Shown here piece after piece: positions 1-64,000 of a stretch of DNA of 64,000 nucleotides. Every line of letters starts with the position of its first letter. The first letter of the stretch is position 1. The notes under the pieces were generated by a model. That model was not told the DNA's origin and searched no databases. It saw only the letters and a program-made list of their open reading frames with translations. The translations under genes were made by a program, and so were the position numbers. The DNA lies in assembly GCA_947462335.1 (NCBI GenBank), contig OX381706.1:12934784-12998783 (forward strand), given 5' to 3'. The stretch is from Harmothoe impar (lineage: Eukaryota > Annelida > Polychaeta > Phyllodocida > Polynoidae).

Positions 1-540
1 TGATAAAAAGAGGGGTGAGGAAATGGGTCATTGCCTGTTAAGGGTTACACTAATAGAAACAAAGTATTTTGGGAATTTATAGAATTTAAAAAGTTGGGCT
101 GGTCCTGATCATCTTTGATGTGGAAATTGGGGATACTTGGCTCAAGGTTATATTCCACTAAAGGGAATCCGTCGTTAATCCATCGGCCAGAGTGAATTCA
201 ACCAAAACTTAGTTGACTTTGATCTGACTGACAGATCCATGATATAATATTGACATTAGTGGAATACAACATTTAGAGGCAATCAGTGCCTAGTGTGAAG
301 ATTCTTGTAACAAATCTTTTCATGCATGTAGCCTAGGATTCAATATCAAACTATCTGCAAACTTCCACTATAAATACCATACGGTGCTACTGTCAAATAA
401 CCTAATATCGCTGACGTTGGACAAGACAGTATGCCTGGTTATTAAGGGAATAGACACGTTTCATAGCCGCGGACCATTGATATTGCTAATACCAACATAC
501 CATGGACATATACTTGTGATGGTATTTGCTAGTATTTATT

Positions 541-545
541 TATAC

Positions 546-581
<36 letters not shown>

Positions 582-598
582 ATATAAATATATATATC
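541..598. repeat. compound (TA)n(TG)n microsatellite
   Basis: Alternating TA then TG dinucleotides followed by TA again. The matching site in copy B (15541-15636) has become an almost pure AT tract, so the locus has diverged in length and composition since the duplication. Confidence 0.95.
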
Positions 599-1579
599 AC
601 TTTAAATCAAGCTACGATGCCACTTCAGCATTCAAAAGTATGTTTCATTGGTAAAGAATGTGCAATCTGCCCAACCGGAGACCCAATATTGGGTTTGGTG
701 CCAATGCCACTAGCAGTTCTGTCACTGATGAATACCCGGTATAGGGAGATGAATGTGTGGCCCAAACTGCATTCCTATGCAGTGACAGCATCCCTCTATT
801 CCTTTGTGCATCCTCCAATATACCACTCTATTCCAAATATTTCCCTACCCTTTATAATCAATACTATACGCTGGATAGGTCTGTGTCCATTATCAGTCCG
901 CAGTTCTGTCTCCACTTATATTACAGATGCTGAAAGGAAGTCGATGACACAGTAAACAGGTTATGCTGTTTATACATGGATGGGTAGGCTATAGGGTACT
1001 TCAACCCATTCCATTATCTGTTACACTCTGCGTGACCTCCCCAGCATTATCTATCCATATAGTCCCACTCGTCTGGCCTCGAGAAACAGATCAGTTGCAT
1101 TGCCCAAAAACCAGTTGACAAAAACATTTATTGTCCAGTTAGTAAAACTGATATACTCATCAGAGCATACTCCTGGACTCTTCTTTTTTTTCTTTCTTTC
1201 TTACCATAAAACAGTGCATATAATCCTAACTCACGACTTTAGGCTGATCCTATAAGCCGCACTGGCAGTCTGAATTTGGTGACCTCTATACTGTATTATA
1301 AAAGCAAAAACTTGCGTATAATTTCTTAAAGGTATTGTCCTATAGTGTATGCATCTAGTGTTATAAGAGGAACGAGAAACCTCTGTTTGATGGAATACCC
1401 ACAGACATCTACAAAGAAGGATACCAATGGTGAGATAAACGGGTATCCTCAGTACTCACTAAAGATAGATTACAATGGTAAGGAGCATTTACGTACAGTC
1501 CCAATTGGTGATTAGCACATATTGTTCAGTGCTAAAGTGCATAATATCAGGCATCTACATCATCTAGATTGCTATTATG

Positions 1580-1697
1580 TAGTAGTTATAGGACGTGTAC
1601 CAATCTGTACAAGAAATACAGTGAATGAGCCTTATAGGCAATTTATAGGTGCCTTCACTGAATACCCCTTCAGATTGGTACTAGTCCTATAACTACT
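1580..1697. repeat. long imperfect hairpin in a copy A-specific insertion
   Basis: The arm 1580-1607 pairs with 1671-1697 (TAGTTATAGGAC against GTCCTATAACTA, and ACCAATCTG against CAGATTGGT), with further inner pairing (CAGTGAA against TTCACTG). The segment ~1578-1800 is absent from copy B, so it is likely a foldback or MITE insertion; I could not define its exact ends. Confidence 0.65.
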
Positions 1698-1888
1698 TTA
1701 TGCCACCAGCTGTATACAGTATACAAGAGGTGTGAAATGCTTTGTTCTCCGTGCCCGCTGTGGTATATGTGAGCAATATGTAGGCAATAATATCAAGAGT
1801 CATACAAAATGCTTGGTAACTTGGCTTCAGACTCCTGGGTGAGAAACGTGCCGATGGATATTCGTGATGATCAGTTCCCAAGCTTTAA

Positions 1889-2104
1889 CCTTTTCCCTGC
1901 CGATACTGCATATATGCAGTACCACTGTAAAACCGATACTGCATATATGCAGTACTGTATTTTAGTACCCAAAAACAGATACTGCATATATGCAGTACCA
2001 GGGCACTATCTGTAGTGTAGTGCCGGTTTTAATAGGACATATTCATCTGCAATGTCCTCGATGGTTGGGAACAATTTTTCAAAAGTAAAGCGGCAGGAAA
2101 AGGG
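1889..2104. mobile_element. 216-bp TTAA-flanked MITE with triple palindrome
   Basis: Terminal inverted repeat CCTTTTCCCTGCCG pairs with CGGCAGGAAAAGGG, flanked by TTAA at 1885-1888 and 2105-2108. Copy B at 16711-16714 holds a single TTAA in the same context, i.e. the empty site. TTAA target duplication is the hallmark of piggyBac-type transposases. Inside, the palindrome TACTGCATATATGCAGTA occurs three times between ~1903 and 2000. There is no coding capacity, so it is non-autonomous. Confidence 0.9.
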
Positions 2105-2340
2105 TTAATCAATGTCCCGAAAATGGGCCTGAATGCACAAATCTGCTGCACTCCATTGGCTGATCTCACTTGGCTATCAGTCGATGTCAGCCAATAAAGG
2201 CTGTGATCGACTAGTTTATCCACCAAAACCTATATCTGACCAATATAAAAAGTGTTATCAACATATTATTTGGAGCAATTGCAAAACGGCATAGATCAGG
2301 CACCATGCATTGAAATCAGTGATCTGTGAAAGAAAATTCA

Positions 2341-3390
2341 TACTACAGCACCATTGGAAGCTTAATTGAAACTACTTTCCCCAGCAAGCCTTGGTCCCAG
2401 CAATGATGCTTAGTAACTGAGGTCGAGAGTGCACCAGCTTGAAGTGTGTGCTACTACCGTGGCAGTAGATTAAGAAGAATTAATCAATTTTAAGAGGGAA
2501 GTCCCTGATGGTCCCAACATTAAATTAACAAGATAACATAATTTCCATTAGGAGGATTCAAGCCTCTGGGCTTATCTGATTATTCAGATTGTCTCTGATT
2601 CGGATATCAGGGATGACTTCACCTCATGTAATCTGCGCTTAGTGATGAAGTTAACAGGCATGGCATCATTACTATACATTAATAGCAACAGAACTTGAAC
2701 GCTGTTTCCCTCACTTTCAAGGATGAAAGTAAGCAATTCTGGAAATGGATCAAGTTAATTCATTTCATCTAAGCATGCATCATATCCAAAATTTGAGAAG
2801 GCCATTAAATCATGTTTGAAATAGACTTCATCAGATTTCATGCAACGTAGGATCTGTCCTGGGCTAACAATATAACATTGGGAAAAGATCTGATGTAGGT
2901 AAGCCAGATTTCCCTTCCATAATCAGATGAGGGACCTACTTTTTTCATGCTATCAATGTACTGCTAGGAAGAGGGTCTGAGAATGTCCTATGCTGCCATT
3001 CTGTGATTAGAGTAGGGTCACCATTCTAACTTGCCTATATTCAGTTCCCAATTATTTCCTTTTCATCAAGACGTTGCCAAGTCTTAGTACAGTGGTGTAA
3101 AAATAGAAACAGGATCACATCTCTAGTGTTCCCCTTTTGCTGGGTTTCTGACAGAGCACTGCCATGACCTTCTGGGATGGTGGGCCATGACATAAACCAT
3201 ACAAGGATGATAGTTGCACAATGTTATTGGATTTAAAAAGAGAAGAATAGTGCACTTCTCCTTCTGTCTGCTTAGTGAATGATAGCAGTCCCGGTGAGTA
3301 ACTTGCATTTGATGCATGCATGCATCATTCCAATTCAATGAGGATGATAATGTTATCTTGAAAAGTTGGAATGATGCATTAAGTGATAGG
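2341..3390. other. non-coding, no feature recognised
   Basis: AT-rich sequence with only short ORFs of no recognisable family. A GATGCATGCATGCATC palindrome lies near 3312-3328 and resembles the dispersed GCATCATGC repeats described elsewhere. Confidence 0.5.
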
Positions 3391-3394
3391 GAGC

Positions 3395-3640
3395 TACTTG
3401 ACCGGGTTGGGAAAATCCGACACTTAATACCATGCAGGGAAAAAGTAGACTGTGGGGTGTATCTCCAGAGACATGAGCCGAGCCTCCACCAGGGAGCCAG
3501 TGTTTATTAAGGGAGAATCTCTCCGTGCTGGTTAAATCTCCCCTGTAGGCTATTATACCAGTAGTGGAAAGTTCCCGGATTTTCCAGGCCTGTTGACAGC
3601 CTCACAGTGGTACATCATGATGACAAATGGACATGATCCA
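3395..3640 (+). repeat. dispersed repeat, related to 10105-10675
   Basis: Shares several blocks in order with the later copy: CATGCAGGGA, AAATCTCCCCTGT, TCCCGGATT, TCCAGGCCTG, and a 3-prime block with CATCATGATGACAAATGG. It looks like a degenerate non-autonomous element. Exact ends are unclear. Confidence 0.6.
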
Positions 3641-4511
3641 TGCAGCATCATGGCACCCATGAACAGTTAAGAGCTACTCTTGTCACACTCTATCATATCA
3701 GGCCATCATTATCAGAATGATTTGCTAGATATATCTACATTCATGAGCTAAGTGACAACAATAGTAGGCAATTGGGTGTGTAGGCTGGGTTTATTAGTAC
3801 ATACATACAGTGTCGATGGTAATACAACTGTAGTAATGCCCAGAATGAGCTCTGGAGTAAGTTGCCATGCAGGCTCATATATACCCAAGCGGTAGCCCAG
3901 TGGTGACTGTAGGTAATACCTAACAAGTCTGGACATGTATTATGCTCGATGACAATAGGCGATAATATATAACATTATATGTGTTATACCAATATGTACA
4001 TGTATATTGATAGCGGTTAAGTCTTCATAATACCATAACTAAACAATAATACAGACTTGCTTGAGCAGACACGTTTACACTGAGAAATGGTATGTTGAAG
4101 AGGTTAGTCAGTATCTATCTTAGGTAAGGTATAGGGACATTCATCACACATTTATCTGAATGAAAAACTGATATTCAAAAATAAAATATGATTAATGCCT
4201 AAGTGAAATAGACGAAGATGACTTGGTTAGTTTTGATTGGACTGACAGTATTTATTTACTGTGGTTGGGCAGATGTAGGGTGCCATCAAATGACCTACTA
4301 TAAATCACTGCTGTTTGAGTTTTAAGTCACTATACTGAGTAATCTCCAGAGAATAAGGAAGAACAGCTAGTGTACATGTCTGGCAATATATCATTGTAAA
4401 CTGCATAATAAACTCATCATTTCATGTTTATGCTTTGTATGTGTCAACTGCAGATGCCATTTAGGAAATGATACTGATACTGTTAGTATCTAAACACAAT
4501 ACTCCCCCACC
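3641..4511. other. non-coding, no feature recognised
   Basis: AT-rich sequence. Short ORFs (61-62 aa) lack family resemblance and overlap one another on the same strand in different frames. Nothing else is supported. Confidence 0.5.
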
Positions 4512-4515
4512 TTAA

Positions 4516-4900
4516 AGATACATTACCAGCTAAATCGACCCAAACTCAAGTTATGAAATAAACTCAATATAGACTTTCATTTGCCATTTCCTTATCGACT
4601 GACAAGCCATTTATCATAGGAAAGCCATTTGTTATGAAATCTAGATGAAATAGTGAATGAAGGGCTCTCTGGTAGACCTATGAATTCAGTGTGAGAGCAT
4701 ATGTGTTTTGATTGTTCATAATGCACACTTTGCAGGTTGATGGCTGAGAGTAATATACTTTGCACCCTATTCTGGTCATAATTACCTATTTCAAAAGAAA
4801 TAACTGACTCCAAATTCCTAATATAGACAAACAGGCACTTGGTATAAGGAAACATAACGAAAATGAAAAAAATCATCAACAATTAGCTGGTAATGTACCT
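4516..4900. mobile_element. 385-bp TTAA-flanked MITE
   Basis: Left end AGATACATTACCAGCTAAAT is the near-perfect reverse complement of right end AATTAGCTGGTAATGTACCT. TTAA flanks both ends (4512-4515 and 4901-4904). The interior has only a 96-aa minus-strand ORF of no known family. Fits a piggyBac-type non-autonomous element. Confidence 0.85.
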
Positions 4901-4904
4901 TTAA

Positions 4905-7329
4905 CAGCAGCATGCATCTTGTGTACAGGTATCTTAGATTATAGGCTAGAACTATTTAGTTAGGACAATATACTTTGCACTTGCTGCTACGTCCTGGTAA
5001 GACATGGAAACTGCTTCAACCATAATACTCAGTCAGGGTAGTAATGTAGCAGAATAACCCCCCTTATCTAATCATGCAAGGAATACATCAGAAACAACAA
5101 CAAGACTGACCTTCACACAGAGGTATTCTTCATACTTCTCTGACCATGAACCCGTGTCATTTACCACTAACCTAGCTAACCCTGTGGAGGAAAGTCCTAG
5201 CTCATGGGAGGTCTACCACAGGGATCTATTCTGGCCTCTGACCTTTCACCTCCAAGACCCACCTTGGGAAGGTCAGTCCAGCAGCCTTAGCCAGGCAAAC
5301 AGAGGGAATTCAATCTTGTGGTCGTCCTCCCCTGATAAACTCTCAGCGATAATCAGATCAGCGCCTCCATGTAGTATGGGCAGTCTGCGTCCAGATGAGG
5401 GAAGAGCACGAGCCATAACACACACTAAAGACATCCATGTGTGCGACCTTCCAGAACTTACTGAGTTCTCCACTCCTTCAGGCCTGAGGCATGTTAATGC
5501 AACCCAGGAGTGAGCGAGGGTCAAAGGTTATGAACTTTCTTAAACTGGGCCATCTCACCTGGAGGAGGATCCGTCAAATATGTTGCATGGTGTGCAGTAT
5601 GGGGTATCTTCCTGACTTTGGTTGATCAATTATTGCAATGAGATGAGGCAATAAGTCAAATCTGCATTGTATTGCATTGTAAACAACGAATTAGGAAATA
5701 TTGTATACATAGTTGGAAAGCTACGTCCTCTGTATCATAAATATATTGATTCAGTTTTGAAATCCAATGTCATGATCTGTGAATAAACACAGGCATATTG
5801 CGGTACTGCCCTCTTATCTGTTGACATGATATATATGAATGTCCCTAGCCAATGGTACATTGATGCAGCATGCTGACCCTATGGATACAGGATATTAACC
5901 CTGCTAAACAAGTTGAAAATATGTAGGCCCTATGTATTTCAACTAGCATGGTGTTACGTTTTAAAGCCCCTTACAAGGCCATTAAAGTCTGTGCCAAAAA
6001 CTATGTAATTAGGATAGCACATTGATTAGAAGAGAATATTAGAACTGGTACTTTTACTTTCACTTTCAAATTAGGCAGAAGTAGTTGAAAAGTGCATGCC
6101 TTTATGCTGACGAATGTACTAAAGTTCAAACTTCCTTATTATACCTGTGTGATGATGAAGAGAGATGCGACTGTATTATTTGGGAGGTGCACAGGGGTAT
6201 ATTCTGCACCATGCTTCGATACTGATGAAATAGATACTGCGTTAAAGAGAGAATCTATTGGACCAGCGCAAACTGGCAAATAAAGCTTCCTAACAAGGAT
6301 AATCGGTGACAAAGCTCTCATCGTTGATGTGTTAGTATCTAGTATGTCAGTATATACTGTGACAATAAGGCACACATCTTTTTACATCAAACATCTATAA
6401 ACTGTGATTAGTTGCGCAGGAGCAACATGGTCTATGCCAACACTGTCTGGGGAATGAGACCAGACACTATTGTTCAAGATCATTTCAGCAGTACAAATCA
6501 CTTTTAGTACATGATATGTGTGGCCATTAGGCCCTGGCAACTGTTATTCATAGCAGCAGAGTCTAACCTTTGTCTGGGAAACCCCCCAGCTCCTAGTATC
6601 ATGTTAATGCTGATATGATTTGCGATGTAGTATAATTTTTCGCCAAATGGGATGGGTGCAGAGGGGTGGCTCTCTCTACTGACACAATAATTTATATGGA
6701 AGGCAATGAGACATTGATGGTGTTGATCATGTGTGATTCATGTCAACTATTCTCCCCCTCATCTGCCAGTCACTGGATTAAAAAGCTGAATGCCACATAA
6801 TTATGGTATTTAGGAAAATGGAGTTCAGCTGACAGATTCCCATCAGCTGTTTTGATAACTACATAATTATGTATTATAATTAGCAATAGTTGGCAGAATA
6901 AAAATACACAGACAAGGACAATACCCCTAGACATGTACTTTGCCCTGTGTGATAATTGCATCAATTAGACGATATTGTCTGTTGACGATATTGACCACAG
7001 TTTCTGTATCCGTGACCATTATACGCTGGATCTTGGAAAGCCTGTGCTTAAATATACCTCCCTGCCACACTATGGATTTAACTTATTCCAGGCTTCTTAT
7101 AGATATCATGTACTATGAACGAGCACAGTGAGTGTCTTAGCCTCTAACGTTGTTGCTCTCAAAATGGGATTTTCATTCAGCTTCATGTCACTTTTCTGTT
7201 GAAATATGACATGATATTGGATTGAAAATTTGATGTATTGATGAACGCTCCATGTAATATGATGTAATATGAAAAGGGGGACTACCCGTGATCTGTTTTG
7301 AGGATTTAATTTCAGGAGGTGCTAATCTC
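4905..7329. other. non-coding, no feature recognised
   Basis: Mixed low-complexity and unique-looking sequence. The 119-aa frame at 5154-5513 starts at GTG and is opposed by an overlapping minus-strand frame of similar length; neither resembles a known family. No RNA gene or clear inverted repeat was found. Confidence 0.45.
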
Positions 7330-7605
7330 TATGAGAGGTTGCTGACTCATCTATATGTTCTAGACTTCTAATTATCATCAATCATACTCCTTCTCATATT
7401 CTCCTGGGGGATAGTTTACTCCTAAGGCGAGGATCATTTCATGGATCATCTCCAGGGAAGCCATGACTAGATTTTAAACTGACAATCATGTTGTCAATTT
7501 TCTATGAGCTGTTTGAATTAGATATGACAGCTAACGCCTTTTACCGTTCCGACACCTACACGTTTACACCCCTGCTAATGGTACTCAATTAAGGAAGCTG
7601 TCAGC
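7330..7605 (+). repeat. dispersed ~270-bp repeat, copy 1
   Basis: Parallels 13742-14003 through shared blocks: CTAATTA, CTTCTCATATT, CCTAAGGC, AAAGCCA or GAAGCCA, TTGTCAATT, ATGACAGCTAA, GGTACTCAATTA and GCTGTC. Non-coding. Both copies lie near copies of the 8393/14546 duplicated block, so they may be parts of one larger old duplication. Confidence 0.7.
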
Positions 7606-8392
7606 TCAGGAAAACGAATTCCAACAAATATATAGTCCGATCCTCGATACGGCATTTCAATTGTCTCAAATTGATAGATAAAAAGCATCGGGATAATCTA
7701 TCCCTATATGAGAAAAATATGTTGTGTGGGTCAGAATGTCTAACAGTTCTGGGACAGACAAATTGAAATTGGTTCTTTGTGATGCTCGGTGTTATTACTT
7801 CCAGCTAAATGTCCATAAGTATCTAACTCTCTTTGCAATATGATGGTTATATTGATTAAATCACCTGGATCAGTGCAAATAGAGGGTTTGAGATCATGTG
7901 TAGTGTAACCCCAGAACTTGTGGGTCTGATTTTTGGAAATGTAGGACCCTCTTTACACAAATATGTGTATGTTGATTGCGATTATACATAACTTAAGTAT
8001 ATACATTTATGCTGGTACAATTGATGCTGGTGTAAATATATCACGTCGTAAATACCGACACCTTAGCCTACACTCAGCGATACACATTATGTCATCCCGT
8101 TACCCATGTATCATAGTGAATGATTTACTTAACCATATGACATGTACCATACCATTACGATAAAGCGCAATAACGTGCCAAGGCGCTCTACAATTTGACA
8201 GGGCTCTTAATAACCCTGGCGCTTATTCAAGGTCATGTTTTTAGTGCTTAAGTAACATTTTGAGGCTGCCCAATACCCCGGTGCTTATTTAAGGCTGGCA
8301 CTCTTTCAAAACCAGGTACTTTATTGTGATTGTACTCCAAGCCCTTGCAGTACCCATACCAGTATACGGTCACAAATTTTACACTCTATCAG
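7606..8392. other. non-coding, possible repeat remnant
   Basis: No gene seen. At 8165-8330 the phrase GCGCTTATT recurs with TTCAAGG-like neighbours, like MITE remnants near 44930-45060. Confidence 0.4.
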
Positions 8393-9000
8393 GTGGACGT
8401 CAAGGGGTCTCAATGTGTCAAGAACAGCATTTTTTCAAATTGGCCGGTTCACTCACAGCGGAAGCCAACCCAGCACAGAAACGCATCCTGATTGGATGTC
8501 ACTTGCCAGCCGCTCTCCTTAGGATGCCTTCTTTAACCCTTTAAGGTTGGCATAATGCATTAATGCATCATACCTTTGGTCGTCAAGATGCATCATGCCA
8601 ACCCTACCAGGTTGAGACACTCTCAAAGGGATGGCATGATGCACCAATGCAGCCCCAGCGAGTTACTATCCTGGGCTGCATTAGCATGTAATGACAATAT
8701 ATGTTATCATTTGGCGACATCTGTCCTTAAAAGGTTAAGTACCTTTCATTATTTCAGCCATGGCTTGGCCATGTCTGGGCTCACACAGACAATAAGGTCC
8801 CACTAGCAGAGGTATTTGCTGCCTTTATGAACACCATTTACACCGAATACCCATGAAGCTGGTTTGCTGGAGCACAGGAGGCTAATAGACTGCTAAAAGT
8901 AGAGGGCTTTCAGCTACCATGTCTCCATATGGGACTAGTAGGCGGCAGGGATAGAAAACATACAGGAAATATGAACGGGGAGCAGACAAGTATAAAAAGG
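8393..9000 (+). repeat. duplicated block, copy 1
   Basis: Matches 14546-15010: TCAAGGGGTCT, a motif with CAGAAACGC followed by TCCTGATTGG, then CTTGGCCATGTCTGGG, and a block with TTTGCTGC and ATGAACAC. A TTAA-flanked MITE (8537-8734) sits in this copy and is missing from the other. Confidence 0.75.
8537..8734. mobile_element. MITE, CCCTTTAAGG/GCATCATGC family
   Basis: Bounded by TTAA at 8533-8536 and 8735-8738, with inverted ends CCCTTTAAGG and CCTTAAAAGG. The interior has the family's signature motifs TGCATCATG, GCATGATGCACCAATGCAGCC and GCGAGTTACT. Absent from the paralogous block at 14546-15010, which supports a real insertion. Confidence 0.85.
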
Positions 9001-9254
9001 GAACAGGTCTTTGAATGTGTGAGGAGATGGTTTGATGGCTGTAAAAGATTGCAATATTGAAATAACTGGTTTCAATTTCAAGCGTTGGTAATTGCTTGGA
9101 CATGGACTGTGATGCAGCAAGAATGTACTAAAATCCTCCATCTTGATTCTTGACATTCTGGATAATAGCGTTGCTGATCGTGGTATATCAGATATAGGCA
9201 CCACATTATAATGCGCCTCCAACTTGGTGTGGAAGACACCTAAGCCAACATTAC

Positions 9255-9600
9255 TTAGTTGGGCCAATATGTGATATGTGTAACCTCATCTGGGCATGAT
9301 GATTTGCCCATATCTGGGTTATGGTCCTTTTTGCCGAGGGCTACAAGTGGGACCCAAGATGCATCAGCCCAGATTCAATTTGCCCAGCTCAAGCCCAGAT
9401 TTATTTCACTCGAGCACAAACTATAAAATTTACAATAAATGGTGAACGGAGGAAAATTAGTTGTCAGCATGCTTTGAAATACCAACAATATCTATGAGAA
9501 AAGAATTCTTGAGTGGGCTCCAACTTATAGCCATAGACAAATGGGGACCATAACCCAGATATGGACAAGCCCATTTGGCCCAAGTATAAAATATGTGGGC
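9255..9600. mobile_element. foldback MITE, related to 38478-38815
   Basis: CCCATATCTGGGTTATGGTCC near the left end is the reverse complement of GGACCATAACCCAGATATGG near the right. A second copy with the same arrangement lies at 38478-38815. Internal blocks CAGCCCAGATTCA and TGAGCACAAATTATA (with variants) are shared. Non-coding. Confidence 0.75.
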
Positions 9601-9984
9601 CCTGCAGCTGGCCGATACTGTCTGGGAAGGGACGCCTCAGCTCTAGGCTGTAACAATAGATAGACATTAAGAAGCTGACAGGGCCGACAGGCAATTGGAT
9701 TACCATCGCGGCACTTTTTAGTCAATGTCCAATTCTGTAGACTGTTTTCTCTTGGCTTTTTAAACACAGGCAGCACTGTGTCAAAACAGCGCAGGGGTTT
9801 AGGAATGTAAGGAGACTGTGGGCTGTGTTAAGATAAAAATAAATGTGTTATAATAATTGCATAGAGGCTTACACTTATAGTGGAACCGCCGTACATACCT
9901 CTCTCCTGATGTCTCTTTATTTGTTTAATAATACAATAAGGAATACAACATACAGAAGCGTCTACTGTGAGATGAAAACACTTG
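9601..9984. other. non-coding, no feature recognised
   Basis: Nothing supported. The overlapping minus-strand ORFs are partly inside the adjacent MITE. Confidence 0.4.
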
Positions 9985-10710
9985 GTCGTCATGATGCATG
10001 AATGCACTCTTAGTGAGTAACTCACCAGTGCTTCATTTAAGCATCATGTCTACCATGAGGGGATAAGATCCTCTTGAAGGGTTGGCAGGATGTACCAGTG
10101 CACAGGCTGGGTAAATCCTGAGATTCATACCGTGCAGGGAGAAAAGAGAATGAGGGGGTTTCTCCCCTTGATTTTGGGTGAATATAAATGTAATTCAGAA
10201 AATCCAATTTGCTTATATCTAAACATTATTTGCTGAAAGTAATTAGCCTATGTACAGGTAGCCAATGTAGTTATCTGGGTATATGTGAATGGGCTTGTAT
10301 GACAGTTTTGTATTTCGTGAAATATAATGATTTGAATGACAGAATATAACCGAAATAAGGTATATTTATATGTGGAATCCCCCCCCCCTCACCCCTCTCT
10401 CACCACACCACCTGGATATGATACAGCAGTGGGAGATTTCCCCTTGGTTGTGCGGGCCGGCGGCGGCCCTTATCTCTCCCGGCGGCCCTTATCTCTAGAG
10501 ATAAGGGCTGCCGCCGGTCAGTACCTCCAAGGGGAAATCTCCCCTCACTGGTGAAATCCCCCCTGTTGGCCTTTTCACCTGTGGTGGGAAAAGTCCCGGA
10601 TTGTCCAGGCCTGGTGCAGCACAGGCGAGATACTGGCCGGGTCTGCATTGGTGCATCAGGACAACAAATGTTAGCCATTGGTGACGTCCCGTCCGTAAAG
10701 GGTTAAGAGA
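9985..10710. repeat. composite repeat with nested insertion
   Basis: Starts with GCATCATGC-family motifs (TCGTCATGATGCATGAATGCA, GTGAGTAACTCACCAGTGC) and ends with the family's 3-prime end (CGTCCGTAAAGGGTTAA). The centre resembles 3395-3640 and includes a poly-C tract (10381-10388) and a GC-rich palindrome (10482-10519). Best read as a CCCTTTAAGG-type element enlarged by insertion. Confidence 0.6.
10482..10519. repeat. near-perfect 38-bp palindrome
   Basis: CGGCGGCCCTTATCTCTAGA continues as its own reverse complement, with one mismatch (GGGCTGCCGCCG). The half-unit CGGCGGCCCTTATCTC also occurs directly upstream. It would extrude a ~19-bp stem with almost no loop. Confidence 0.85.
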
Positions 10711-11127
10711 CCATTACGTACATGTTACACAAGTGTAGGCACCTATGCTTTCTGACTTAGAATTCATAGCATACGTTATGTTATAGCATATGTTGGGCCA
10801 GTGAGTGTATGCTCTTAAGCCTCAAAATATGTATAAAGTTGTCTGGAGTTTTTTCAGATGTTGCTGTTATGTTACAATTAATGGCATTAGTTCTCAGCTT
10901 TGCCTATTCCACTATTCTCATTAATAGATCTATCACTGACTGCTATTCCTATGTTAAAGATCACTCAAGTAATGCAACCTTTCTTCTTTTATCTTTGCAG
11001 GTATGTATACTGGCCCATACTCCGAATATGAAAAGCAGTAAAGGGTAGGTGCAATAAGATTTTGGACCTTTTTTGAACCCAGTTCATGCAAGCTATGACT
11101 AAAGCTTCCCTGACACCCAACATGAAT
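10711..11127. other. non-coding, no feature recognised
   Basis: A 79-aa plus-strand ORF (10809-11048) shows no family resemblance. Nothing else seen. Confidence 0.4.
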
Positions 11128-11418
11128 TAGGCCAAAGAAAAGGGTGTGTTTCAGGTAACCCGACCCTACCTAACAAACCAGGGGAGACTCTAGAAATATT
11201 TATGCAATTTTGGGGAAAAAAAAAATAGCTAGTAATTTTTGAGCTATTTCAGAGTTGATTTGATAATCCACAAGTCAATGCTGTTGTCGGCCAGTGGGCG
11301 CTGAAGTTTGTGTATCAAATCTTTGGCTTTTTTTTCAGGCCAAGTTAAAACAAGAAAAGAAATTAAAAAGTTAAAAAAAAACTTACCTCTCTACCTAGAT
11401 TTTTTAGACTATGTGATG

Positions 11419-11513
11419 GAAAACCTCCACGGACCTGTAGAATATGGTACATAACCTCTGAGGCACAGCCGAAGAGGTTATGTACCATATTCTACAGGTC
11501 CAAGGAGGTTTTC
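11419..11513. repeat. 41-bp-stem hairpin
   Basis: Left arm 11419-11459 and right arm 11473-11513 are reverse complements apart from two adjacent mismatches, around a ~13-nt loop. The central paired core is GGACCTGTAGAATATGGTAC. Confidence 0.9.
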
Positions 11514-11614
11514 TCACTTATACTCCACCCACCATACATAGTAGAGCAAGGAAATGTTATATATCCATATCGAAATGAGAAATTTACATTATTTTAGAAA
11601 TTCCATTCCATGAG

Positions 11615-11650
11615 ATAGTGTGGGGTTCGAACCCACACTGGTCCACATTC
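11615..11650 (-). ncRNA. tRNA-like T-arm (unit 1, minus strand)
   Basis: On the minus strand GTGGG-TTCGAAC-CCCAC forms a canonical T-stem-loop and matches the pol III B box (GGTTCGAANCC). I could not build a full cloverleaf, so this is a tRNA-derived remnant. The same arm occurs in unit 2 (~11913-11945). Confidence 0.5.
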
Positions 11651-11694
11651 AACACTGATCTCATTCATAGGCAAAATAAGTTATACAGATTATT

Positions 11695-11770
11695 GACTTG
11701 CTCGCTAGCTCAGTTGGTAACACTGCCGACTTGTATTCTGAACGTTGTGGGTTCAGGTCTCCACAGACTC
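11695..11770 (+). ncRNA. tRNA-like sequence, tandem unit 1
   Basis: A box TAGCTCAGTTGGT and B box-like GGTTCAGGTCT at tRNA spacing. The TGTGG/CCACA T-stem is intact but its loop is too long, and acceptor pairing is poor. Interpreted as a tRNA pseudogene or SINE head. Confidence 0.5.
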
Positions 11771-11994
11771 ACACTTTTACTGAGCTACCTTTTTTAACAA
11801 AATGTTTTACTCACTTATACTCCACCCACCATCCATAGTTGAGCAAGAAAATGTTATATATCAATCTCTAAATAAGAAATTTACATGATTTTCGAAATTC
11901 CATTCTATGAGATATTGTGGGGTTCGAACCCACACTGGTCCACATTTAACACTGATCTCATTCATAGGCATAATACGTTATACAGTTTATTGAC

Positions 11995-12070
11995 TGGCTC
12001 GCTAGCTCAGTTGGTAACACTGCCGACTTGTAGTCTGAACATTGTGGGTTCCGGTCCCGACAGAGGTACA
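11995..12070 (+). ncRNA. tRNA-like sequence, tandem unit 2
   Basis: Second copy of the tRNA-like segment: A box TAGCTCAGTTGGT, degenerate B box GGTTCCGGTCC. The T-stem is weakened relative to unit 1, consistent with a decaying pseudogene. Confidence 0.5.
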
Positions 12071-12227
12071 CTTTTACTGAGCTACCCTTTTTAACAAAAC
12101 ATTTTGCTAACTCCATCCTCTATCCATGGTAGTACAAGAAAATGTTATATTACAATGCAGGAATCTCGGTGCTGGCCTGCTTTTTGGAACATAAATAAGA
12201 TGTCTTCTCATGCACCTGACAGGCAGG

Positions 12228-12300
12228 CCTTAGTAGTGTAGTGGTTACCAGCTCAGCCTGTGGGTCAGAAGGTGGTGAGTTCAATTCACCAAAAGGCTGT
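12228..12300 (+). ncRNA. tRNA-like sequence with perfect T-arm
   Basis: A box-like TAGTGTAGTGGTTA, T-arm GGTGA-GTTCAAT-TCACC with five perfect pairs, and GCCTT/AAGGC acceptor pairing over five of seven positions. The anticodon stem does not pair well. Closest in feel to His/Asp-type tRNAs. Probably a tRNA-derived pseudogene. Confidence 0.5.
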
Positions 12301-12379
12301 AACCATTTTTAGATTTGATTTCTTCATGGATAAAACATTAGTTAACAAACCAGTAGTTCATGTCATGTCCTTTACATAG

Positions 12380-12465
12380 GTCTGCCCTGATGGCTTACCT
12401 GCTAGAACAGAGGACTGCAGGCTGGAGGGTTTGTGCTCCTCGGTTCAAATCCCAATACAAGCATG
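12380..12465 (+). ncRNA. tRNA-like sequence (B box GGTTCAAATCC)
   Basis: GGACTGCAGG in anticodon-loop position and B box GGTTCAAATCCC recall tRNA-Cys, but acceptor pairing is not evident and the middle is too long. Reported as tRNA-like only. Confidence 0.4.
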
Positions 12466-12506
12466 GTTTTAAATGAGAAACGGTTCTCATAACCTCCTGT
12501 CAGACT

Positions 12507-12578
12507 TGACCTAGTTCATATAACCTCCTGAGGAGGTTATGCACATAACCTCCTGAGGAGGTTATGTGAACTAGGTCA
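12507..12578. repeat. nested palindromes ATAACCTCCTGAGGAGGTTAT x2
   Basis: The 21-bp palindrome occurs twice, and the pair is enclosed by GACCTAGTTCA/TGAACTAGGTC, so the block can fold as one long hairpin or two short ones. Confidence 0.85.
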
Positions 12579-12714
12579 CTCCACCCAGGCTGTTCCAGGT
12601 CAGCTGGTGGTCTGAGAGAGGAGAATATGCCATATAACCTAGAGTAAGAACAATAGACCAAACACCCAGGCGGAGTATAAGTTACCTGAAACACACCTTC
12701 TTTTTTTTGGCCTA

Positions 12715-13492
12715 GTCTGGTTCAGCATCCCTGGGCCATGTATTAGATAGCCTACACCTGTATAGTTGTATGCAAAATTCAATGATGATGGGAGATGTGG
12801 CTGTCATAATTATGGTGCACAGGCCCACTAATGGTATCATTGCCATGTTTTGAGATTGTAAGAAAATAAAACCTATCTATGTTAAATACAGCAACCGTTT
12901 AGACTAGGATATTGGGCCAAGGTATACACAAACAGTCTGTTACCTTTACACACTTATCAACACGCTTTTCTGCAGCCACTTTTAACACACATTTTGGTGT
13001 AACACACCACACACTAGACACTCTTTGCCAAAAGTGTGTTGATTTCAATGGTGTGTTGCAAATGTTGTGTGTAACTCCCTATGCATGCACCTGCAACACA
13101 CTGTTCTAAGAGTGTAAACAGGGAAATGGTGTGCAAATGTGAGCATGTATGAAAACCTTAAATAAGGCACAGTTAATGTATACTTAAAGCACATCTGTAC
13201 ACTATTTTTGCTTACTCTTTTACTGAACTCATTTAACTGTCAGATAAGTTATTTAGACTGCTCGTAAAATCTTCATGCATATGTGATGAATAAGCAAAGC
13301 AATGGTCTTGCTATGCATTTCCAATATTGAGCTTTACTTTTAGCTCAAATTTTCCTAGAAAAAAACAGCTATTAAAAAAAATAGAAGTATAATGTTGACC
13401 AATTTAAATCATCATAATAACAAGAATTGCCCATCATCTGAGAATTGGAATAACAGGGAGGTGGCTTATCTACATGCTCTACTCCTATTTTA
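12715..13492. other. non-coding, no feature recognised
   Basis: AT-rich. ACAC/GTGT words recur at 12950-13110 without a clear unit. Confidence 0.4.
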
Positions 13493-13493
13493 A

Positions 13494-13702
13494 CACTTTA
13501 AGGACAGATGTCACTAAAAGATGAAATTTGTCGTCATGATGCAATGCTGCATCATGCCGACCCTTCTGGATTATCTCAACCCAGTAGGGTCGGCATGATG
13601 CTTGAATGCAGCACTGGTGAGTAATCTACTTGGTCTGCATACATGCATCATGACGACCAAGGGCATGATGCTTTAAGGCATCATGCCATCCTTAAAGGCT
13701 TA
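13494..13702. mobile_element. MITE, CCCTTTAAGG/GCATCATGC family
   Basis: Begins near TTAACACTTTAAGGACAG and ends CATCCTTAAAGGCTTAA. The interior contains the usual GTCGTCATGATGCA, CATCATGCCGACCCT and GGCATGATGCTTGAATGCAG blocks. Confidence 0.85.
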
Positions 13703-13741
13703 ATATTGTATCCTGAGGTGCATTGCCTGACAATAGTGTCA

Positions 13742-14003
13742 TGGCTGAGCTCTACAGACTTCTAATTACCATTGATCTCACTCTTTCTCATATTAGTCTC
13801 CGTGGACGTACATATACACCCCTAAGGCAAGGATAAGTTCATGGTTTATCTCTGGGAAAGCCAGGACTCATATTAAAACTGCCACTCACTTTGTCAATTC
13901 GTCTTTAATTTGTGTGAATTTAATATGACAGCTAATTTGTTTTACCGTGGCAATTTCCATATGTTTACACCCATGCTTATGGTACTCAATTAGGGTTGCT
14001 GTC
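13742..14003 (+). repeat. dispersed ~270-bp repeat, copy 2
   Basis: Counterpart of 7330-7605 (shared blocks listed there). Followed by non-coding sequence to 14545 in which I see no feature. Confidence 0.7.
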
Positions 14004-14545
14004 CATTGGGGAATATTAATGCTGAAGAGATGGTCTGAGTCGCAATACAGCCGGTTATTTGTCTCCAATATACTGCTAATGAGCATGGAAATGATTCATG
14101 CCTATCTTAGAAAATTAATATCACACGGGTCGCAGGATGTCAGCACCTAAATTTTAAACCAATAGGCATCCTACATAAAGAGTATATTCCGCTGATGTGA
14201 ATGCATCGCCAAACCTTTGTTCTGTTGAAAGTTCACAATGCTCAACATATGGATAACGTCTCGGCTAAACCGAAGGATTCATGGCAAATTTACATAAGCA
14301 AAATGCACCTTAATAGCATGAACATACACCCACACTTAATTTGAGGAATGGAAAATTAACTACATTCGGTATGTCATGATAAATGTCGTAATATATGTTG
14401 CTTCAGATGTCCATCACATTTAAGAAAGGTTATGATTATGATGAATACGGCTGGTAACTTCTGCACAGCTGAATCCATATTCAAAGGAATCACACAGGTC
14501 TCTGACAAAAAGGTGTCACCTGGATGAGCAACAATAGGTGAGAGT

Positions 14546-15010
14546 CAAGGGGTCTTCATGGGTCACAAAAGGTGTTTTCTGATTGGCTGGTTCCCTTACA
14601 AGGGAAGTCAACCAGGCGCAGAAACGCTTCCTGATTGGCCGACCCGGCCGATTAGTCTCCTCGGGGGGCCTGGCACTGTCTGCGTGCACAAGGTTCCCTT
14701 TTTGGGGTTCCTTTTGTTATTTCAGATTCAAAGCCATAGCTTGGCCATGTCTGGGTGGGCTGGCACACCAGTGGGCCTACTAGTAGGAGTGTTTGCTGCG
14801 TCCATGAACACAAACCCAACACGCTAGCTGCCCGCAAAGCCCATAAACAGCAGCGGCTTGTTCAATGCAGGATGCTAAACTGCCAAAAGGAGACGGCTAT
14901 TCAGCAACCCTCTTCCTGGGGCTTCCCCCTTAAGGACTGGGCCTGTGGAGGGGAGGCGCCAATAAAAGGGCACCATATGGGGATGGTGAATAGGAAAGGG
15001 ACAAGAATTT
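14546..15010 (+). repeat. duplicated block, copy 2
   Basis: Counterpart of 8393-9000, without the MITE. It abuts copy B of the 2-kb duplication, suggesting the original duplicated unit was larger than either segment. Several overlapping ORFs on both strands are shadows of GC-rich sequence. Confidence 0.75.
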
Positions 15011-15023
15011 AAAAAAAGGAAAC

Positions 15024-16930
<1,907 letters not shown>

Positions 16931-17399
16931 CCCTCTGAAGAAATCCAAAAGGAATTAAAAAGTGGGTTTCGGAAAAGACCACCTTCGTGGAAAAGGGCGC
17001 AGACCACTACATAAATGTTGGCATTCAAGCCAAGATTGAACTGTTTTAAGTCACACTTCAAGTATCTTTGATTCCAGTAAATGCCACCCTAAGCCATTTA
17101 AATGTAATCGTGATCTTTCTGTGACATTTTCATATTATAAACTGAACCTAAAGACACTTAAAGAGTGACTTTAAGCCATAAAAATGTTAGGTTAAATGCC
17201 AATGTTAATGCAGTAACAGTAACACATGCTGGGTACAGCACTCAGGTAATTGGCCAATCTCACATTCCCTCCCCATGTTACCTCTGTAATTGGCTGATAC
17301 TTATATCATCAATCATGCTACAGATAAGCCGTAACTGGTACCAGCTGGGTGGTCAACAAGGTATCTGGTATGAGGGGTTGGGTCCCTGGCCTGATGATT

Positions 17400-17530
17400 C
17401 TTAACCCTTTAAGCCTAGGGTAGTGATTCAAAGCCCTATGCTCCTTTGTGAGCATGATGCTTGAATGGTGTAAAATGCATTAATACAGCACCAGTGACTC
17501 ACCAATGCTTCATCAATCCATAATAATCAA
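17400..17530. repeat. partial GCATCATGC-family element
   Basis: Left end TTAACCCTTTAAGCC is followed by GAGCATGATGCTTGAATG and CAGTGACTCACCAATGCTTCATCAAT. No matching right end, so truncated. 16931-17399 and 17531-18119 show nothing further except AAATGCNAATGTTAATGCAGT near 17195, part of a dispersed repeat also seen at 45237, 41771 and 50933. Confidence 0.55.
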
Positions 17531-18119
17531 TCCATAATATAATAAAGCGTCCTGGAAGAAAAAATTGTCAAAGACTTATTTGTTCATAGCTTTAAGTCCT
17601 CTTTCGTGTACACATTAATGCTGAAACACTATAATTGCCATTAGGATAGGGTTAGTGAAATCAGTACATTCTTTGATTCTGGAACGGATTTGTTGTGTTT
17701 TGGAACAAAATTGTGTACATCAGATGAGTTGGTGTGTGATATCATTAGACTTCACCGCTACTAATTTACATATAAACATATCGGGGATAACACATATATC
17801 AGGGATTTCATGTATCCAATTCTCATCTACTATTATACATGTATAGACTTGTAGGCTACTACCAACAGTGGCCACTGTGTGGCACTCTGCTACCACTATT
17901 GTCTATGTAAGAGCCCACACTGCAGTCCCCTGCACTCTGGTTGGTACTGCAGTGCTATTAACATCTACACGTATTATGGAATAAACACAACTACACACCT
18001 AATTGCCAACTATTATCGTCACTTAGTTCATGCATGGCATCGTAGCAGATCATTGACATAATGATGGCCGGATATGACAGGTGAAGTGTATAAATGTAGC
18101 ACTGGTTACATCACAGACA

Positions 18120-18445
18120 TACCGTATTCAACGTAATAAGCGCCCTGTGCACTTAAAATATTATTTTAAGTGAAAAAATCCCCCTCAAATATTCATTCTA
18201 ATAAGTGCTCACCCATGGCTGTCATATACTCAGTGGCATTTAGAAGGCTTCTTACACCCTTGATACTTCACACTTGGCTTGACCTTAATACCTGTATAGG
18301 TGTGAAGTGCTCCATGTTACACACAGGTGAGAAAATCAGCAACAATATCGCAAAAACAAATAAACAAAATCTTGGAAAAATCTGAAAAACTGGTGGGGGG
18401 GGGGTGCTTATTATAGGGAGGGCACTTATTACGTTGAATGAGGTA
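18120..18445. mobile_element. 326-bp MITE with ATTCAACGTAATAAG ends
   Basis: Left ATTCAACGTAATAAGCGCCCT is the near-perfect reverse complement of right AGGGCACTTATTACGTTGAAT, extending outward to TACC/GGTA. A G-run (18393-18404) lies inside. Non-coding, non-autonomous. Confidence 0.85.
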
Positions 18446-18939
18446 ATCTAAAAGCCCCATCCCTTAGTCTGTAGTGGCTACAGCAAACAAACAGATATTT
18501 ATCTATCCCATTTGTCTCATGACACACTTCTATTGCTCGTACACACTCACCTTTTACAGTTTTACAGAGAGATGTCGCCTATATTGAAATTATTCCTTGC
18601 ACGTTTTGCCGCGTCATCCTCACTGAGCTGCCATCTGCAGCTTCTTCTAAGTAACATTGACCCTTCTCGTTATCTCTTATCCCGAGCGTATTTACCGCAC
18701 ACTCCACTCACTTTCGCTGGTCTAGATGTAGCCCAACCAGTGTTATATGGATTCTGCATCATCAAGTCTTCATAGTATGGAGCAGCCACACCTAGGCGAT
18801 GCAGGGTGTATATGTCAGATGTTACACCACAGATGATCTAAATGCCCCGGCCCTTAGCCTTTAGTGGCCATCCGAGGTTGGTCATAAGGACATTGGTCAG
18901 GCATGACAAAGTGCTATTTAAGAATGACTGAGGCAAGAC

Positions 18940-19035
18940 AATGTATTTGACTAATGCCTTACTCAATAGGACTAAAATGGAAAGAGTAAGGTGGATTGGT
19001 TAGTACTGACCAACCTGACAATAATACCTAATCTA
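18940..19035 (-). repeat. dispersed repeat, also at 37260-37470 and 43840-43990
   Basis: On the minus strand it shares TTGGTCAGTACTGAC, CCTTA and GAGTAAGGCATTAGTC blocks with the two later copies. Family unknown. Confidence 0.6.
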
Positions 19036-19114
19036 GCTTGGTTGTATAGGGAGCCAAAAATGTCTGACTTTGTAAGGCTCTATACTGAGATACTGGTCGT
19101 ATAGAGAACCAAAG

Positions 19115-19262
19115 AAGGTGCACCTTATTGACACATTATTTCCTTCTAGTAGAAGACTTTTATCAGTGTTATCAGCTGGTGGCAGGAGGTGGGGACCAGG
19201 GCCCGGGGCCCCAGGACCACCAGGGGACATGATAAACCCTTCTATGCATGATAACTTAGCCT
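19115..19262 (+). repeat. ~150-bp repeat, inverted copy at 34893-35043
   Basis: Contains CAGGAGGTGGGGACCAGGGC and a GGGGACATGATAAACCCTTC block; both occur reverse-complemented at 34893-35043 with few differences. The two copies lie ~15.8 kb apart in opposite orientation. Confidence 0.85.
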
Positions 19263-19402
19263 CTGCTCTAGCCTACTGGTATTATATGCCATAAAGGTCT
19301 TATACCTGACTAGCGTGTGCCCCTAGCCTTTGGGGGTGAGGTCTATTTCTCAAAATCCAAAAGTAGGGGGAGGAAGTCGGGTCGAGAGTACTTTTGGTTA
19401 AT

Positions 19403-19495
19403 TGGTGGGGGTGGGGGTGGGGGGGAGGAGGTAGTTCGGGAAAAGATTCCTGTTTTTGTGAAATCGAACAACCCCCCCCCACCCCCCCCCCCCCA
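19403..19495. repeat. G-rich then C-rich tracts
   Basis: GGGGGTGGGGGTGGGGGGG at ~19407-19427 is followed by two C-runs at 19472-19494. The G side fits a G-quadruplex motif and the two tracts could pair. The 69-aa and 60-aa ORFs across it are low-complexity artefacts. Confidence 0.8.
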
Positions 19496-20019
19496 AGCTA
19501 GTCATATGAGACTTGGCCCAAGATAGAGATCATGGGAGAGGCATGTTTTTTTCAGGGTTTCTCCTAATTTTTATTTACCCTCTCACCTTAATAATGAGTG
19601 GGTTTACACGACAAGGTTTGGTCTAAAGTAGGCTTAAGGCCTGGTACTTCTTAAGTTTAGGCCTAGGCCTACACATTTTATGCTTGATTTAAATGTCCAG
19701 CAGGTCTACCTGCAGGCATATTTAGGCCTACTTTTTCTTCTTGTATCTAGAATAATTAAACCATGTGAGGGAACTCTAGGTAGGAACTACGATCCTAAAA
19801 ATTATGATATTATGTATTTTACATTTACAGCAGGCAGATCTCATTATTAGAATTATGAAACCTACACATTGAATCTGGCAGATTCCACTCATGAGATCTC
19901 ATCTGCCTGCTGTATGCCCACTCTGTTGTATTTGGGGTGTTTAGAAGCCAAGTCTGACCCGTGCTAGAATAGGCCTACAGCCGTACGTAGGTCCTTCACG
20001 GCCGCATGGCACCAACACA

Positions 20020-20105
20020 CGTAGCCCCAGGATGTATAGCCCCATGACTCCTGGCCCCAGTGATGTGGAGCCCCAAAAGTGATAGCCCCAGGACTAAAGG
20101 CCCCG
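20020..20105. repeat. GGCCCCA/AGCCCCA word repeats
   Basis: TAGCCCCA, GGCCCCA and GAGCCCCA recur at ~15-bp spacing. A similar field of TAGGCCC words lies at 23030-23140. Looks like a degenerate minisatellite. Confidence 0.6.
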
Positions 20106-21365
20106 CTATCCATGGTTTGTCCTGATGTGTCCATCATGTGTCCGTCATGTGCCCATGATTAACTCAAATCCACAAATTTGCTATTGGACATGTCACGGAA
20201 ATCACGGACATGTCACATACATCACAGGGGCCCTTGATGAGGGAGTCCCCATGTCGCATGTCGGACTTAAGAAATGCCCCATGTCCCATGTCACTAAAGA
20301 AAACCCCATGTCGCTAGTCTTAGTGTCACTATCTGACTATTAAGAGTTTGAATATCCGTGATCAAACATACTAATAAGTCATATGCATATTCCTCAATGT
20401 CCTTTTAAAAAAATGATTTATCATCATTTTATTTTAGCCGAGATACAAATTGGTCCCAAACCGTAGCTCTCCTACATAGGAAAACTGGAGGCCGAGGGAA
20501 GAAGGGAAAATATGTGTTTGCACCATCATGCGAAATATTATGCTTAAGCTTGGTTGCCCACATGGAGCAATTTTGAAATTTTTCAGAATAAAATGCTGGT
20601 GAGTTTTGAGCGCATATAATATATGTTAAAAGCTATGAGGCTATTCACAGTCATGTCACTAAGGCTAATGTCGAATGTGGGACTAAATAAATGCCCCATG
20701 TCCAATGACACTAGTATAGCCATGTCCCATGTCGATTTTAAGAAATGGCCATGTCGCCATATCGGATTTAAGAAATGGCTATGTCGTAATATCGAATTTA
20801 GGGGTCTAGGGCCATATCACGGACATGTCACAGACATAACAGACATCACAGACATGTCGCGGACATAATATTATGATGGACAAAACACCTTTAGGCTGAT
20901 GTACATGCATGTCCATGACATGTCTGTGACATGTCCGTGAGTTTAGTATTTTGAGTTTTAAAACTTTTTCATTTGCACATCACAACAGTGGTCTCCCTGT
21001 TTTGCAACAAGTCTGTCCATCATGTGTCCGTCATGTGTCCAGCAAATATCTATAGATATGTTCCTTTAAAACCTTCATCTTTTTTTTCAACTCTGTCTAT
21101 GATGTGTCCGCGATATGTCCATTTTGTATCCATCATGTGTCCATCACATGTCTATAGATGTTGTACTTTTAAATTTCTTTTTTTGCAAGTCTGTCCATCA
21201 TGTGTCCGTCATATGTCCGTCAAACTTCTTTTTTTTTCAAGTCTGTGATGTGTCTGTGATGTGTCCATGATGTGTCCATCATCTGTTCATCATGTGTCCA
21301 TCATCTGTCTGTCCGGGCTGTCTGTCCACATATGACAAACATGACGGACATATGATGGACAAACC
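20105..21365. repeat. ATGTGTCCRTS / GACATGTCAC repeat field
   Basis: Dozens of copies of TGTCC(A/G)TCATGTG occur on the plus strand (20115-20150, 20995-21320) with many reverse-orientation relatives (GGACATGTCACGGACAT, 20180-20230, 20815-20870), so the region can form many alternative hairpins. Related GACATGG words recur at 21590-21660 and 48745-48800. ORFs here (72-172 aa) follow the repeat. Confidence 0.7.
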
Positions 21366-23897
21366 CCTTGAGGATGACACACATGTATGTATATGGGAGG
21401 GGGGCCTTTGGACAGGGGGCTACGTATATTTGGGGCTATATGTGGTGGGGCCAGATGCCCTATAGATCCCGTTGTAGGTACTGCAGAATCTGCCGGCAGA
21501 GTGCCACCATCCCGCACCAGCACATAGCACGTGGGTGAGCCAGTAGCCTGTGCAGTAAACTGACATGGGGAGTATAAGTTGATAAAGTGATAGTGACATG
21601 GGACATGAACATTTCTTAAAATCGATAGGGTGACATGGCCATTTGGACATGGGAACCGGGACACTCCCATCCAGACCCCAATTGCATGACAATGGTAACC
21701 AGGGCAGGGTGGAGGTGGCCCCGGGACTTCAATCCCCCGCCAATGTGTTGGCGGGAAGAGCATCAGCTCAGGCCACTCTTGGGCTCTAGGTAGACTTGCA
21801 CTAATCATTCATATTTATACATTGTATTTTATTATAAAGTGAAACAATCACATTTTTCCCACGAAGTGTTTTAAACTGTGCTATTAGATTGGCCTAAGCT
21901 TGGCCGTTCAGTCATTTCAAAATCGAATTTAGGGATATTCCTCCTGTATAACATGTATGAATGCAACTCTGGTGAGTCTACTCCCCATAGTTGAATTTAT
22001 GCATCATGCCGAACCTTTGTTTGTGACTGTAGATAGAATTCGTCTGAAAGGGTCAATGGATGTTATAACGCTCTAAACTAGTCATTAGTTGTCCATTTTT
22101 ATCATCATCTGCCCTTAATAACCCGTTTTTATTCAAGTTTGGATTTTGAGAAATGCCCCCCCCCCCCCCCCACTGCGCCTGTGAAATCACGCGTGGTCAG
22201 TGTGAGCATCTAAATGGACCATATTTTATTATCACTCCCCCCCAACACCACTGAGGCTTTTCCTGTTATGCCCCCCCCCCCTCCAAGGGCCTGTCTTTTT
22301 ATCATGACCTCCATATCCACCAAGTCCCCCTGCTGCCAATATATGACTCGGCCCTTGTACACTGATCACTGCATTAGAATGCCTACGAAAATCGTCTGCT
22401 GGTTTTAATAATCGCTAGTCTTGTATAAGGGTAAAGGTGCTAGGGGTAGAACATAGTCTTCAAGTATATCTTAAACACTGAAAACAGATTTTGAAGCGGG
22501 GAGGGGGTCGTTTTCCAGGTGAGTTGGCGACCTGGTACAATAATTTAAGCAACTTAAATGGCGACTTTTAGACAAATTTGCACCTTTTCATGATCGATGT
22601 GCGACTGTTACTCACAAAAATCTAAAAGTTTGTTTCTTTTTTGAGAGTGAAATCACAAGCTTCTCTCATACGGGTGTAGTCCCAGCAAAATCGCGGCAAT
22701 GGATCAGCGCCTTTTTTTGCGAAAGTTACTATCATAGGAAATATGAATGGTGTTTTATGATATTTACATTTATATTCATACAGGACATTAGTATTTGTAG
22801 CCAGAGCAATCACACAGATCATGTGGATTTTTCTGTAAATCATGTATCATTTTCCTATCACTTAAATGGCATAGATCTTACACGTTCACATTAGGTATGT
22901 GCTGCCACCTAGTGTGAAGTGTCAGACATGAGGAATATCTTCAATTTTGACCGTAACCAATACATCTAAAATCGTTATATTTTCTCGCCTGATCAGTGCA
23001 TGGAGCAGTGAGTGAGTGAGGAATTACGGACATTAGTCCCCTAGAAAGCAGGCCCCTAGTGATTAGGCCCCTGGCCGCTAGGCCCTATGTAATAAGGCGT
23101 GGAAGGACATTAGGCCCTGGAGGACACCAAGCCCCGTTACATCACATTTACGTCATATTTACATCATTATACGTCATATTTTGATACTATTTTATCAGTA
23201 ATGGTAAAGGGCCTCCTTGACCTGAGGTTGACCTGAGGGGCCTGATTACCAAGGGTCTGAATGACAGGAGTAGGAGGAGAAGGGATAGTGGGAGGTATCT
23301 ATTACTATGGCCCACAATGGCTACATAGGAGCCTAGACTTGTTTCCGGGGGGGGGGGGCTCCCTATCTTTTCTATAGTACATTATTTGTGAACATCACCT
23401 CGAATTTGGTACCCTTAACAAGGGTGGAAAATCAACAAAATAACACCTCTTTCACAGGAAACTCAGCAAACAAACATACCCTAATGATAGTTGACGCTGG
23501 AAAATATAAGCTGCTTGGTCTGAAGAAATCTACCCTAATCTTTGGTAAACAATACACTCATATGATAGCAAGGAAAATGTCCCTTATGAAGTGTCAAATG
23601 CGTATGTTTAAAAGAAAAGACCAGCGTGATTATATATATATGTGGCCTTCGGTAGTACTGGCATTGATTAGCAGTATTCGGACATATATACATTATATCA
23701 AAGTCTGCACCATGTAGCAATAAACATGAAAAGAAATATCTAGAGCACTAGTGACGTCACAAGAGAACAAAAATGAGCCCGGTCATACAGAGCCTATGTA
23801 AATACAAAATATTCAACTACCATTCATGATGCATTAAACAGCCAATGCACAATGATAGACTGGAGGCGGAATCTCAAATGAAGCCCAGAAATCACTT
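21366..23897. other. non-coding; C/G-runs and weak repeats
   Basis: Contains long C-runs (22157-22173, 22269-22281), a G-run (23347-23358) and the TAGGCCC field (23030-23140). The 109-aa ORF at 23388-23717 resembles nothing known and is opposed by a minus-strand ORF. No gene called. Confidence 0.5.
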
Positions 23898-24608
23898 TAG
23901 GAGGAACGGAATGTTACAGGGTGGCATCCATGCCAGACTTGAAATATAACACCTACTGAACATATTTAGGGTGGATGCCACGCACAGAAATGGATTTTCA
24001 GGTAATTAGGGCTCGATAAAGGCGGCCATTAGCCAAATTTACTATTTTTGCAATATCATTAGGAATAATGATGGTAGACATGTGATTAGGGTGTCTAAAT
24101 CCACATTTTCTGGGTCAAGGAACACACTGGAAGCATTATCTTTAGTCTCCTCAGCTTATTTTGCCCCTTATAGGCTTAGGGTAGGCCTAAATGAACCAAA
24201 TTCTCAGTTTTCTTTACGTGTGCCATTCTTATTATCACACTTTTATTAATGCAGCAGGAAAACACTTCCAACCAGGGTCTTTATATTCATCTTTGTCTCT
24301 GTAGATATCTAGCTAGATAGTTTATTAAAATAGCTATAATAAGAATATAGGCTCGACGTGCCTAACACATACTTGGGGATCCTTTAACGGAAGCCATCAC
24401 AAAATGAATGTGGTGTAAAATGATGAAAGTTTATCCACAATGCTTTTATTCAGCACACCTGGTCTATTTAACAATTGTGATATTGTGAAAGGCTTATATC
24501 AAGATCTATCTAAGTCTATAACTTATCCAAAGTTCTAAAACCTGTAGCACCATAATGTTTCAATTCTGCGAGGGTTATTAGCAAATGATTTGGACACTGT
24601 CTGACACA
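23898..24608 (+). repeat. left terminal inverted repeat
   Basis: Reverse complement of 27061-27769. Its inner boundary is the GTCTGACACA just before the gene remnant. Confidence 0.9.
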
Positions 24609-27055
24609 GTCGCCTCCGATAGCTGGTAAGGGGTGTCAACCAGTGTTCTCCCATGAGATTGATGAGCAGTGGTACTCTCCAAATAAGGAGCTTGCTTACA
24701 AAGCTAATGCCAAAGACCTAGCATGGGTCCTTGCACGATTCCATAGCCTTGACGGGGCAACAGTACCAGCATGGACTGGGTTTAACCAACTGACTTCAAC
24801 TAACGATGAGGAAACTGTTGCAGTTGGGTATCTCCCACTCATAAATGCTGCAGCACATGAAACTGACACACTGTGGACAGCCATGATGAGGTGTGTCAAT
24901 ATCTCCAATGCTGTAAATCCTGGTCAGTCCACTGTGATCACATTTGACCAACAACTCTATTGCAGGGCAAAAGAGCTCCAGTGGGCCAATGCAGAGCAAT
25001 GTAGCACTATATTCATTAGGCTAGGAGGGTTTCACATCATCAAAAACTTCATGCAGGTGATTGGTCACCATATGGCAGACTCGGGTATAGAAGAGGTGTG
25101 GAGGGAAAGCATGGTGTTTGGTGAAAACACTGCTCACAACAACATGCAAGCCAAATCATACAACAGAGCACTGCGAGCCCATAAGTTGACCTTCGAGGCA
25201 CTGTGGCACATTTTATGGCCTCAGTTCAAGGCTTGGCTGGGTGACAGAGGCATAACCAATGACATCGAAGAAGCAGTGAGGTTATTGATCGAAACATTCA
25301 CAGATGAAGACAAAAATGAGTTGAGAGCTGCAACTCTAGAGCATGTTGCAGAAACCATACTTCAATACTCAGCCTTTTGGATGAGTTTCAGAAAGCCCAG
25401 GCCCCAACAACTAACTATTGGATTACTTACTTGAAACTGGTTATGATCCTCCTACAGTTCATCAGGGCAGAGCGTACAGGAAACTAAAGGTTGCATGTAA
25501 CATCCTTCATTGCCATGCTCCCCTGGTTTGCATGGTATGATCGTGTAAATTACCACCGGTGGGGAACGGTTTACATAGCCGACTGTATGGCACTTCCAAC
25601 AACCCATCCAGAGGTGTTTGAAGAGTTCCAACAAGGAAACTTTGTGGTAAAAGAGACTGGAAACAAAGTTAACCAGATCTCCACTGATCAGGCTCTTGAA
25701 CACGTGAATAAGGTGTCAAAAGTTGCAGGAGGCCTCGTGGGGATTACTAGAAAGGAGAATGCACGTGACTAATGGTGCTTAACCTTCAATCAGCGCAGTC
25801 ATCTTGCAAATGAAACCTACACTATGTTTGGTTTAGACAGGACTGGTGATAAAGATGCTGAACTTACCATAAAGGAGTTGGGTCCAAAAAGACTGGAACG
25901 AGATAGGTCTGATGTGGAGAAGATAAAAGAGCAATTAACCAAGTTTGAAGTATTTCAAGTGAAAAATGAAACCTGTGTGGTGTGTTTAGCAACCCACGAT
26001 GTAGCATCCAGTGACATCACATCTGCACTTCTCAATGCTCAATCATGTGGTGAGGAAAAAATGTTGGCTTTTTGCTCTCGACCACCATCAGAATTCCACT
26101 CCAAAATCCCCAAAACAAAAGCCCAAACACTCCAAATGATATATGAAAGGACATCAAAGTCAACAGCAAAACAAAAAGAACAGACTATAAGAGCAGACAG
26201 AACTCTGTTCCAGCGCCTCCTAATATGCAAAGACTCTGGCAGAGATGTTGACTTGAAGATAGTGTTTAGCCATGAACTTTCCCCAGTACCTCTAGCATTA
26301 GCAGCTACAGATGGCTCGTTAAGACCAACAAACAAAGCTGCACTTGGTACACTGCTAGGAGATTCTCAAACATTGTCATACCTCCCAACATCGAGTCTGA
26401 AAACTGCAACAATCATCGATGGTCAAGCCTTGGTCAGGGCTATTGGGAAGCCAACTGGAGCAAAAACATTTGGTGACTTATCAGATGCATTTGTCAAGTG
26501 TGCTCTGAGTCATCTTGGTGGTGTCTCTTCTCGGATAGATATAGTTTTTGACAGGTATGATGGACACACTGTCAAAGATGCCACCCAGAACATCAGGGCA
26601 GGAGGAATGAAACTGATCCGTCGAGAGATAACAAACAAAGAAGTACCACTGCCAAGTAACTGGGAGGGCTTCATTCATCATCCAGAGAATAAAGCTGATT
26701 TGGCAGACTTCCTGAGCTCAACATTAATTTCTAGGGCAAAAAAATGACCACCGAACCATGAGGTTGCTGTATCTGGGGGATTCAAGGATACACTGGCATC
26801 TGGTATGCTGCAATGACACCCCAACCAGATGTCCTGTCACCTATAGGCAATGGCTGGTATGAATCCACAGATGGCAATATCTTGCCAATGTTGATGACAC
26901 AAGATGCAGTTCCAGACATTGTACCTGAACTTACCTACTGCAAGTGCAAGAGTTGTGCCACCCGCAGGTGCAGTTGTAGGCAAAAGAAGCTACCCTGTAC
27001 TGTAGCTTGTGAATGCAACAATGGAAATTGCAAAAACCCTAACATCATTGATTGA
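24609..27055 (+). pseudogene. broken transposon gene with C-terminal CXC motif
   Basis: Four open stretches read as pieces of one protein: 24643-25434 (frame 1), ~25398-25772 and 25824-26747 (frame 3), and 26813-27055 (frame 2). The breaks are a frameshift near 25400, in-frame TAA stops at 25485 and 25770, a TGA at 26745, then a junction near 26800. The first stretch has no ATG and looks N-terminally truncated. The last ends with spaced cysteines (CKCKSC...RRCSCRQ...CTVACEC), matching tesmin/TSO1-type CXC motifs. From memory, the order of motifs (ITFDQQLY, RLGGFHI, SYNRALRAHK, FDRYD, SGGF, then CXC) matches a large, poorly described gene family expanded in invertebrate genomes. Between SGGF and the CXC part a central segment seems deleted. 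Its enzymatic class is unproven; a transposase role is inferred from the terminal repeats. Confidence 0.75.
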
Positions 27056-27060
27056 CATTA

Positions 27061-27769
27061 TGTGTCAGACAGTGTCCAAATCATTTGCTAATAACCCTCG
27101 CAGAATTGAAACATTATGGTGCTACAGGTTTTAGAACTTTGGATAAGTTATAGACTTAGATGGATCTTGATATAAGCCTTTCCACAATATCACAATTGTT
27201 AAATAGACCAGGTGTGCTGAATAAAAGCATTGTGGATAAACTTTCATCATTTTACACCACATTCATTTTGTGATGGCTTCCAATAATGTATCCCCAAGTA
27301 TGTGTTAGGCACGTCGAGCCTATATTCTTATAGCTATTTTTATAAACTATCAAGCTAGATATCTACAAAGACAAAGATGAATATAAAGACCCTGGTTGGA
27401 AGTGTTTTCCTGCTGCATTAATAAAAGTGTGATAATAAGAATGGCACATGTAAAGAAAACTGAGAATTTGGTTCATTTAGGCCTACCCTAAGCCTATAAG
27501 GGGCAAAATAAGCTGAGGAGACTAAAGATAATACTTCCAGTGTGTTCCTTGACCCAGAAAATGTGGATTTAGACACCCTAATCACATGTCTACCATCATT
27601 ATTCCTAATGATATTGCAAAAATAGTAAATTTGGCTAATGGCCGCCTTTATCGAGCCCTAATTACCTGAAAATCCATTTCTGTGCGTGGCATCCACCCTA
27701 AATATGTTCAGTAGGTGTTATATTTCAAGTCTGGCATGGATGCCACGCTGTAACATTCCGTTCCTCCTA
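27061..27769 (-). repeat. right terminal inverted repeat
   Basis: Mirror of 23898-24608, with the outer end at CCGTTCCTCCTA. Confidence 0.9.
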
Positions 27770-28275
27770 GGGTAAAATTTCAGAATTCTGCCACCAGTCT
27801 ATGAAGGGTAAGGGCAATGATTCATTGTCTTCATAAATTAGTTATGAACCCCTTTTTATTTTTATTTCATAAAAAGAGGTTTTAAGTACGCCACTAGAGC
27901 CAATATAAATGAAACAGATACGAAACACAAAATCGCCTGCCCCTACACTGGTCTATGACTGGCCCTTGAGTGGCCCTTAATTGGCAGTTAGGACACACTG
28001 AGAGCGGTGTACATTACCTAGCAACCAATCAAACAGCCATTATGGGAGTGTCTAGACCAATCAATAGAGATGAGCTGAGTGTGTCTGGATGGACCTTGGT
28101 CTGATGTGACGTCATTTCTGACCTGGTCTGGTCAAATGTATTGCAGTTTTACTGGTACATTGTGTAGACTTTAATATAAATAACTGTAACTGACGTCTGG
28201 GTGTACTTTGATAGACATATGGATCACAAATATGTATAAAGTATTATACTTATTATAAGTAATAATAAATATGAG
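27770..28275. other. non-coding, no feature recognised
   Basis: Unique-looking sequence with no ORF of note. Confidence 0.4.
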
Positions 28276-28501
28276 TACCGTAAATTCTCGCGTAGAAGCC
28301 GCGGCTTGTACGCGAGTCAGACTCAGCTTTCTTTTGATACCAAACATGCCTATATAGGGTGCGGCTTATACGAGAGTTTTTATTAGTATACTACAGTACC
28401 AAAATCGCAATATTCAGACCCCCTCTGCGGCTTATATAATTTGTCAAAGTTAGGGGTGCGGCTTATACGCGAGTTAGGCTTATACGCGAGAATTTACGGT
28501 A
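28276..28501. mobile_element. 226-bp MITE, TACCGTAAATTCTCGCGTA ends
   Basis: Starts TACCGTAAATTCTCGCGTA and ends TACGCGAGAATTTACGGTA, near-perfect inverted ends with terminal TA. The inner motif GCGGCTTATACGCGAG is repeated. Close relatives: 43615-43840 (TACTGTAAAACCTCGCG), a degenerate copy at 42484-42715, and fragments at ~30102-30205, 34430-34505 and 34780-34815. TA flanks suggest a Tc1/mariner-type target, an inference only. Confidence 0.9.
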
Positions 28502-28705
28502 TCAATAATCATAAATCATAATTTATGTCGATATGTCATATCGGGCCATCGTCAATTAGCATTGCACTAATATCTGAGATTTGATTTGCACGAAAGTAAG
28601 TAACACTACAATCAGCGACTAGGTTGGCAGTTTGGGTTTATTGTACATTAGGTATGCGATGGTATGCACCTAATACCCTACCCAGCTCTCTCTGACTGGC
28701 TAGTA

Positions 28706-29004
28706 CTCTCGTTCCCAAATCCTTCCAAAGGAAGGCTCTGGTAACTGCCAAATGTTGGGATTTTGCTGGGTCTGGGCAACCCCTGCTGGTAGCTTGGAAC
28801 CAGCGAACAGGAGCAGGAAATGGAACCAGAAAGGCCGATGGTAAAACTACATTAAACTACTTTCATACATTCTGGTTCCATTTCCTGTTCCTGTTCGCTG
28901 GTTCCAGCCTACCAGCAGGGGTTGCCCGGACCCAGCAAAATCCAAAGTTCAAGGTCATTTGGCTGTTACCAGAGCCTTCCTTCGGAAGGATTTGGGAACG
29001 AGAG
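28706..29004. mobile_element. foldback MITE with ~125-bp arms
   Basis: CTCTCGTTCCCAAATCCTTCC at the left is mirrored by GGAAGGATTTGGGAACGAGAG at the right, and the arms stay complementary through the CAGCAGGGGTTGCCC-like and GGTTCCATTTCCTG-like blocks. ACTGGCTAGTA lies directly before the element (28695-28705) and two bases after it (29007-29017): a probable 9-11-bp target duplication. Confidence 0.9.
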
Positions 29005-29035
29005 TAACTGGCTAGTAGTGCGTGCCCCTTATATA

Positions 29036-29110
29036 CAGTAAAATTCCGTTATAACGAAGTGCTCTGGGCCAGCAAAAAAGTTCGTTATAAACAAATTTCG
29101 TAGTATCCAA
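29036..29110. repeat. pogo/mariner-like end, TTCGTTATAACGAA motif
   Basis: ACAGTAAAATTCCGTTATAACGAA followed by TTCGTTATAAACAAATTTCG resembles ends of Tigger/pogo-type MITEs. Only one end is clear, so probably a fragment. 29111-30205 has C-runs and repeated GGCGACTTT words, no gene. Confidence 0.5.
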
Positions 29111-30205
29111 ATAGAGCAATAGGGTGGTGCAGCGCCACTGGTGGTAGGTGTAGGTACCAGGTAGCAGGTGTTCATATGCTTTGTCCTCGACTTGTAAGCG
29201 GAGACAAAGAAATCGTATATGATATTCATGGTCAAATAATAGCGGTTTGAGCCCTCATAATATCACAGACCTAGTACAACTTGGCGACTTTTGGACAAAA
29301 TTATCAGTAGGATAGAGGCTCCAAAAAGCGACTTTGTGACATGGGGCCCTTCAATTTGGCGACTTTCCGACCTCAGGGGTGGGGGACCCCTCTGCACCCC
29401 CCCCCCCCCCCACTTTTGGATAGATTTGGCTATAGTAAAAAGGGTCTAAAAAGGCGACTTTGGGACCTTGGGCCGTAAAAGGGGCATTCTCACCACTCAC
29501 ACTTACCACATAGCAGACTAGAACAGTACTGGAACTGTGAGTGGGATACGCTCGGTGAATATGCCACTTTAATTTCAACGACTTTCCAACCTGAGGGGGA
29601 CCCATCTGTAACCCCAACAAGATAGGATGTAGGATAGATGATACCGCCCTGAGCTGCAGCAAGTCTACTTCACATCAATTCGCTATGGGATACCGTGAGA
29701 AAGAGGTGCTTCTGCTTTTCTAGTACCAGTGGCATCTATTTTTAGCAGCCCCGGTACAATCACTATCTGTGTCTGGGTCAAAGGCGCTATGGTCTTACAC
29801 AATAGAGTAAGAAAGAGGATTTCTCCTAAGGTTACAGGTGCTACAGATTACGGTAGGTGCAGGGTGAAAAGCTTATCTTAACACACCTTAACACACCTAA
29901 AACCTTGGCACAATTGCAGATGTATCGAAATATGTGCATAAATATTCATATATATTACCGATTTACAATCCCAAAACTAACTTTTTAAAGTAAAATGCTT
30001 GCGGCGTCGGCCACCACGGTGCCTTGGGATTTTCCAGGCGGTAGGAGATTCCCTATTTTGTCGTCATTCCTGAGCCTAATGTCTCTCACAAAAGAGGGAG
30101 TACCGTAAAACCTCGCATAGGCTAGGCCTGGAGGCAACGGCTAGTACACGAGTCAGATCGCCTCTGCAGCTATTTGAATCTGCGGAAAGTAGGGGTGCGC
30201 CTTAG

Positions 30206-30545
30206 GGAGTGTTCATTTATTAATTACAGGGGGGGGATGGTGAGATTTCGCGCGGAGGGGTGAAATTTTTTTACGCCCCCCCCCCCCCTCGAGAGGGCGT
30301 GGAACGTTTTGTGCCCCCCCCCCCCCCCCCCCGCGCCGAATGCGGCGAAAGATTTTCGCCCCCCCCCTTTGAACTATAGTATCGCGCAGGCTTTTTTGCT
30401 AAAAAGGGGCTTACATTTTTACACCCCCCCCTCAAGAGGGGTCAGAGTTTTTTACGCCCCCCCTCAGGAGGGGTCAGAACTTTTTACGCCCCCCCCCCCC
30501 AAACCCACCACCCCCCCCCCCCTGTAAATAATAAATGAACACTCC
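30206..30545. mobile_element. C-tract-rich MITE
   Basis: GGAGTGTTCATTTATTAATTACAGGGGGG at the left is the near-perfect reverse complement of the right end. The interior is built from a unit of C-run, CTC-A-GAGGGG hairpin and TTTTTACGCC, repeated three to four times. A degenerate related end lies at ~47537-47568 (AACAAATAAATGAGCACTC). The 72-aa ORF here is low-complexity. Confidence 0.8.
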
Positions 30546-30559
30546 TACAAGCATTAAAT

Positions 30560-31040
30560 GTGTAGTCCCGGGGACTAATAAAATGGTAGGCCTAGTCCTG
30601 GGGACTCTCGCCATAGTGCTGGGGACTACTACAACAAGCTGCATAGTCCTTAGGACTACAGAAACAGGCCTACATAGTCCTGGGGACTACAGACATAGTT
30701 CTGGGGACTAGCAACCCCCAATCTCTAGTCCCGAGGACTATGCTTCCATAGTCCCTAGCACTATGTAGGCCTGCACTAACTAGCTCTCTAGCACTAGTAG
30801 TAGCAGTCTTGGGAAGTCCCTAGGACTATGTGGGTAGTCCTCAGGACAGTAGTCTTCAGGACTGTGCAGCCATACATTCAAATATTTGGAAAGACTGTGC
30901 ATAGTGGTATATGATCCCAGTTTTAGAAATAATTGTTCCTAGGACTACATGTGTAGTCCCTAGGACTACATGTGTAGTCCCTATAGGACTACACATGTAG
31001 TCCCCAGGACTTTAAATCTAGTCCCCAGGACTATGCTATA
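30560..31040. repeat. cluster of ~16 TAGTCCYNRGGACTA palindromes
   Basis: Short palindromes such as AGTCCCGGGGACT, AGTCCTGGGGACT, AGTCCCTAGGACT and AGTCCCCAGGACT recur at 15-35-bp spacing, with varied centres and unrelated spacers. One more copy (TAGTCCCTAGGACTA) lies alone at 34377-34391, just past the right end of the next element. Not a simple tandem repeat: only the palindrome is conserved. Confidence 0.85.
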
Positions 31041-31279
31041 GCTTGCAGTATATGTTAATCCTGAGCCCCCCCCTTCCGCAGGACGCAGGGAGGGGCTGTC
31101 AGGCCCTTATCCCACAAAACGGCCCTTATCCCCCAAAAGACTATCGTTTTGGGACATAAGGGCTGACATCAGGCCCTTATCCCACAAAAGTGGCCTTAAA
31201 GCACAAAAGCCCTTATCCCACATAAGAAATGCCCTTATCCCACAAAAGCCCTTATCCCCCAAAACCCATATACTGGTGT

Positions 31280-32440
31280 CATATCCCTACCTGCCCTTAT
31301 CTCCCATAACATCCTCGAATACCAACTTGCCCCTATCTCCCAAAACCTTTATATGCTGGTCTCATCTGTCAACCTGTTCTAAGGTTCAAGCAGCCCTTAT
31401 GTCCCAAAACCTATATAAACTGGTCTCACCCATCAACCTGTCCTTAAAATCAGCATCAAGTTTAAGTTGCCATTATCTCCCAAAAAAGTTATATACTGGT
31501 TCCATATGTCAACCTGTTTTCAAGTTCAAGCAGCCCTTATGTCCCAAAACCTATATACTGGTCTCACCCATCAACCTGTCCTTAAAATGAGCATCAAGTT
31601 TACTTATAAGTTGCCCTTATCTCCCAAAACATATATACTGGTCTCATCCGCCAACCTGTCCTTAAAAAGGGCTTCATGTTTAAGTTAAAAGTTTATGTTA
31701 TATTATACTGGTCTCATCTGTCAATCTGTTCTTAAGTTCAAGTAGCCCTTATATCCCAAAACCTATATATTGGTCTCACCCACCAACCTGTCCTTAAAAT
31801 GAGCATCAAGTTTAATTATAAGTTGCCCTTATCTCCCAAAACATATATATACTGGTCTCATCAGCCAACCTGTCCTTAAAAAGGGCATCAAGTTTAAGTT
31901 GCCCTTATCTCCCAAAACCTATATACACTGGTCTCACCTGCCAACCTGTCCTTAAAAAGGGCATCACGTTTATGTTATGAGGTTATGTTACATTATACTG
32001 GTCTCATCTGTCAACCTGTTCTCCAGTTCAAGTAGCCCTTATGTCCCAAAACCTATACATACTGGTCTCACCCATCAACCTGTCCTTAAAATCAGCATCA
32101 AGTTTAAGTTGCCCTTATCTCCCAAAAAAGTTATATGTTGGTCTTATATGTCAACCTGTTTTCAAGTTCAAGCAGCCCTTATGTCCCAAAACCTATATAC
32201 TGGTCTCACCCATCGACCTGTCCTTAAAATGAGCACCATGTTTACGTTGTAAGTTTATGTTATATTATACTGGTCTCATCTGTCAATCTGTTCTCAAGTT
32301 CATGTAGCCCTTATGTCCCAAAACCTATATACTGGTCTCATCCACCAACCTGTTCTTAAAATGAGCATCAAGTTTAATTATAAGTTGCCCTTATCTCCCA
32401 AAACCTTTATACTGGTCTCACCCATCAACCTGTCCTTCCC
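31280..32440 (+). repeat. left-arm minisatellite
   Basis: About 14-15 units, each with CCCTTAT, a CCCAAAA word, TATATACTGGTCTCA and a CAACCTGT.CTTAAA segment. Unit length alternates between ~64 and ~78 bp, i.e. a ~142-bp higher-order repeat. Confidence 0.8.
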
Positions 32441-32639
32441 AGTGGACACAGAGCGGTATATAAAGGTTTTGGGAGATAAGTTGGTACTGAGCATATATGT
32501 ATATATATACGTTTTGGGAGATAAGGGCTGGTAGGGTTGTGACAACAGTGTATGGGTTTTGGGGGATAAGGGCAAGTAGAACCGGTTGATGGATGAGAGC
32601 TGTATATAAAGGTTTTGGGAGATAAATTGGTACTGAGAA

Positions 32640-32702
<63 letters not shown>
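32640..32702. repeat. (AT)n microsatellite at the fold centre
   Basis: About 60 bp of AT dinucleotides between the two arms; a shorter AT run (33667-33691) sits in the same local context further right. Confidence 0.95.
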
Positions 32703-32704
<2 letters not shown>

Positions 32705-32705
<1 letters not shown>

Positions 32706-34035
32706 TTGGGAGATAAGGGCTGGTAGGGATATGACACCATTATATGGGTTTTGGGGGATAAGGGCAGGTAGGATATGACACCATTATATGGGTTTTGGGG
32801 GATAAGGGCAGGAAGGGATATGACACCATTATATGGGTTTTGGGGGATAAGGGCAGGTAGGGATATGACACCATTATATGAGTTTTGGGGGAAAAGGGCA
32901 GGTAGGGATATGACACCATTATATGGGTTTTGGGGGATAAGGGCAGTAGGGATATGACACCATTATATGGGTTTTGGGGGATAAGGGCAGGTAGGGATAT
33001 GACACCATTATATGAGTTTTGGGGGATAAGGGCAGGTAGGGATATGACACCATTATATGGGTTTTGGGGGATAAGGGCAGTAGGGATATGACACCATTAT
33101 ATGGGTTTTGGGGGATAAGGGCTGGTAGGGATATGACAACAGTATATGGGTTTGGGGGATAAGGGCAAGTAGAACCGGTTGATGGATGAGAGCGGTATAT
33201 AAAGGTTTTGGGAGATAAGTTGGTACTGAATATATATACGTTTTGGGAGATAAGGGCAGGTAGGGATATGACACCATTATAAATGGGTTTCGGGGGATAA
33301 GGGTAGGTAGGGATATGACACCATTATAGGAAATATAAGAAGCAGGGCGGATTATATGAGTAAAGCGGAGAGAGAGAGAATACTCCCCCTGGTGGATCTT
33401 TGAGAACAATTCAGTAAGGACTGGTTGATCACCACACGCCCCTTTGCTCCCTCTGTGGGGGAAGGACTGAACTGCTGGTTTCACTCACCAAGGGCACACT
33501 GGATATAGAGCAGAGGCCGGGGGAGCTCGCCCTCACAACCGCCACACCGCCGCTGCACACGCCTGCTCGCAGAGACACTGAGTTACATAATAAAGGGGCA
33601 AGTAGAACCGGTTGATGGATGAGAGCTGTATATAAAGGTTTTGGGAGATAAATTGGTACTGAGCATATATGTATATATATATATATATATATGTTTGGGA
33701 GATAAGGGCTGGTAGGGATATGACACCATTATATGGGTTTTGGGGGATAAGGGCAGGTAGGGATATGACACCATTATATGGGTTTTGGGGGATAAGGGCA
33801 GTAGGGATATGACACCATTATATGGGTTTTGGGGGATAAGGGCTGGTAGGGATATGACAACAGTATATGGGTTTTGGGGGATAAGGGCAATAGAACTGGT
33901 TGATGGATGAGAGCTGTATATAAAGGTTTTGGGAGATAAGTTGGTACTGAGCATTTATGTATATATATAATACGTTTTGGGAGATAAGGGCTGGTAGGGA
34001 TATGACACCATTATATGGGTTTTGGGGGATAAGGG
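32705..34035 (+). repeat. 45-bp minisatellite, right arm
   Basis: Unit ATATGGGTTTTGGGGGATAA followed by GGGCAGGTAGGGATATGACACCATT, spaced exactly 45 bp (e.g. at 32781, 32826, 32871). The array is broken by a variant unit (AGTAGAACCGGTTGATGGATG) and by a unique island at 33335-33590. Confidence 0.9.
33335..33590. other. unique island inside the minisatellite arm
   Basis: Non-repetitive sequence with CTCCCCCTGGTGGATC and GC-rich stretches interrupts the 45-bp array. It could be a later insertion or captured DNA. No gene seen. Confidence 0.6.
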
Positions 34036-34507
34036 CTTTTGTGGGATAAGGGCATTTCTTGTGTGGGATAAGGGCTTTTGTGCTTTAAGGCCACTTTTGT
34101 GGGATAAGGGCCTGATGTCAGCCCTTATGTCCCAAAACGATAGTCTTTTGGGGGATAAGGGCCGTTTTGTGGGATAAGGGCCTGACAGGGGCAGTTTGTG
34201 GGGACTTTATACTTTAATACAACAGGGCGAAGGCCTCTTTTCTTAAAACAATGCTGAGCATGGAAATCTGTAACACCTCACCCCCTCACCCACGGGGCTT
34301 CTTCACGGGCCGTGTCCACGGGGATGCGGGCAGGGATTAGGGGCAACATGCAGCTGACCGACTACTGCGGCCACTGTAGTCCCTAGGACTACGATGTCGC
34401 CGCCTGCCCCTCCCTGCGTTCAGAAGACCTCTGTGGCTTATAGGATCGGCCCAAAATCGGGGTGCAGCTTATACACAAGTTAGGCTTATACATGACTCAT
34501 GAGGTTT

Positions 34508-34892
34508 AACATTTATGGACACAATATGCATAAAAAATACCTCGCTTCTGGGGGGATAACCCTGTAAACTGTGAACTGTAATAACAGATGGTTTTGGTTT
34601 CCCAGTAGACAAAAACATAACAGAACGTTTCTGCATGGCTCCTTATTGTGGCAAAGCGTTGAGAACGCTATTTTGATGTAAAAACAATGCGTTTCTGTCA
34701 GCTGGGTAGTATAGATAGCAATTGGATTGGTAGTAAAATAGAGCATTTCTGTTATTCTTCACACATATGGTGAACCTGTCGTAAACTACCCGCGGCTAGT
34801 ACGCAAACCAAATCGCCAGTGCCGGGGGAGGGAGGGGGGAGGAGGGAGGGGGAAGGAAAGGGGAGGGAAACGACGAGAGGGCCTGCACAGAC
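34508..34892. other. non-coding; purine-rich stretch
   Basis: Holds a GGGAGGGAGGGGGGAGG-type tract (34823-34870) and a fragment of the CGCGGCTAGTACGCAAA MITE. No gene. Confidence 0.5.
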
Positions 34893-35043
34893 AACTTTAT
34901 AGTAGTTATCATGCATAGAAGGGTTTATCATGTCCCCCGGTGGTCCCGGGGCCCCGGGCCCTGGCCCCCACCTCCTGCCACCAGCTGATAACACTGATAA
35001 AAGTCTTCTATTAGAAGGGAATAACGTGTGAATAAGGTGCACC
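34893..35043 (-). repeat. ~150-bp repeat, inverted copy of 19115-19262
   Basis: See the partner entry. Orientation is opposite. Confidence 0.85.
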
Positions 35044-35987
35044 ATCAGTGTCCTATGGAATGACTCTACTCAGAGTGAAACAAATAAGTGTAATATACAG
35101 TGTATATATAAGTACATACTGCAGTATGTTAGGGAGCTCATACAAAGTGTTTGTTAGACACTGCCAGTTACATGGCAGAGACAGAGTATGCTGTTTTATT
35201 CTAGATAGCTTTGCCAGACACTTCACGGAAATCGATAGGTTCAAGTTTCACAATCAGGGAAATTAATCACGGTACAACTGTGGGCGGTGTGGAAAAATAT
35301 CCGACGGTAAATATAGCATTGATATTAAATGTTCATGCAATATCTCCAATGCTCCATGTCTCAGTTTTCTGTAAAGGTTAAAGGGGGTAGCCTTGGGCTG
35401 GATTGCCATTATTAGATTCCTATTTCGAATCAATGGTCCCATGAAATGGAGAGAAAATGCTCCATATTGTTGAGGCACCATTGCAACCATCCAAGGAGGT
35501 GTATCAGCATTATCCACTTCATGAAGGTTTGCATTTAAGCAAAGAAACACTTTGAGCTGGCCGCTGGCTATGTTGCCAAAATGACTCTTTTACAAGGGTC
35601 AGGCATTTTGATGAAGATCAGACATTGCTGGAGCCAAACAAATGAGGGTCAGGCAATGCTGGACTCAGCCAAAGAGGTCGAGTGTCTGGCAATGCTGGAT
35701 CCTCATGCCAGAGTCTGGCAATCCTTGGCTATTGGGGACATCGTCTGACGCTCATGTTTGCCTAAGAGAAGTGTTCCTTAAGGCGTCTTTGATTTGCAAA
35801 CGTACATACAGTGTATGCAAATTTGCAGCACTATTTTGTTGTTGCATCATGGAGACCGTTCAGAGGAGTACATCAGCACCATTGCAAGAGTTTGGCAATG
35901 GTGGTTACTGCATGCATGCACCATGACGTCGAAAATAATGCATGCATAAAGGCATTAAGTGGCCCAATAATGATTTAATGCATCATG
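35044..35987. other. non-coding; dispersed repeat words
   Basis: Fragments of the TTTGCATTTAAGCAAAGAAACACTTTGAG-type dispersed repeat near 35527-35560, and TCTGGCAATGCTGGA words at 35600-35710. No gene recognised. Confidence 0.45.
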
Positions 35988-36243
35988 CACAGAGAGAAGA
36001 AGTAAAATCACGGTACTCTCAAATGGAAGTCCAGCCCCGATCACTGAGGTAACTCTCCCCACAACTCTAAAGTGACCCCCAATCATTTATAAGGGAGTCT
36101 TGGAACAGAGTCATTATAGAGTCATTATCTATAGAGTTATTTTCGAGTCTTGCTAATGTTAAGGAGTCACGTTAGAGTCCTGGGGAGAGTTACCTCAGTG
36201 ATTAAATTGGGAGTTACAGTGATTCTACTTCTTTTCTGTGTGT
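35988..36243. mobile_element. MITE with ~55-bp ends, nested in GCATCATGC repeat
   Basis: GAAGAAGTAAAATCACGGTA is mirrored by the right end (TTACAGTGATTCTACTTCTT), and ATCACTGAGGTAACTCTCCC by GGGAGAGTTACCTCAGTGAT. Flanking GCATCATGC and GTCATCATGACGAC words show it landed in an older GCATCATGC-family copy. Confidence 0.8.
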
Positions 36244-38040
36244 GCCCTTTGTCATCATGACGACAAAAGTCATCTAACATGGTTGAGAAGTTATACCATA
36301 TCTGGGAGAACTATGGAGAACCCGGCGAGGCCGACAAAGGGCCTGGCTAATGCGCTCTCTGTTGGAGTCTGATGGCTGTGGTCAATAGTTAAATAGGAAT
36401 CTCAAATAAACCAAACTTCTCACCCCATGAGCCCCGTCCTCCAGTCTATATAATTGCAGTGCTAATGCAATTCTCCCTCCTCTCCCCACATTTTATTACC
36501 CATAATGACACCACCAAGGAGATGAGGCTGGCCTCCTCCTGTAGGTGTCAAACTTAGCACTAATAAAGCTACTAATGCCCTCACAGTCAGGGGGCTCACC
36601 AGGATAAGCCAGACAAGGTATAAAACCTCCAGTTATCTGTAACAAACCGCTGATAACCCTGCAGCAGCCCTCTAGGAATACAGGGATCTCAAATGAGCTA
36701 AGGCCTTGAATAGGCGCAGGTAGATGTAGGGATTGAAATTGAAATTTAGGCTATTTTTGTATCTAGATTGAGGTGGCTTATTCAAGCCTTTAATGGTATA
36801 TGATTGGTGTATCATGATGACCGTTCCGTGGAGTACTATTGTAGTTAATATTGCAGCACTCGTGGTTACTACATGCATGCATCATGACAATAAGATTTAG
36901 CATGAAAGCATCAGGTGGTTCTGAAATGTTTAATTGCTACAGCTATCTGTATCAAACCGCTGATAACCCTGCAGCTATTGCCCAGCAGCCACCCATGCTA
37001 CAACATGGAGGCACGATACCGGCTACCAGAGCCTCGTCTAAAAACAAACACGTGTGATTGCTTGTGGGTGATGACGTAAAGAGATAGGGGAGATCCACCG
37101 CCTAGCGGGACCTTGGTGAACTACACTAGACATCATTATCTCCTCCGATATTAGAGAGTGAGGCGGACGTATCGCCGGAAGTGCTGTATCAGCTAAATAC
37201 CGGCAGGTCTATTAAAGCAATGCTAAGCTGCCAGGTACACTGGCTGTATCCTTGGCTGCCTATACGACCGATCTCTTAGTCACTATAGTCTAACCAAGTC
37301 ATTTTCTTGCCTTGCTATGAGACCAACATAGGTTAGTTAATATTGTCAGTACTGACTAATTCACCTTAGTCTTCTCCGTTTCAATGGGTTTTAGGTCCTT
37401 TTGAGTAATGGGTGTTAGGTCCTTTTGAGTAAGGCATTAGTCATACTTTTTGTATATCAAAGGGATCAAGGCTAGATGTTTGTTACAAATATTTTCGGGC
37501 CTATTAGAAGGGTAAAGGGAATGTAGGCTCGCAGCAAATTAAATTCAGATGAAGGATCTGCAATTCTTGTGAATATGCATGTTTCCCCTAGCCCATGGAC
37601 TTTGTGGCATTGTAAGCTTCAATTGGATACACATGTAGCCATATGTGCCTATTTTTTTCATAGGCTGGGTAGGCTGGAAAGGCTGTGTAGGCCGGGTAGG
37701 CTGGGTACAAGCTGGAAGTGTTAGTTACCCAGAGACAAGGTACCAGTCAGTAAGAGTAACCGCAACCAGCAAAATTCAAAATGGCTGACCGGTTGGGTAT
37801 GACTCTACAGGGTTATTCAGCTTGCGGGATGTGCATCTGGTTTTGGTACCTTCTAATTCAAACTATTTCAAACCTCTCTTCTGATATTCCGCTGCAATAT
37901 TCGTTCTGGATCCCAACATAAAACATTAAAAAAAACAGAATTGGCCTTTAGTTGGTTGCGCTATTGTGGCATGCAGTGGCAGTGTGATGTGTATACGTAG
38001 CTACATGGCTACATGGTTAATCCACGAGTAGACCCACTGC
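36244..38040. other. non-coding; scattered repeat copies
   Basis: Contains ACCGCTGATAACCCTGCAG twice (36646 and 36957), GCATGCATCATGAC words near 36875, and a copy of the GAGTAAGGCATTAGTC repeat (37260-37470). No gene. Confidence 0.5.
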
Positions 38041-38350
38041 TAACCCTTTGAGAATGACATAATGCCTTAGTAAATAATGTCTTTGGTTGTCATAATGCAT
38101 GAATTCAAGCTTGGTGAGTAATAGTGCTGCATTCATGCATCATGCCCAAAGGGTCGGCATGATGCAACAATGCAGCACCAGCAAGTTACTCACCAGGGCT
38201 GCATTAGTGCATCATGATGCTTCTTCGAGAGTAGCTCAACCCCACAGCGTAGGCATGATGCTTGAATGTATCCCTGGCGAGGTACTCGCCTGGGGTACAT
38301 TCATGCATCATGACGTCCTCGGGAATAATGCATCATGCCATACTTAAAGG
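38041..38350. mobile_element. MITE, CCCTTTAAGG/GCATCATGC family
   Basis: TAACCCTTTGAGAATGACAT at the left and CATGCCATACTTAAAGG at the right. Three internal hairpins of the type CAGCAAGTTACTCACCAGGGCTGCATT alternate with GCATCATGC. One of the longer family members. Confidence 0.8.
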
Positions 38351-38477
38351 TGGTTACCAGTATCCCTAGTAGGCCTCCATATTGTGAACATCTTACTCAA
38401 TGCTAAAGGGCTCTGACGCAGCCCCGCATGTAGCAGCTAGCAGCTATTTAGCTGCCCAGCCAACATTGCTTAGTGAG

Positions 38478-38815
38478 ACCCATATGTGTTTTACTTGGGT
38501 AAGCTGATTTTCCCATATCTGGGTTATGGCCCTTTCTGTCCAGGGCTATAAATGGAAGTCAAGTGGTCAGCCCAGATTCAGCTAGAGCCCAGATTTTTTT
38601 CACTTGAGCACAAATTATAGAAACGTACAACATGGTGATTTCTGGGGAAAAAAATAGGATGTCAGCATGTTTTGAAAGTTTTTCAATGTATTTCGGTAAG
38701 TTTTACCTGGGCTGGCGGATCGGGCCTCCCACTTATAGCCCTGGACAAAAAGGAACATAACCCAGATATGGGCAAGGACAGCTGGCCCAAGTAATACCCA
38801 TATGGGCCCCAGGTA
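38478..38815. mobile_element. foldback MITE, related to 9255-9600
   Basis: CCCATATCTGGGTTATGGCCC at the left and GAACATAACCCAGATATGGGC at the right. Internal sequence follows the earlier copy. Confidence 0.75.
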
Positions 38816-39009
38816 CCAATGTTTTCTGGATGTATAGCAGCTATATAGGACATGCATGCCGTCCTTAAAGTGTTAAAGCCATGATAGAGTGCTATACGAT
38901 AGGATTGACAGTGATTGATTAAGGGTCACATTTGCTGGCCGGTGGTATTGATGTGGTATATACCTCAGTGGCCGGCGCTACCATGATCAAGGTACACTGA
39001 TTGCCTTTT

Positions 39010-39236
39010 TAACCCTTTTATGATGGCATTGGGCATTAATAGTATTTCAGAGTCCTGATACATGAATGCAGCCTTGGTGAGGTACCCACCGGGATTGTAT
39101 CATACCGAGCCTACTGTGTTGATACACTCCCAAGGGACTGGCATGATACATGTAATGCAGCACTGGTGAGTTAGCGTATCATTGGTACATCATGATGCCA
39201 GATTGATGTGAAGGTGTTTAAAGGGTTAACAGATCA
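39010..39236. mobile_element. MITE, CCCTTTAAGG/GCATCATGC family
   Basis: TTAACCCTTTTATGATGGCAT at the left and TTTAAAGGGTTAA at the right. Internal GGCATGATACATGTAATGCA and TGGTGAGTTAGC words are degenerate relatives of the family core. Confidence 0.75.
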
Positions 39237-39568
39237 TGTATACTGTAATGGGGACCATGCCATTGGCTAACGTTTATAATTGCTTAATATTTGTGAGTGT
39301 GTGTGGCCTGGTACGGTTTGTGTTAATGATATCAGATTCCTTATCAACATGACGCTCGGTAGTGATGCTCGATCTTGTTTACTGCTCGACAAATTTAATA
39401 CCCGAAGATCCCAGACTGTTTATAAAGGTGCAGTATAAGGGTTATATACATGAATTGGTACACTCGATGGTTGTTTTAATGGTACAGACCTCATATCTGG
39501 CTTTATATCTATAGGTTCATTTACACTGTAAATCAACAGTGCCCATGTACACTACTACCATAGTATAC

Positions 39569-39826
<258 letters not shown>

Positions 39827-40331
39827 TCTGTAAAACATCTACTGCTCAGCTATGTCCACTTCTTCAGTGTATGCTTTACTCTCAATATATACCGCTTCCC
39901 AGAATCTGTCAGACAATGACACAGCAAAAATTGCAGTCAAGCAACAATATGTCTACCTTTATTTCACCTGTCAAAAAGATGTCCGCCACAAGAACAGTAT
40001 ACAAGGCCACATAGATGTGTGTTGTTTGATACAATATAGAATTCAGATCAAATGAGCAACTATAGCTAGTCATCTGCAAGGGAGGTATTTACATCTCTAG
40101 ATTATAGCTATCTCATAAGATATGTTAGATCATGATTAGCACCAACTGATATTTGAGAACAATTTAATTAATCTGATTTTCTATTTGATGGGAATATCTT
40201 TTCACAAATAACATTTCTAGATAATACTTAAACTCAGATATTTGGTCATCTATGACACTGTGGTAAACGCCGGTTCTCACATTGACTTAAAACAAAACAT
40301 CTAGAACATTCAGGAAGCAGATATCCATAGA

Positions 40332-40373
40332 GGGGGGGAGGGGGGGGGGCAGCGGGAGGGGGGGGGGGGGGTT
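40332..40373. repeat. G-run cluster
   Basis: Several G-runs of 5-16 bases, a G-quadruplex candidate. TACGCCACTGAA downstream (~40438) resembles the end of hAT-type MITEs (CAGTGGCGTA), so the block may be a decayed element. Confidence 0.7.
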
Positions 40374-40449
40374 CCAAGCAACTTTACGCATCAGCTTTTA
40401 AGTAGTATTAGCGCCCTTAACCCCCTCCCCTTTTCCTACGCCACTGAAC

Positions 40450-42483
40450 ATATACTGGTACAGTGGATGCTTATCGTTGCTAGCTGACTACAAATATCCG
40501 CTCACGGCTCTTCCTGATTGTTTCAGTATGCTCTCCCACTGGTTGTAGGATCACCACATTCTGTTTCCTACCCTGGCTGTTTCTAGTTACTCCACTACTC
40601 TCAGTAGAATGTGGTTTTGAAACTTGACTGACCCATTGCGTACAGGTCAATCTATGTCAACTCACTATCAAAATCTAAGATAACAATCTTCTGGAGAAAA
40701 GGACTTCCAAAAGAATGCTTATCATTGGTAATCGAGTTGTGCCTGTCTAAACATACATCTATGTGGTAATGACACTGTAACCCACCCATGTAGTTAAACC
40801 CGCAGATCTTACTGCCCCTCCAGTAACAGTCAGAGTGCAGTCGGGACAGGTACTCAGCCCTATATATAGGGGGGCTGGGGGTATAAGTGATTTTGACTTA
40901 CAACACATTGTAGCAAGGGACCTTAGAACAGAAGTCGTGTTTCAGCAGATGTTAATCTCCAAGCATTATGTTGTTTGTAAACACCGCACTCTCCACCCAT
41001 ATGTCTAGTCTACCGGTGGCTATAACTCACTTACTGGTTAGCTGGGTTTGCGCTATTCTCAGATGCTGCACCAACATGGCCAATTAACATGGGTAACTGT
41101 GAGGGAGAGAATATTATTAACAGTGGAGGCAAAATATTTTGACTTGGAATGGAGTATAGGAAGCTACGTCTTTAAGATCCCTGTAGGAACAATGTTGAAA
41201 TACATTATTTCTATGGAAGCTATCCACCCAGCATGAATGATTGCATTAAACTTTAAGCAAATCCGAGATGCTTAGATGGACACTTTAAGCAGCTTTAATA
41301 TCCTTAGATAACACTTAATGTAGCCATCATGACCTTTCCATGACAATTCCGTCGTATTGACTGAACATGTATTACCAGTTTCAAAATACTTAATCATCTG
41401 TTTTAATAACTGTATCCGTCCAGTCATAGTCCTGTAGTGTCCATCTTGCTCTTTACAAAACAAGTGTATAATCAATACACCGTGATAATACATATTGGTT
41501 AGTACTTTAAATCAGCTATGCTGAGTACTACCCTTATCATTGTTGACAGTTTATTTTCATTAGTCATCCATGTGCAATATCTTTCCATTTTTCATGCCTA
41601 CTGTATGACTTGGAATCATGTACGAGCTTTCTGTTTCATGCATACACCGTGATGACGAAAGACAAGGAAATATTCATGTATATTAATGTGGTCAATAAAT
41701 GATTAAAACACCTAAAAAAAAACATAAATCACTTTAAGGGTTCCTTTAGGGACCTTTGATTTGCTTAAATGTAAACATTAATGCGGTGGGGATAGCCTCT
41801 GATGAAATATTGCTTTTCAATATTGTTCCTAAAGGCATCTAATAATGATTCCTCATACTTCATTGCATGTTTTTAGAATCTAAAAGGCACATTTAAACTC
41901 AAGTTATACCCCACCCGCCTACAGCAAGGCAAGCACCCAGCCTCTTTGGCATGGATCTGTTCACTCACTAAACCACAAGGCTTCTGCAGGGTTATTGGAT
42001 TTCCTCCCACCAAAGAAATGATCAAATCGTCTTTTCGAACAGGCGCGCCCCAATATCTGGCCGCTGAATTTGAGCAACAGTGAAAACACCGGGGCGGTGC
42101 TGTCCTCACTGGTTATCCTACGGCGGCTCTGATTCATTATCCGCTAATTTTTCTGACAGCCCAGGACTTGGTTTTTGGTGGGAAATCCATGAAAGACTAC
42201 CAAGAGTCTGCAATGGATGAGCCCCAATTCTACTCACAGCTTGCCTTGTCCTTGCTGCTTGACTGCAGTCAGGGAAAGGCTTGGCAAAGCGGTCGGCGGT
42301 TGACAGAAAGTCAAAGTTACAGAAATTACTTTCAGATGCTTTAATCTGCAGTGACAGTCGAGTTATCTCCCTAAAGGACACTTTGGTTTGTTCATGTTGG
42401 TTCCTTGTCAGAGGAATCGGTTTGTATCATTTTGCCATGAAATGGGGAAATGTGACTGACACATGGAGATGTTTCCAGCTACC
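40450..42483. other. non-coding, no gene recognised
   Basis: Only short ORFs. AAATGTAAACATTAATGCGGTGG (41769) belongs to the dispersed AAATGCAAACATTAATGC repeat. Confidence 0.45.
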
Positions 42484-42715
42484 ATAAATTCTCCCATATA
42501 AGCCTACCTCGCGAATTGGCCACACCCCTAACTTAAACAAATCATATCAGCCTCAGAGAGGCTCTGAACATTGCGAAATCAGTACTGTAGTTTACTGATA
42601 GAAACTCATGTATAAGCCAGAATTCGATATTGGGCCTATCCTATGTTTAAGCCACACTGGCAGTCTGAATCATACTAGCCAAAGCTTCTACGCAAGTGTT
42701 TACTGTACTTATTTA
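42484..42715. mobile_element. degenerate TACCGTAAA MITE
   Basis: Left ACCATAAATTCTCCCATATAAGCC and right GCTTCTACGCAAGTGTTTACTGTA are decayed versions of the 28276-28501 ends, with AAGCC words inside. Confidence 0.6.
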
Positions 42716-42949
42716 GAACATATCTGCAGGGGACTTGGGGTAATAAGTGCTTATCCTCTAAAGTAATCCCGAGTCATCAGAGATTAGATAACATAGACTT
42801 TTACTTAATCTTCATATTGTGTTTCAATGCCTTTGGAATTTAGCTTCTCTCTATAAGTAATGTCTATTAGCTTGGCTAGAGCAGATGTGCATATAACCCC
42901 ATAAGGACCTACCTAGAGGAGAGATCGTTTGTAATCTGCATTTACCCTC

Positions 42950-43275
42950 TAAGGATGGCATGTCGCTAAAAGGTGACGCTTATTATCATGATGCACCGAT
43001 GCAGCCCCTATGAGTAACACACCGATGTTGGATTGGTGCATTATGCCAACCGTTCCGGACTCAACCCTAAGAAGTTGACATGATGCATGAATGATGCTCT
43101 AGCGAGTTACTCACCAGGGCTGCATTCATGCATCATGCTGAACCTGAGGGGTTGATACCCTCCTGAAGGTTCGTTTTAGAGAACGAGCGCAGCACTTGCT
43201 GGTTATTCACCAGAGAAATATTATTGCACTATGACGACAACGGCTATTTCACATCATGCGGACATGAGAGGGTTA
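42950..43275. mobile_element. MITE, CCCTTTAAGG/GCATCATGC family
   Basis: TACCCTCTAAGGATGGCATG at the left and GGACATGAGAGGGTTA at the right. Internal GCGAGTTACTCACCAGGGC hairpin and several GCATCATGC words. Confidence 0.8.
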
Positions 43276-43614
43276 TCAGAAGTAAGAGGAAATAATTACT
43301 GGAAGCAGCTGCGTGGAGCAAAATTAGCCAAGCCATGACTACACTAAATTCAGATTACAAGCTGAGGACCCTCAAATCCCCCCGAGGGGAATGTTTCTTA
43401 TAAACAATGTAGAATAACATCAGCTTGAATATTTCATCAGACTTTGAAGATATAAGAAACAATCGAAAAAAAAATTGTATGTAGAGAGTCACAGAAAGCT
43501 AATATGTCTGCCCGCTTCCTACTGAGTCCTAGCGACCCATAACACAGATAATATCTAGGCTCCAGAACTTAGTCAGTACTGGCTAACAAATCAGCCAATA
43601 GTACCTAACCTAGT

Positions 43615-43840
43615 TACTGTAAAACCTCGCGTATAAGCCGCGGCTAGTACGCAAATGAGATCACTGGTGCGGCTTATAGGATCGGCACAGAGTCCAGGTG
43701 CGGCTTATACGCGAGTTTTTGCTCCTATAGTACAGTACTAAAGCCACCCTAATCAGATCGCTGGTGCGGCTTATAGGATCGGCCCAAAGTCGGAGTGCGG
43801 CTTGTACGCGAGTTAGGCTTATATGCAAGGTTTTACGGTA
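43615..43840. mobile_element. MITE, TACTGTAAAACCTCGCG ends
   Basis: TACTGTAAAACCTCGCGTAT at the left and GCAAGGTTTTACGGTA at the right, with repeated GTGCGGCTTATA. It sits in a copy of the GAGTAAGGCATTAGTC repeat (43560-43990), splitting it. Confidence 0.9.
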
Positions 43841-43999
43841 GTCATTTTCTGTCACCGCACATGACCAACCTAGGTTAGTTAACACCAGTTGTCAGGTTGG
43901 TCAGTACTGACCTTAGTCTTGTCCATGTCAATCACTATTAGGCTAAGCACTTTCGAGTAAGGCATTAGTCATATGTTGTTTTGCCTCAGTCATTTTTGA

Positions 44000-45535
44000 A
44001 TATCACTTGGTCATGCCTCACGGATATCCCTATGCTTAACTTGGTATAGCCACTTCAGAGTAAGGGCCGGGACATTTAGATTATCCGTGTAGAGCCGGTA
44101 GTAGTGGTAATTGGAGTGGGGAGATAGGAGGCCAACATAAACAGATCAAGTCGCTCAGTGGATGCCAGCTTCAGCCCACCTCCTTTAACAAATGACCCAT
44201 TTGGTCCAAGGCTTGGGAATTTAGCAGAACATTACTAAGTCTAAACTTGCAGGTGTGACAAAATCGTATGTTGTATAGTATAATCTGAATATGTAGGAGA
44301 GAACAATATTGTTTTCACCTACATCTGTGATGAATGCAATAATTGTGTACCAAAATATTGACAGACTAGGCCAAAAAATAGTTTCAGGTCGCCCCACTGG
44401 CCCTTTACAAAACAGGGCCGACCCTACGTTTTCTTATGCAATTTTGAAGAATTTCTTCTTTTTTTTATTTATCCATTTTTGGTCAATTTTAGGGGATTCT
44501 GGCTAGTACTTTCATGTAAATTTTTTGAAAATCCGACCTACCGACCCCACATTTTCTTCCCATGTTACCTGGAACATACCTTTTTTTGGCCTTGGTAAAA
44601 TCAGGGAGTCCAGCTATATAGTTAGATAGCCATCCCCTTGTTGGTACTTGGGTATCTGCCATATGTCAGGACGTTGTGTATCTACCACTCAGTAAGCACT
44701 ACCCCTATCTACCACCCATAATGAAGAGCAAGACCTCTTGGCAGGGGCTCATGTACTTGAACATTGAGCTAGTTCCCGACATGATGAACATATAAATGTA
44801 AGCCACACTGTCTAGACAAACACGACAGAGAAAAGCAGCGAAAGTCAATGTCTCCTGAAATACGACCACTGCATGAATGTGTGCATTTAAGCAATCCGCA
44901 AATTAAAGATACCATAGTGGCCCTTTTAAGCCCGGTTTAAGTCTTTAGGGTTTAGTTATCCCCTGCGCTTATACAGGGACCTGTGCTTATATGAGTCCCT
45001 TTAGCGAGATAATTTGGGTTTTAGAGGGATTCAAGACCTGCATTTATTTGAGACCCTTTCGCCCAAACGGGTCATTACGGTTCTTGAAGTATTATTTAAT
45101 TTCTTTTTCAAATTCCAGAAAATGACGCTATAGAAGTGGCTTTTATGCCTTGGTAACCTTTTTGTGATATTCGCATGGCATTTACTGAAGCTAATGCTTC
45201 TTTAAGTGTTCTTTAAAGCATCTTTAATTTGCTTAAATGCAAACATTAATGCAGTGACCCTTTTGAGCAACCAAAATAGAGAAGTGATCCTCCACATTGA
45301 AGCTATCCATTTTAGAGTCGACATATATGTAAGCGTGGTATTGATTTTATCTTTAAGAAGACTTATCCTCAAAGTGTTCAGTTACTTTTTGACTTTGAAA
45401 TCTTCCTCGTATTTGTCTCCCCTCGCTGTATCAGCCTCCCCTGTGTCCTGTACAGAATAGTCGCTGATTGTCTGAGAGTCACTGCTCTATGTCTAAAGTA
45501 GCACTACGCTGTAAGTTTCCGACTCAACATCCCTC
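44000..45535. other. non-coding; dispersed repeat fragments
   Basis: Ends similar to the 11128-12714 element appear as GACTAGGCCAAAAAATAG (44365) and GTTACCTGGAACATACCTTT (44564). The AAATGCAAACATTAATGCAGTG repeat occurs near 45235. No gene. Confidence 0.5.
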
Positions 45536-45539
45536 AACT

Positions 45540-45797
45540 CTTTAATGACGACAGGTCCCTAAAGGATTACATTTCTGGTTAAATAGCACAGGTTCAGCCC
45601 TGGCGAGTAACTCGCCAGTGCTGCATCAGTGCATCATGCCGACCCTCCTTGGTCTGTCATAAGGTCCCATAATGTCGGCACGATGCTTGAATGCACCAGT
45701 GGCGAGTTACAAGGCTTGACTGGGCTGCATTCATGCATCATGACGCCCAAGAGCATGATGCACCAATGCATGATGCCGTCCTTAAAGGTTTAAAGAG
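45540..45797. mobile_element. MITE, CCCTTTAAGG/GCATCATGC family
   Basis: Left CTCTTTAATGACGACAGG, right GATGCCGTCCTTAAAGGTTTAA. Internal CAGCCCTGGCGAGTAACTCG hairpin and GCATCATGCCGACCCT. Confidence 0.8.
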
Positions 45798-47790
45798 CAG
45801 CTATTAAGGACCCACTTGGGCCCTTCCCAGGGTTTAGGCAGAGCAGTGGCAGACATGGACTTCTAACTCAGTAAAACCAGCCGATTGTGAAGGCTCCAGG
45901 GGAGAATAAACAAGTTGCCGTCTTAAAACAAACACTTCAAGACAGGACTTTGGCTTTTAACAAGGTAAAATGGAAGAAGCGCGTAGTTGACAACGGCCTT
46001 GATGTGTTCTGGGGAGTGGAAGGAAACGCCAGCAGCGTGCAATTAAAGGCACACATGCCACAGGCTTTGGTAAATAATGACTGCTATGTCTGGCTATAGT
46101 GAAGTATATTTTGCTGCATTCTTGAACATGGACTGCCATTGATATACAGCTGAATATATATACTGTGGTATGCTCCGATGACTATGTACTATATGATGTA
46201 TAATAGTGTAAATATTTGTGATAGTAATAAATTATCCAAGGCAGCTAGAAAAAGGTTTCCCATTACTGTAGCCTACTTGTTATAGAACCAGGACTTGACC
46301 AAAACCTATTTTGTCTTCTCCCTTCTTATCTTTGGGTATCACTTTTTCGGTGAAATTTTCTCACCCTCAACCAGCATAATGTCTGACCCTCTACCATGGT
46401 GACAGAGTCACCGAGGGAGTCATGTACCGTGCCTAATGTGGGAGGGGAGTGGTTTTCCGCAAAAAGAAAGTCAGTTGTAGAGGGAAATCTGTCCCCTGGT
46501 TTTATGTCATATTCGGTCAAGCAAGGGTCCTCCCAACACCTCATCAGCAAGCTCGCCCGAGCTTGCCTGCCACTCCCTTCTTATCTTTAAATGAGTTTAA
46601 AATGGACAAGTATTGGCATATACGGTATTACTTTAGAGGTTATAAATATTGTCAGTCGTGCAGTGGGCTGGAAATAACTTTCATTCCCGAACCACTGAAG
46701 ATCAATAAACTGTTAGCTACTAAAATATGAAAGGAAAGATTTTCATTTTTTAAAAGCACCATATTTTTCAGCGCTTGGTGATTTGAGCATTGCAAATGAG
46801 AGTTTTTGCAGCCAACCATTTCAGCTCGACAGCCAAATTCATATAAACTATAAAAAGCTACCATGCAAATAGGGTTTCAGCAAGTTTTCAAAGATTATTG
46901 CTCAAAACCCTTTCGCTCAAATCCTTTAATCATCTTAATAAAACAACAGGCTGGAATTTCATTCTATAAAACGCCAGTCAATCAAATTACTAATTGCTCG
47001 AATTTTCACAAACGGTTTCGCTTTACTACATTTGTGTGTTTGGTGAGGCCTCCGTGAACATGATTGGGCGGTTCCTGGTTCTATGAATCATGTTTGATCG
47101 AGCGTAAACTCTAAAATGTTGACGTTAAAACAATTGCTGCTTTTATGAGTAATGTGTGTCATTACATCAAATCTGCAGGTAATTGATTCTGTATGTTATG
47201 AATTTATCTACTTTTTAAGTAAATCGATCTCACTGACATGACGCTTATTCAAAAAGATCAAGTTTTTTTGGTGAGACAAAAACGTTACTCTTTCAAATTA
47301 AAGTACAAAATTAATATATGAAATTTCAGAATACTTAAATTTACGCTTTAACCAGTTTTACTGCATGTGTTCCTGATGACACTATTAAAAAGAGGGGGAG
47401 GGAGGGTTATGCTTCCCAGGGCCCGTCCTCGCCCCGAATTTTGACACGCTGGGTGGGGTGGGGGGTAAAACCCTCGATGTATTTCTCTGGAAAAGGGATA
47501 AAGAAGAGAAGTCAATGGAAAATGTCAGCGCCTAACCCCCTGTTGTTAACAAATAAATGAGCACTCACCTAGGTGGTTAAATTGATCCATTCAAATAGAG
47601 CCCCTGCGTACAGCTGATGTTGGAGGACCACCATAGGAGGACAGTGTGCAGCTTATCAGAGTAGTGGCTGGAAGATTGATCTTCATTGGGATCCATTGGG
47701 GGAAGGAGCAGCTCAGAATGGGGTTGCCTCAATTCATGAGTTGCTCAAACTCAACTCCATCAGCTGAGATTAACTCCAATTTTTTAACTT
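45798..47790. other. non-coding, no gene recognised
   Basis: The 70-aa ORF at 45887-46099 looks the most protein-like but has no family resemblance. The rest is AT-rich. A degenerate end of the C-rich MITE lies at 47537-47568. Confidence 0.45.
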
Positions 47791-47791
47791 T

Positions 47792-48040
47792 ATACTCTTT
47801 AAGGACAGCATGTCACAAAAGGATGACGTTTGTTGTCACGATGCGCTAATGCAGTCCTGGCAAGTAATTCACCGGTGCTGCATTAGTGCATCATGCCAAC
47901 CGTTAAGGGTGTCTCAATCCCATAGGGTCGGCATGATGCATGAACGGATCACGGGCGAGTTACTCACCAGTACATGCATTCATGCATCATGTTGACCAAT
48001 GGCTTGATGCACTAAGGCATGTCGTCCTTAAAGGGTTTAA
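47792..48040. mobile_element. MITE, CCCTTTAAGG/GCATCATGC family
   Basis: Left ACTCTTTAAGGACAGCATG, right GCATGTCGTCCTTAAAGGGT. Internal AGTCCTGGCAAGTAATTCAC and GGGTCGGCATGATGCATGAA words. Confidence 0.85.
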
Positions 48041-48921
48041 ACTCAACAGTGCTTGATGAATTATAATTTCTCTAATTGTAATGTTTTACCCGGCAAAGTA
48101 TGAACATTTCTGATTTCATCTGTTCATGCAGTGAGTGGTTTTAAAACAATTCCCATTACTATGATCCTCAAATGTGATTAACCCCATCCATGCACTGCTG
48201 GGGAAATATCACGCAATAGGAATATTAAATTCAGGCAGCCTTGATGTTCATAAAAGCATCATAGTAAGAGCATTACATGTTATATTTGGACCTCTTTTTC
48301 TCCATATCACTCTCTACTTACACTAAGATGGCTTCTTCATTAATTTGCCCGGACTCTCTTTTTTTATTGGGTTTAATTTGACCCGCCTCTTTTCTTCAGG
48401 AGGCAGGCATATTTGAATCGCGTGGCAATGCCTAATTTAGTTCGTGAGACTCATTTTGTAAGCTTAACTCTGTCATTCCTGTGTAAATAGTGTTCAATTA
48501 GATACAATGCCTATACCGGTGTATAGCTATCTACTACTCAATATACTGATCAAACGTTTTCAGCAACACCGACCTATGGTGAAGTAGCAATAATTTGTCA
48601 TCCGATTGTTTCACTTATCAAACTCATCAAACTCTAAATGATGGGGGTTGACGGCGATAAGGGCTTTTCCTAAAATGTACAGTCGACATGGGATCTATAC
48701 CTGGGGATCTATAGTAATAAATGGAATGAGAAATAAAAAGATAGTGACAAGGGACATGAGCATTTATCAAAATCAACAGGCGACATGGGGACCCCATCTA
48801 GACCCCTAGACTATAATACATGCTAAACATAGATCTGTGCAGGTCATTCCCCCCAATTACCAAGTAATTTGATCAAACCTGTTCACGGCAGAGGTCATGT
48901 ATGGAGAGGAGGTTAGACTGT
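48041..48921. other. non-coding, no feature recognised
   Basis: AT-rich. GACATGGG/GGGACATGAG words at 48745-48800 relate to the 20105-21365 field. Confidence 0.4.
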
Positions 48922-49125
48922 TTAACCCTTAAAGGATGGCATGCCGCTAAACAATGACATTTCTCGTCATGATGCACCATTGCAGCCCCGGCGAGTAAGT
49001 CGCTGGTCCTGCATTGGTCCATCACGCCGACCCTGCAGGAGTGTCTCGACCCAGGGCTGTATTCATGCATCAAGACGAACAAGGCATGATGCACTAATGC
49101 ACTAAGCCGTCCTCAGAGGTTTAAT
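48922..49125. mobile_element. MITE, CCCTTTAAGG/GCATCATGC family
   Basis: Left TTAACCCTTAAAGGATGGCAT, right CTAAGCCGTCCTCAGAGGTTTAA. Core GCAGCCCCGGCGAGTAAGTC present. Confidence 0.8.
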
Positions 49126-49318
49126 AGGGGAGAAGACGTGCTGTGTTTGTCAGGGTGGGCTCTTCGCTCAGTCCTCCCGGGCGGGGGGGCAGAGTCAAAA
49201 GCGGAAACGTCTGTCAAGCTGAAAGGGCGGGGGCTGGTGGAACAGCTGCCTCCAAAACTACAGCGCTTTTACTTCCTCTTCCCCTGCACACACAAGTCTG
49301 CTCTAGGTTCTTAAGTTA

Positions 49319-49545
49319 ACCCTTTAAGGCAGCATGTTGCTTAATGTATTCATTATGATGCATCGATGGAGACCTGGAGGCGAGTAACTCGCCGACCCTT
49401 CGGGAGTGTATTGATCCCGTAGGGTGAGCTTGAAAGTAGCCCTGTTGAGTTACTCGCCAGGGCTACACACATGCATCATATGAACCAAAGGAATGATGCA
49501 TTCAGGCATTAAGGCATGATACCGTCCTTAGATAGTTCAAGGCGC
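49319..49545. mobile_element. MITE, CCCTTTAAGG/GCATCATGC family
   Basis: Left TTAACCCTTTAAGGCAGCATG, right GATACCGTCCTTAGATAGTTCAA. Core GAGGCGAGTAACTCGCCGAC present. The right end is more decayed. Confidence 0.8.
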
Positions 49546-50215
49546 GGCGTACTTGGATGAGAGATGGGAATTTCATCTGTAACGTCTTAGGTTTTTAAAG
49601 GACAAGATTAACTTCTTGTCTGAGAATAACAGGAGCATGTTTTCTTTTGAGAAGCATACATGAGTTTGCTTTAAAGGGTTTCGTTTTTTTAATGATATCC
49701 TCCTGGATAATGCTTCTGTTGACAACATTCTACCGAATTCATTTGCCAGATATTGCCTTCCTTGAATGCACATGTGTAGCTTATAACAAGCGCTAATTGG
49801 AAATGGAAGTACATCAGGTTCATGCTTTGTCATTTCCATTTCTGTTTTCCAGGCTATTGTTTCCTCTGCATGCATTGTGTTTTTGTCAATCATCGGTATG
49901 ATAGTGCGTAACATTTGTGATACAGTCACACGTAGGCTGAACCTCCCAGTCCCTATATCAAGGGTCCGTATACCATGCCCCCATGGCATACAGCATTTCT
50001 GTATGCCATTGCTTATGACATCAAAATGCAAACATAGTTAAAACTGTATTTTGTAAATAGATACAAAGGCCACTTAGGATTATACATTTAAATCACTCCT
50101 CACACCTTAAACCCTGTCTTGTACTACATTCAGACTGCAATCTTGTATGAGACAGGACTGTTTGGTAGTCTCCTGAACTACACTGTCAATAGTTAGTGTA
50201 GGTACACAGTCGACT
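49546..50215. other. non-coding; 152-aa ORF not supported
   Basis: A minus-strand open frame (49573-50031, 152 aa) is the longest frame with non-repetitive composition in the host part, but I recognise no domain, and neighbouring sequence gives no splice or promoter support. Left uncalled. Confidence 0.4.
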
Positions 50216-50278
50216 ATACTGTACACCTACAGTAGATTGTACTGTAGAATGGATTTACAGTAGATTTACAGTAGATTC

Positions 50279-50606
50279 CATTGGCGGATCCTGGGGGGTG
50301 GCCCGATGGGCCTTGCCCCTCCCTCCAAAAAAAAGGAAAAAAAAGAAAATAGGAAGAAGAGAAAAGAAAAGAGGAGACAGGAGGGGAAAGGGAGAAAGAT
50401 GGAGACAATACTATGAAAATATTGCATCCTAAAATGCATGAGAATGCAACATTTCACATCCAGACCATCAAAACTGTCTAGGGGGCATGCCCCCAAAGCC
50501 CCCTAATATGGCCACTGTGCTTCGGTTGCGGAAAACAGACAGTCACTCCAGGTTGGCCAGGTTTGGGCCCCCCTCCCGTTCTAGACAATCCTGGATCTGC
50601 CACTGG
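50279..50606. mobile_element. MITE, TGGCGGATCC ends
   Basis: Left CCATTGGCGGATCCTGG is the inverted counterpart of right CCTGGATCTGCCACTGG. It sits inside an array of ACAGTAGATT words (50165-50280 and after 50606). Interior is A/G-rich with no gene. Confidence 0.75.
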
Positions 50607-50754
50607 ATTCTACTGTTTACGTACAGCTTTTTACAGTGTATATGCCATCATGGGCGGGGGACATTCACATTTGTATCAGCAGTCTCTATAATGATGGCCA
50701 CAACATGTGCTAGGAGTTTAGTTCAGCAGCTTATGCTCAGTTGGCATACTGCAT

Positions 50755-50965
50755 AAATGCTTGCATTTAAGGAAACTGAATTTACTTAAAGGAACACTTT
50801 GAGTAGATTTAATTAAAGTAAATGCCACTTAAAGACCCTTCAATACTGCATTGAACTTTCTAGGACATTTACATGGCATTTCTGATCTCAAAGTTGCTTA
50901 AAGTGTTCATTTAAGGCATCTTAAATTTGCTTGAATGTAAATATTTATGCTGTGGTAGCTTCATC
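50755..50965. mobile_element. small inverted-repeat element, AAATGCTTGCATTTAAG family
   Basis: GCATAAATGCTTGCATTTAAG at the left and TTGCTTGAATGTAAATATTTATGC at the right are approximate reverse complements; CTTAAAG words occur inside. Relatives at ~44870-45260, 41765, 35525 and 17195. Confidence 0.6.
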
Positions 50966-51609
50966 AATTAAAGGGTCAACCTGCTATTGTGATATAGCAA
51001 GGCATCCCAGCGCTGCCTCCGTGTGAGCCTGCTCCCATTCCAGACCAAAGCCACACACCACCCTTGCCCTAACCCTCCGGGGAATGGACAGTACTCCATC
51101 GACTATAAGAAAGGTGACCTATGAGTCTCGTACATTACCAGACTGTGCGAGAGTAGGGCGAGAAGTGGCGGTGCAGGGTGGTGCCACCTAGCGGGCATTA
51201 TGAGTAGTGGGGAGTGGTCAGACAGGTCTGGGGTCGAGTGGTGGCCTCAGGGTAGGGCAGGGGAGTAAGTGGGAGACCAGCGTTAAGACCCACATCAGAC
51301 ATACATATCACGGGCCCCACAATGGGTCGCCATCTTGGATGACTGGTCAATCCTGTGGCTGGGTTGACGTCTCGGTTAATGGCCCGTGTGTTATATACGA
51401 CAGCTGACCTATGAATAAGTGTATACAGAATATGTCCGCTATAGCAGACCGACCATTTAAAAAAGGTGGTAGCTGCCATTTTCGCGGATCATCCTTTCTA
51501 TGTAGCTGATTGGTGTTGAATATACACGAGATGAAGTAGTTATGGTAAACTGGCTGATGACCAGGGTGGGAGGATGGGGGGAGGGGGCTAGTGGTTGGTA
51601 GAATTGCCC
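50966..51609. other. non-coding, no feature recognised
   Basis: GC-richer sequence with overlapping ORFs on both strands (51198-51479) that look like chance frames. Confidence 0.4.
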
Positions 51610-51613
51610 TTAA

Positions 51614-51819
51614 GCCCCGGCCACACTAGGCCACTTTCAGCAGACCCGACCCAATTAGAAGTTACATTCTCATCCAATTTATCGGACTGGTCTGATAGAG
51701 TTGTGCATGCCAAACTCTTCTGACGGTCGGGTCTGATCGGGTCTGATCAGGCCGGATTGGGTCGGATCTAGGTTGGACGACGTTTGGTCGGGTGAAATTA
51801 CATAGGTGTGGCCATGGCA
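51614..51819. mobile_element. 206-bp TTAA-flanked MITE
   Basis: TTAA at 51610-51613 and 51820-51823 encloses inverted ends GCCCCGGCCACACTAGG and CATAGGTGTGGCCATGGC. Interior has repeated GGTCTGATCGGGTC words. Third clear TTAA-type MITE outside the CCCTTTAAGG family. Confidence 0.85.
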
Positions 51820-51823
51820 TTAA

Positions 51824-52918
51824 ACTTTGTTGAACAGTCAATCAATAAGAATGAACAGTCCAAAAGTCAGTTAATCTCTATTGCACTAAGGAGGCGACAC
51901 ATACTCTGAAATTTAATGCTGACCTTAATCACATGGAGAGTGTCTGTGGCCTATAACGCAGAATAGTCGTGAGGCTTCATAAGACTACAGCTTTGATTGC
52001 GGAACTGGCCATGTTATATCTGAAATAGTTTTGTTCCTTACAATCGTTAAAATGTCATGAATAACACACTTAATTCATTTTAAAGTTATATTTTCTGTCA
52101 GTTTTTTAACGTCAGTTTCCTTTATATCAGAGTGACTTTTGACTTTAATTGCACAGTGAAAATGTACACCATGACATCATTATTCACTGCAATATTTGAT
52201 TGGCTGTCTGATACTGGTACAGTGGACTGATAAATTACAACAAATGGCAGGCAACTTCTCTTAGACTATAGCACCGTGTGATAAATGTATAAATGTATTC
52301 CTCACGACAGAGGAGGTAGTCCGAACAGTGTGAAAGTGTCTGTTTCTTTCATTTTATCAATCAGTATAGTAGACAGTTTTTGGATCACAAGCCAGGTGCA
52401 CAACCTTAACCAGGCAATCCATCAGCGCTCTGCCTCAGTGAATAATCGCGCCAACTGCACCTCTACAGGGTCTATAGGGTCCTGGGGTCTAATTCATAAA
52501 TAACAGGAGCAAGAGTTGAACAAATGAGTAAGACTTGAACCTCATACAAAAGAAAGGAACAAAAAGTGCTACCCCCAACATGATTATTATTCTGATTTCC
52601 TGTTGCATTCCCTAAGTATTTTGAGGATGACTGCACATTACCCTACTGGTGGAAGATCATCAATATGTAAGAAAATGCTGTAAAGAAAATGATTATACAT
52701 ATATGAGAATGTATAAGAAAATGCTGTAAAGAAAATGTGCAGGGGGTGTCCATTGATGAGCCTTCCATCCACTTGGTGTCATCAACCCTGTGTGATCTTT
52801 TATCTTTGGTGAACACTCTCAAAGGACAAATAATCCCTGGGTCAGCTTTAGAGAGGAATATCTTTTATATGAATTACAATGTTACTTCTTTAGATGGTCT
52901 GTAAAGTCCAACCCATGT
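51824..52918. other. non-coding, no feature recognised
   Basis: AT-rich; GTAAGAAAATGCTGTAAAGAAAATG occurs twice (52668, 52711). No gene. Confidence 0.4.
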
Positions 52919-53137
52919 TAGGGTAGATGGACCTAAAGGTAAAAATGTACCTTGAGATATTCACCTTGATCATGCAGTTATTCATGTATGGTATTGTCTT
53001 TATTTGTCCTTTGCTGGAAAGGGTATAAATTAAAGTGTACTGTCATACAAAAAAACAGGTTTTTTTATACATGAATGACTAGAAAGTTGAGGTGGACATC
53101 TTATGGTACGTGGTAACATTTAGGTCCATCTACCCTA
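52919..53137. mobile_element. 219-bp MITE interrupted at its edge by the Polinton
   Basis: TAGGGTAGATGGACCTAAA (52919-52937) is a perfect reverse complement of 53119-53137. The Polinton's target duplication (53134-53139) covers the last four bases of this MITE, so the Polinton inserted after it. Confidence 0.85.
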
Positions 53138-53139
53138 TC
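53134..53139 (+). repeat. left target-site duplication CCTATC
   Basis: Identical to 63669-63674, directly outside the right terminal repeat. Six-bp duplications are characteristic of Polinton/Maverick integration. Confidence 0.95.
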
Positions 53140-53580
53140 AGTAGTATAGTATGTATCGGAACGGGACTATAGTTAAGTACTGTTTATTACTCAATCGACA
53201 TGCAGCCAATCAGAGGCCTCCATTTGGTCACGTGACCCGTTGCCATGGTAACGTGACCTACTTAGGGCTCTCAGCCAATCAGAAGCCAGCATTCTGGGTG
53301 ACCTACTGACCTACTTAGAAGCTCTCAGCCAATCAGAGGCCGGCATTCTGGTAACCATGGTAACGTGACCTACTTACGTCACGTGACCTACTTAGGCTCA
53401 GCCAATCAGAAGCCGGCATTCTGGTAACTAGGGTAACGTGACCTACTTAGGGTTTGTTTGTAAACAACACCACGTGGCTTTCTTGTTTGTAAACAACACC
53501 ACGTGACACGTGACTGTTTGTAAACAAACAAACAAAAAAAAGTTATGTAACTTATATATAGAAATAAAAACACAACAAGA
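53140..53580 (+). repeat. left terminal inverted repeat (441 bp)
   Basis: Mirrors 63250-63668, with small indels (an extra ~17 bp near 53540). It contains internal subrepeats: four CAGCCAATCAGA boxes, five CACGTG, four GTAACGTGACCTACTTA-type words and three TGTTTGTAAACA. The inner end has TATATATAG. An AATAAA on the minus strand (within 53181-53188) could serve leftward transcripts. Confidence 0.95.
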
Positions 53581-53599
53581 TAATTTCTTTTCTTTTCAT

Positions 53600-53612
53600 T
53601 TTATTCTTTATT
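53600..53612 (-). terminator. tandem AATAAA poly(A) signals, leftward genes
   Basis: Two TTTATT words (53600-53605, 53607-53612) read AATAAA on the minus strand, between the last leftward ORF (ends 53645) and the terminal repeat. They fit the 3-prime end of the virion-gene transcripts. Confidence 0.65.
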
Positions 53613-53644
53613 TTTTCATTTTCAATCAGAAAAAACACACAAGT

Positions 53645-53944
53645 TTATGCTTTTTTAGCTTGCTTCTTCGATTTGCAGCAACTCAACAGGCCGCAAAGTC
53701 TCACGCCGCCGTCACTCGCACCACCACACCCCGGACGACTTTTCTCCAATAGACATTGCACGACTTTGGATAAATCCAACACCATTTCGGCAAGGCAGAG
53801 AATCTTTGCCTCCATGAAACGGCCGCCATCGCAACAACCCGTCACAACAGCATCATCGATAGCTTCTGACTCACGACCCGGTCGCTCAGCTTTGGGATTT
53901 TGCTCATGCGCATGACGCACTTCTTGGGGTTTCTTGTTCGACAT
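53645..53944 (-). CDS. cysteine-rich 99-aa hypothetical protein
   Basis: Not a family I recognise. The frame starts at a true ATG (53944), overlaps the last ~100 bp of the protease gene in another frame, and ends just before the poly(A) signals. The N-terminal half is charged (MSNKKPQEVRHAHEQNPK). A middle segment of ~25 residues could form an amphipathic helix (EAKILCLAEMVLDLSKVVQCLLEK). The C-terminus is rich in Gly and Cys with a CGLLSCC motif followed by lysines. It fills a space that otherwise has no gene, in an element with little wasted sequence, which favours its being real. Against that, the first third is constrained by the overlapping protease frame and I see no homologue. Confidence 0.45.
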   Translation of the reverse strand: MSNKKPQEVRHAHEQNPKAERPGRESEAIDDAVVTGCCDGGRFMEAKILCLAEMVLDLSKVVQCLLEKSRPGCGGASDGGVRLCGLLSCCKSKKQAKKA

Positions 53945-54294
53945 GCTTCAATTAGGAAATGAACGCAATGAGGTCCACAGGTGTCAGCAGAAGTGTCTTG
54001 TAGTTGAATGCGGTTTCTTTGCCACTTGAACGGAGCAGAGCGTTCCACGAAAGACAAGAACTCCGCACTCAGCGGCGGTAAGCCGAAGGAATCAAAGTAG
54101 TACACTTCACCCGTGCTCGACACGTAAAACGCCACCCAATGCTGACCTGGTAAATGTTGCGGATCTGTGTTGCTCACGAAACAAGTGTCTTTGATAGGGT
54201 GCTTCGGAATAGTGTCACAAGAGAAAACGCCCAGGAAACGATGTTTTGTGTGAACGTTTTCCTTCAACACTCTGCTTATTTCAAGCGTGTTCAT
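53842..54294 (-). CDS. adenain-like cysteine protease (150 aa)
   Basis: Maturation protease of the adenovirus/Polinton type (C5/C48-like), expected to process capsid or core precursors during virion assembly. The catalytic set is in order with adenain-like spacing: His52 (GQHWVAF), Asp68 (YFDSFGLPP), Gln99 and Cys106 (DTCGPHC), the Gln lying seven residues before the Cys. I chose the ATG at 54294: it gives the typical short N-terminus (MNTLEIS...) and starts 30 bases after the capsid stop codon. A longer open frame to 54483 starts at GTG and only shadows the capsid gene. It lies directly downstream of the major capsid gene on the same strand, as in other Polintons. Confidence 0.93.
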   Translation of the reverse strand: MNTLEISRVLKENVHTKHRFLGVFSCDTIPKHPIKDTCFVSNTDPQHLPGQHWVAFYVSSTGEVYYFDSFGLPPLSAEFLSFVERSAPFKWQRNRIQLQDTSADTCGPHCVHFLIEACRTRNPKKCVMRMSKIPKLSDRVVSQKLSMMLL

Positions 54295-54323
54295 ACGATA
54301 CGCCAAGTACCGCCGTCTTGTCT

Positions 54324-55628
54324 TCAGTTCATGTGGTAGTCGGTGACGGGGTGTCGATCTCGGGTCAGCTCGACGACGTTGTCGTACACCAAGTAGAGTA
54401 GCACCGTTGTTGTCGCTTGTAGCGCCGAGCGGAAACTGACTTCCACCCTCAGCTGACCCGCTCTTATAAGGTTCACGCGACACCCGTCGTGCGATCTGTC
54501 TGGGGTTAAGTCGAGGGGGAACACCGTGTAACCGTTCAGGAATTGTTCGTATGAAATACCGCAGGAGCGCGCGCCCTCGTACATCCCCGTTTCCGTGTGT
54601 AGCGCCAAGTACTCTCTCACGGCCGCTTTGGTCTTAAAGTCGGGCACGTAGGCGTCGTTCGGCACTTTCTGATCGTTCACTATCACTTGAAGCGAGCTGA
54701 TGTCGTAATGCTTCATCTCGAACGGGTTCTTGGTGTAGCTACCGTTGAAGGCGTCGTGGTCAAGGAAGCAAATCATCATCGACTTGGGAAGCTGGCCTGT
54801 GTTGGAGTGCGTGTAGCTGTGATCTCTGTTACCTTGAGGGATGGCGTAGGTCGTCACCTCCACTCTGTTCACCGGGTAGTCGAAGGGCCCGTGTACTATC
54901 ACCGCTCTCTCGTGTGTTTCCGCTACAGCGTCCGCCACCAGCACGCGTCGCACGTAGAGCTTTGCTTTGTAGATCTTCAAGCTGTAGCCTCCGTCAGCGG
55001 CGCACATCAGATAGAAAGAGGGCGCCGCTTGTTTCAGAGTGAGATTGATTTCTGTCTCTCCAACGATGAGCTTCGGTTGATGAGCCAGGTCAAAGTGCAG
55101 TCGCGCCATCAGCGAAAAGCGCTTGTTGGAGATTAGCTTCTTGCGCGCTTTGTACCCCGCATTCGCGTCAGTCAACGTGTCAAACTGACCGGGCGTATCT
55201 TCATGCCACCCCTGGGCGCTCATGACGCCGTCCTTCACGTCTTTGTTGTAGTTGAGTAACCCTTCCAAGTAAGCTCGGTAAGGGTAGGTCTCGGTGTTGC
55301 CAGACACTTTGAAACCGCCGATGGAGACTTGGACGTCTTTGAAGAGCGAGTGAGCCAAGTTGTTCACCGGAGCTACCGCGTCGGTGTCCTCGATCGCCGC
55401 TCCGTCCTTTAGCACTTGACATTCCAGATGAAGGTAATTCTCGTTCAGGTCTGTGTACTCTTGCGACTTGTTGATGGTGAAATTTATGTTACCTCCATCC
55501 TCTAAAGAGTTTTTTGTTTCTATCCCCAGGAAAGACGACTTTAAGATAGTAGTCTGAGTCGGCGCTACGGTGTGCAGGTCGAGCTCAGAGAGCGCGCACT
55601 CGTTACTGCTCTCGTGTACGTAAGCCAT
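54324..55628 (-). CDS. Polinton major capsid protein (double jelly-roll)
   Basis: A 434-aa protein of the family annotated in many animal genomes as F54H12.2-like and recognised as the Polinton hexon-like major capsid protein. The N-terminal signature is present (SELDLHTVAPTQT, residues 14-26), followed by the conserved beta-rich body (NYLHLECQVL, FKDVQVSIGG, YPYRAYLEGLLNY) and a C-terminal segment with FPLDLTPD and GQLRVEVSF. Length and order are normal and there is no break. The ATG at 55628 is preceded by a TATA element (55681-55690) 52 bases upstream, so it may have its own late-type promoter. Expected to trimerise into the icosahedral shell. Confidence 0.95.
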   Translation of the reverse strand: MAYVHESSNECALSELDLHTVAPTQTTILKSSFLGIETKNSLEDGGNINFTINKSQEYTDLNENYLHLECQVLKDGAAIEDTDAVAPVNNLAHSLFKDVQVSIGGFKVSGNTETYPYRAYLEGLLNYNKDVKDGVMSAQGWHEDTPGQFDTLTDANAGYKARKKLISNKRFSLMARLHFDLAHQPKLIVGETEINLTLKQAAPSFYLMCAADGGYSLKIYKAKLYVRRVLVADAVAETHERAVIVHGPFDYPVNRVEVTTYAIPQGNRDHSYTHSNTGQLPKSMMICFLDHDAFNGSYTKNPFEMKHYDISSLQVIVNDQKVPNDAYVPDFKTKAAVREYLALHTETGMYEGARSCGISYEQFLNGYTVFPLDLTPDRSHDGCRVNLIRAGQLRVEVSFRSALQATTTVLLYLVYDNVVELTRDRHPVTDYHMN

Positions 55629-55680
55629 TGTGTTCTCTCTTCATGCGGCCGACAGACTGACGCCGGCCGCCTCCAGTCTT

Positions 55681-55695
55681 TTTATTTATACCTGA
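55681..55695 (-). promoter_or_regulatory. TATA element for the major capsid gene
   Basis: Minus strand reads GGTATAAATAAAAAGAC, in the gap between the core-like gene (ends 55708) and the capsid ATG. The ATPase gene has the nearly identical GGTATCAATAAAAAGGTC upstream, suggesting a shared promoter signal. Confidence 0.65.
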
Positions 55696-55707
55696 ACGCC
55701 TAGGCGC

Positions 55708-56133
55708 TTACCGGTCGAATACATCCCCTCTACGTCTCTTGCAAGAGCCACCGCCCGTCTGAGGAGAATGCCGGCGACGTTTCGACCCTTTCTTAGACGC
55801 GACAGGCGTCTTTCCTCCCGAGAACGCCGTACTCGCCAGTCTCTTCAGAGCGCCTGCGCCTCGGTCTTTCACGCTGCTCTTTAAAGTCCGACCCGCCAGC
55901 ACATCTTTAGCTACGCCCACACCGGCGCGGAGCAGCGTTTTTCCCACCGACTTCAATAGCGGGGTAGCCGAGCGCATCAGACCTAACAGAGCGCCGCCTA
56001 AACCGTGCCCGCTCTGGAAAGAGCGCCCGCTGTACACGTTGACGCCGTTGCCCAGCTGCGCGTTGTAGTAATCGCTGTACCCTCTGCCGACGGTGCGCCT
56101 GGGTGGAAAGTACGGAACGCGTTGACGCATCAT
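55708..56133 (-). CDS. basic virion core / pVI-like protein (141 aa)
   Basis: Small, strongly basic protein. A Tyr/Gly-rich N-terminal segment (GYSDYYNAQLGNGVNVYSG, with FQSGHGLGG after it) is followed by an amphipathic helix-like stretch (ALLGLMRSATPLLKSVGKTL) and a Lys/Arg-rich C-terminus (SKKGSKRRRH, CKRRRGD). This arrangement recurs beside capsid genes in Polintons and adintoviruses, where such proteins are compared with adenovirus pVI/pX core proteins; that parallel is from general knowledge. Likely DNA- or capsid-associated and possibly a protease substrate. The start is the ATG at 56133 (or the adjacent ATG at 56130); an upstream extension would use TTG. Only 11 bases separate it from the minor capsid stop. 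Confidence 0.8.
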   Translation of the reverse strand: MMRQRVPYFPPRRTVGRGYSDYYNAQLGNGVNVYSGRSFQSGHGLGGALLGLMRSATPLLKSVGKTLLRAGVGVAKDVLAGRTLKSSVKDRGAGALKRLASTAFSGGKTPVASKKGSKRRRHSPQTGGGSCKRRRGDVFDR

Positions 56134-56144
56134 TTTTCTCTCTT

Positions 56145-57263
56145 TCAACGCTCAATAGGTCTCAGATGAAGTGTCACGGTCACCTCGCCTCTACCGAATG
56201 GGATGGAATGACCGGATCGGTCTCTTAAATAGATGCCGACCTTGGTAAACCTCTTGGATTTCAAGGGGAAATAATCCAAATGGGGAAAACTGATAGCTTG
56301 CACGCCACCTCGACGCTTTCCGCCTCTGTCCACCGCCACGCAGCGCAACAGCGGCACTTGCATGTCGCCCACACGTCTCTCCTGGATCATGTCGGTGTAT
56401 ATGTACACAGAGTGCACGTCCCCGTAAACATCCATCGAGTAGGCGCCGGTAGTCGGCGACGCGAAACACGTCTTCTCTCCGAAGCCTAGAACGCATGCGA
56501 GATGCTGACTCAGCAGGACAGCACAGTGTCTCGGCGGTTTGATGGTGACGCGTTTCGTCTTGGCGTCGTACGATAAGATCCGCATCGGTTTGAGCAAGAA
56601 GCTGTCGCCCTCTAGTCTGTCATCTCGCAACGTCTCACTCAATCGCTCGATTAGGGTGTGGTTGCTTCCGGTGAAAATAGGAGGTATCTCGAATATGTTT
56701 GGCATGAAACTGCGCACTCCCATGTCCTTCTCCATCTTTTCGATCATCTGTCTTGCTTGATGGCTGATCGTCTTCTTCTTCACCGCCGGGGACAAGAACT
56801 GCTTGTATACGGCATTCGTCTGTCTCAAGTCGACCTCTCTCTTGAACCTTTTTGTTTCCGGTTTCAATTGCTGCTCTTCCGACGTGTCTGATATCTCTTC
56901 CACCGTTACATAGCTCGCTTCCTTCCAGTTCAGCGGGAATTTTGAGCTGAACGTTAGCTTGCTCAGACCGTTCGCGTTTTTCATTCTCTTCCAGTCTACC
57001 TGTGGTTTTTTTCCTTCGGAGAATTTAGTTTCTTTTAAAACCTGGATCGCCTCCTCTAGCGAACCTTTGGTGCGCAGAGGAACAACGATGATCAAGTCGT
57101 CGTCGTGCACGTTAGTCCATTCTGTAGGGAGGATGATCTCAGTCAGAGCCGCTTCGTACGCTTCGGGCAGAAGGAGCGGCGAGTCGAAGTGAGTTCGGAA
57201 AGACGTCAAGCTGTTGTCAGGATAATACTCCATAGAGCTGTTGCTAGGTAGAGTGATGTTCAT
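56145..57263 (-). CDS. Polinton minor capsid (penton-like) protein
   Basis: A 372-aa protein in the position and of the size of the Polinton minor capsid, a single jelly-roll thought to form pentons. The N-terminus (MNITLPSNSSMEYYPDNSLT, then FRTHF and L-PE-YEAAL-EII-P) is typical of this family, in which a strand-rich start is followed by a long variable insert; here the insert includes a charged region (~130-185). The C-terminus has VGIYLRDRSGHSIPFGRGEV near residues 341-360, another common family feature. The ATG at 57263 follows an A-rich leader. No breaks. Together with the hexon-like protein it should complete the icosahedral capsid. Confidence 0.88.
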   Translation of the reverse strand: MNITLPSNSSMEYYPDNSLTSFRTHFDSPLLLPEAYEAALTEIILPTEWTNVHDDDLIIVVPLRTKGSLEEAIQVLKETKFSEGKKPQVDWKRMKNANGLSKLTFSSKFPLNWKEASYVTVEEISDTSEEQQLKPETKRFKREVDLRQTNAVYKQFLSPAVKKKTISHQARQMIEKMEKDMGVRSFMPNIFEIPPIFTGSNHTLIERLSETLRDDRLEGDSFLLKPMRILSYDAKTKRVTIKPPRHCAVLLSQHLACVLGFGEKTCFASPTTGAYSMDVYGDVHSVYIYTDMIQERRVGDMQVPLLRCVAVDRGGKRRGGVQAISFPHLDYFPLKSKRFTKVGIYLRDRSGHSIPFGRGEVTVTLHLRPIER

Positions 57264-57284
57264 TTTATTTATTTTTTTTTTTTT

Positions 57285-58421
57285 CTACGTTATTTTTTTG
57301 ACGGGGATCCACTCGTTGAACTTGTCGTCGTAACCTAACCAACGTACGAAAGCTAACTCTTTACCGTCGACGGTCTTGCGGCGCAACACCTCGTCTATCA
57401 GGTAGTTGTTGTCGTAACGACTCTTGTACACCTTCTGAACCTCTTCCGGGTAGAAGACGCCTTTTATCTCCTCGCCCTTGTCGTCTTTCAGCTCGAACCC
57501 TCTGCTTCCCAACGTCTTAGCAACGTCGACCACTTCCTCGCGCCAGTTTCCCTCGTACCCTTTGTCGAAGGCGCCTTTAGTTCTCAACATCCTCACTCTG
57601 TCACCCGGAGCGATGACGTCGACGGCGGACGTCTTTGTTTTTTTCTTCTTTTTCCATATTTCGTCGATTTGTTTGTTAGTTGGGAGATCTTGTCGGTAGA
57701 AAACTGTTTCGCTGTTTTCCGAGCTGACTTGAGCCGGCGCCATTTTCAACGTCTTGTGGTGAGTGCGATTGTAAGAAGACACTACATGGTGCAGTACGTC
57801 TACGTAGCGATACGTGCGCTTGTGTGTGAAATAACGCCACAGCTTCTCCTTCAGACTGCGGTTCAAGCGCTCCACTAGACTAGCTTTGATGTCGTCGTTC
57901 TCGCCAGTGAAGAACTCTATGCCCTCGCTCTTCAAGTGATCTTGAAAGATCTTGTTCAAAAACTCTTTCCCCTTGTCTGTCTGAACAGTGCGCGGTCGTC
58001 TCTCGCCAGTGCCTGTCATCTCTCGGAAGGCCTCGGTGACATCAGCGCCGCTCTTGGATTTAATGGGAACGGCCCACGCGTACCTAGAGAAAACGTCGAT
58101 CGCCGTCACCACGTACCGGAAGCGGTCGTTGTGAGACACCAAAGCTTGCATGTCCATCAGATCTATCTGCCACTGCTGATCGATTGCGCCGGTTATAGTC
58201 TTGTTCCTTGCGAATTTTCTCCGAATGGGTTTATGTTTAGTGTAGGCGTCCAGCGACACTAAAGCATCTCGGATGACGGCCGGGTTCAGGTGGCGAAAAT
58301 GATGTTTCTGGAGTTTAGTCACGCTAGTGAAACTGGAGGGCGCTTTGACGTCGGTATATCTAGCTACTACGCGCTTCTTTTCTTTTTCCTTCTTGGTCAG
58401 TCTCTTCACTGGTTTGCCCAT
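57285..58421 (-). CDS. retroviral-type (rve) integrase with chromodomain
   Basis: A 378-aa integrase expected to join the element's ends to host DNA with 6-bp staggered cuts, matching the CCTATC duplication. The catalytic triad is in place: Asp87 (WQIDLMDM), Asp149 (VQTDKGKEF) and Glu184 (SLVERLNR), giving DD35E spacing. An N-terminal basic segment and LNPAVIRDAL helix precede the core. After a Lys-rich linker and an SH3-like region (GDRVRMLRTKG...GYEGNWREEVV), a C-terminal chromodomain (~340-378; YLIDEVL, FVRWLGYDDKFNEWIPV) has the aromatic residues expected to read methylated histone tails. The ATG at 58421 overlaps the end of the upstream gene by 16 bases. No damage seen. Confidence 0.95.
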   Translation of the reverse strand: MGKPVKRLTKKEKEKKRVVARYTDVKAPSSFTSVTKLQKHHFRHLNPAVIRDALVSLDAYTKHKPIRRKFARNKTITGAIDQQWQIDLMDMQALVSHNDRFRYVVTAIDVFSRYAWAVPIKSKSGADVTEAFREMTGTGERRPRTVQTDKGKEFLNKIFQDHLKSEGIEFFTGENDDIKASLVERLNRSLKEKLWRYFTHKRTYRYVDVLHHVVSSYNRTHHKTLKMAPAQVSSENSETVFYRQDLPTNKQIDEIWKKKKKTKTSAVDVIAPGDRVRMLRTKGAFDKGYEGNWREEVVDVAKTLGSRGFELKDDKGEEIKGVFYPEEVQKVYKSRYDNNYLIDEVLRRKTVDGKELAFVRWLGYDDKFNEWIPVKKIT

Positions 58422-59605
58422 GGTGGGCTTGTTGAGGGCGTGAACGACGAGCTCGCCGCTAGGCGGTTGCGCCCTTTCCTTTTCTTACGCGGCACGCTCC
58501 TATAGGAAGTCGGAGTTTGGAAAAGTTCACGGTCGTCCTCCTCGTCTTCAGAGGATTGATCGTCCACCACCTGGAGAGAAGAGTCTGCTGCTGCTACTGC
58601 TGCTGCTGCTGCTGCTGCTTCTCCTTCTTCCGAGTCGAAGCTCGGTCGTTTCCGACCTCTGTCAGCAAGCCGTGTGTCCAAACTTTGGCCAGGTCCGCTC
58701 GCTTTATACAGATGGTTTCCGATCAAGGCGTCTGTGGGAACTGCTTCGCGCAGCGCTTTCGTGAACGGCGAGTAGCCCGCCGGTCTGGGCGCCGTCTTCC
58801 TGAACCTGGCGGCGTCGTTCAGTAAGTCCACTATGTTGATGCGACGCTCAGGTGGTATTCTCCGACCCGACATCTCGCGCACCGCACCGTCCTCGTTCCA
58901 CTTGATCACACCGGATTTCTCCAATTGTTTGTACAGCGCCACGGTCCGAGTGCGATTCCTCTTGGGAACTTGGTTCACCAACCGCTCGAGTAGGGACGCG
59001 CTGGCCTCTTCAGCAGACTGACGGAGGTGAGCCGGGGGCGAAGAAGAGTAGGACGAAGAGATGTTGCTGTTGTGGGGATTCGCGAGAAAAAATTGCAATC
59101 TATTCAACAACCTTCGGTATTTCAACATTTTCTCGCGCGATTCCAAAGTGGGGTCGTTCAACACTAAATCCAAGTCCCTGTAGATAAACTGTAGCACCTG
59201 GTGCAAGGCCGCGTCGGGATGAAGGGACTGTTCTGCCTGCTTGTGGTAATAGGCCATGTCGGCAGGTAGGCGGGCGGCGGTGGCAGGAGCGGAACTCTCG
59301 TTCTTTTCAGTGCGCTCATCAGGAAGAGGAGGAAGGTTTGGAGCAGTAGAAGTACTAGCAGCAGCGACTGCAGTAGTAGCAGCGCTAGTAGTAGCAGCAG
59401 CAGCGGGCACATGATGAAGTAGACCTGCTCGTGATGATTTGTAGAGCGTCTCAGGATCCACGAGCGCTAAACGTTTGTAGTGTTGTTGCTGCTCTGAGTC
59501 CGTCATGGGGACGACGGTGGCAATGACGCTGGTGGTGGCGGTAGTGGTGGTGGTGGTGGTGGTGGTGGTGCTGTCGGCGAGTAGGTGTCGAATGAGGTGT
59601 CTCAT
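58406..59605 (-). CDS. conserved Polinton protein of unknown function (399 aa)
   Basis: The start is the ATG at 59605 (MRHLIRHLL); the longer frame uses GTG. The N-terminal third is low-complexity (a Thr run, then Ala/Thr stretches). A helical segment follows (LHQVLQFIYRDLDLVLNDPT, then REKMLKYRRLLNRLQFFL) and then a conserved module, VIKWNEDGAV...INIVDLLNDAARFR...PTDALIGNHLY, at about 235-305. From memory, proteins with this helical part and a terminal (I/V)GW/KWNE-G-V...VPxxLIGN module accompany capsid genes in many animal Polintons; the function is unknown, perhaps a virion-associated or assembly factor. The C-terminus is acidic (SSEDEEDDRE) then basic (PRKKRKGR), an NLS-like pattern. Homopolymer codon runs suggest slippage-prone evolution. 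Confidence 0.8.
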   Translation of the reverse strand: MRHLIRHLLADSTTTTTTTTTTATTSVIATVVPMTDSEQQQHYKRLALVDPETLYKSSRAGLLHHVPAAAATTSAATTAVAAASTSTAPNLPPLPDERTEKNESSAPATAARLPADMAYYHKQAEQSLHPDAALHQVLQFIYRDLDLVLNDPTLESREKMLKYRRLLNRLQFFLANPHNSNISSSYSSSPPAHLRQSAEEASASLLERLVNQVPKRNRTRTVALYKQLEKSGVIKWNEDGAVREMSGRRIPPERRINIVDLLNDAARFRKTAPRPAGYSPFTKALREAVPTDALIGNHLYKASGPGQSLDTRLADRGRKRPSFDSEEGEAAAAAAAVAAADSSLQVVDDQSSEDEEDDRELFQTPTSYRSVPRKKRKGRNRLAASSSFTPSTSPPWANQ

Positions 59606-59943
59606 ATACGGAGAATGCACTTTATAAGCGGTAAGGCCATCCCTATGAGAGCCGGAATGAGGAAACCTCCCTCTTGTACCAAGACGCGTCTCTTTTTTTT
59701 GATGGGCGTAGATTTTTTGCCGACCTCCCTCAACACGTCAGCCGATTCTCGAAGCTTGTCCAGTTGTTTGTCGCTGAGCGGGATGTTCCCTACCAGTAAA
59801 TTGTGACAGATCTCACTTAACGCTGCGATCAGATCGTCGCTTCCAGAGTCTATTAGATGCAAGCAGTCCTTTGGCGAGCACTTAGCTAAGTGCTTGAGAG
59901 TACCAAAGTGTCTTTCGAGTAGATGAGAAGACTTTTTTTTTTG
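59602..59943 (-). CDS. small conserved core-like ORF lacking an ATG
   Basis: The open frame runs from directly after the ATPase stop (TAG 59944-59946) to 59602. Its predicted product has a helical, Cys-containing start (LKHLAKCSPKDCLHLI), a DLI-AL-EICHNLL-GNIPLS segment, a Lys-rich patch (KKSTPIKKKRR) and a hydrophobic tail after a GGF motif (GGFLIPALIGMALPLIKCIL). From memory this matches a small Polinton protein usually about 90-110 aa, similar in placement to virion core peptides. No in-frame ATG precedes the conserved part; the first ATG is near the very end. The frame is the same as the ATPase's, separated only by TAG and an A10 run. Possible routes: non-AUG initiation, readthrough of the TAG, frameshifting, or a lost start codon. 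The stop overlaps the next gene's ATG. Confidence 0.7.
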   Translation of the reverse strand, partial: QKKKSSHLLERHFGTLKHLAKCSPKDCLHLIDSGSDDLIAALSEICHNLLVGNIPLSDKQLDKLRESADVLREVGKKSTPIKKKRRVLVQEGGFLIPALIGMALPLIKCILRI

Positions 59944-60663
59944 CTACTGCTTTCTCTTGTTCTTTTTTTTGTCTAGCGGTACGAACACTAGCTGAGAGTG
60001 TATGGACGTCAAAGAGGAGCGTATTCTCAGATCGTCAGGTGTTGACTGCTTGAAGTCCAGAAGGAGGTATGAGTGAGGTCGCTTGAGTTCATGGGTAAAT
60101 ATACTAGAGAGGGCCGCCGCGTTGGACGGAAACACCTGGCGAGACAGACTAGCTATTTGCCCCATGTCGCGCGGGTTCTTGAAAACGATCATGTAGTGAG
60201 CGTTCAGACTCATAGTTCGAAAGTCGGGTGATTTCTGGAATAGGTTCTGAGTGATGTATATGACGCTCACGTTCCAGTGATGCGAGTATTTAGTAAAGAT
60301 GTCGGCTACCACTTGCTGATTGGAACTGCTCATCAGATCGTCCAATATCAGTAGAGTGTGGGGTCGTAAAGCGTCTTCTGCTACTTCCACGTCTCCCGCT
60401 ATAGACTCTTTGCTAGGAAGACCTTCTCTGAATTCCACACCGTACTGATTTTGCATTTTTTCAAACAGAGGTTGCCACTCGCCGTAATGGTAAAAAGTCT
60501 TTTCCACCGGCGGCGTGACCAAATTGTTCACGTCGCTCAGAAATTGATCCACCAAGCGCGATTTTCCACAACCCGACGGACCGCTAATGATACAACTAAA
60601 GGGTCCTTGTAGTCGAGCGTCGAAATGAATTTCTGTGAAGAGTTTGCTTTTACTACTGGACAT
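59944..60663 (-). CDS. genome-packaging ATPase (FtsK/HerA type)
   Basis: A 239-aa P-loop ATPase expected to pump DNA into the capsid. Walker A GPSGCGKS at residues 28-35, Walker B LLILDDL at 104-110, and a conserved VIYITQNLFQK motif (134-144) typical of the A32-like/Polinton packaging family. A charged C-terminus ends in KKKNKRKQ. The ATG at 60663 sits behind an A-rich leader; a TATA-like motif lies ~115 bases upstream. It ends in TAG directly before the in-frame core-like ORF. Size and motif spacing are normal. Confidence 0.93.
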   Translation of the reverse strand: MSSSKSKLFTEIHFDARLQGPFSCIISGPSGCGKSRLVDQFLSDVNNLVTPPVEKTFYHYGEWQPLFEKMQNQYGVEFREGLPSKESIAGDVEVAEDALRPHTLLILDDLMSSSNQQVVADIFTKYSHHWNVSVIYITQNLFQKSPDFRTMSLNAHYMIVFKNPRDMGQIASLSRQVFPSNAAALSSIFTHELKRPHSYLLLDFKQSTPDDLRIRSSLTSIHSQLVFVPLDKKKNKRKQ

Positions 60664-60777
60664 TTTTTTTTGTTTTTTTTTCAGGACGCGTCAGAGAGCG
60701 GTTGTGTGTCTGACTGTCTGCTGTGTTTCTCACTCGAACGGTCGGTAGTGAATGGTTGTGGAGAAAAGTCAGCCGAC

Positions 60778-60792
60778 CTTTTTATTGATACC
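60778..60792 (-). promoter_or_regulatory. TATA-like element upstream of the ATPase
   Basis: Minus strand reads GGTATCAATAAAAAGGTC, differing from the capsid element (GGTATAAATAAAAAGAC) at few positions. Confidence 0.55.
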
Positions 60793-60871
60793 GGCCGGTG
60801 TCACAGTAGCGGCGGCAGAAGTGACTTTTTTTTGCGATAAAATTCTATTTTCACTCAATAGTCATAAATGT

Positions 60872-60904
60872 TTGTATCAGACTCCAGAGGAGTCTGATAC
60901 AAAT
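60872..60904. terminator. perfect 15-bp hairpin between ORFs
   Basis: TTTGTATCAGACTCC-AGA-GGAGTCTGATACAAA. It lies in the 357-base gap between the 216-aa ORF (upstream in the leftward direction) and the ATPase, so in RNA it would be in a 3-prime UTR or between transcription units. Role unknown: RNA-processing or stability element, or an operator. Confidence 0.75.
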
Positions 60905-60926
60905 ATTTATTTTTTTTTTAAAAAAG

Positions 60927-61014
60927 AAGAAGAGGAGGAGGAGGAAGAGGAGGAGGAGGAGGAGGAGGAGGAGGAGGAGGAGGAGATTAATTTTTTTTTT
61001 TTTTTTTTTTTTTT
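60927..61014. repeat. (GAG)n tract and T-run
   Basis: GAG/GAA trinucleotides at 60927-60985 are followed by a ~24-base T-run ending at 61014. On the minus strand this is a long poly(A) starting about nine bases after the stop of the 216-aa ORF, then a CTC-rich stretch. Confidence 0.9.
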
Positions 61015-61020
61015 GATCAT

Positions 61021-61671
61021 TTAGGCAAAGCTCGTCGCTTTGCCGTTTTTTTTTCTATTTCTGTGTTGTGACACGATTGTCTCGAAAAAGCAATAAGGCG
61101 TGTGAGCGCGGCGGTGACAAATACATATTGGAGCGTATGGTTTAAAATAGTGCGTCCCTATCTTCTTCAATTCGGCTGCGTTGCAATATGCGGGATAACA
61201 AGTGACGACGTCGAAACGTTTAGAGACCGTGTTCACGTCAGCCACAACGCGCGCCCACCGAGTGGGAGCTGCAGTCGCTCCCAAGAAACCGATCGGCTTG
61301 TCGAATCGTTTCATAGCACTTATTCTCACTTTATAAGAGGAGGCAGGGTGAGGAGAGTAGCGGCGCTCTTTCTTTTCATGAAACGCCCAACGAGTGGGGG
61401 CGCTGAGAGCAGCTGTTATGCAATAGTAGAGTAAATGCTGTTCTGAGAAGACGGCTCTCGGCCATGTCGCTACGTTTTCCTTTTCCGCTCTTGTATAACG
61501 ACGATGGCGCTCAGCTTTGCATTTCTCGAGAATTCGGTACGCCTCAAGAGAAGCGTGAACCTCAACTACGTGACGCTCTCTCCTTTGAGATAAAAAAATA
61601 GCCGGGCAGTTGAGGAGAGCGCTTTGTTCGCGCGACCGTCTTTTAGAAACTCGCGCCCTCTGCAGCGCCAT
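61021..61671 (-). CDS. 216-aa ORFan in the place of PolB
   Basis: Not recognised. The ATG at 61671 is in good context (AGAAATGG) and the frame is uninterrupted. The protein is basic. An Arg-rich N-terminus (RARVSKRRSREQ) is followed by a helical charged middle, then two related segments containing APTRWA (about 91-96 and 135-140), an internal duplication. The C-terminal part has spaced Cys/His (CYPAYC near 158-163, then CICHRRAHTPYC near 182-193), which could bind zinc. A TATAAAAG box lies ~220 bases upstream on the same strand. The DNA polymerase B usually present in Polintons is missing and this gene lies in that half, so a replication-related or DNA-binding role is a guess. A poly(A) run sits just after the stop. 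Confidence 0.65.
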   Translation of the reverse strand: MALQRARVSKRRSREQSALLNCPAIFLSQRRERHVVEVHASLEAYRILEKCKAERHRRYTRAEKENVATWPRAVFSEQHLLYYCITAALSAPTRWAFHEKKERRYSPHPASSYKVRISAMKRFDKPIGFLGATAAPTRWARVVADVNTVSKRFDVVTCYPAYCNAAELKKIGTHYFKPYAPICICHRRAHTPYCFFETIVSQHRNRKKNGKATSFA

Positions 61672-61888
61672 ATTTCTTTCCTCCGAAACAAAAAAGACTG
61701 AGTGAAAATAAAAATTTAAGAAAACAAAAAGCTCAAAGAAAAAAAATAAGCAATAAGCAGACTCAGCTCGAAATTCCCTGCTGGCGTGATGGCGGTGACT
61801 GCAGGCGGTGGCGGCGGTCGGCTGGCCGGCGGTGGCGGTGTCGGCGGCGATGGTAGAAGGGTGTGTGGAAAGAGAGACGCATCTCAGT

Positions 61889-61896
61889 CTTTTATA
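61889..61896 (-). promoter_or_regulatory. TATA box for leftward transcription
   Basis: Minus strand reads TCCTATAAAAGACTGAG. The first long ORF downstream is the 216-aa gene, with a predicted leader of ~190 bases. Confidence 0.65.
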
Positions 61897-62094
61897 GGAG
61901 CGGCGAGTCTGACATTTTCAGCTGTCGCATGCTGACCTGCTGCTATCATAAGAGAAACAAAAGCCCTAATCACACTTTTCAGCTGGATCCTTCCACCCCG
62001 CCAGACATGGATCCCAGATGGGAAGGCGGTTTAAAATTAAATCCGTGTACCGACTGTCATACAATAGGGTAATTAGTTGAACGCGTGTTACCTG

Positions 62095-62124
62095 TATAAA
62101 GGATTAACGGGTCATAGGCTCAGC
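62095..62124 (+). promoter_or_regulatory. rightward TATA plus initiator-like TCAGC
   Basis: GTATAAAGG is followed at core-promoter distance by GCTCAGCG, whose A lies ~27 bases from the TATA. It may be an alternative promoter for the alanine-rich gene; no other rightward ORF follows closely. Confidence 0.5.
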
Positions 62125-62386
62125 GTGTGTATAGAAAAACAACTACAGGTAGCGTGAACAAAGCGACCCCCTCCCTTTCTGTCACTCTGTCTGTGACTAG
62201 AGGGTGCGCGTGTGGTAAGCGGCTTATATCTAAAGAAAAAAACAAATCACCCTCGCCTGTCATCAGCAGACAGCCGGCTGGCGGCTGGAAAATGCGATTA
62301 GAGGGATGATGAGCCACGTAGTAAGCGACTTAAGGCTGATCTAAAGACCTGCCGTGAAGGGGCAGCTGGCCGGTGGCTTGAAAAAA

Positions 62387-62430
62387 GGCGGGGCGTAAGG
62401 GTATATAAGGGGAGTGAAACCACATTCAGC
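62387..62430 (+). promoter_or_regulatory. GC box, TATA and initiator for rightward gene
   Basis: GGCGGGGC (62387-62394), TATATAAGG (62402-62410) and ATTCAGC (A at 62428, ~26 bases after the TATA start) are arranged as a textbook RNA polymerase II core promoter, ~100 bases upstream of the ATG at 62525. Confidence 0.75.
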
Positions 62431-62449
62431 ATCGTCATCATCGTTCACG

Positions 62450-62494
<45 letters not shown>

Positions 62495-62524
62495 GCACCG
62501 CGCCTCAATTTGCAGATCCTCGTG

Positions 62525-63160
62525 ATGGAAAGTTGCTACCGTGACATGAAGCGGAATGACGAAGCGGCGCGCGAATGTGAAGCTGATGCTGTAGCCTCTG
62601 CTACTGCTGCTGCTAGTGCTGCTCAGCGTGCTACTGCTGCATTTACTGCGGCTGTTAGTGACGCGGGTCGTGATGACGTTGTTGTTGTTGCCGCTGCGGC
62701 TGTGACTGCTGCTGTTGCTGCCGCCGATGCAGCTACTCATGCCACCGATGCCGACGCTGCTGCTGCTGATGCTGTTGCGGCTGCCGATGACGCCGCTGAT
62801 AACGCTACTAGTGCCCGCTCTGCCGCCCTTGCTACTGTCGCTGCTGCTGTTGTTGCTAATGCTCACGCTACTGCTGCTGCTGCTGCTGCTACTGCTGCTA
62901 CCGCTGCTGCCGAGGCTGCTGCCGCTGCTGCCGATGCTGCTGCCGATGCTGCCGATGCTGCTGCCGATGCTGATGTTAGCAGTCGCGTCGACAAAGAATC
63001 GTCATTTGTCACTCTTAAAGCCGCTCCAGTGGAACGCGCGACGGGTAGTAGGGCTACCAACGCGACGGCCGGATGGTGCAAATGGTGTCGTCGCTTCTGC
63101 TCGTGCGCTTGCTTTTCTTCCGGTCCTACCTGCTGCTGCTACGGTATGATAGTGTTATAG
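62525..63160 (+). CDS. alanine-rich protein with cysteine tail (211 aa)
   Basis: The only rightward gene. The start is the ATG at 62525 (GTGATGG context) rather than the upstream GTG. N-terminus MESCYRDMKRNDEAARECEA is charged. Residues ~22-155 are mostly Ala with regularly spaced Asp, Thr, Val and Ser, predicting long alpha-helix or coiled coil. The last ~30 residues switch to a Trp/Cys-rich tail (GWCKWCRRFCSCACF, then TCCCYGMIVL) with about nine cysteines. Alanine codons are mixed (GCT, GCC, GCG, GCA), so it is not a simple GCT expansion, though GCT-rich DNA gives open frames on other strands too. A GC box, TATA and initiator lie upstream. I know no homologue. A rod-like structural or surface protein anchored through the cysteine tail is one speculation. 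Confidence 0.65.
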   Translation: MESCYRDMKRNDEAARECEADAVASATAAASAAQRATAAFTAAVSDAGRDDVVVVAAAAVTAAVAAADAATHATDADAAAADAVAAADDAADNATSARSAALATVAAAVVANAHATAAAAAATAATAAAEAAAAAADAAADAADAAADADVSSRVDKESSFVTLKAAPVERATGSRATNATAGWCKWCRRFCSCACFSSGPTCCCYGMIVL

Positions 63161-63249
63161 TGTTTGAATGAGAACGCGCGTAGTTACACATAGACGCTGT
63201 TACAGATGTGCTTTTTTATTCGAAAATATAATTTTAACATAAGATGGAA

Positions 63250-63668
63250 CTTGTTGTGTTTTTTTCTATATATACGTTGTTTGTTTACAAACAGTCACGT
63301 GTCACGTGGTGTTGTTTACAAACAAGAGAGCCACGTGGTGTTGTTTACAAACAAACCCTAAGTAGGTCACGTTACCCTAGTTACCAGAATGCCGGCTTCT
63401 GATTGGCTGAGCCTAAGTAGGTCACGTGACATAAGTAGGTCACGTTACCATAGTTACCAGAATGCCAGCCTCTCATTGGCTGAGAGCTTCTAAGTAGGTC
63501 AGTAGGTCACCCAAAATGCTGGCTTCTGATTGGCTGAGAGCCCTAAGTAGGTCACGTTACCATGGCAACGGGTCATGTGACCAAATAGAGGCCTCTGATT
63601 GGCTGCATGTCGATTGAGTAATAAACAGTACTTAACTATAGTCCCGTTCCGATACATACTATACTACT
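63250..63668 (-). repeat. right terminal inverted repeat (419 bp)
   Basis: Mirror of 53140-53580. Inner end ACTTGTTGTG, outer end TACTATACTACT. It contains the same CCAAT (as ATTGG), CACGTG and TTGTTTACAAACA words. An AATAAA at 63620-63625 could end rightward transcripts. Confidence 0.95.
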
Positions 63669-63674
63669 CCTATC
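63669..63674 (+). repeat. right target-site duplication CCTATC
   Basis: Identical to 53134-53139. Confidence 0.95.
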
Positions 63675-64000
63675 CCCAAACTTTGGACTCGGTCTGATCC
63701 CAATATCAACCAATTAGTTTCCTCAAACGTTATGAATTGGGCCCCAGTAGACTACACCTGCAGAAAAGCCGCCTACATATAGTATAGAGCACGTGTGTGG
63801 TGATTGAGAGCGGACAGCAGAGTATGTGAAGAGGGGTGTGAGATGGAGACGTGGGCTGGGTACCAGAGGATCTGTCATCCACAGATACGACCAGAATTGG
63901 CGGGAAAGGTCCCGCGGTGAGTGCTAGTGGGGGCCAAAGGTCGTCTGCTCACTAAAGCTGTGCCACCTGAACTGCCCCTCACCGTTAGCAGACACCCCGG
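63675..64000. other. right flank, no feature recognised
   Basis: Host DNA continuing from the target site. No gene or repeat recognised. Confidence 0.4.

What the first reader, a model, noticed from the sequence alone, without database searches (positions are those of the whole stretch)
53140..63668. Intact Polinton with full virion gene set but no DNA polymerase B
Terminal repeats, a perfect 6-bp target duplication and uninterrupted integrase, ATPase, protease and both capsid genes show a complete, recent insertion. Polintons normally encode a protein-primed DNA polymerase B of more than 1,000 aa; no frame of that size or type exists here. Two ORFans and a promoter-rich spacer occupy the right third. 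This could be a self-packaging element that borrows a polymerase, like a satellite, or a lineage with a different replication strategy.
Basis: partly seen in the sequence, partly recalled or inferred. Interest (0 to 1): 0.85.

Follow-up and report, generated by a model that had tools for sequence, protein, structure and literature searches.

The report
Capsid segment of a split Polinton
This mobile element carries genes for a virus-like shell but no DNA-copying enzyme, and such an enzyme sits on separate mobile elements with the same ends in the same genome, so they look like parts of one divided, virus-like system.

Summary
At 53140-63668 lies a 10,529-bp insertion with 392-bp terminal repeats (98%), a 6-bp duplication, open frames for protease, double-jelly-roll capsid, a penton candidate, integrase and ATPase, and no PolB. 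It is no one-off deletion: 17 of 20 sampled siblings have both ends and the same right third, 15 of these 17 with perfect target duplications. The first 33 bases of the ends occur 14,333 times in the 1.51-Gb host assembly. Of 40 listed end pairs, 10 span 10.3-10.6 kb, 28 span 8.7-9.9 kb. A capsid marker lies in 9 of 10 long and 0 of 28 short pairs; a PolB marker in 0 of 10 long and 10 of 28 short. One short element, read in part, has an open PolB stretch plus PC4-like and Death-domain genes. A third marker lies in 7 other short pairs. Best explanation: a multipartite Polinton in which PolB from one element class copies, through shared ends, the capsid/integrase class. Separate gene content and shared ends are shown; copying and packaging in trans are inferred. 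Nine searches of an open-access library listed no equivalent.

The parts
53134..53139 (.). left copy of 6-bp target site duplication (CCTATC)
53140..53531 (+). left terminal inverted repeat, 392 nt; starts AGTAGT; 5 CACGTG and 4 CCAATCAGA sites
53842..54294 (-). adenovirus-type protease (frame listed from 54483; ATG at 54294 taken as start); intact in 28 of 30 sibling left ends
54324..55628 (-). major capsid protein, double jelly-roll fold, 434 aa
55708..56148 (-). small basic virion-like protein, 146 aa (function inferred; 34% match in element A)
56145..57263 (-). candidate penton / minor capsid protein, 372 aa
   Evidence: weak match
57285..58421 (-). rve integrase, 378 aa, weak C-terminal chromodomain match (below Pfam cut-off)
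58406..59620 (-). 404-aa frame; 5 related proteins found in the database search; possible virion accessory protein (inferred)
59602..59862 (-). 86-aa frame, 33% match to an ORF in element A
59944..60663 (-). genome-packaging ATPase, 239 aa
   Evidence: Adeno_IVa2 above cut-off; also P-loop matches to other families
60910..61016 (.). microsatellite-like stretch, length differs between copies (approximate limits)
61021..61671 (-). 216-aa frame of unknown function; open in 16 of 17 siblings; 3 database relatives at 79-97%
62525..63160 (+). Ala-rich repetitive frame, 211 aa; coding status doubtful
63277..63668 (-). right terminal inverted repeat, 392 nt; TATATA motif just inside
63669..63674 (.). 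right copy of 6-bp target site duplication (CCTATC)

Best explanation
The element is the virion/integrase segment of a multipartite Polinton. At least two further element classes have the same terminal sequence: one (about 9.0-9.7 kb) encodes a PolB, a PC4-like protein (a single-strand DNA-binding type, recalled) and a Death-domain protein; another (9.2-9.7 kb) is of unknown content. Inferred mechanism: PolB from the second class recognises the shared outermost ~98 nt (AGTAGT... ends, suited to a protein-primed start with jump-back) and copies all classes as linear DNA; integrase, capsid, protease and ATPase from the window class insert, and perhaps package, all of them. Shown: separate gene content in what was read or marked, shared ends, 6-bp duplications of the window class, copy numbers. 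Inferred: trans-replication, trans-integration, packaging.
For: 14,333 ends (7,155+7,178) at <=3 mismatches, reversed control 0. Of 40 adjacent end pairs under 20 kb on C1 0-5.24 Mb, 10 are 10.3-10.6 kb, 28 are 8.7-9.9 kb, 2 longer. Capsid marker in 9 of 10 long and 0 of 28 short pairs (Fisher 6e-8); PolB marker in 0 of 10 long and 10 of 28 short (0.038); both in 0 of 40. PolB marker lies 1,167-1,247 nt from an end in 13 of 14 places (the other has no listed end); capsid marker 1,549-1,556 nt in 11 of 13 (two have no listed end). Death marker is in the same 10 pairs as PolB. Third marker in 7 of the other 18 short pairs. Genome counts: capsid 1,626, PolB 2,580 (132), Death 2,420 (138), third 913 (145), reversed controls 0. 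PolB piece L068: 499 codons open, KLMGNATYG and MDTDS motifs, E 2e-9 to a second PolB. End of a neighbour element in L020, joined to the PolB class by one 96-nt match (93%) to L070 at the expected distance: one difference to the window repeat in the first 98 nt (by eye on the rows; BLAST 89% over 128 nt), then it diverges. Siblings: 17 of 20 with both ends, no PolB match in the parts read.
Against: Only 4.5 of 9.5 kb of one PolB element was read, so an integrase or virion gene there is not excluded. 11 of 28 short pairs, 1 of 10 long and both longer pairs carry none of the markers; the listings show only 0-mismatch places, so absence is weak. The 13.2- and 15.9-kb pairs were not read and could be combined elements. 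Pfam support for the PolB piece is below cut-off (PF03175, 16.4 bits against 25.8), and its top Pfam row is an unrelated glutaredoxin-like domain, also below cut-off. In the first 71 capsid and 100 PolB places on C1, two PolB-capsid distances are under 12 kb: 4.3 kb, where the two belong to different listed ends, and 11.9 kb, not resolved. No expression, particle or replication data. The two ends of the window class differ at 4 positions in all 17 siblings, so ends are not homogenised quickly.
Confidence: 0.75

Rival explanations
1. One-sided satellite: the PolB elements are self-sufficient transposons with their own integrase; the window class only borrows their polymerase and its capsid serves itself alone (virophage-like logic).
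For: PolB marker outnumbers capsid marker 2,580 to 1,626; 5 kb of the PolB class were not read.
Against: No integrase or capsid gene was seen in the 4.5 kb of the PolB class that were read; the shared ends would let the window's integrase serve both.
Confidence: 0.12
2. Both classes are complementary internal-deletion products of one ordinary full-length Polinton (defective genomes).
For: Deleted transposon derivatives with shared ends are common (general knowledge); two end pairs of 13.2 and 15.9 kb exist.
Against: Simple deletions of one parent would share the whole 392-nt repeat, but the PolB-class end diverges after about 98 nt. 38 of 40 listed pairs are 8.7-10.6 kb, none is near 17-20 kb. 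The window's 216-aa frame has relatives at 79-83% identity, so its layout is probably older than this burst.
Confidence: 0.07
3. The polymerase comes from another, ordinary Polinton family of the same genome, such as element A (PolB of 1,172 aa with its own capsid genes).
For: Element A's PolB frame is open and near-identical in seven fetched loci, with protease, capsid, integrase and ATPase beside it in the copy read further.
Against: No copy of the 33-nt end was found at <=4 mismatches in the 23.9 kb read around element A's PolB, and its proteins are only about 25-35% identical. Element A's own ends were not found, so this is not excluded.
Confidence: 0.05
4. The element needs no polymerase of its own kind: host enzymes copy it and the integrase moves it.
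For: No polymerase or primase family was matched in it; helicase-type matches are P-loop matches of the ATPase.
Against: Thousands of PolB-marked places exist, and PolB elements share its ends.
Confidence: 0.02

Closest known systems
Polinton/Maverick elements and adintoviruses of animals
   Same: Terminal inverted repeats, 6-bp duplication, rve integrase, adenovirus-type protease, packaging ATPase, double-jelly-roll capsid.
   Different: PolB is absent and sits on separate elements with the same ends; 10.5 kb instead of the 15-40 kb given for Eupolintoviridae in PMC12567637 (passages seen).
Bidnaviruses, including Drosophila Vesanto virus
   Same: A divided genome that includes a PolB gene; many putative Vesanto segments show similar terminal repeats, which the authors themselves treat with caution (PMC8363768, passages seen).
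   Different: Single-stranded DNA, parvovirus-type capsid and NS1 helicase; no rve integrase in the descriptions seen (PMC11071296, PMC11071308, passages).
Polinton-like viruses of protists without a detectable polymerase
   Same: Integrated capsid-coding elements without a recognised polymerase; Bellas et al. say many lack one (PMC10120064, passages seen).
   Different: No partner element with shared ends was described in the passages seen.
Virophages (mavirus, Sputnik)
   Same: Capsid fold; dependence on another replicator is conceivable.
   Different: Their helper is a giant virus; here the likely partner is another integrated element with the same ends.

Membership tests
Polinton/Maverick (strict) | terminal inverted repeats and 6-bp target duplication | tested here: met
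   also 15 of 17 siblings with both ends
Polinton/Maverick (strict) | rve integrase | tested here: met
[quoted passage not shown]
[quoted passage not shown]
   E 2e-5 match to an ORF of element A only; fold not predicted
Polinton/Maverick (strict) | packaging ATPase and protease | tested here: met
Polinton/Maverick (strict) | protein-primed PolB in the same element | tested here: not met
   no PolB match either in the sibling parts read
Adintovirus (definition in PMC11071296) | PolB with OTU-like domain plus hexon in one genome | tested here: not met
   no PolB in the element
Adintovirus (definition in PMC11071296) | integrase with C-terminal chromodomain | tested here: inconclusive
   PF00385 E 8.5e-4, 19.6 bits against a cut-off of 25.1
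Segmented/multipartite virus genome | several DNA units with shared ends and complementary genes | tested here: met
   PolB unit read only in part
Segmented/multipartite virus genome | units replicate and are packaged together | not testable with these tools
   no expression, particle or read data
Bidnaviridae | parvovirus-type (single jelly-roll) capsid and NS1 helicase | tested here: not met
   capsid is double jelly-roll; the only helicase-type matches are P-loop matches of the packaging ATPase, NS1 was not searched for by name

The most novel reading that the evidence does not exclude
A truly segmented Polinton virus with at least three integrated segments (virion/integrase; PolB/PC4/Death; a third of unknown content), held together only by a shared end of about 100 nt, each segment inserting on its own and together filling up to about 4-5% of an animal-sized genome.
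Probability: 0.5. Interest if true: 0.95.

Novelty: new variant of a known kind. Interest (0 to 1): 0.9.

Why it matters
Polintons are seen as self-synthesising because polymerase, integrase and capsid travel together. A lineage in which these functions are split over separately inserted elements, each in large numbers, would show that this unity is not needed, would offer a route by which multipartite DNA viruses (such as bidnaviruses) arise, and would make it testable in sequence data how a divided integrating virus keeps its parts in balance. It also warns that a PolB-less Polinton should not be called dead before elements with the same ends have been looked for.

Tried and rejected
Rejected: internal deletion unique to this copy (17 of 20 sampled siblings have both ends at the like spacing, or behind a LINE in one, and the same right third). 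Rejected: cryptic PolB remnant. Not siblings with PolB as far as read: L011 and L026 are left ends that break at 54211 and 54216 with no long frame in the parts read beyond; L013 breaks at 59411; L015 has a LINE with reverse transcriptase in its ATPase. Led nowhere: viral-contig scans with the capsid protein and its alignment; PDB sequence search (18, nothing significant); PHROGs (47, one weak chance-level row); structure of the 216-aa protein (pLDDT 32); ends of element A (36, 48, 104); copies of the spacer 61672-62400 and an integrase marker (92, 96, 99, 134, never answered). Pfam proved unreliable for PolB here: it misses the full-length PolB of L002 and L004 although the core piece gives 1e-29, and the PolB of L068 scores only 16 bits, so cannot be relied on for that class. 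Host species not determined; 'animal' is inferred. The sibling sample is biased: only the 40 best of 468 candidates were scored, all with a perfect left repeat.

Literature: searches listed no multipartite Polinton; (six phrases for non-autonomous or PolB-lacking Polintons) found 0 papers. I saw passages only, of PMC11071296, PMC8097293, PMC11071308, PMC10120064, PMC10328495, PMC12567637 and PMC8363768; other papers only as listings. The original Polinton paper was not seen (recalled).
Full report
What is there. The window holds one complete insertion at 53140-63668 (10,529 bp). Its 392-nt terminal repeats are 98% alike and it is flanked by a perfect CCTATC duplication. Its G+C content (about 0.47-0.54) is higher than in most of the rest of the window. 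Reading leftward on the minus strand: a 216-aa frame, packaging ATPase, an 86-aa frame, a 404-aa frame, rve integrase, a penton candidate, a small basic protein, the major capsid protein and the protease. The capsid protein was modelled with 28 sequences (pLDDT 85) and matches double-jelly-roll capsids of PBCV-1, Sputnik and mavirus. 'Penton' and 'virion accessory' are labels from position, size and weak matches to another Polinton, not from family models.

No polymerase. tblastn with the 1,172-aa PolB of another Polinton of the same genome, and with the PolB piece of the partner class described below, finds nothing significant in the element; the positive control L001 aligns over 1,170 residues. 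Pfam alone would not have been enough: it misses the full-length PolB of L002 although the core piece scores 1e-29.

Not a one-off deletion. The left repeat was searched in the host genome (1.51 Gb, 736 contigs): 468 candidates, 40 scored, all 100% over 392 nt. Thirty left ends came as loci; for 20 of the 30 I also fetched the place where the right end should be. Sixteen of 20 had it there; one more (L015) has it behind a LINE insertion. Of these 17, 15 have perfect 6-bp duplications, one has a one-base mismatch and one none (its total of 18 includes L011, a fragment). The other three (L011, L013, L026) are broken or truncated. The right thirds of the 17 gave no match to the L068 PolB; the middle parts were read in only two siblings (L062, L064), where they match the window at 99.7-99.8%. 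The protease frame is intact in 28 of 30 left ends and the 216-aa frame in 16 of 17 right ends. Pairwise diversity is 0.06-0.28% in six of the seven pieces compared and 0 in the left repeat, where it was selected for; 5 of 37 variable sites are shared by two or more copies, 4 of them in the spacer, so the sampled copies are close to a star-like burst. They were picked for perfect left repeats, so this speaks for the youngest copies only. Variants in the C-terminal half of the capsid gene are mostly amino-acid changes (1 silent, 7 not), as expected for decay after insertion.

The key result. The first 33 nt of the repeat occur 7,155 + 7,178 times with at most 3 mismatches; the reversed control gives 0. 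The first 100 listed places (all 0 mismatches, C1 0-5.24 Mb) give 40 adjacent plus/minus pairs under 20 kb: 10 of 10.34-10.54 kb (the window type), 28 of 8.7-9.9 kb, and two of 13.2 and 15.9 kb; 20 ends stay unpaired. I read three 1.5-kb pieces of one short element, C1:127367-136872. The first is one open frame of 499 codons with KLMGNATYG and MDTDS (polymerase motifs, meaning recalled), matching the other PolB at 2e-9 and PF03175 at 0.0044, below cut-off; its top Pfam row is a glutaredoxin-like domain, also below cut-off. The second has a PC4-like protein (2e-5, 24.4 bits against a cut-off of 25) and a frame with weak zinc-finger matches; the third a Death-domain protein (1.4e-7), which also matches the Death-domain gene of element A (2.6e-24). 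No capsid, protease, ATPase or integrase match was found in these 4.5 kb.

Coordinates alone then tested the split. A 33-nt PolB marker occurs 2,580 times (control 0). Of its 14 places within the 5.24 Mb, 10 lie in short pairs, 3 lie 1,167-1,168 nt from an unpaired end, 1 has no listed end, and none lies in a long pair. A capsid marker occurs 1,626 times (control 0). Of its 13 places, 9 lie in long pairs, 2 lie 1,549-1,553 nt from an unpaired end, 2 have no listed end, none lies in a short pair. No pair holds both (0 of 40). Fisher tests: capsid 9 of 10 long against 0 of 28 short, 6e-8; PolB 0 of 10 against 10 of 28, 0.038. Over the listed places on C1 (100 PolB, 71 of the capsid places given to the script), two PolB-capsid distances are below 12 kb: one of 4.3 kb, where the two belong to different listed ends, and one of 11.9 kb, not resolved. 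A Death marker occurs 2,420 times (control 0); of its 13 places in the stretch 10 are in the same 10 pairs as PolB, 6.6-6.9 kb from it. Eighteen short pairs have neither. A marker taken from an element end in L059, whose first 86 nt are 96.5% like the window repeat and then differ, occurs 913 times (control 0). Of its 11 places in the stretch, 7 fall in those 18 pairs and 4 lie outside listed pairs: a third class. Eleven short pairs, one long pair and the two longer pairs stay unassigned. Only 0-mismatch places are listed, so absence in a given pair is weak evidence.

Shared ends. Beside sibling L020 lies the end of another element. One 96-nt match (93%) to L070, at the expected distance of 0.9-1.0 kb inside, joins it to the PolB class. 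Its first 98 nt differ from the window repeat at one position (by eye on the rows printed; BLAST gives 89% over 128 nt); beyond that only shorter motif-rich pieces are alike. The exact CACGTG and CCAATCAGA sites of the window element all lie in its repeats, and the 996 nt of the neighbour's end have 8 and 2 of them. In the left repeat CACGTG occurs 5 times against a mean of 0.14 in 1,000 shuffles. These are E-box and CCAAT-type sites (recalled), so the repeats may serve as promoters as well as replication ends. The element starts AGTAGT, a terminal triplet repeat of the kind that allows jump-back in protein-primed replication of adenovirus (CATCAT; recalled).

How it most likely works. Shown: different gene sets on separate elements with a common terminal sequence, the window class inserted with 6-bp duplications, in about 1,600 (capsid), 2,600 (PolB) and 900 (third) marker copies. 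Inferred: the PolB class copies all; the window class supplies integrase and perhaps shells. If every end belonged to a full element, about 7,000 elements of 9-10.5 kb would make up to 4-5% of the assembly; this is an upper estimate.

Age of the layout. The 216-aa protein has three database relatives at 97, 82 and 79% identity by BLAST (97, 83 and 83% in the alignment), alignable throughout with three short gaps. The capsid protein has relatives at 95, 81, 79, 79, 73 and 72%. In siblings, 4 of 6 changes in the 216-aa frame are silent. So this right third is probably older than the burst in this genome. I could not see the surroundings of those relatives.

Compared with what is known. In strict terms the element fails the Polinton/adintovirus definition because PolB is missing; it works like the virion half of one. 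Element A in the same genome shows what an ordinary one looks like: PolB with protease, capsid, integrase and ATPase nearby. Divided genomes that include PolB and have similar terminal repeats are reported for bidnaviruses and Vesanto virus, with the authors' caution (PMC8363768, passages), and protist elements without a detectable polymerase are known (PMC10120064, passages). Nine searches of the open-access library listed no multipartite Polinton.

Noticed in passing
L066, L002, L067 (G000:C3:73505133-73529000): A second, ordinary Polinton family with PolB, protease, capsid, integrase, ATPase and a Death-domain gene; seven of eight fetched PolB loci (L002-L008) are 98.7-99.7% alike, L001 is about 70% at protein level.
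   Followed up: partly
G000, one search list: Several dozen further PolB rows, many with open frames of about 1,400-1,570 aa, point to more Polinton families in the same genome (83 of 695 candidates scored).
   Followed up: no
L059:217-2600 and marker places: End of a third element class with the same terminal sequence, GCT-rich like the window's right region, no long frame in the part read; 913 marker copies.
   Followed up: partly
G000:C1:3921638-3934882 and C1:4267525-4283450: Two end pairs of 13.2 and 15.9 kb that fit neither size class; nested insertions or larger elements.
   Followed up: no
L064:5442-9274: LINE (reverse transcriptase and endonuclease, 1,035-aa frame) inserted in the ATPase gene of one sibling, with a 12-nt overlap of the flanking matches.
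   Followed up: partly
window 31327-34037: Large arrays of related minisatellites (units of 45 to 290 nt) with opposite GC skew on the two sides.
   Followed up: no
window 52916-53140: Imperfect inverted repeat (74 nt, 76%) abutting the left end of the element; a similar stretch (81%, 220 nt) lies beside sibling L037.
   Followed up: no
window 24643-26747: Two neighbouring open frames (263 and 307 aa) on the plus strand outside the element; not identified.
   Followed up: no
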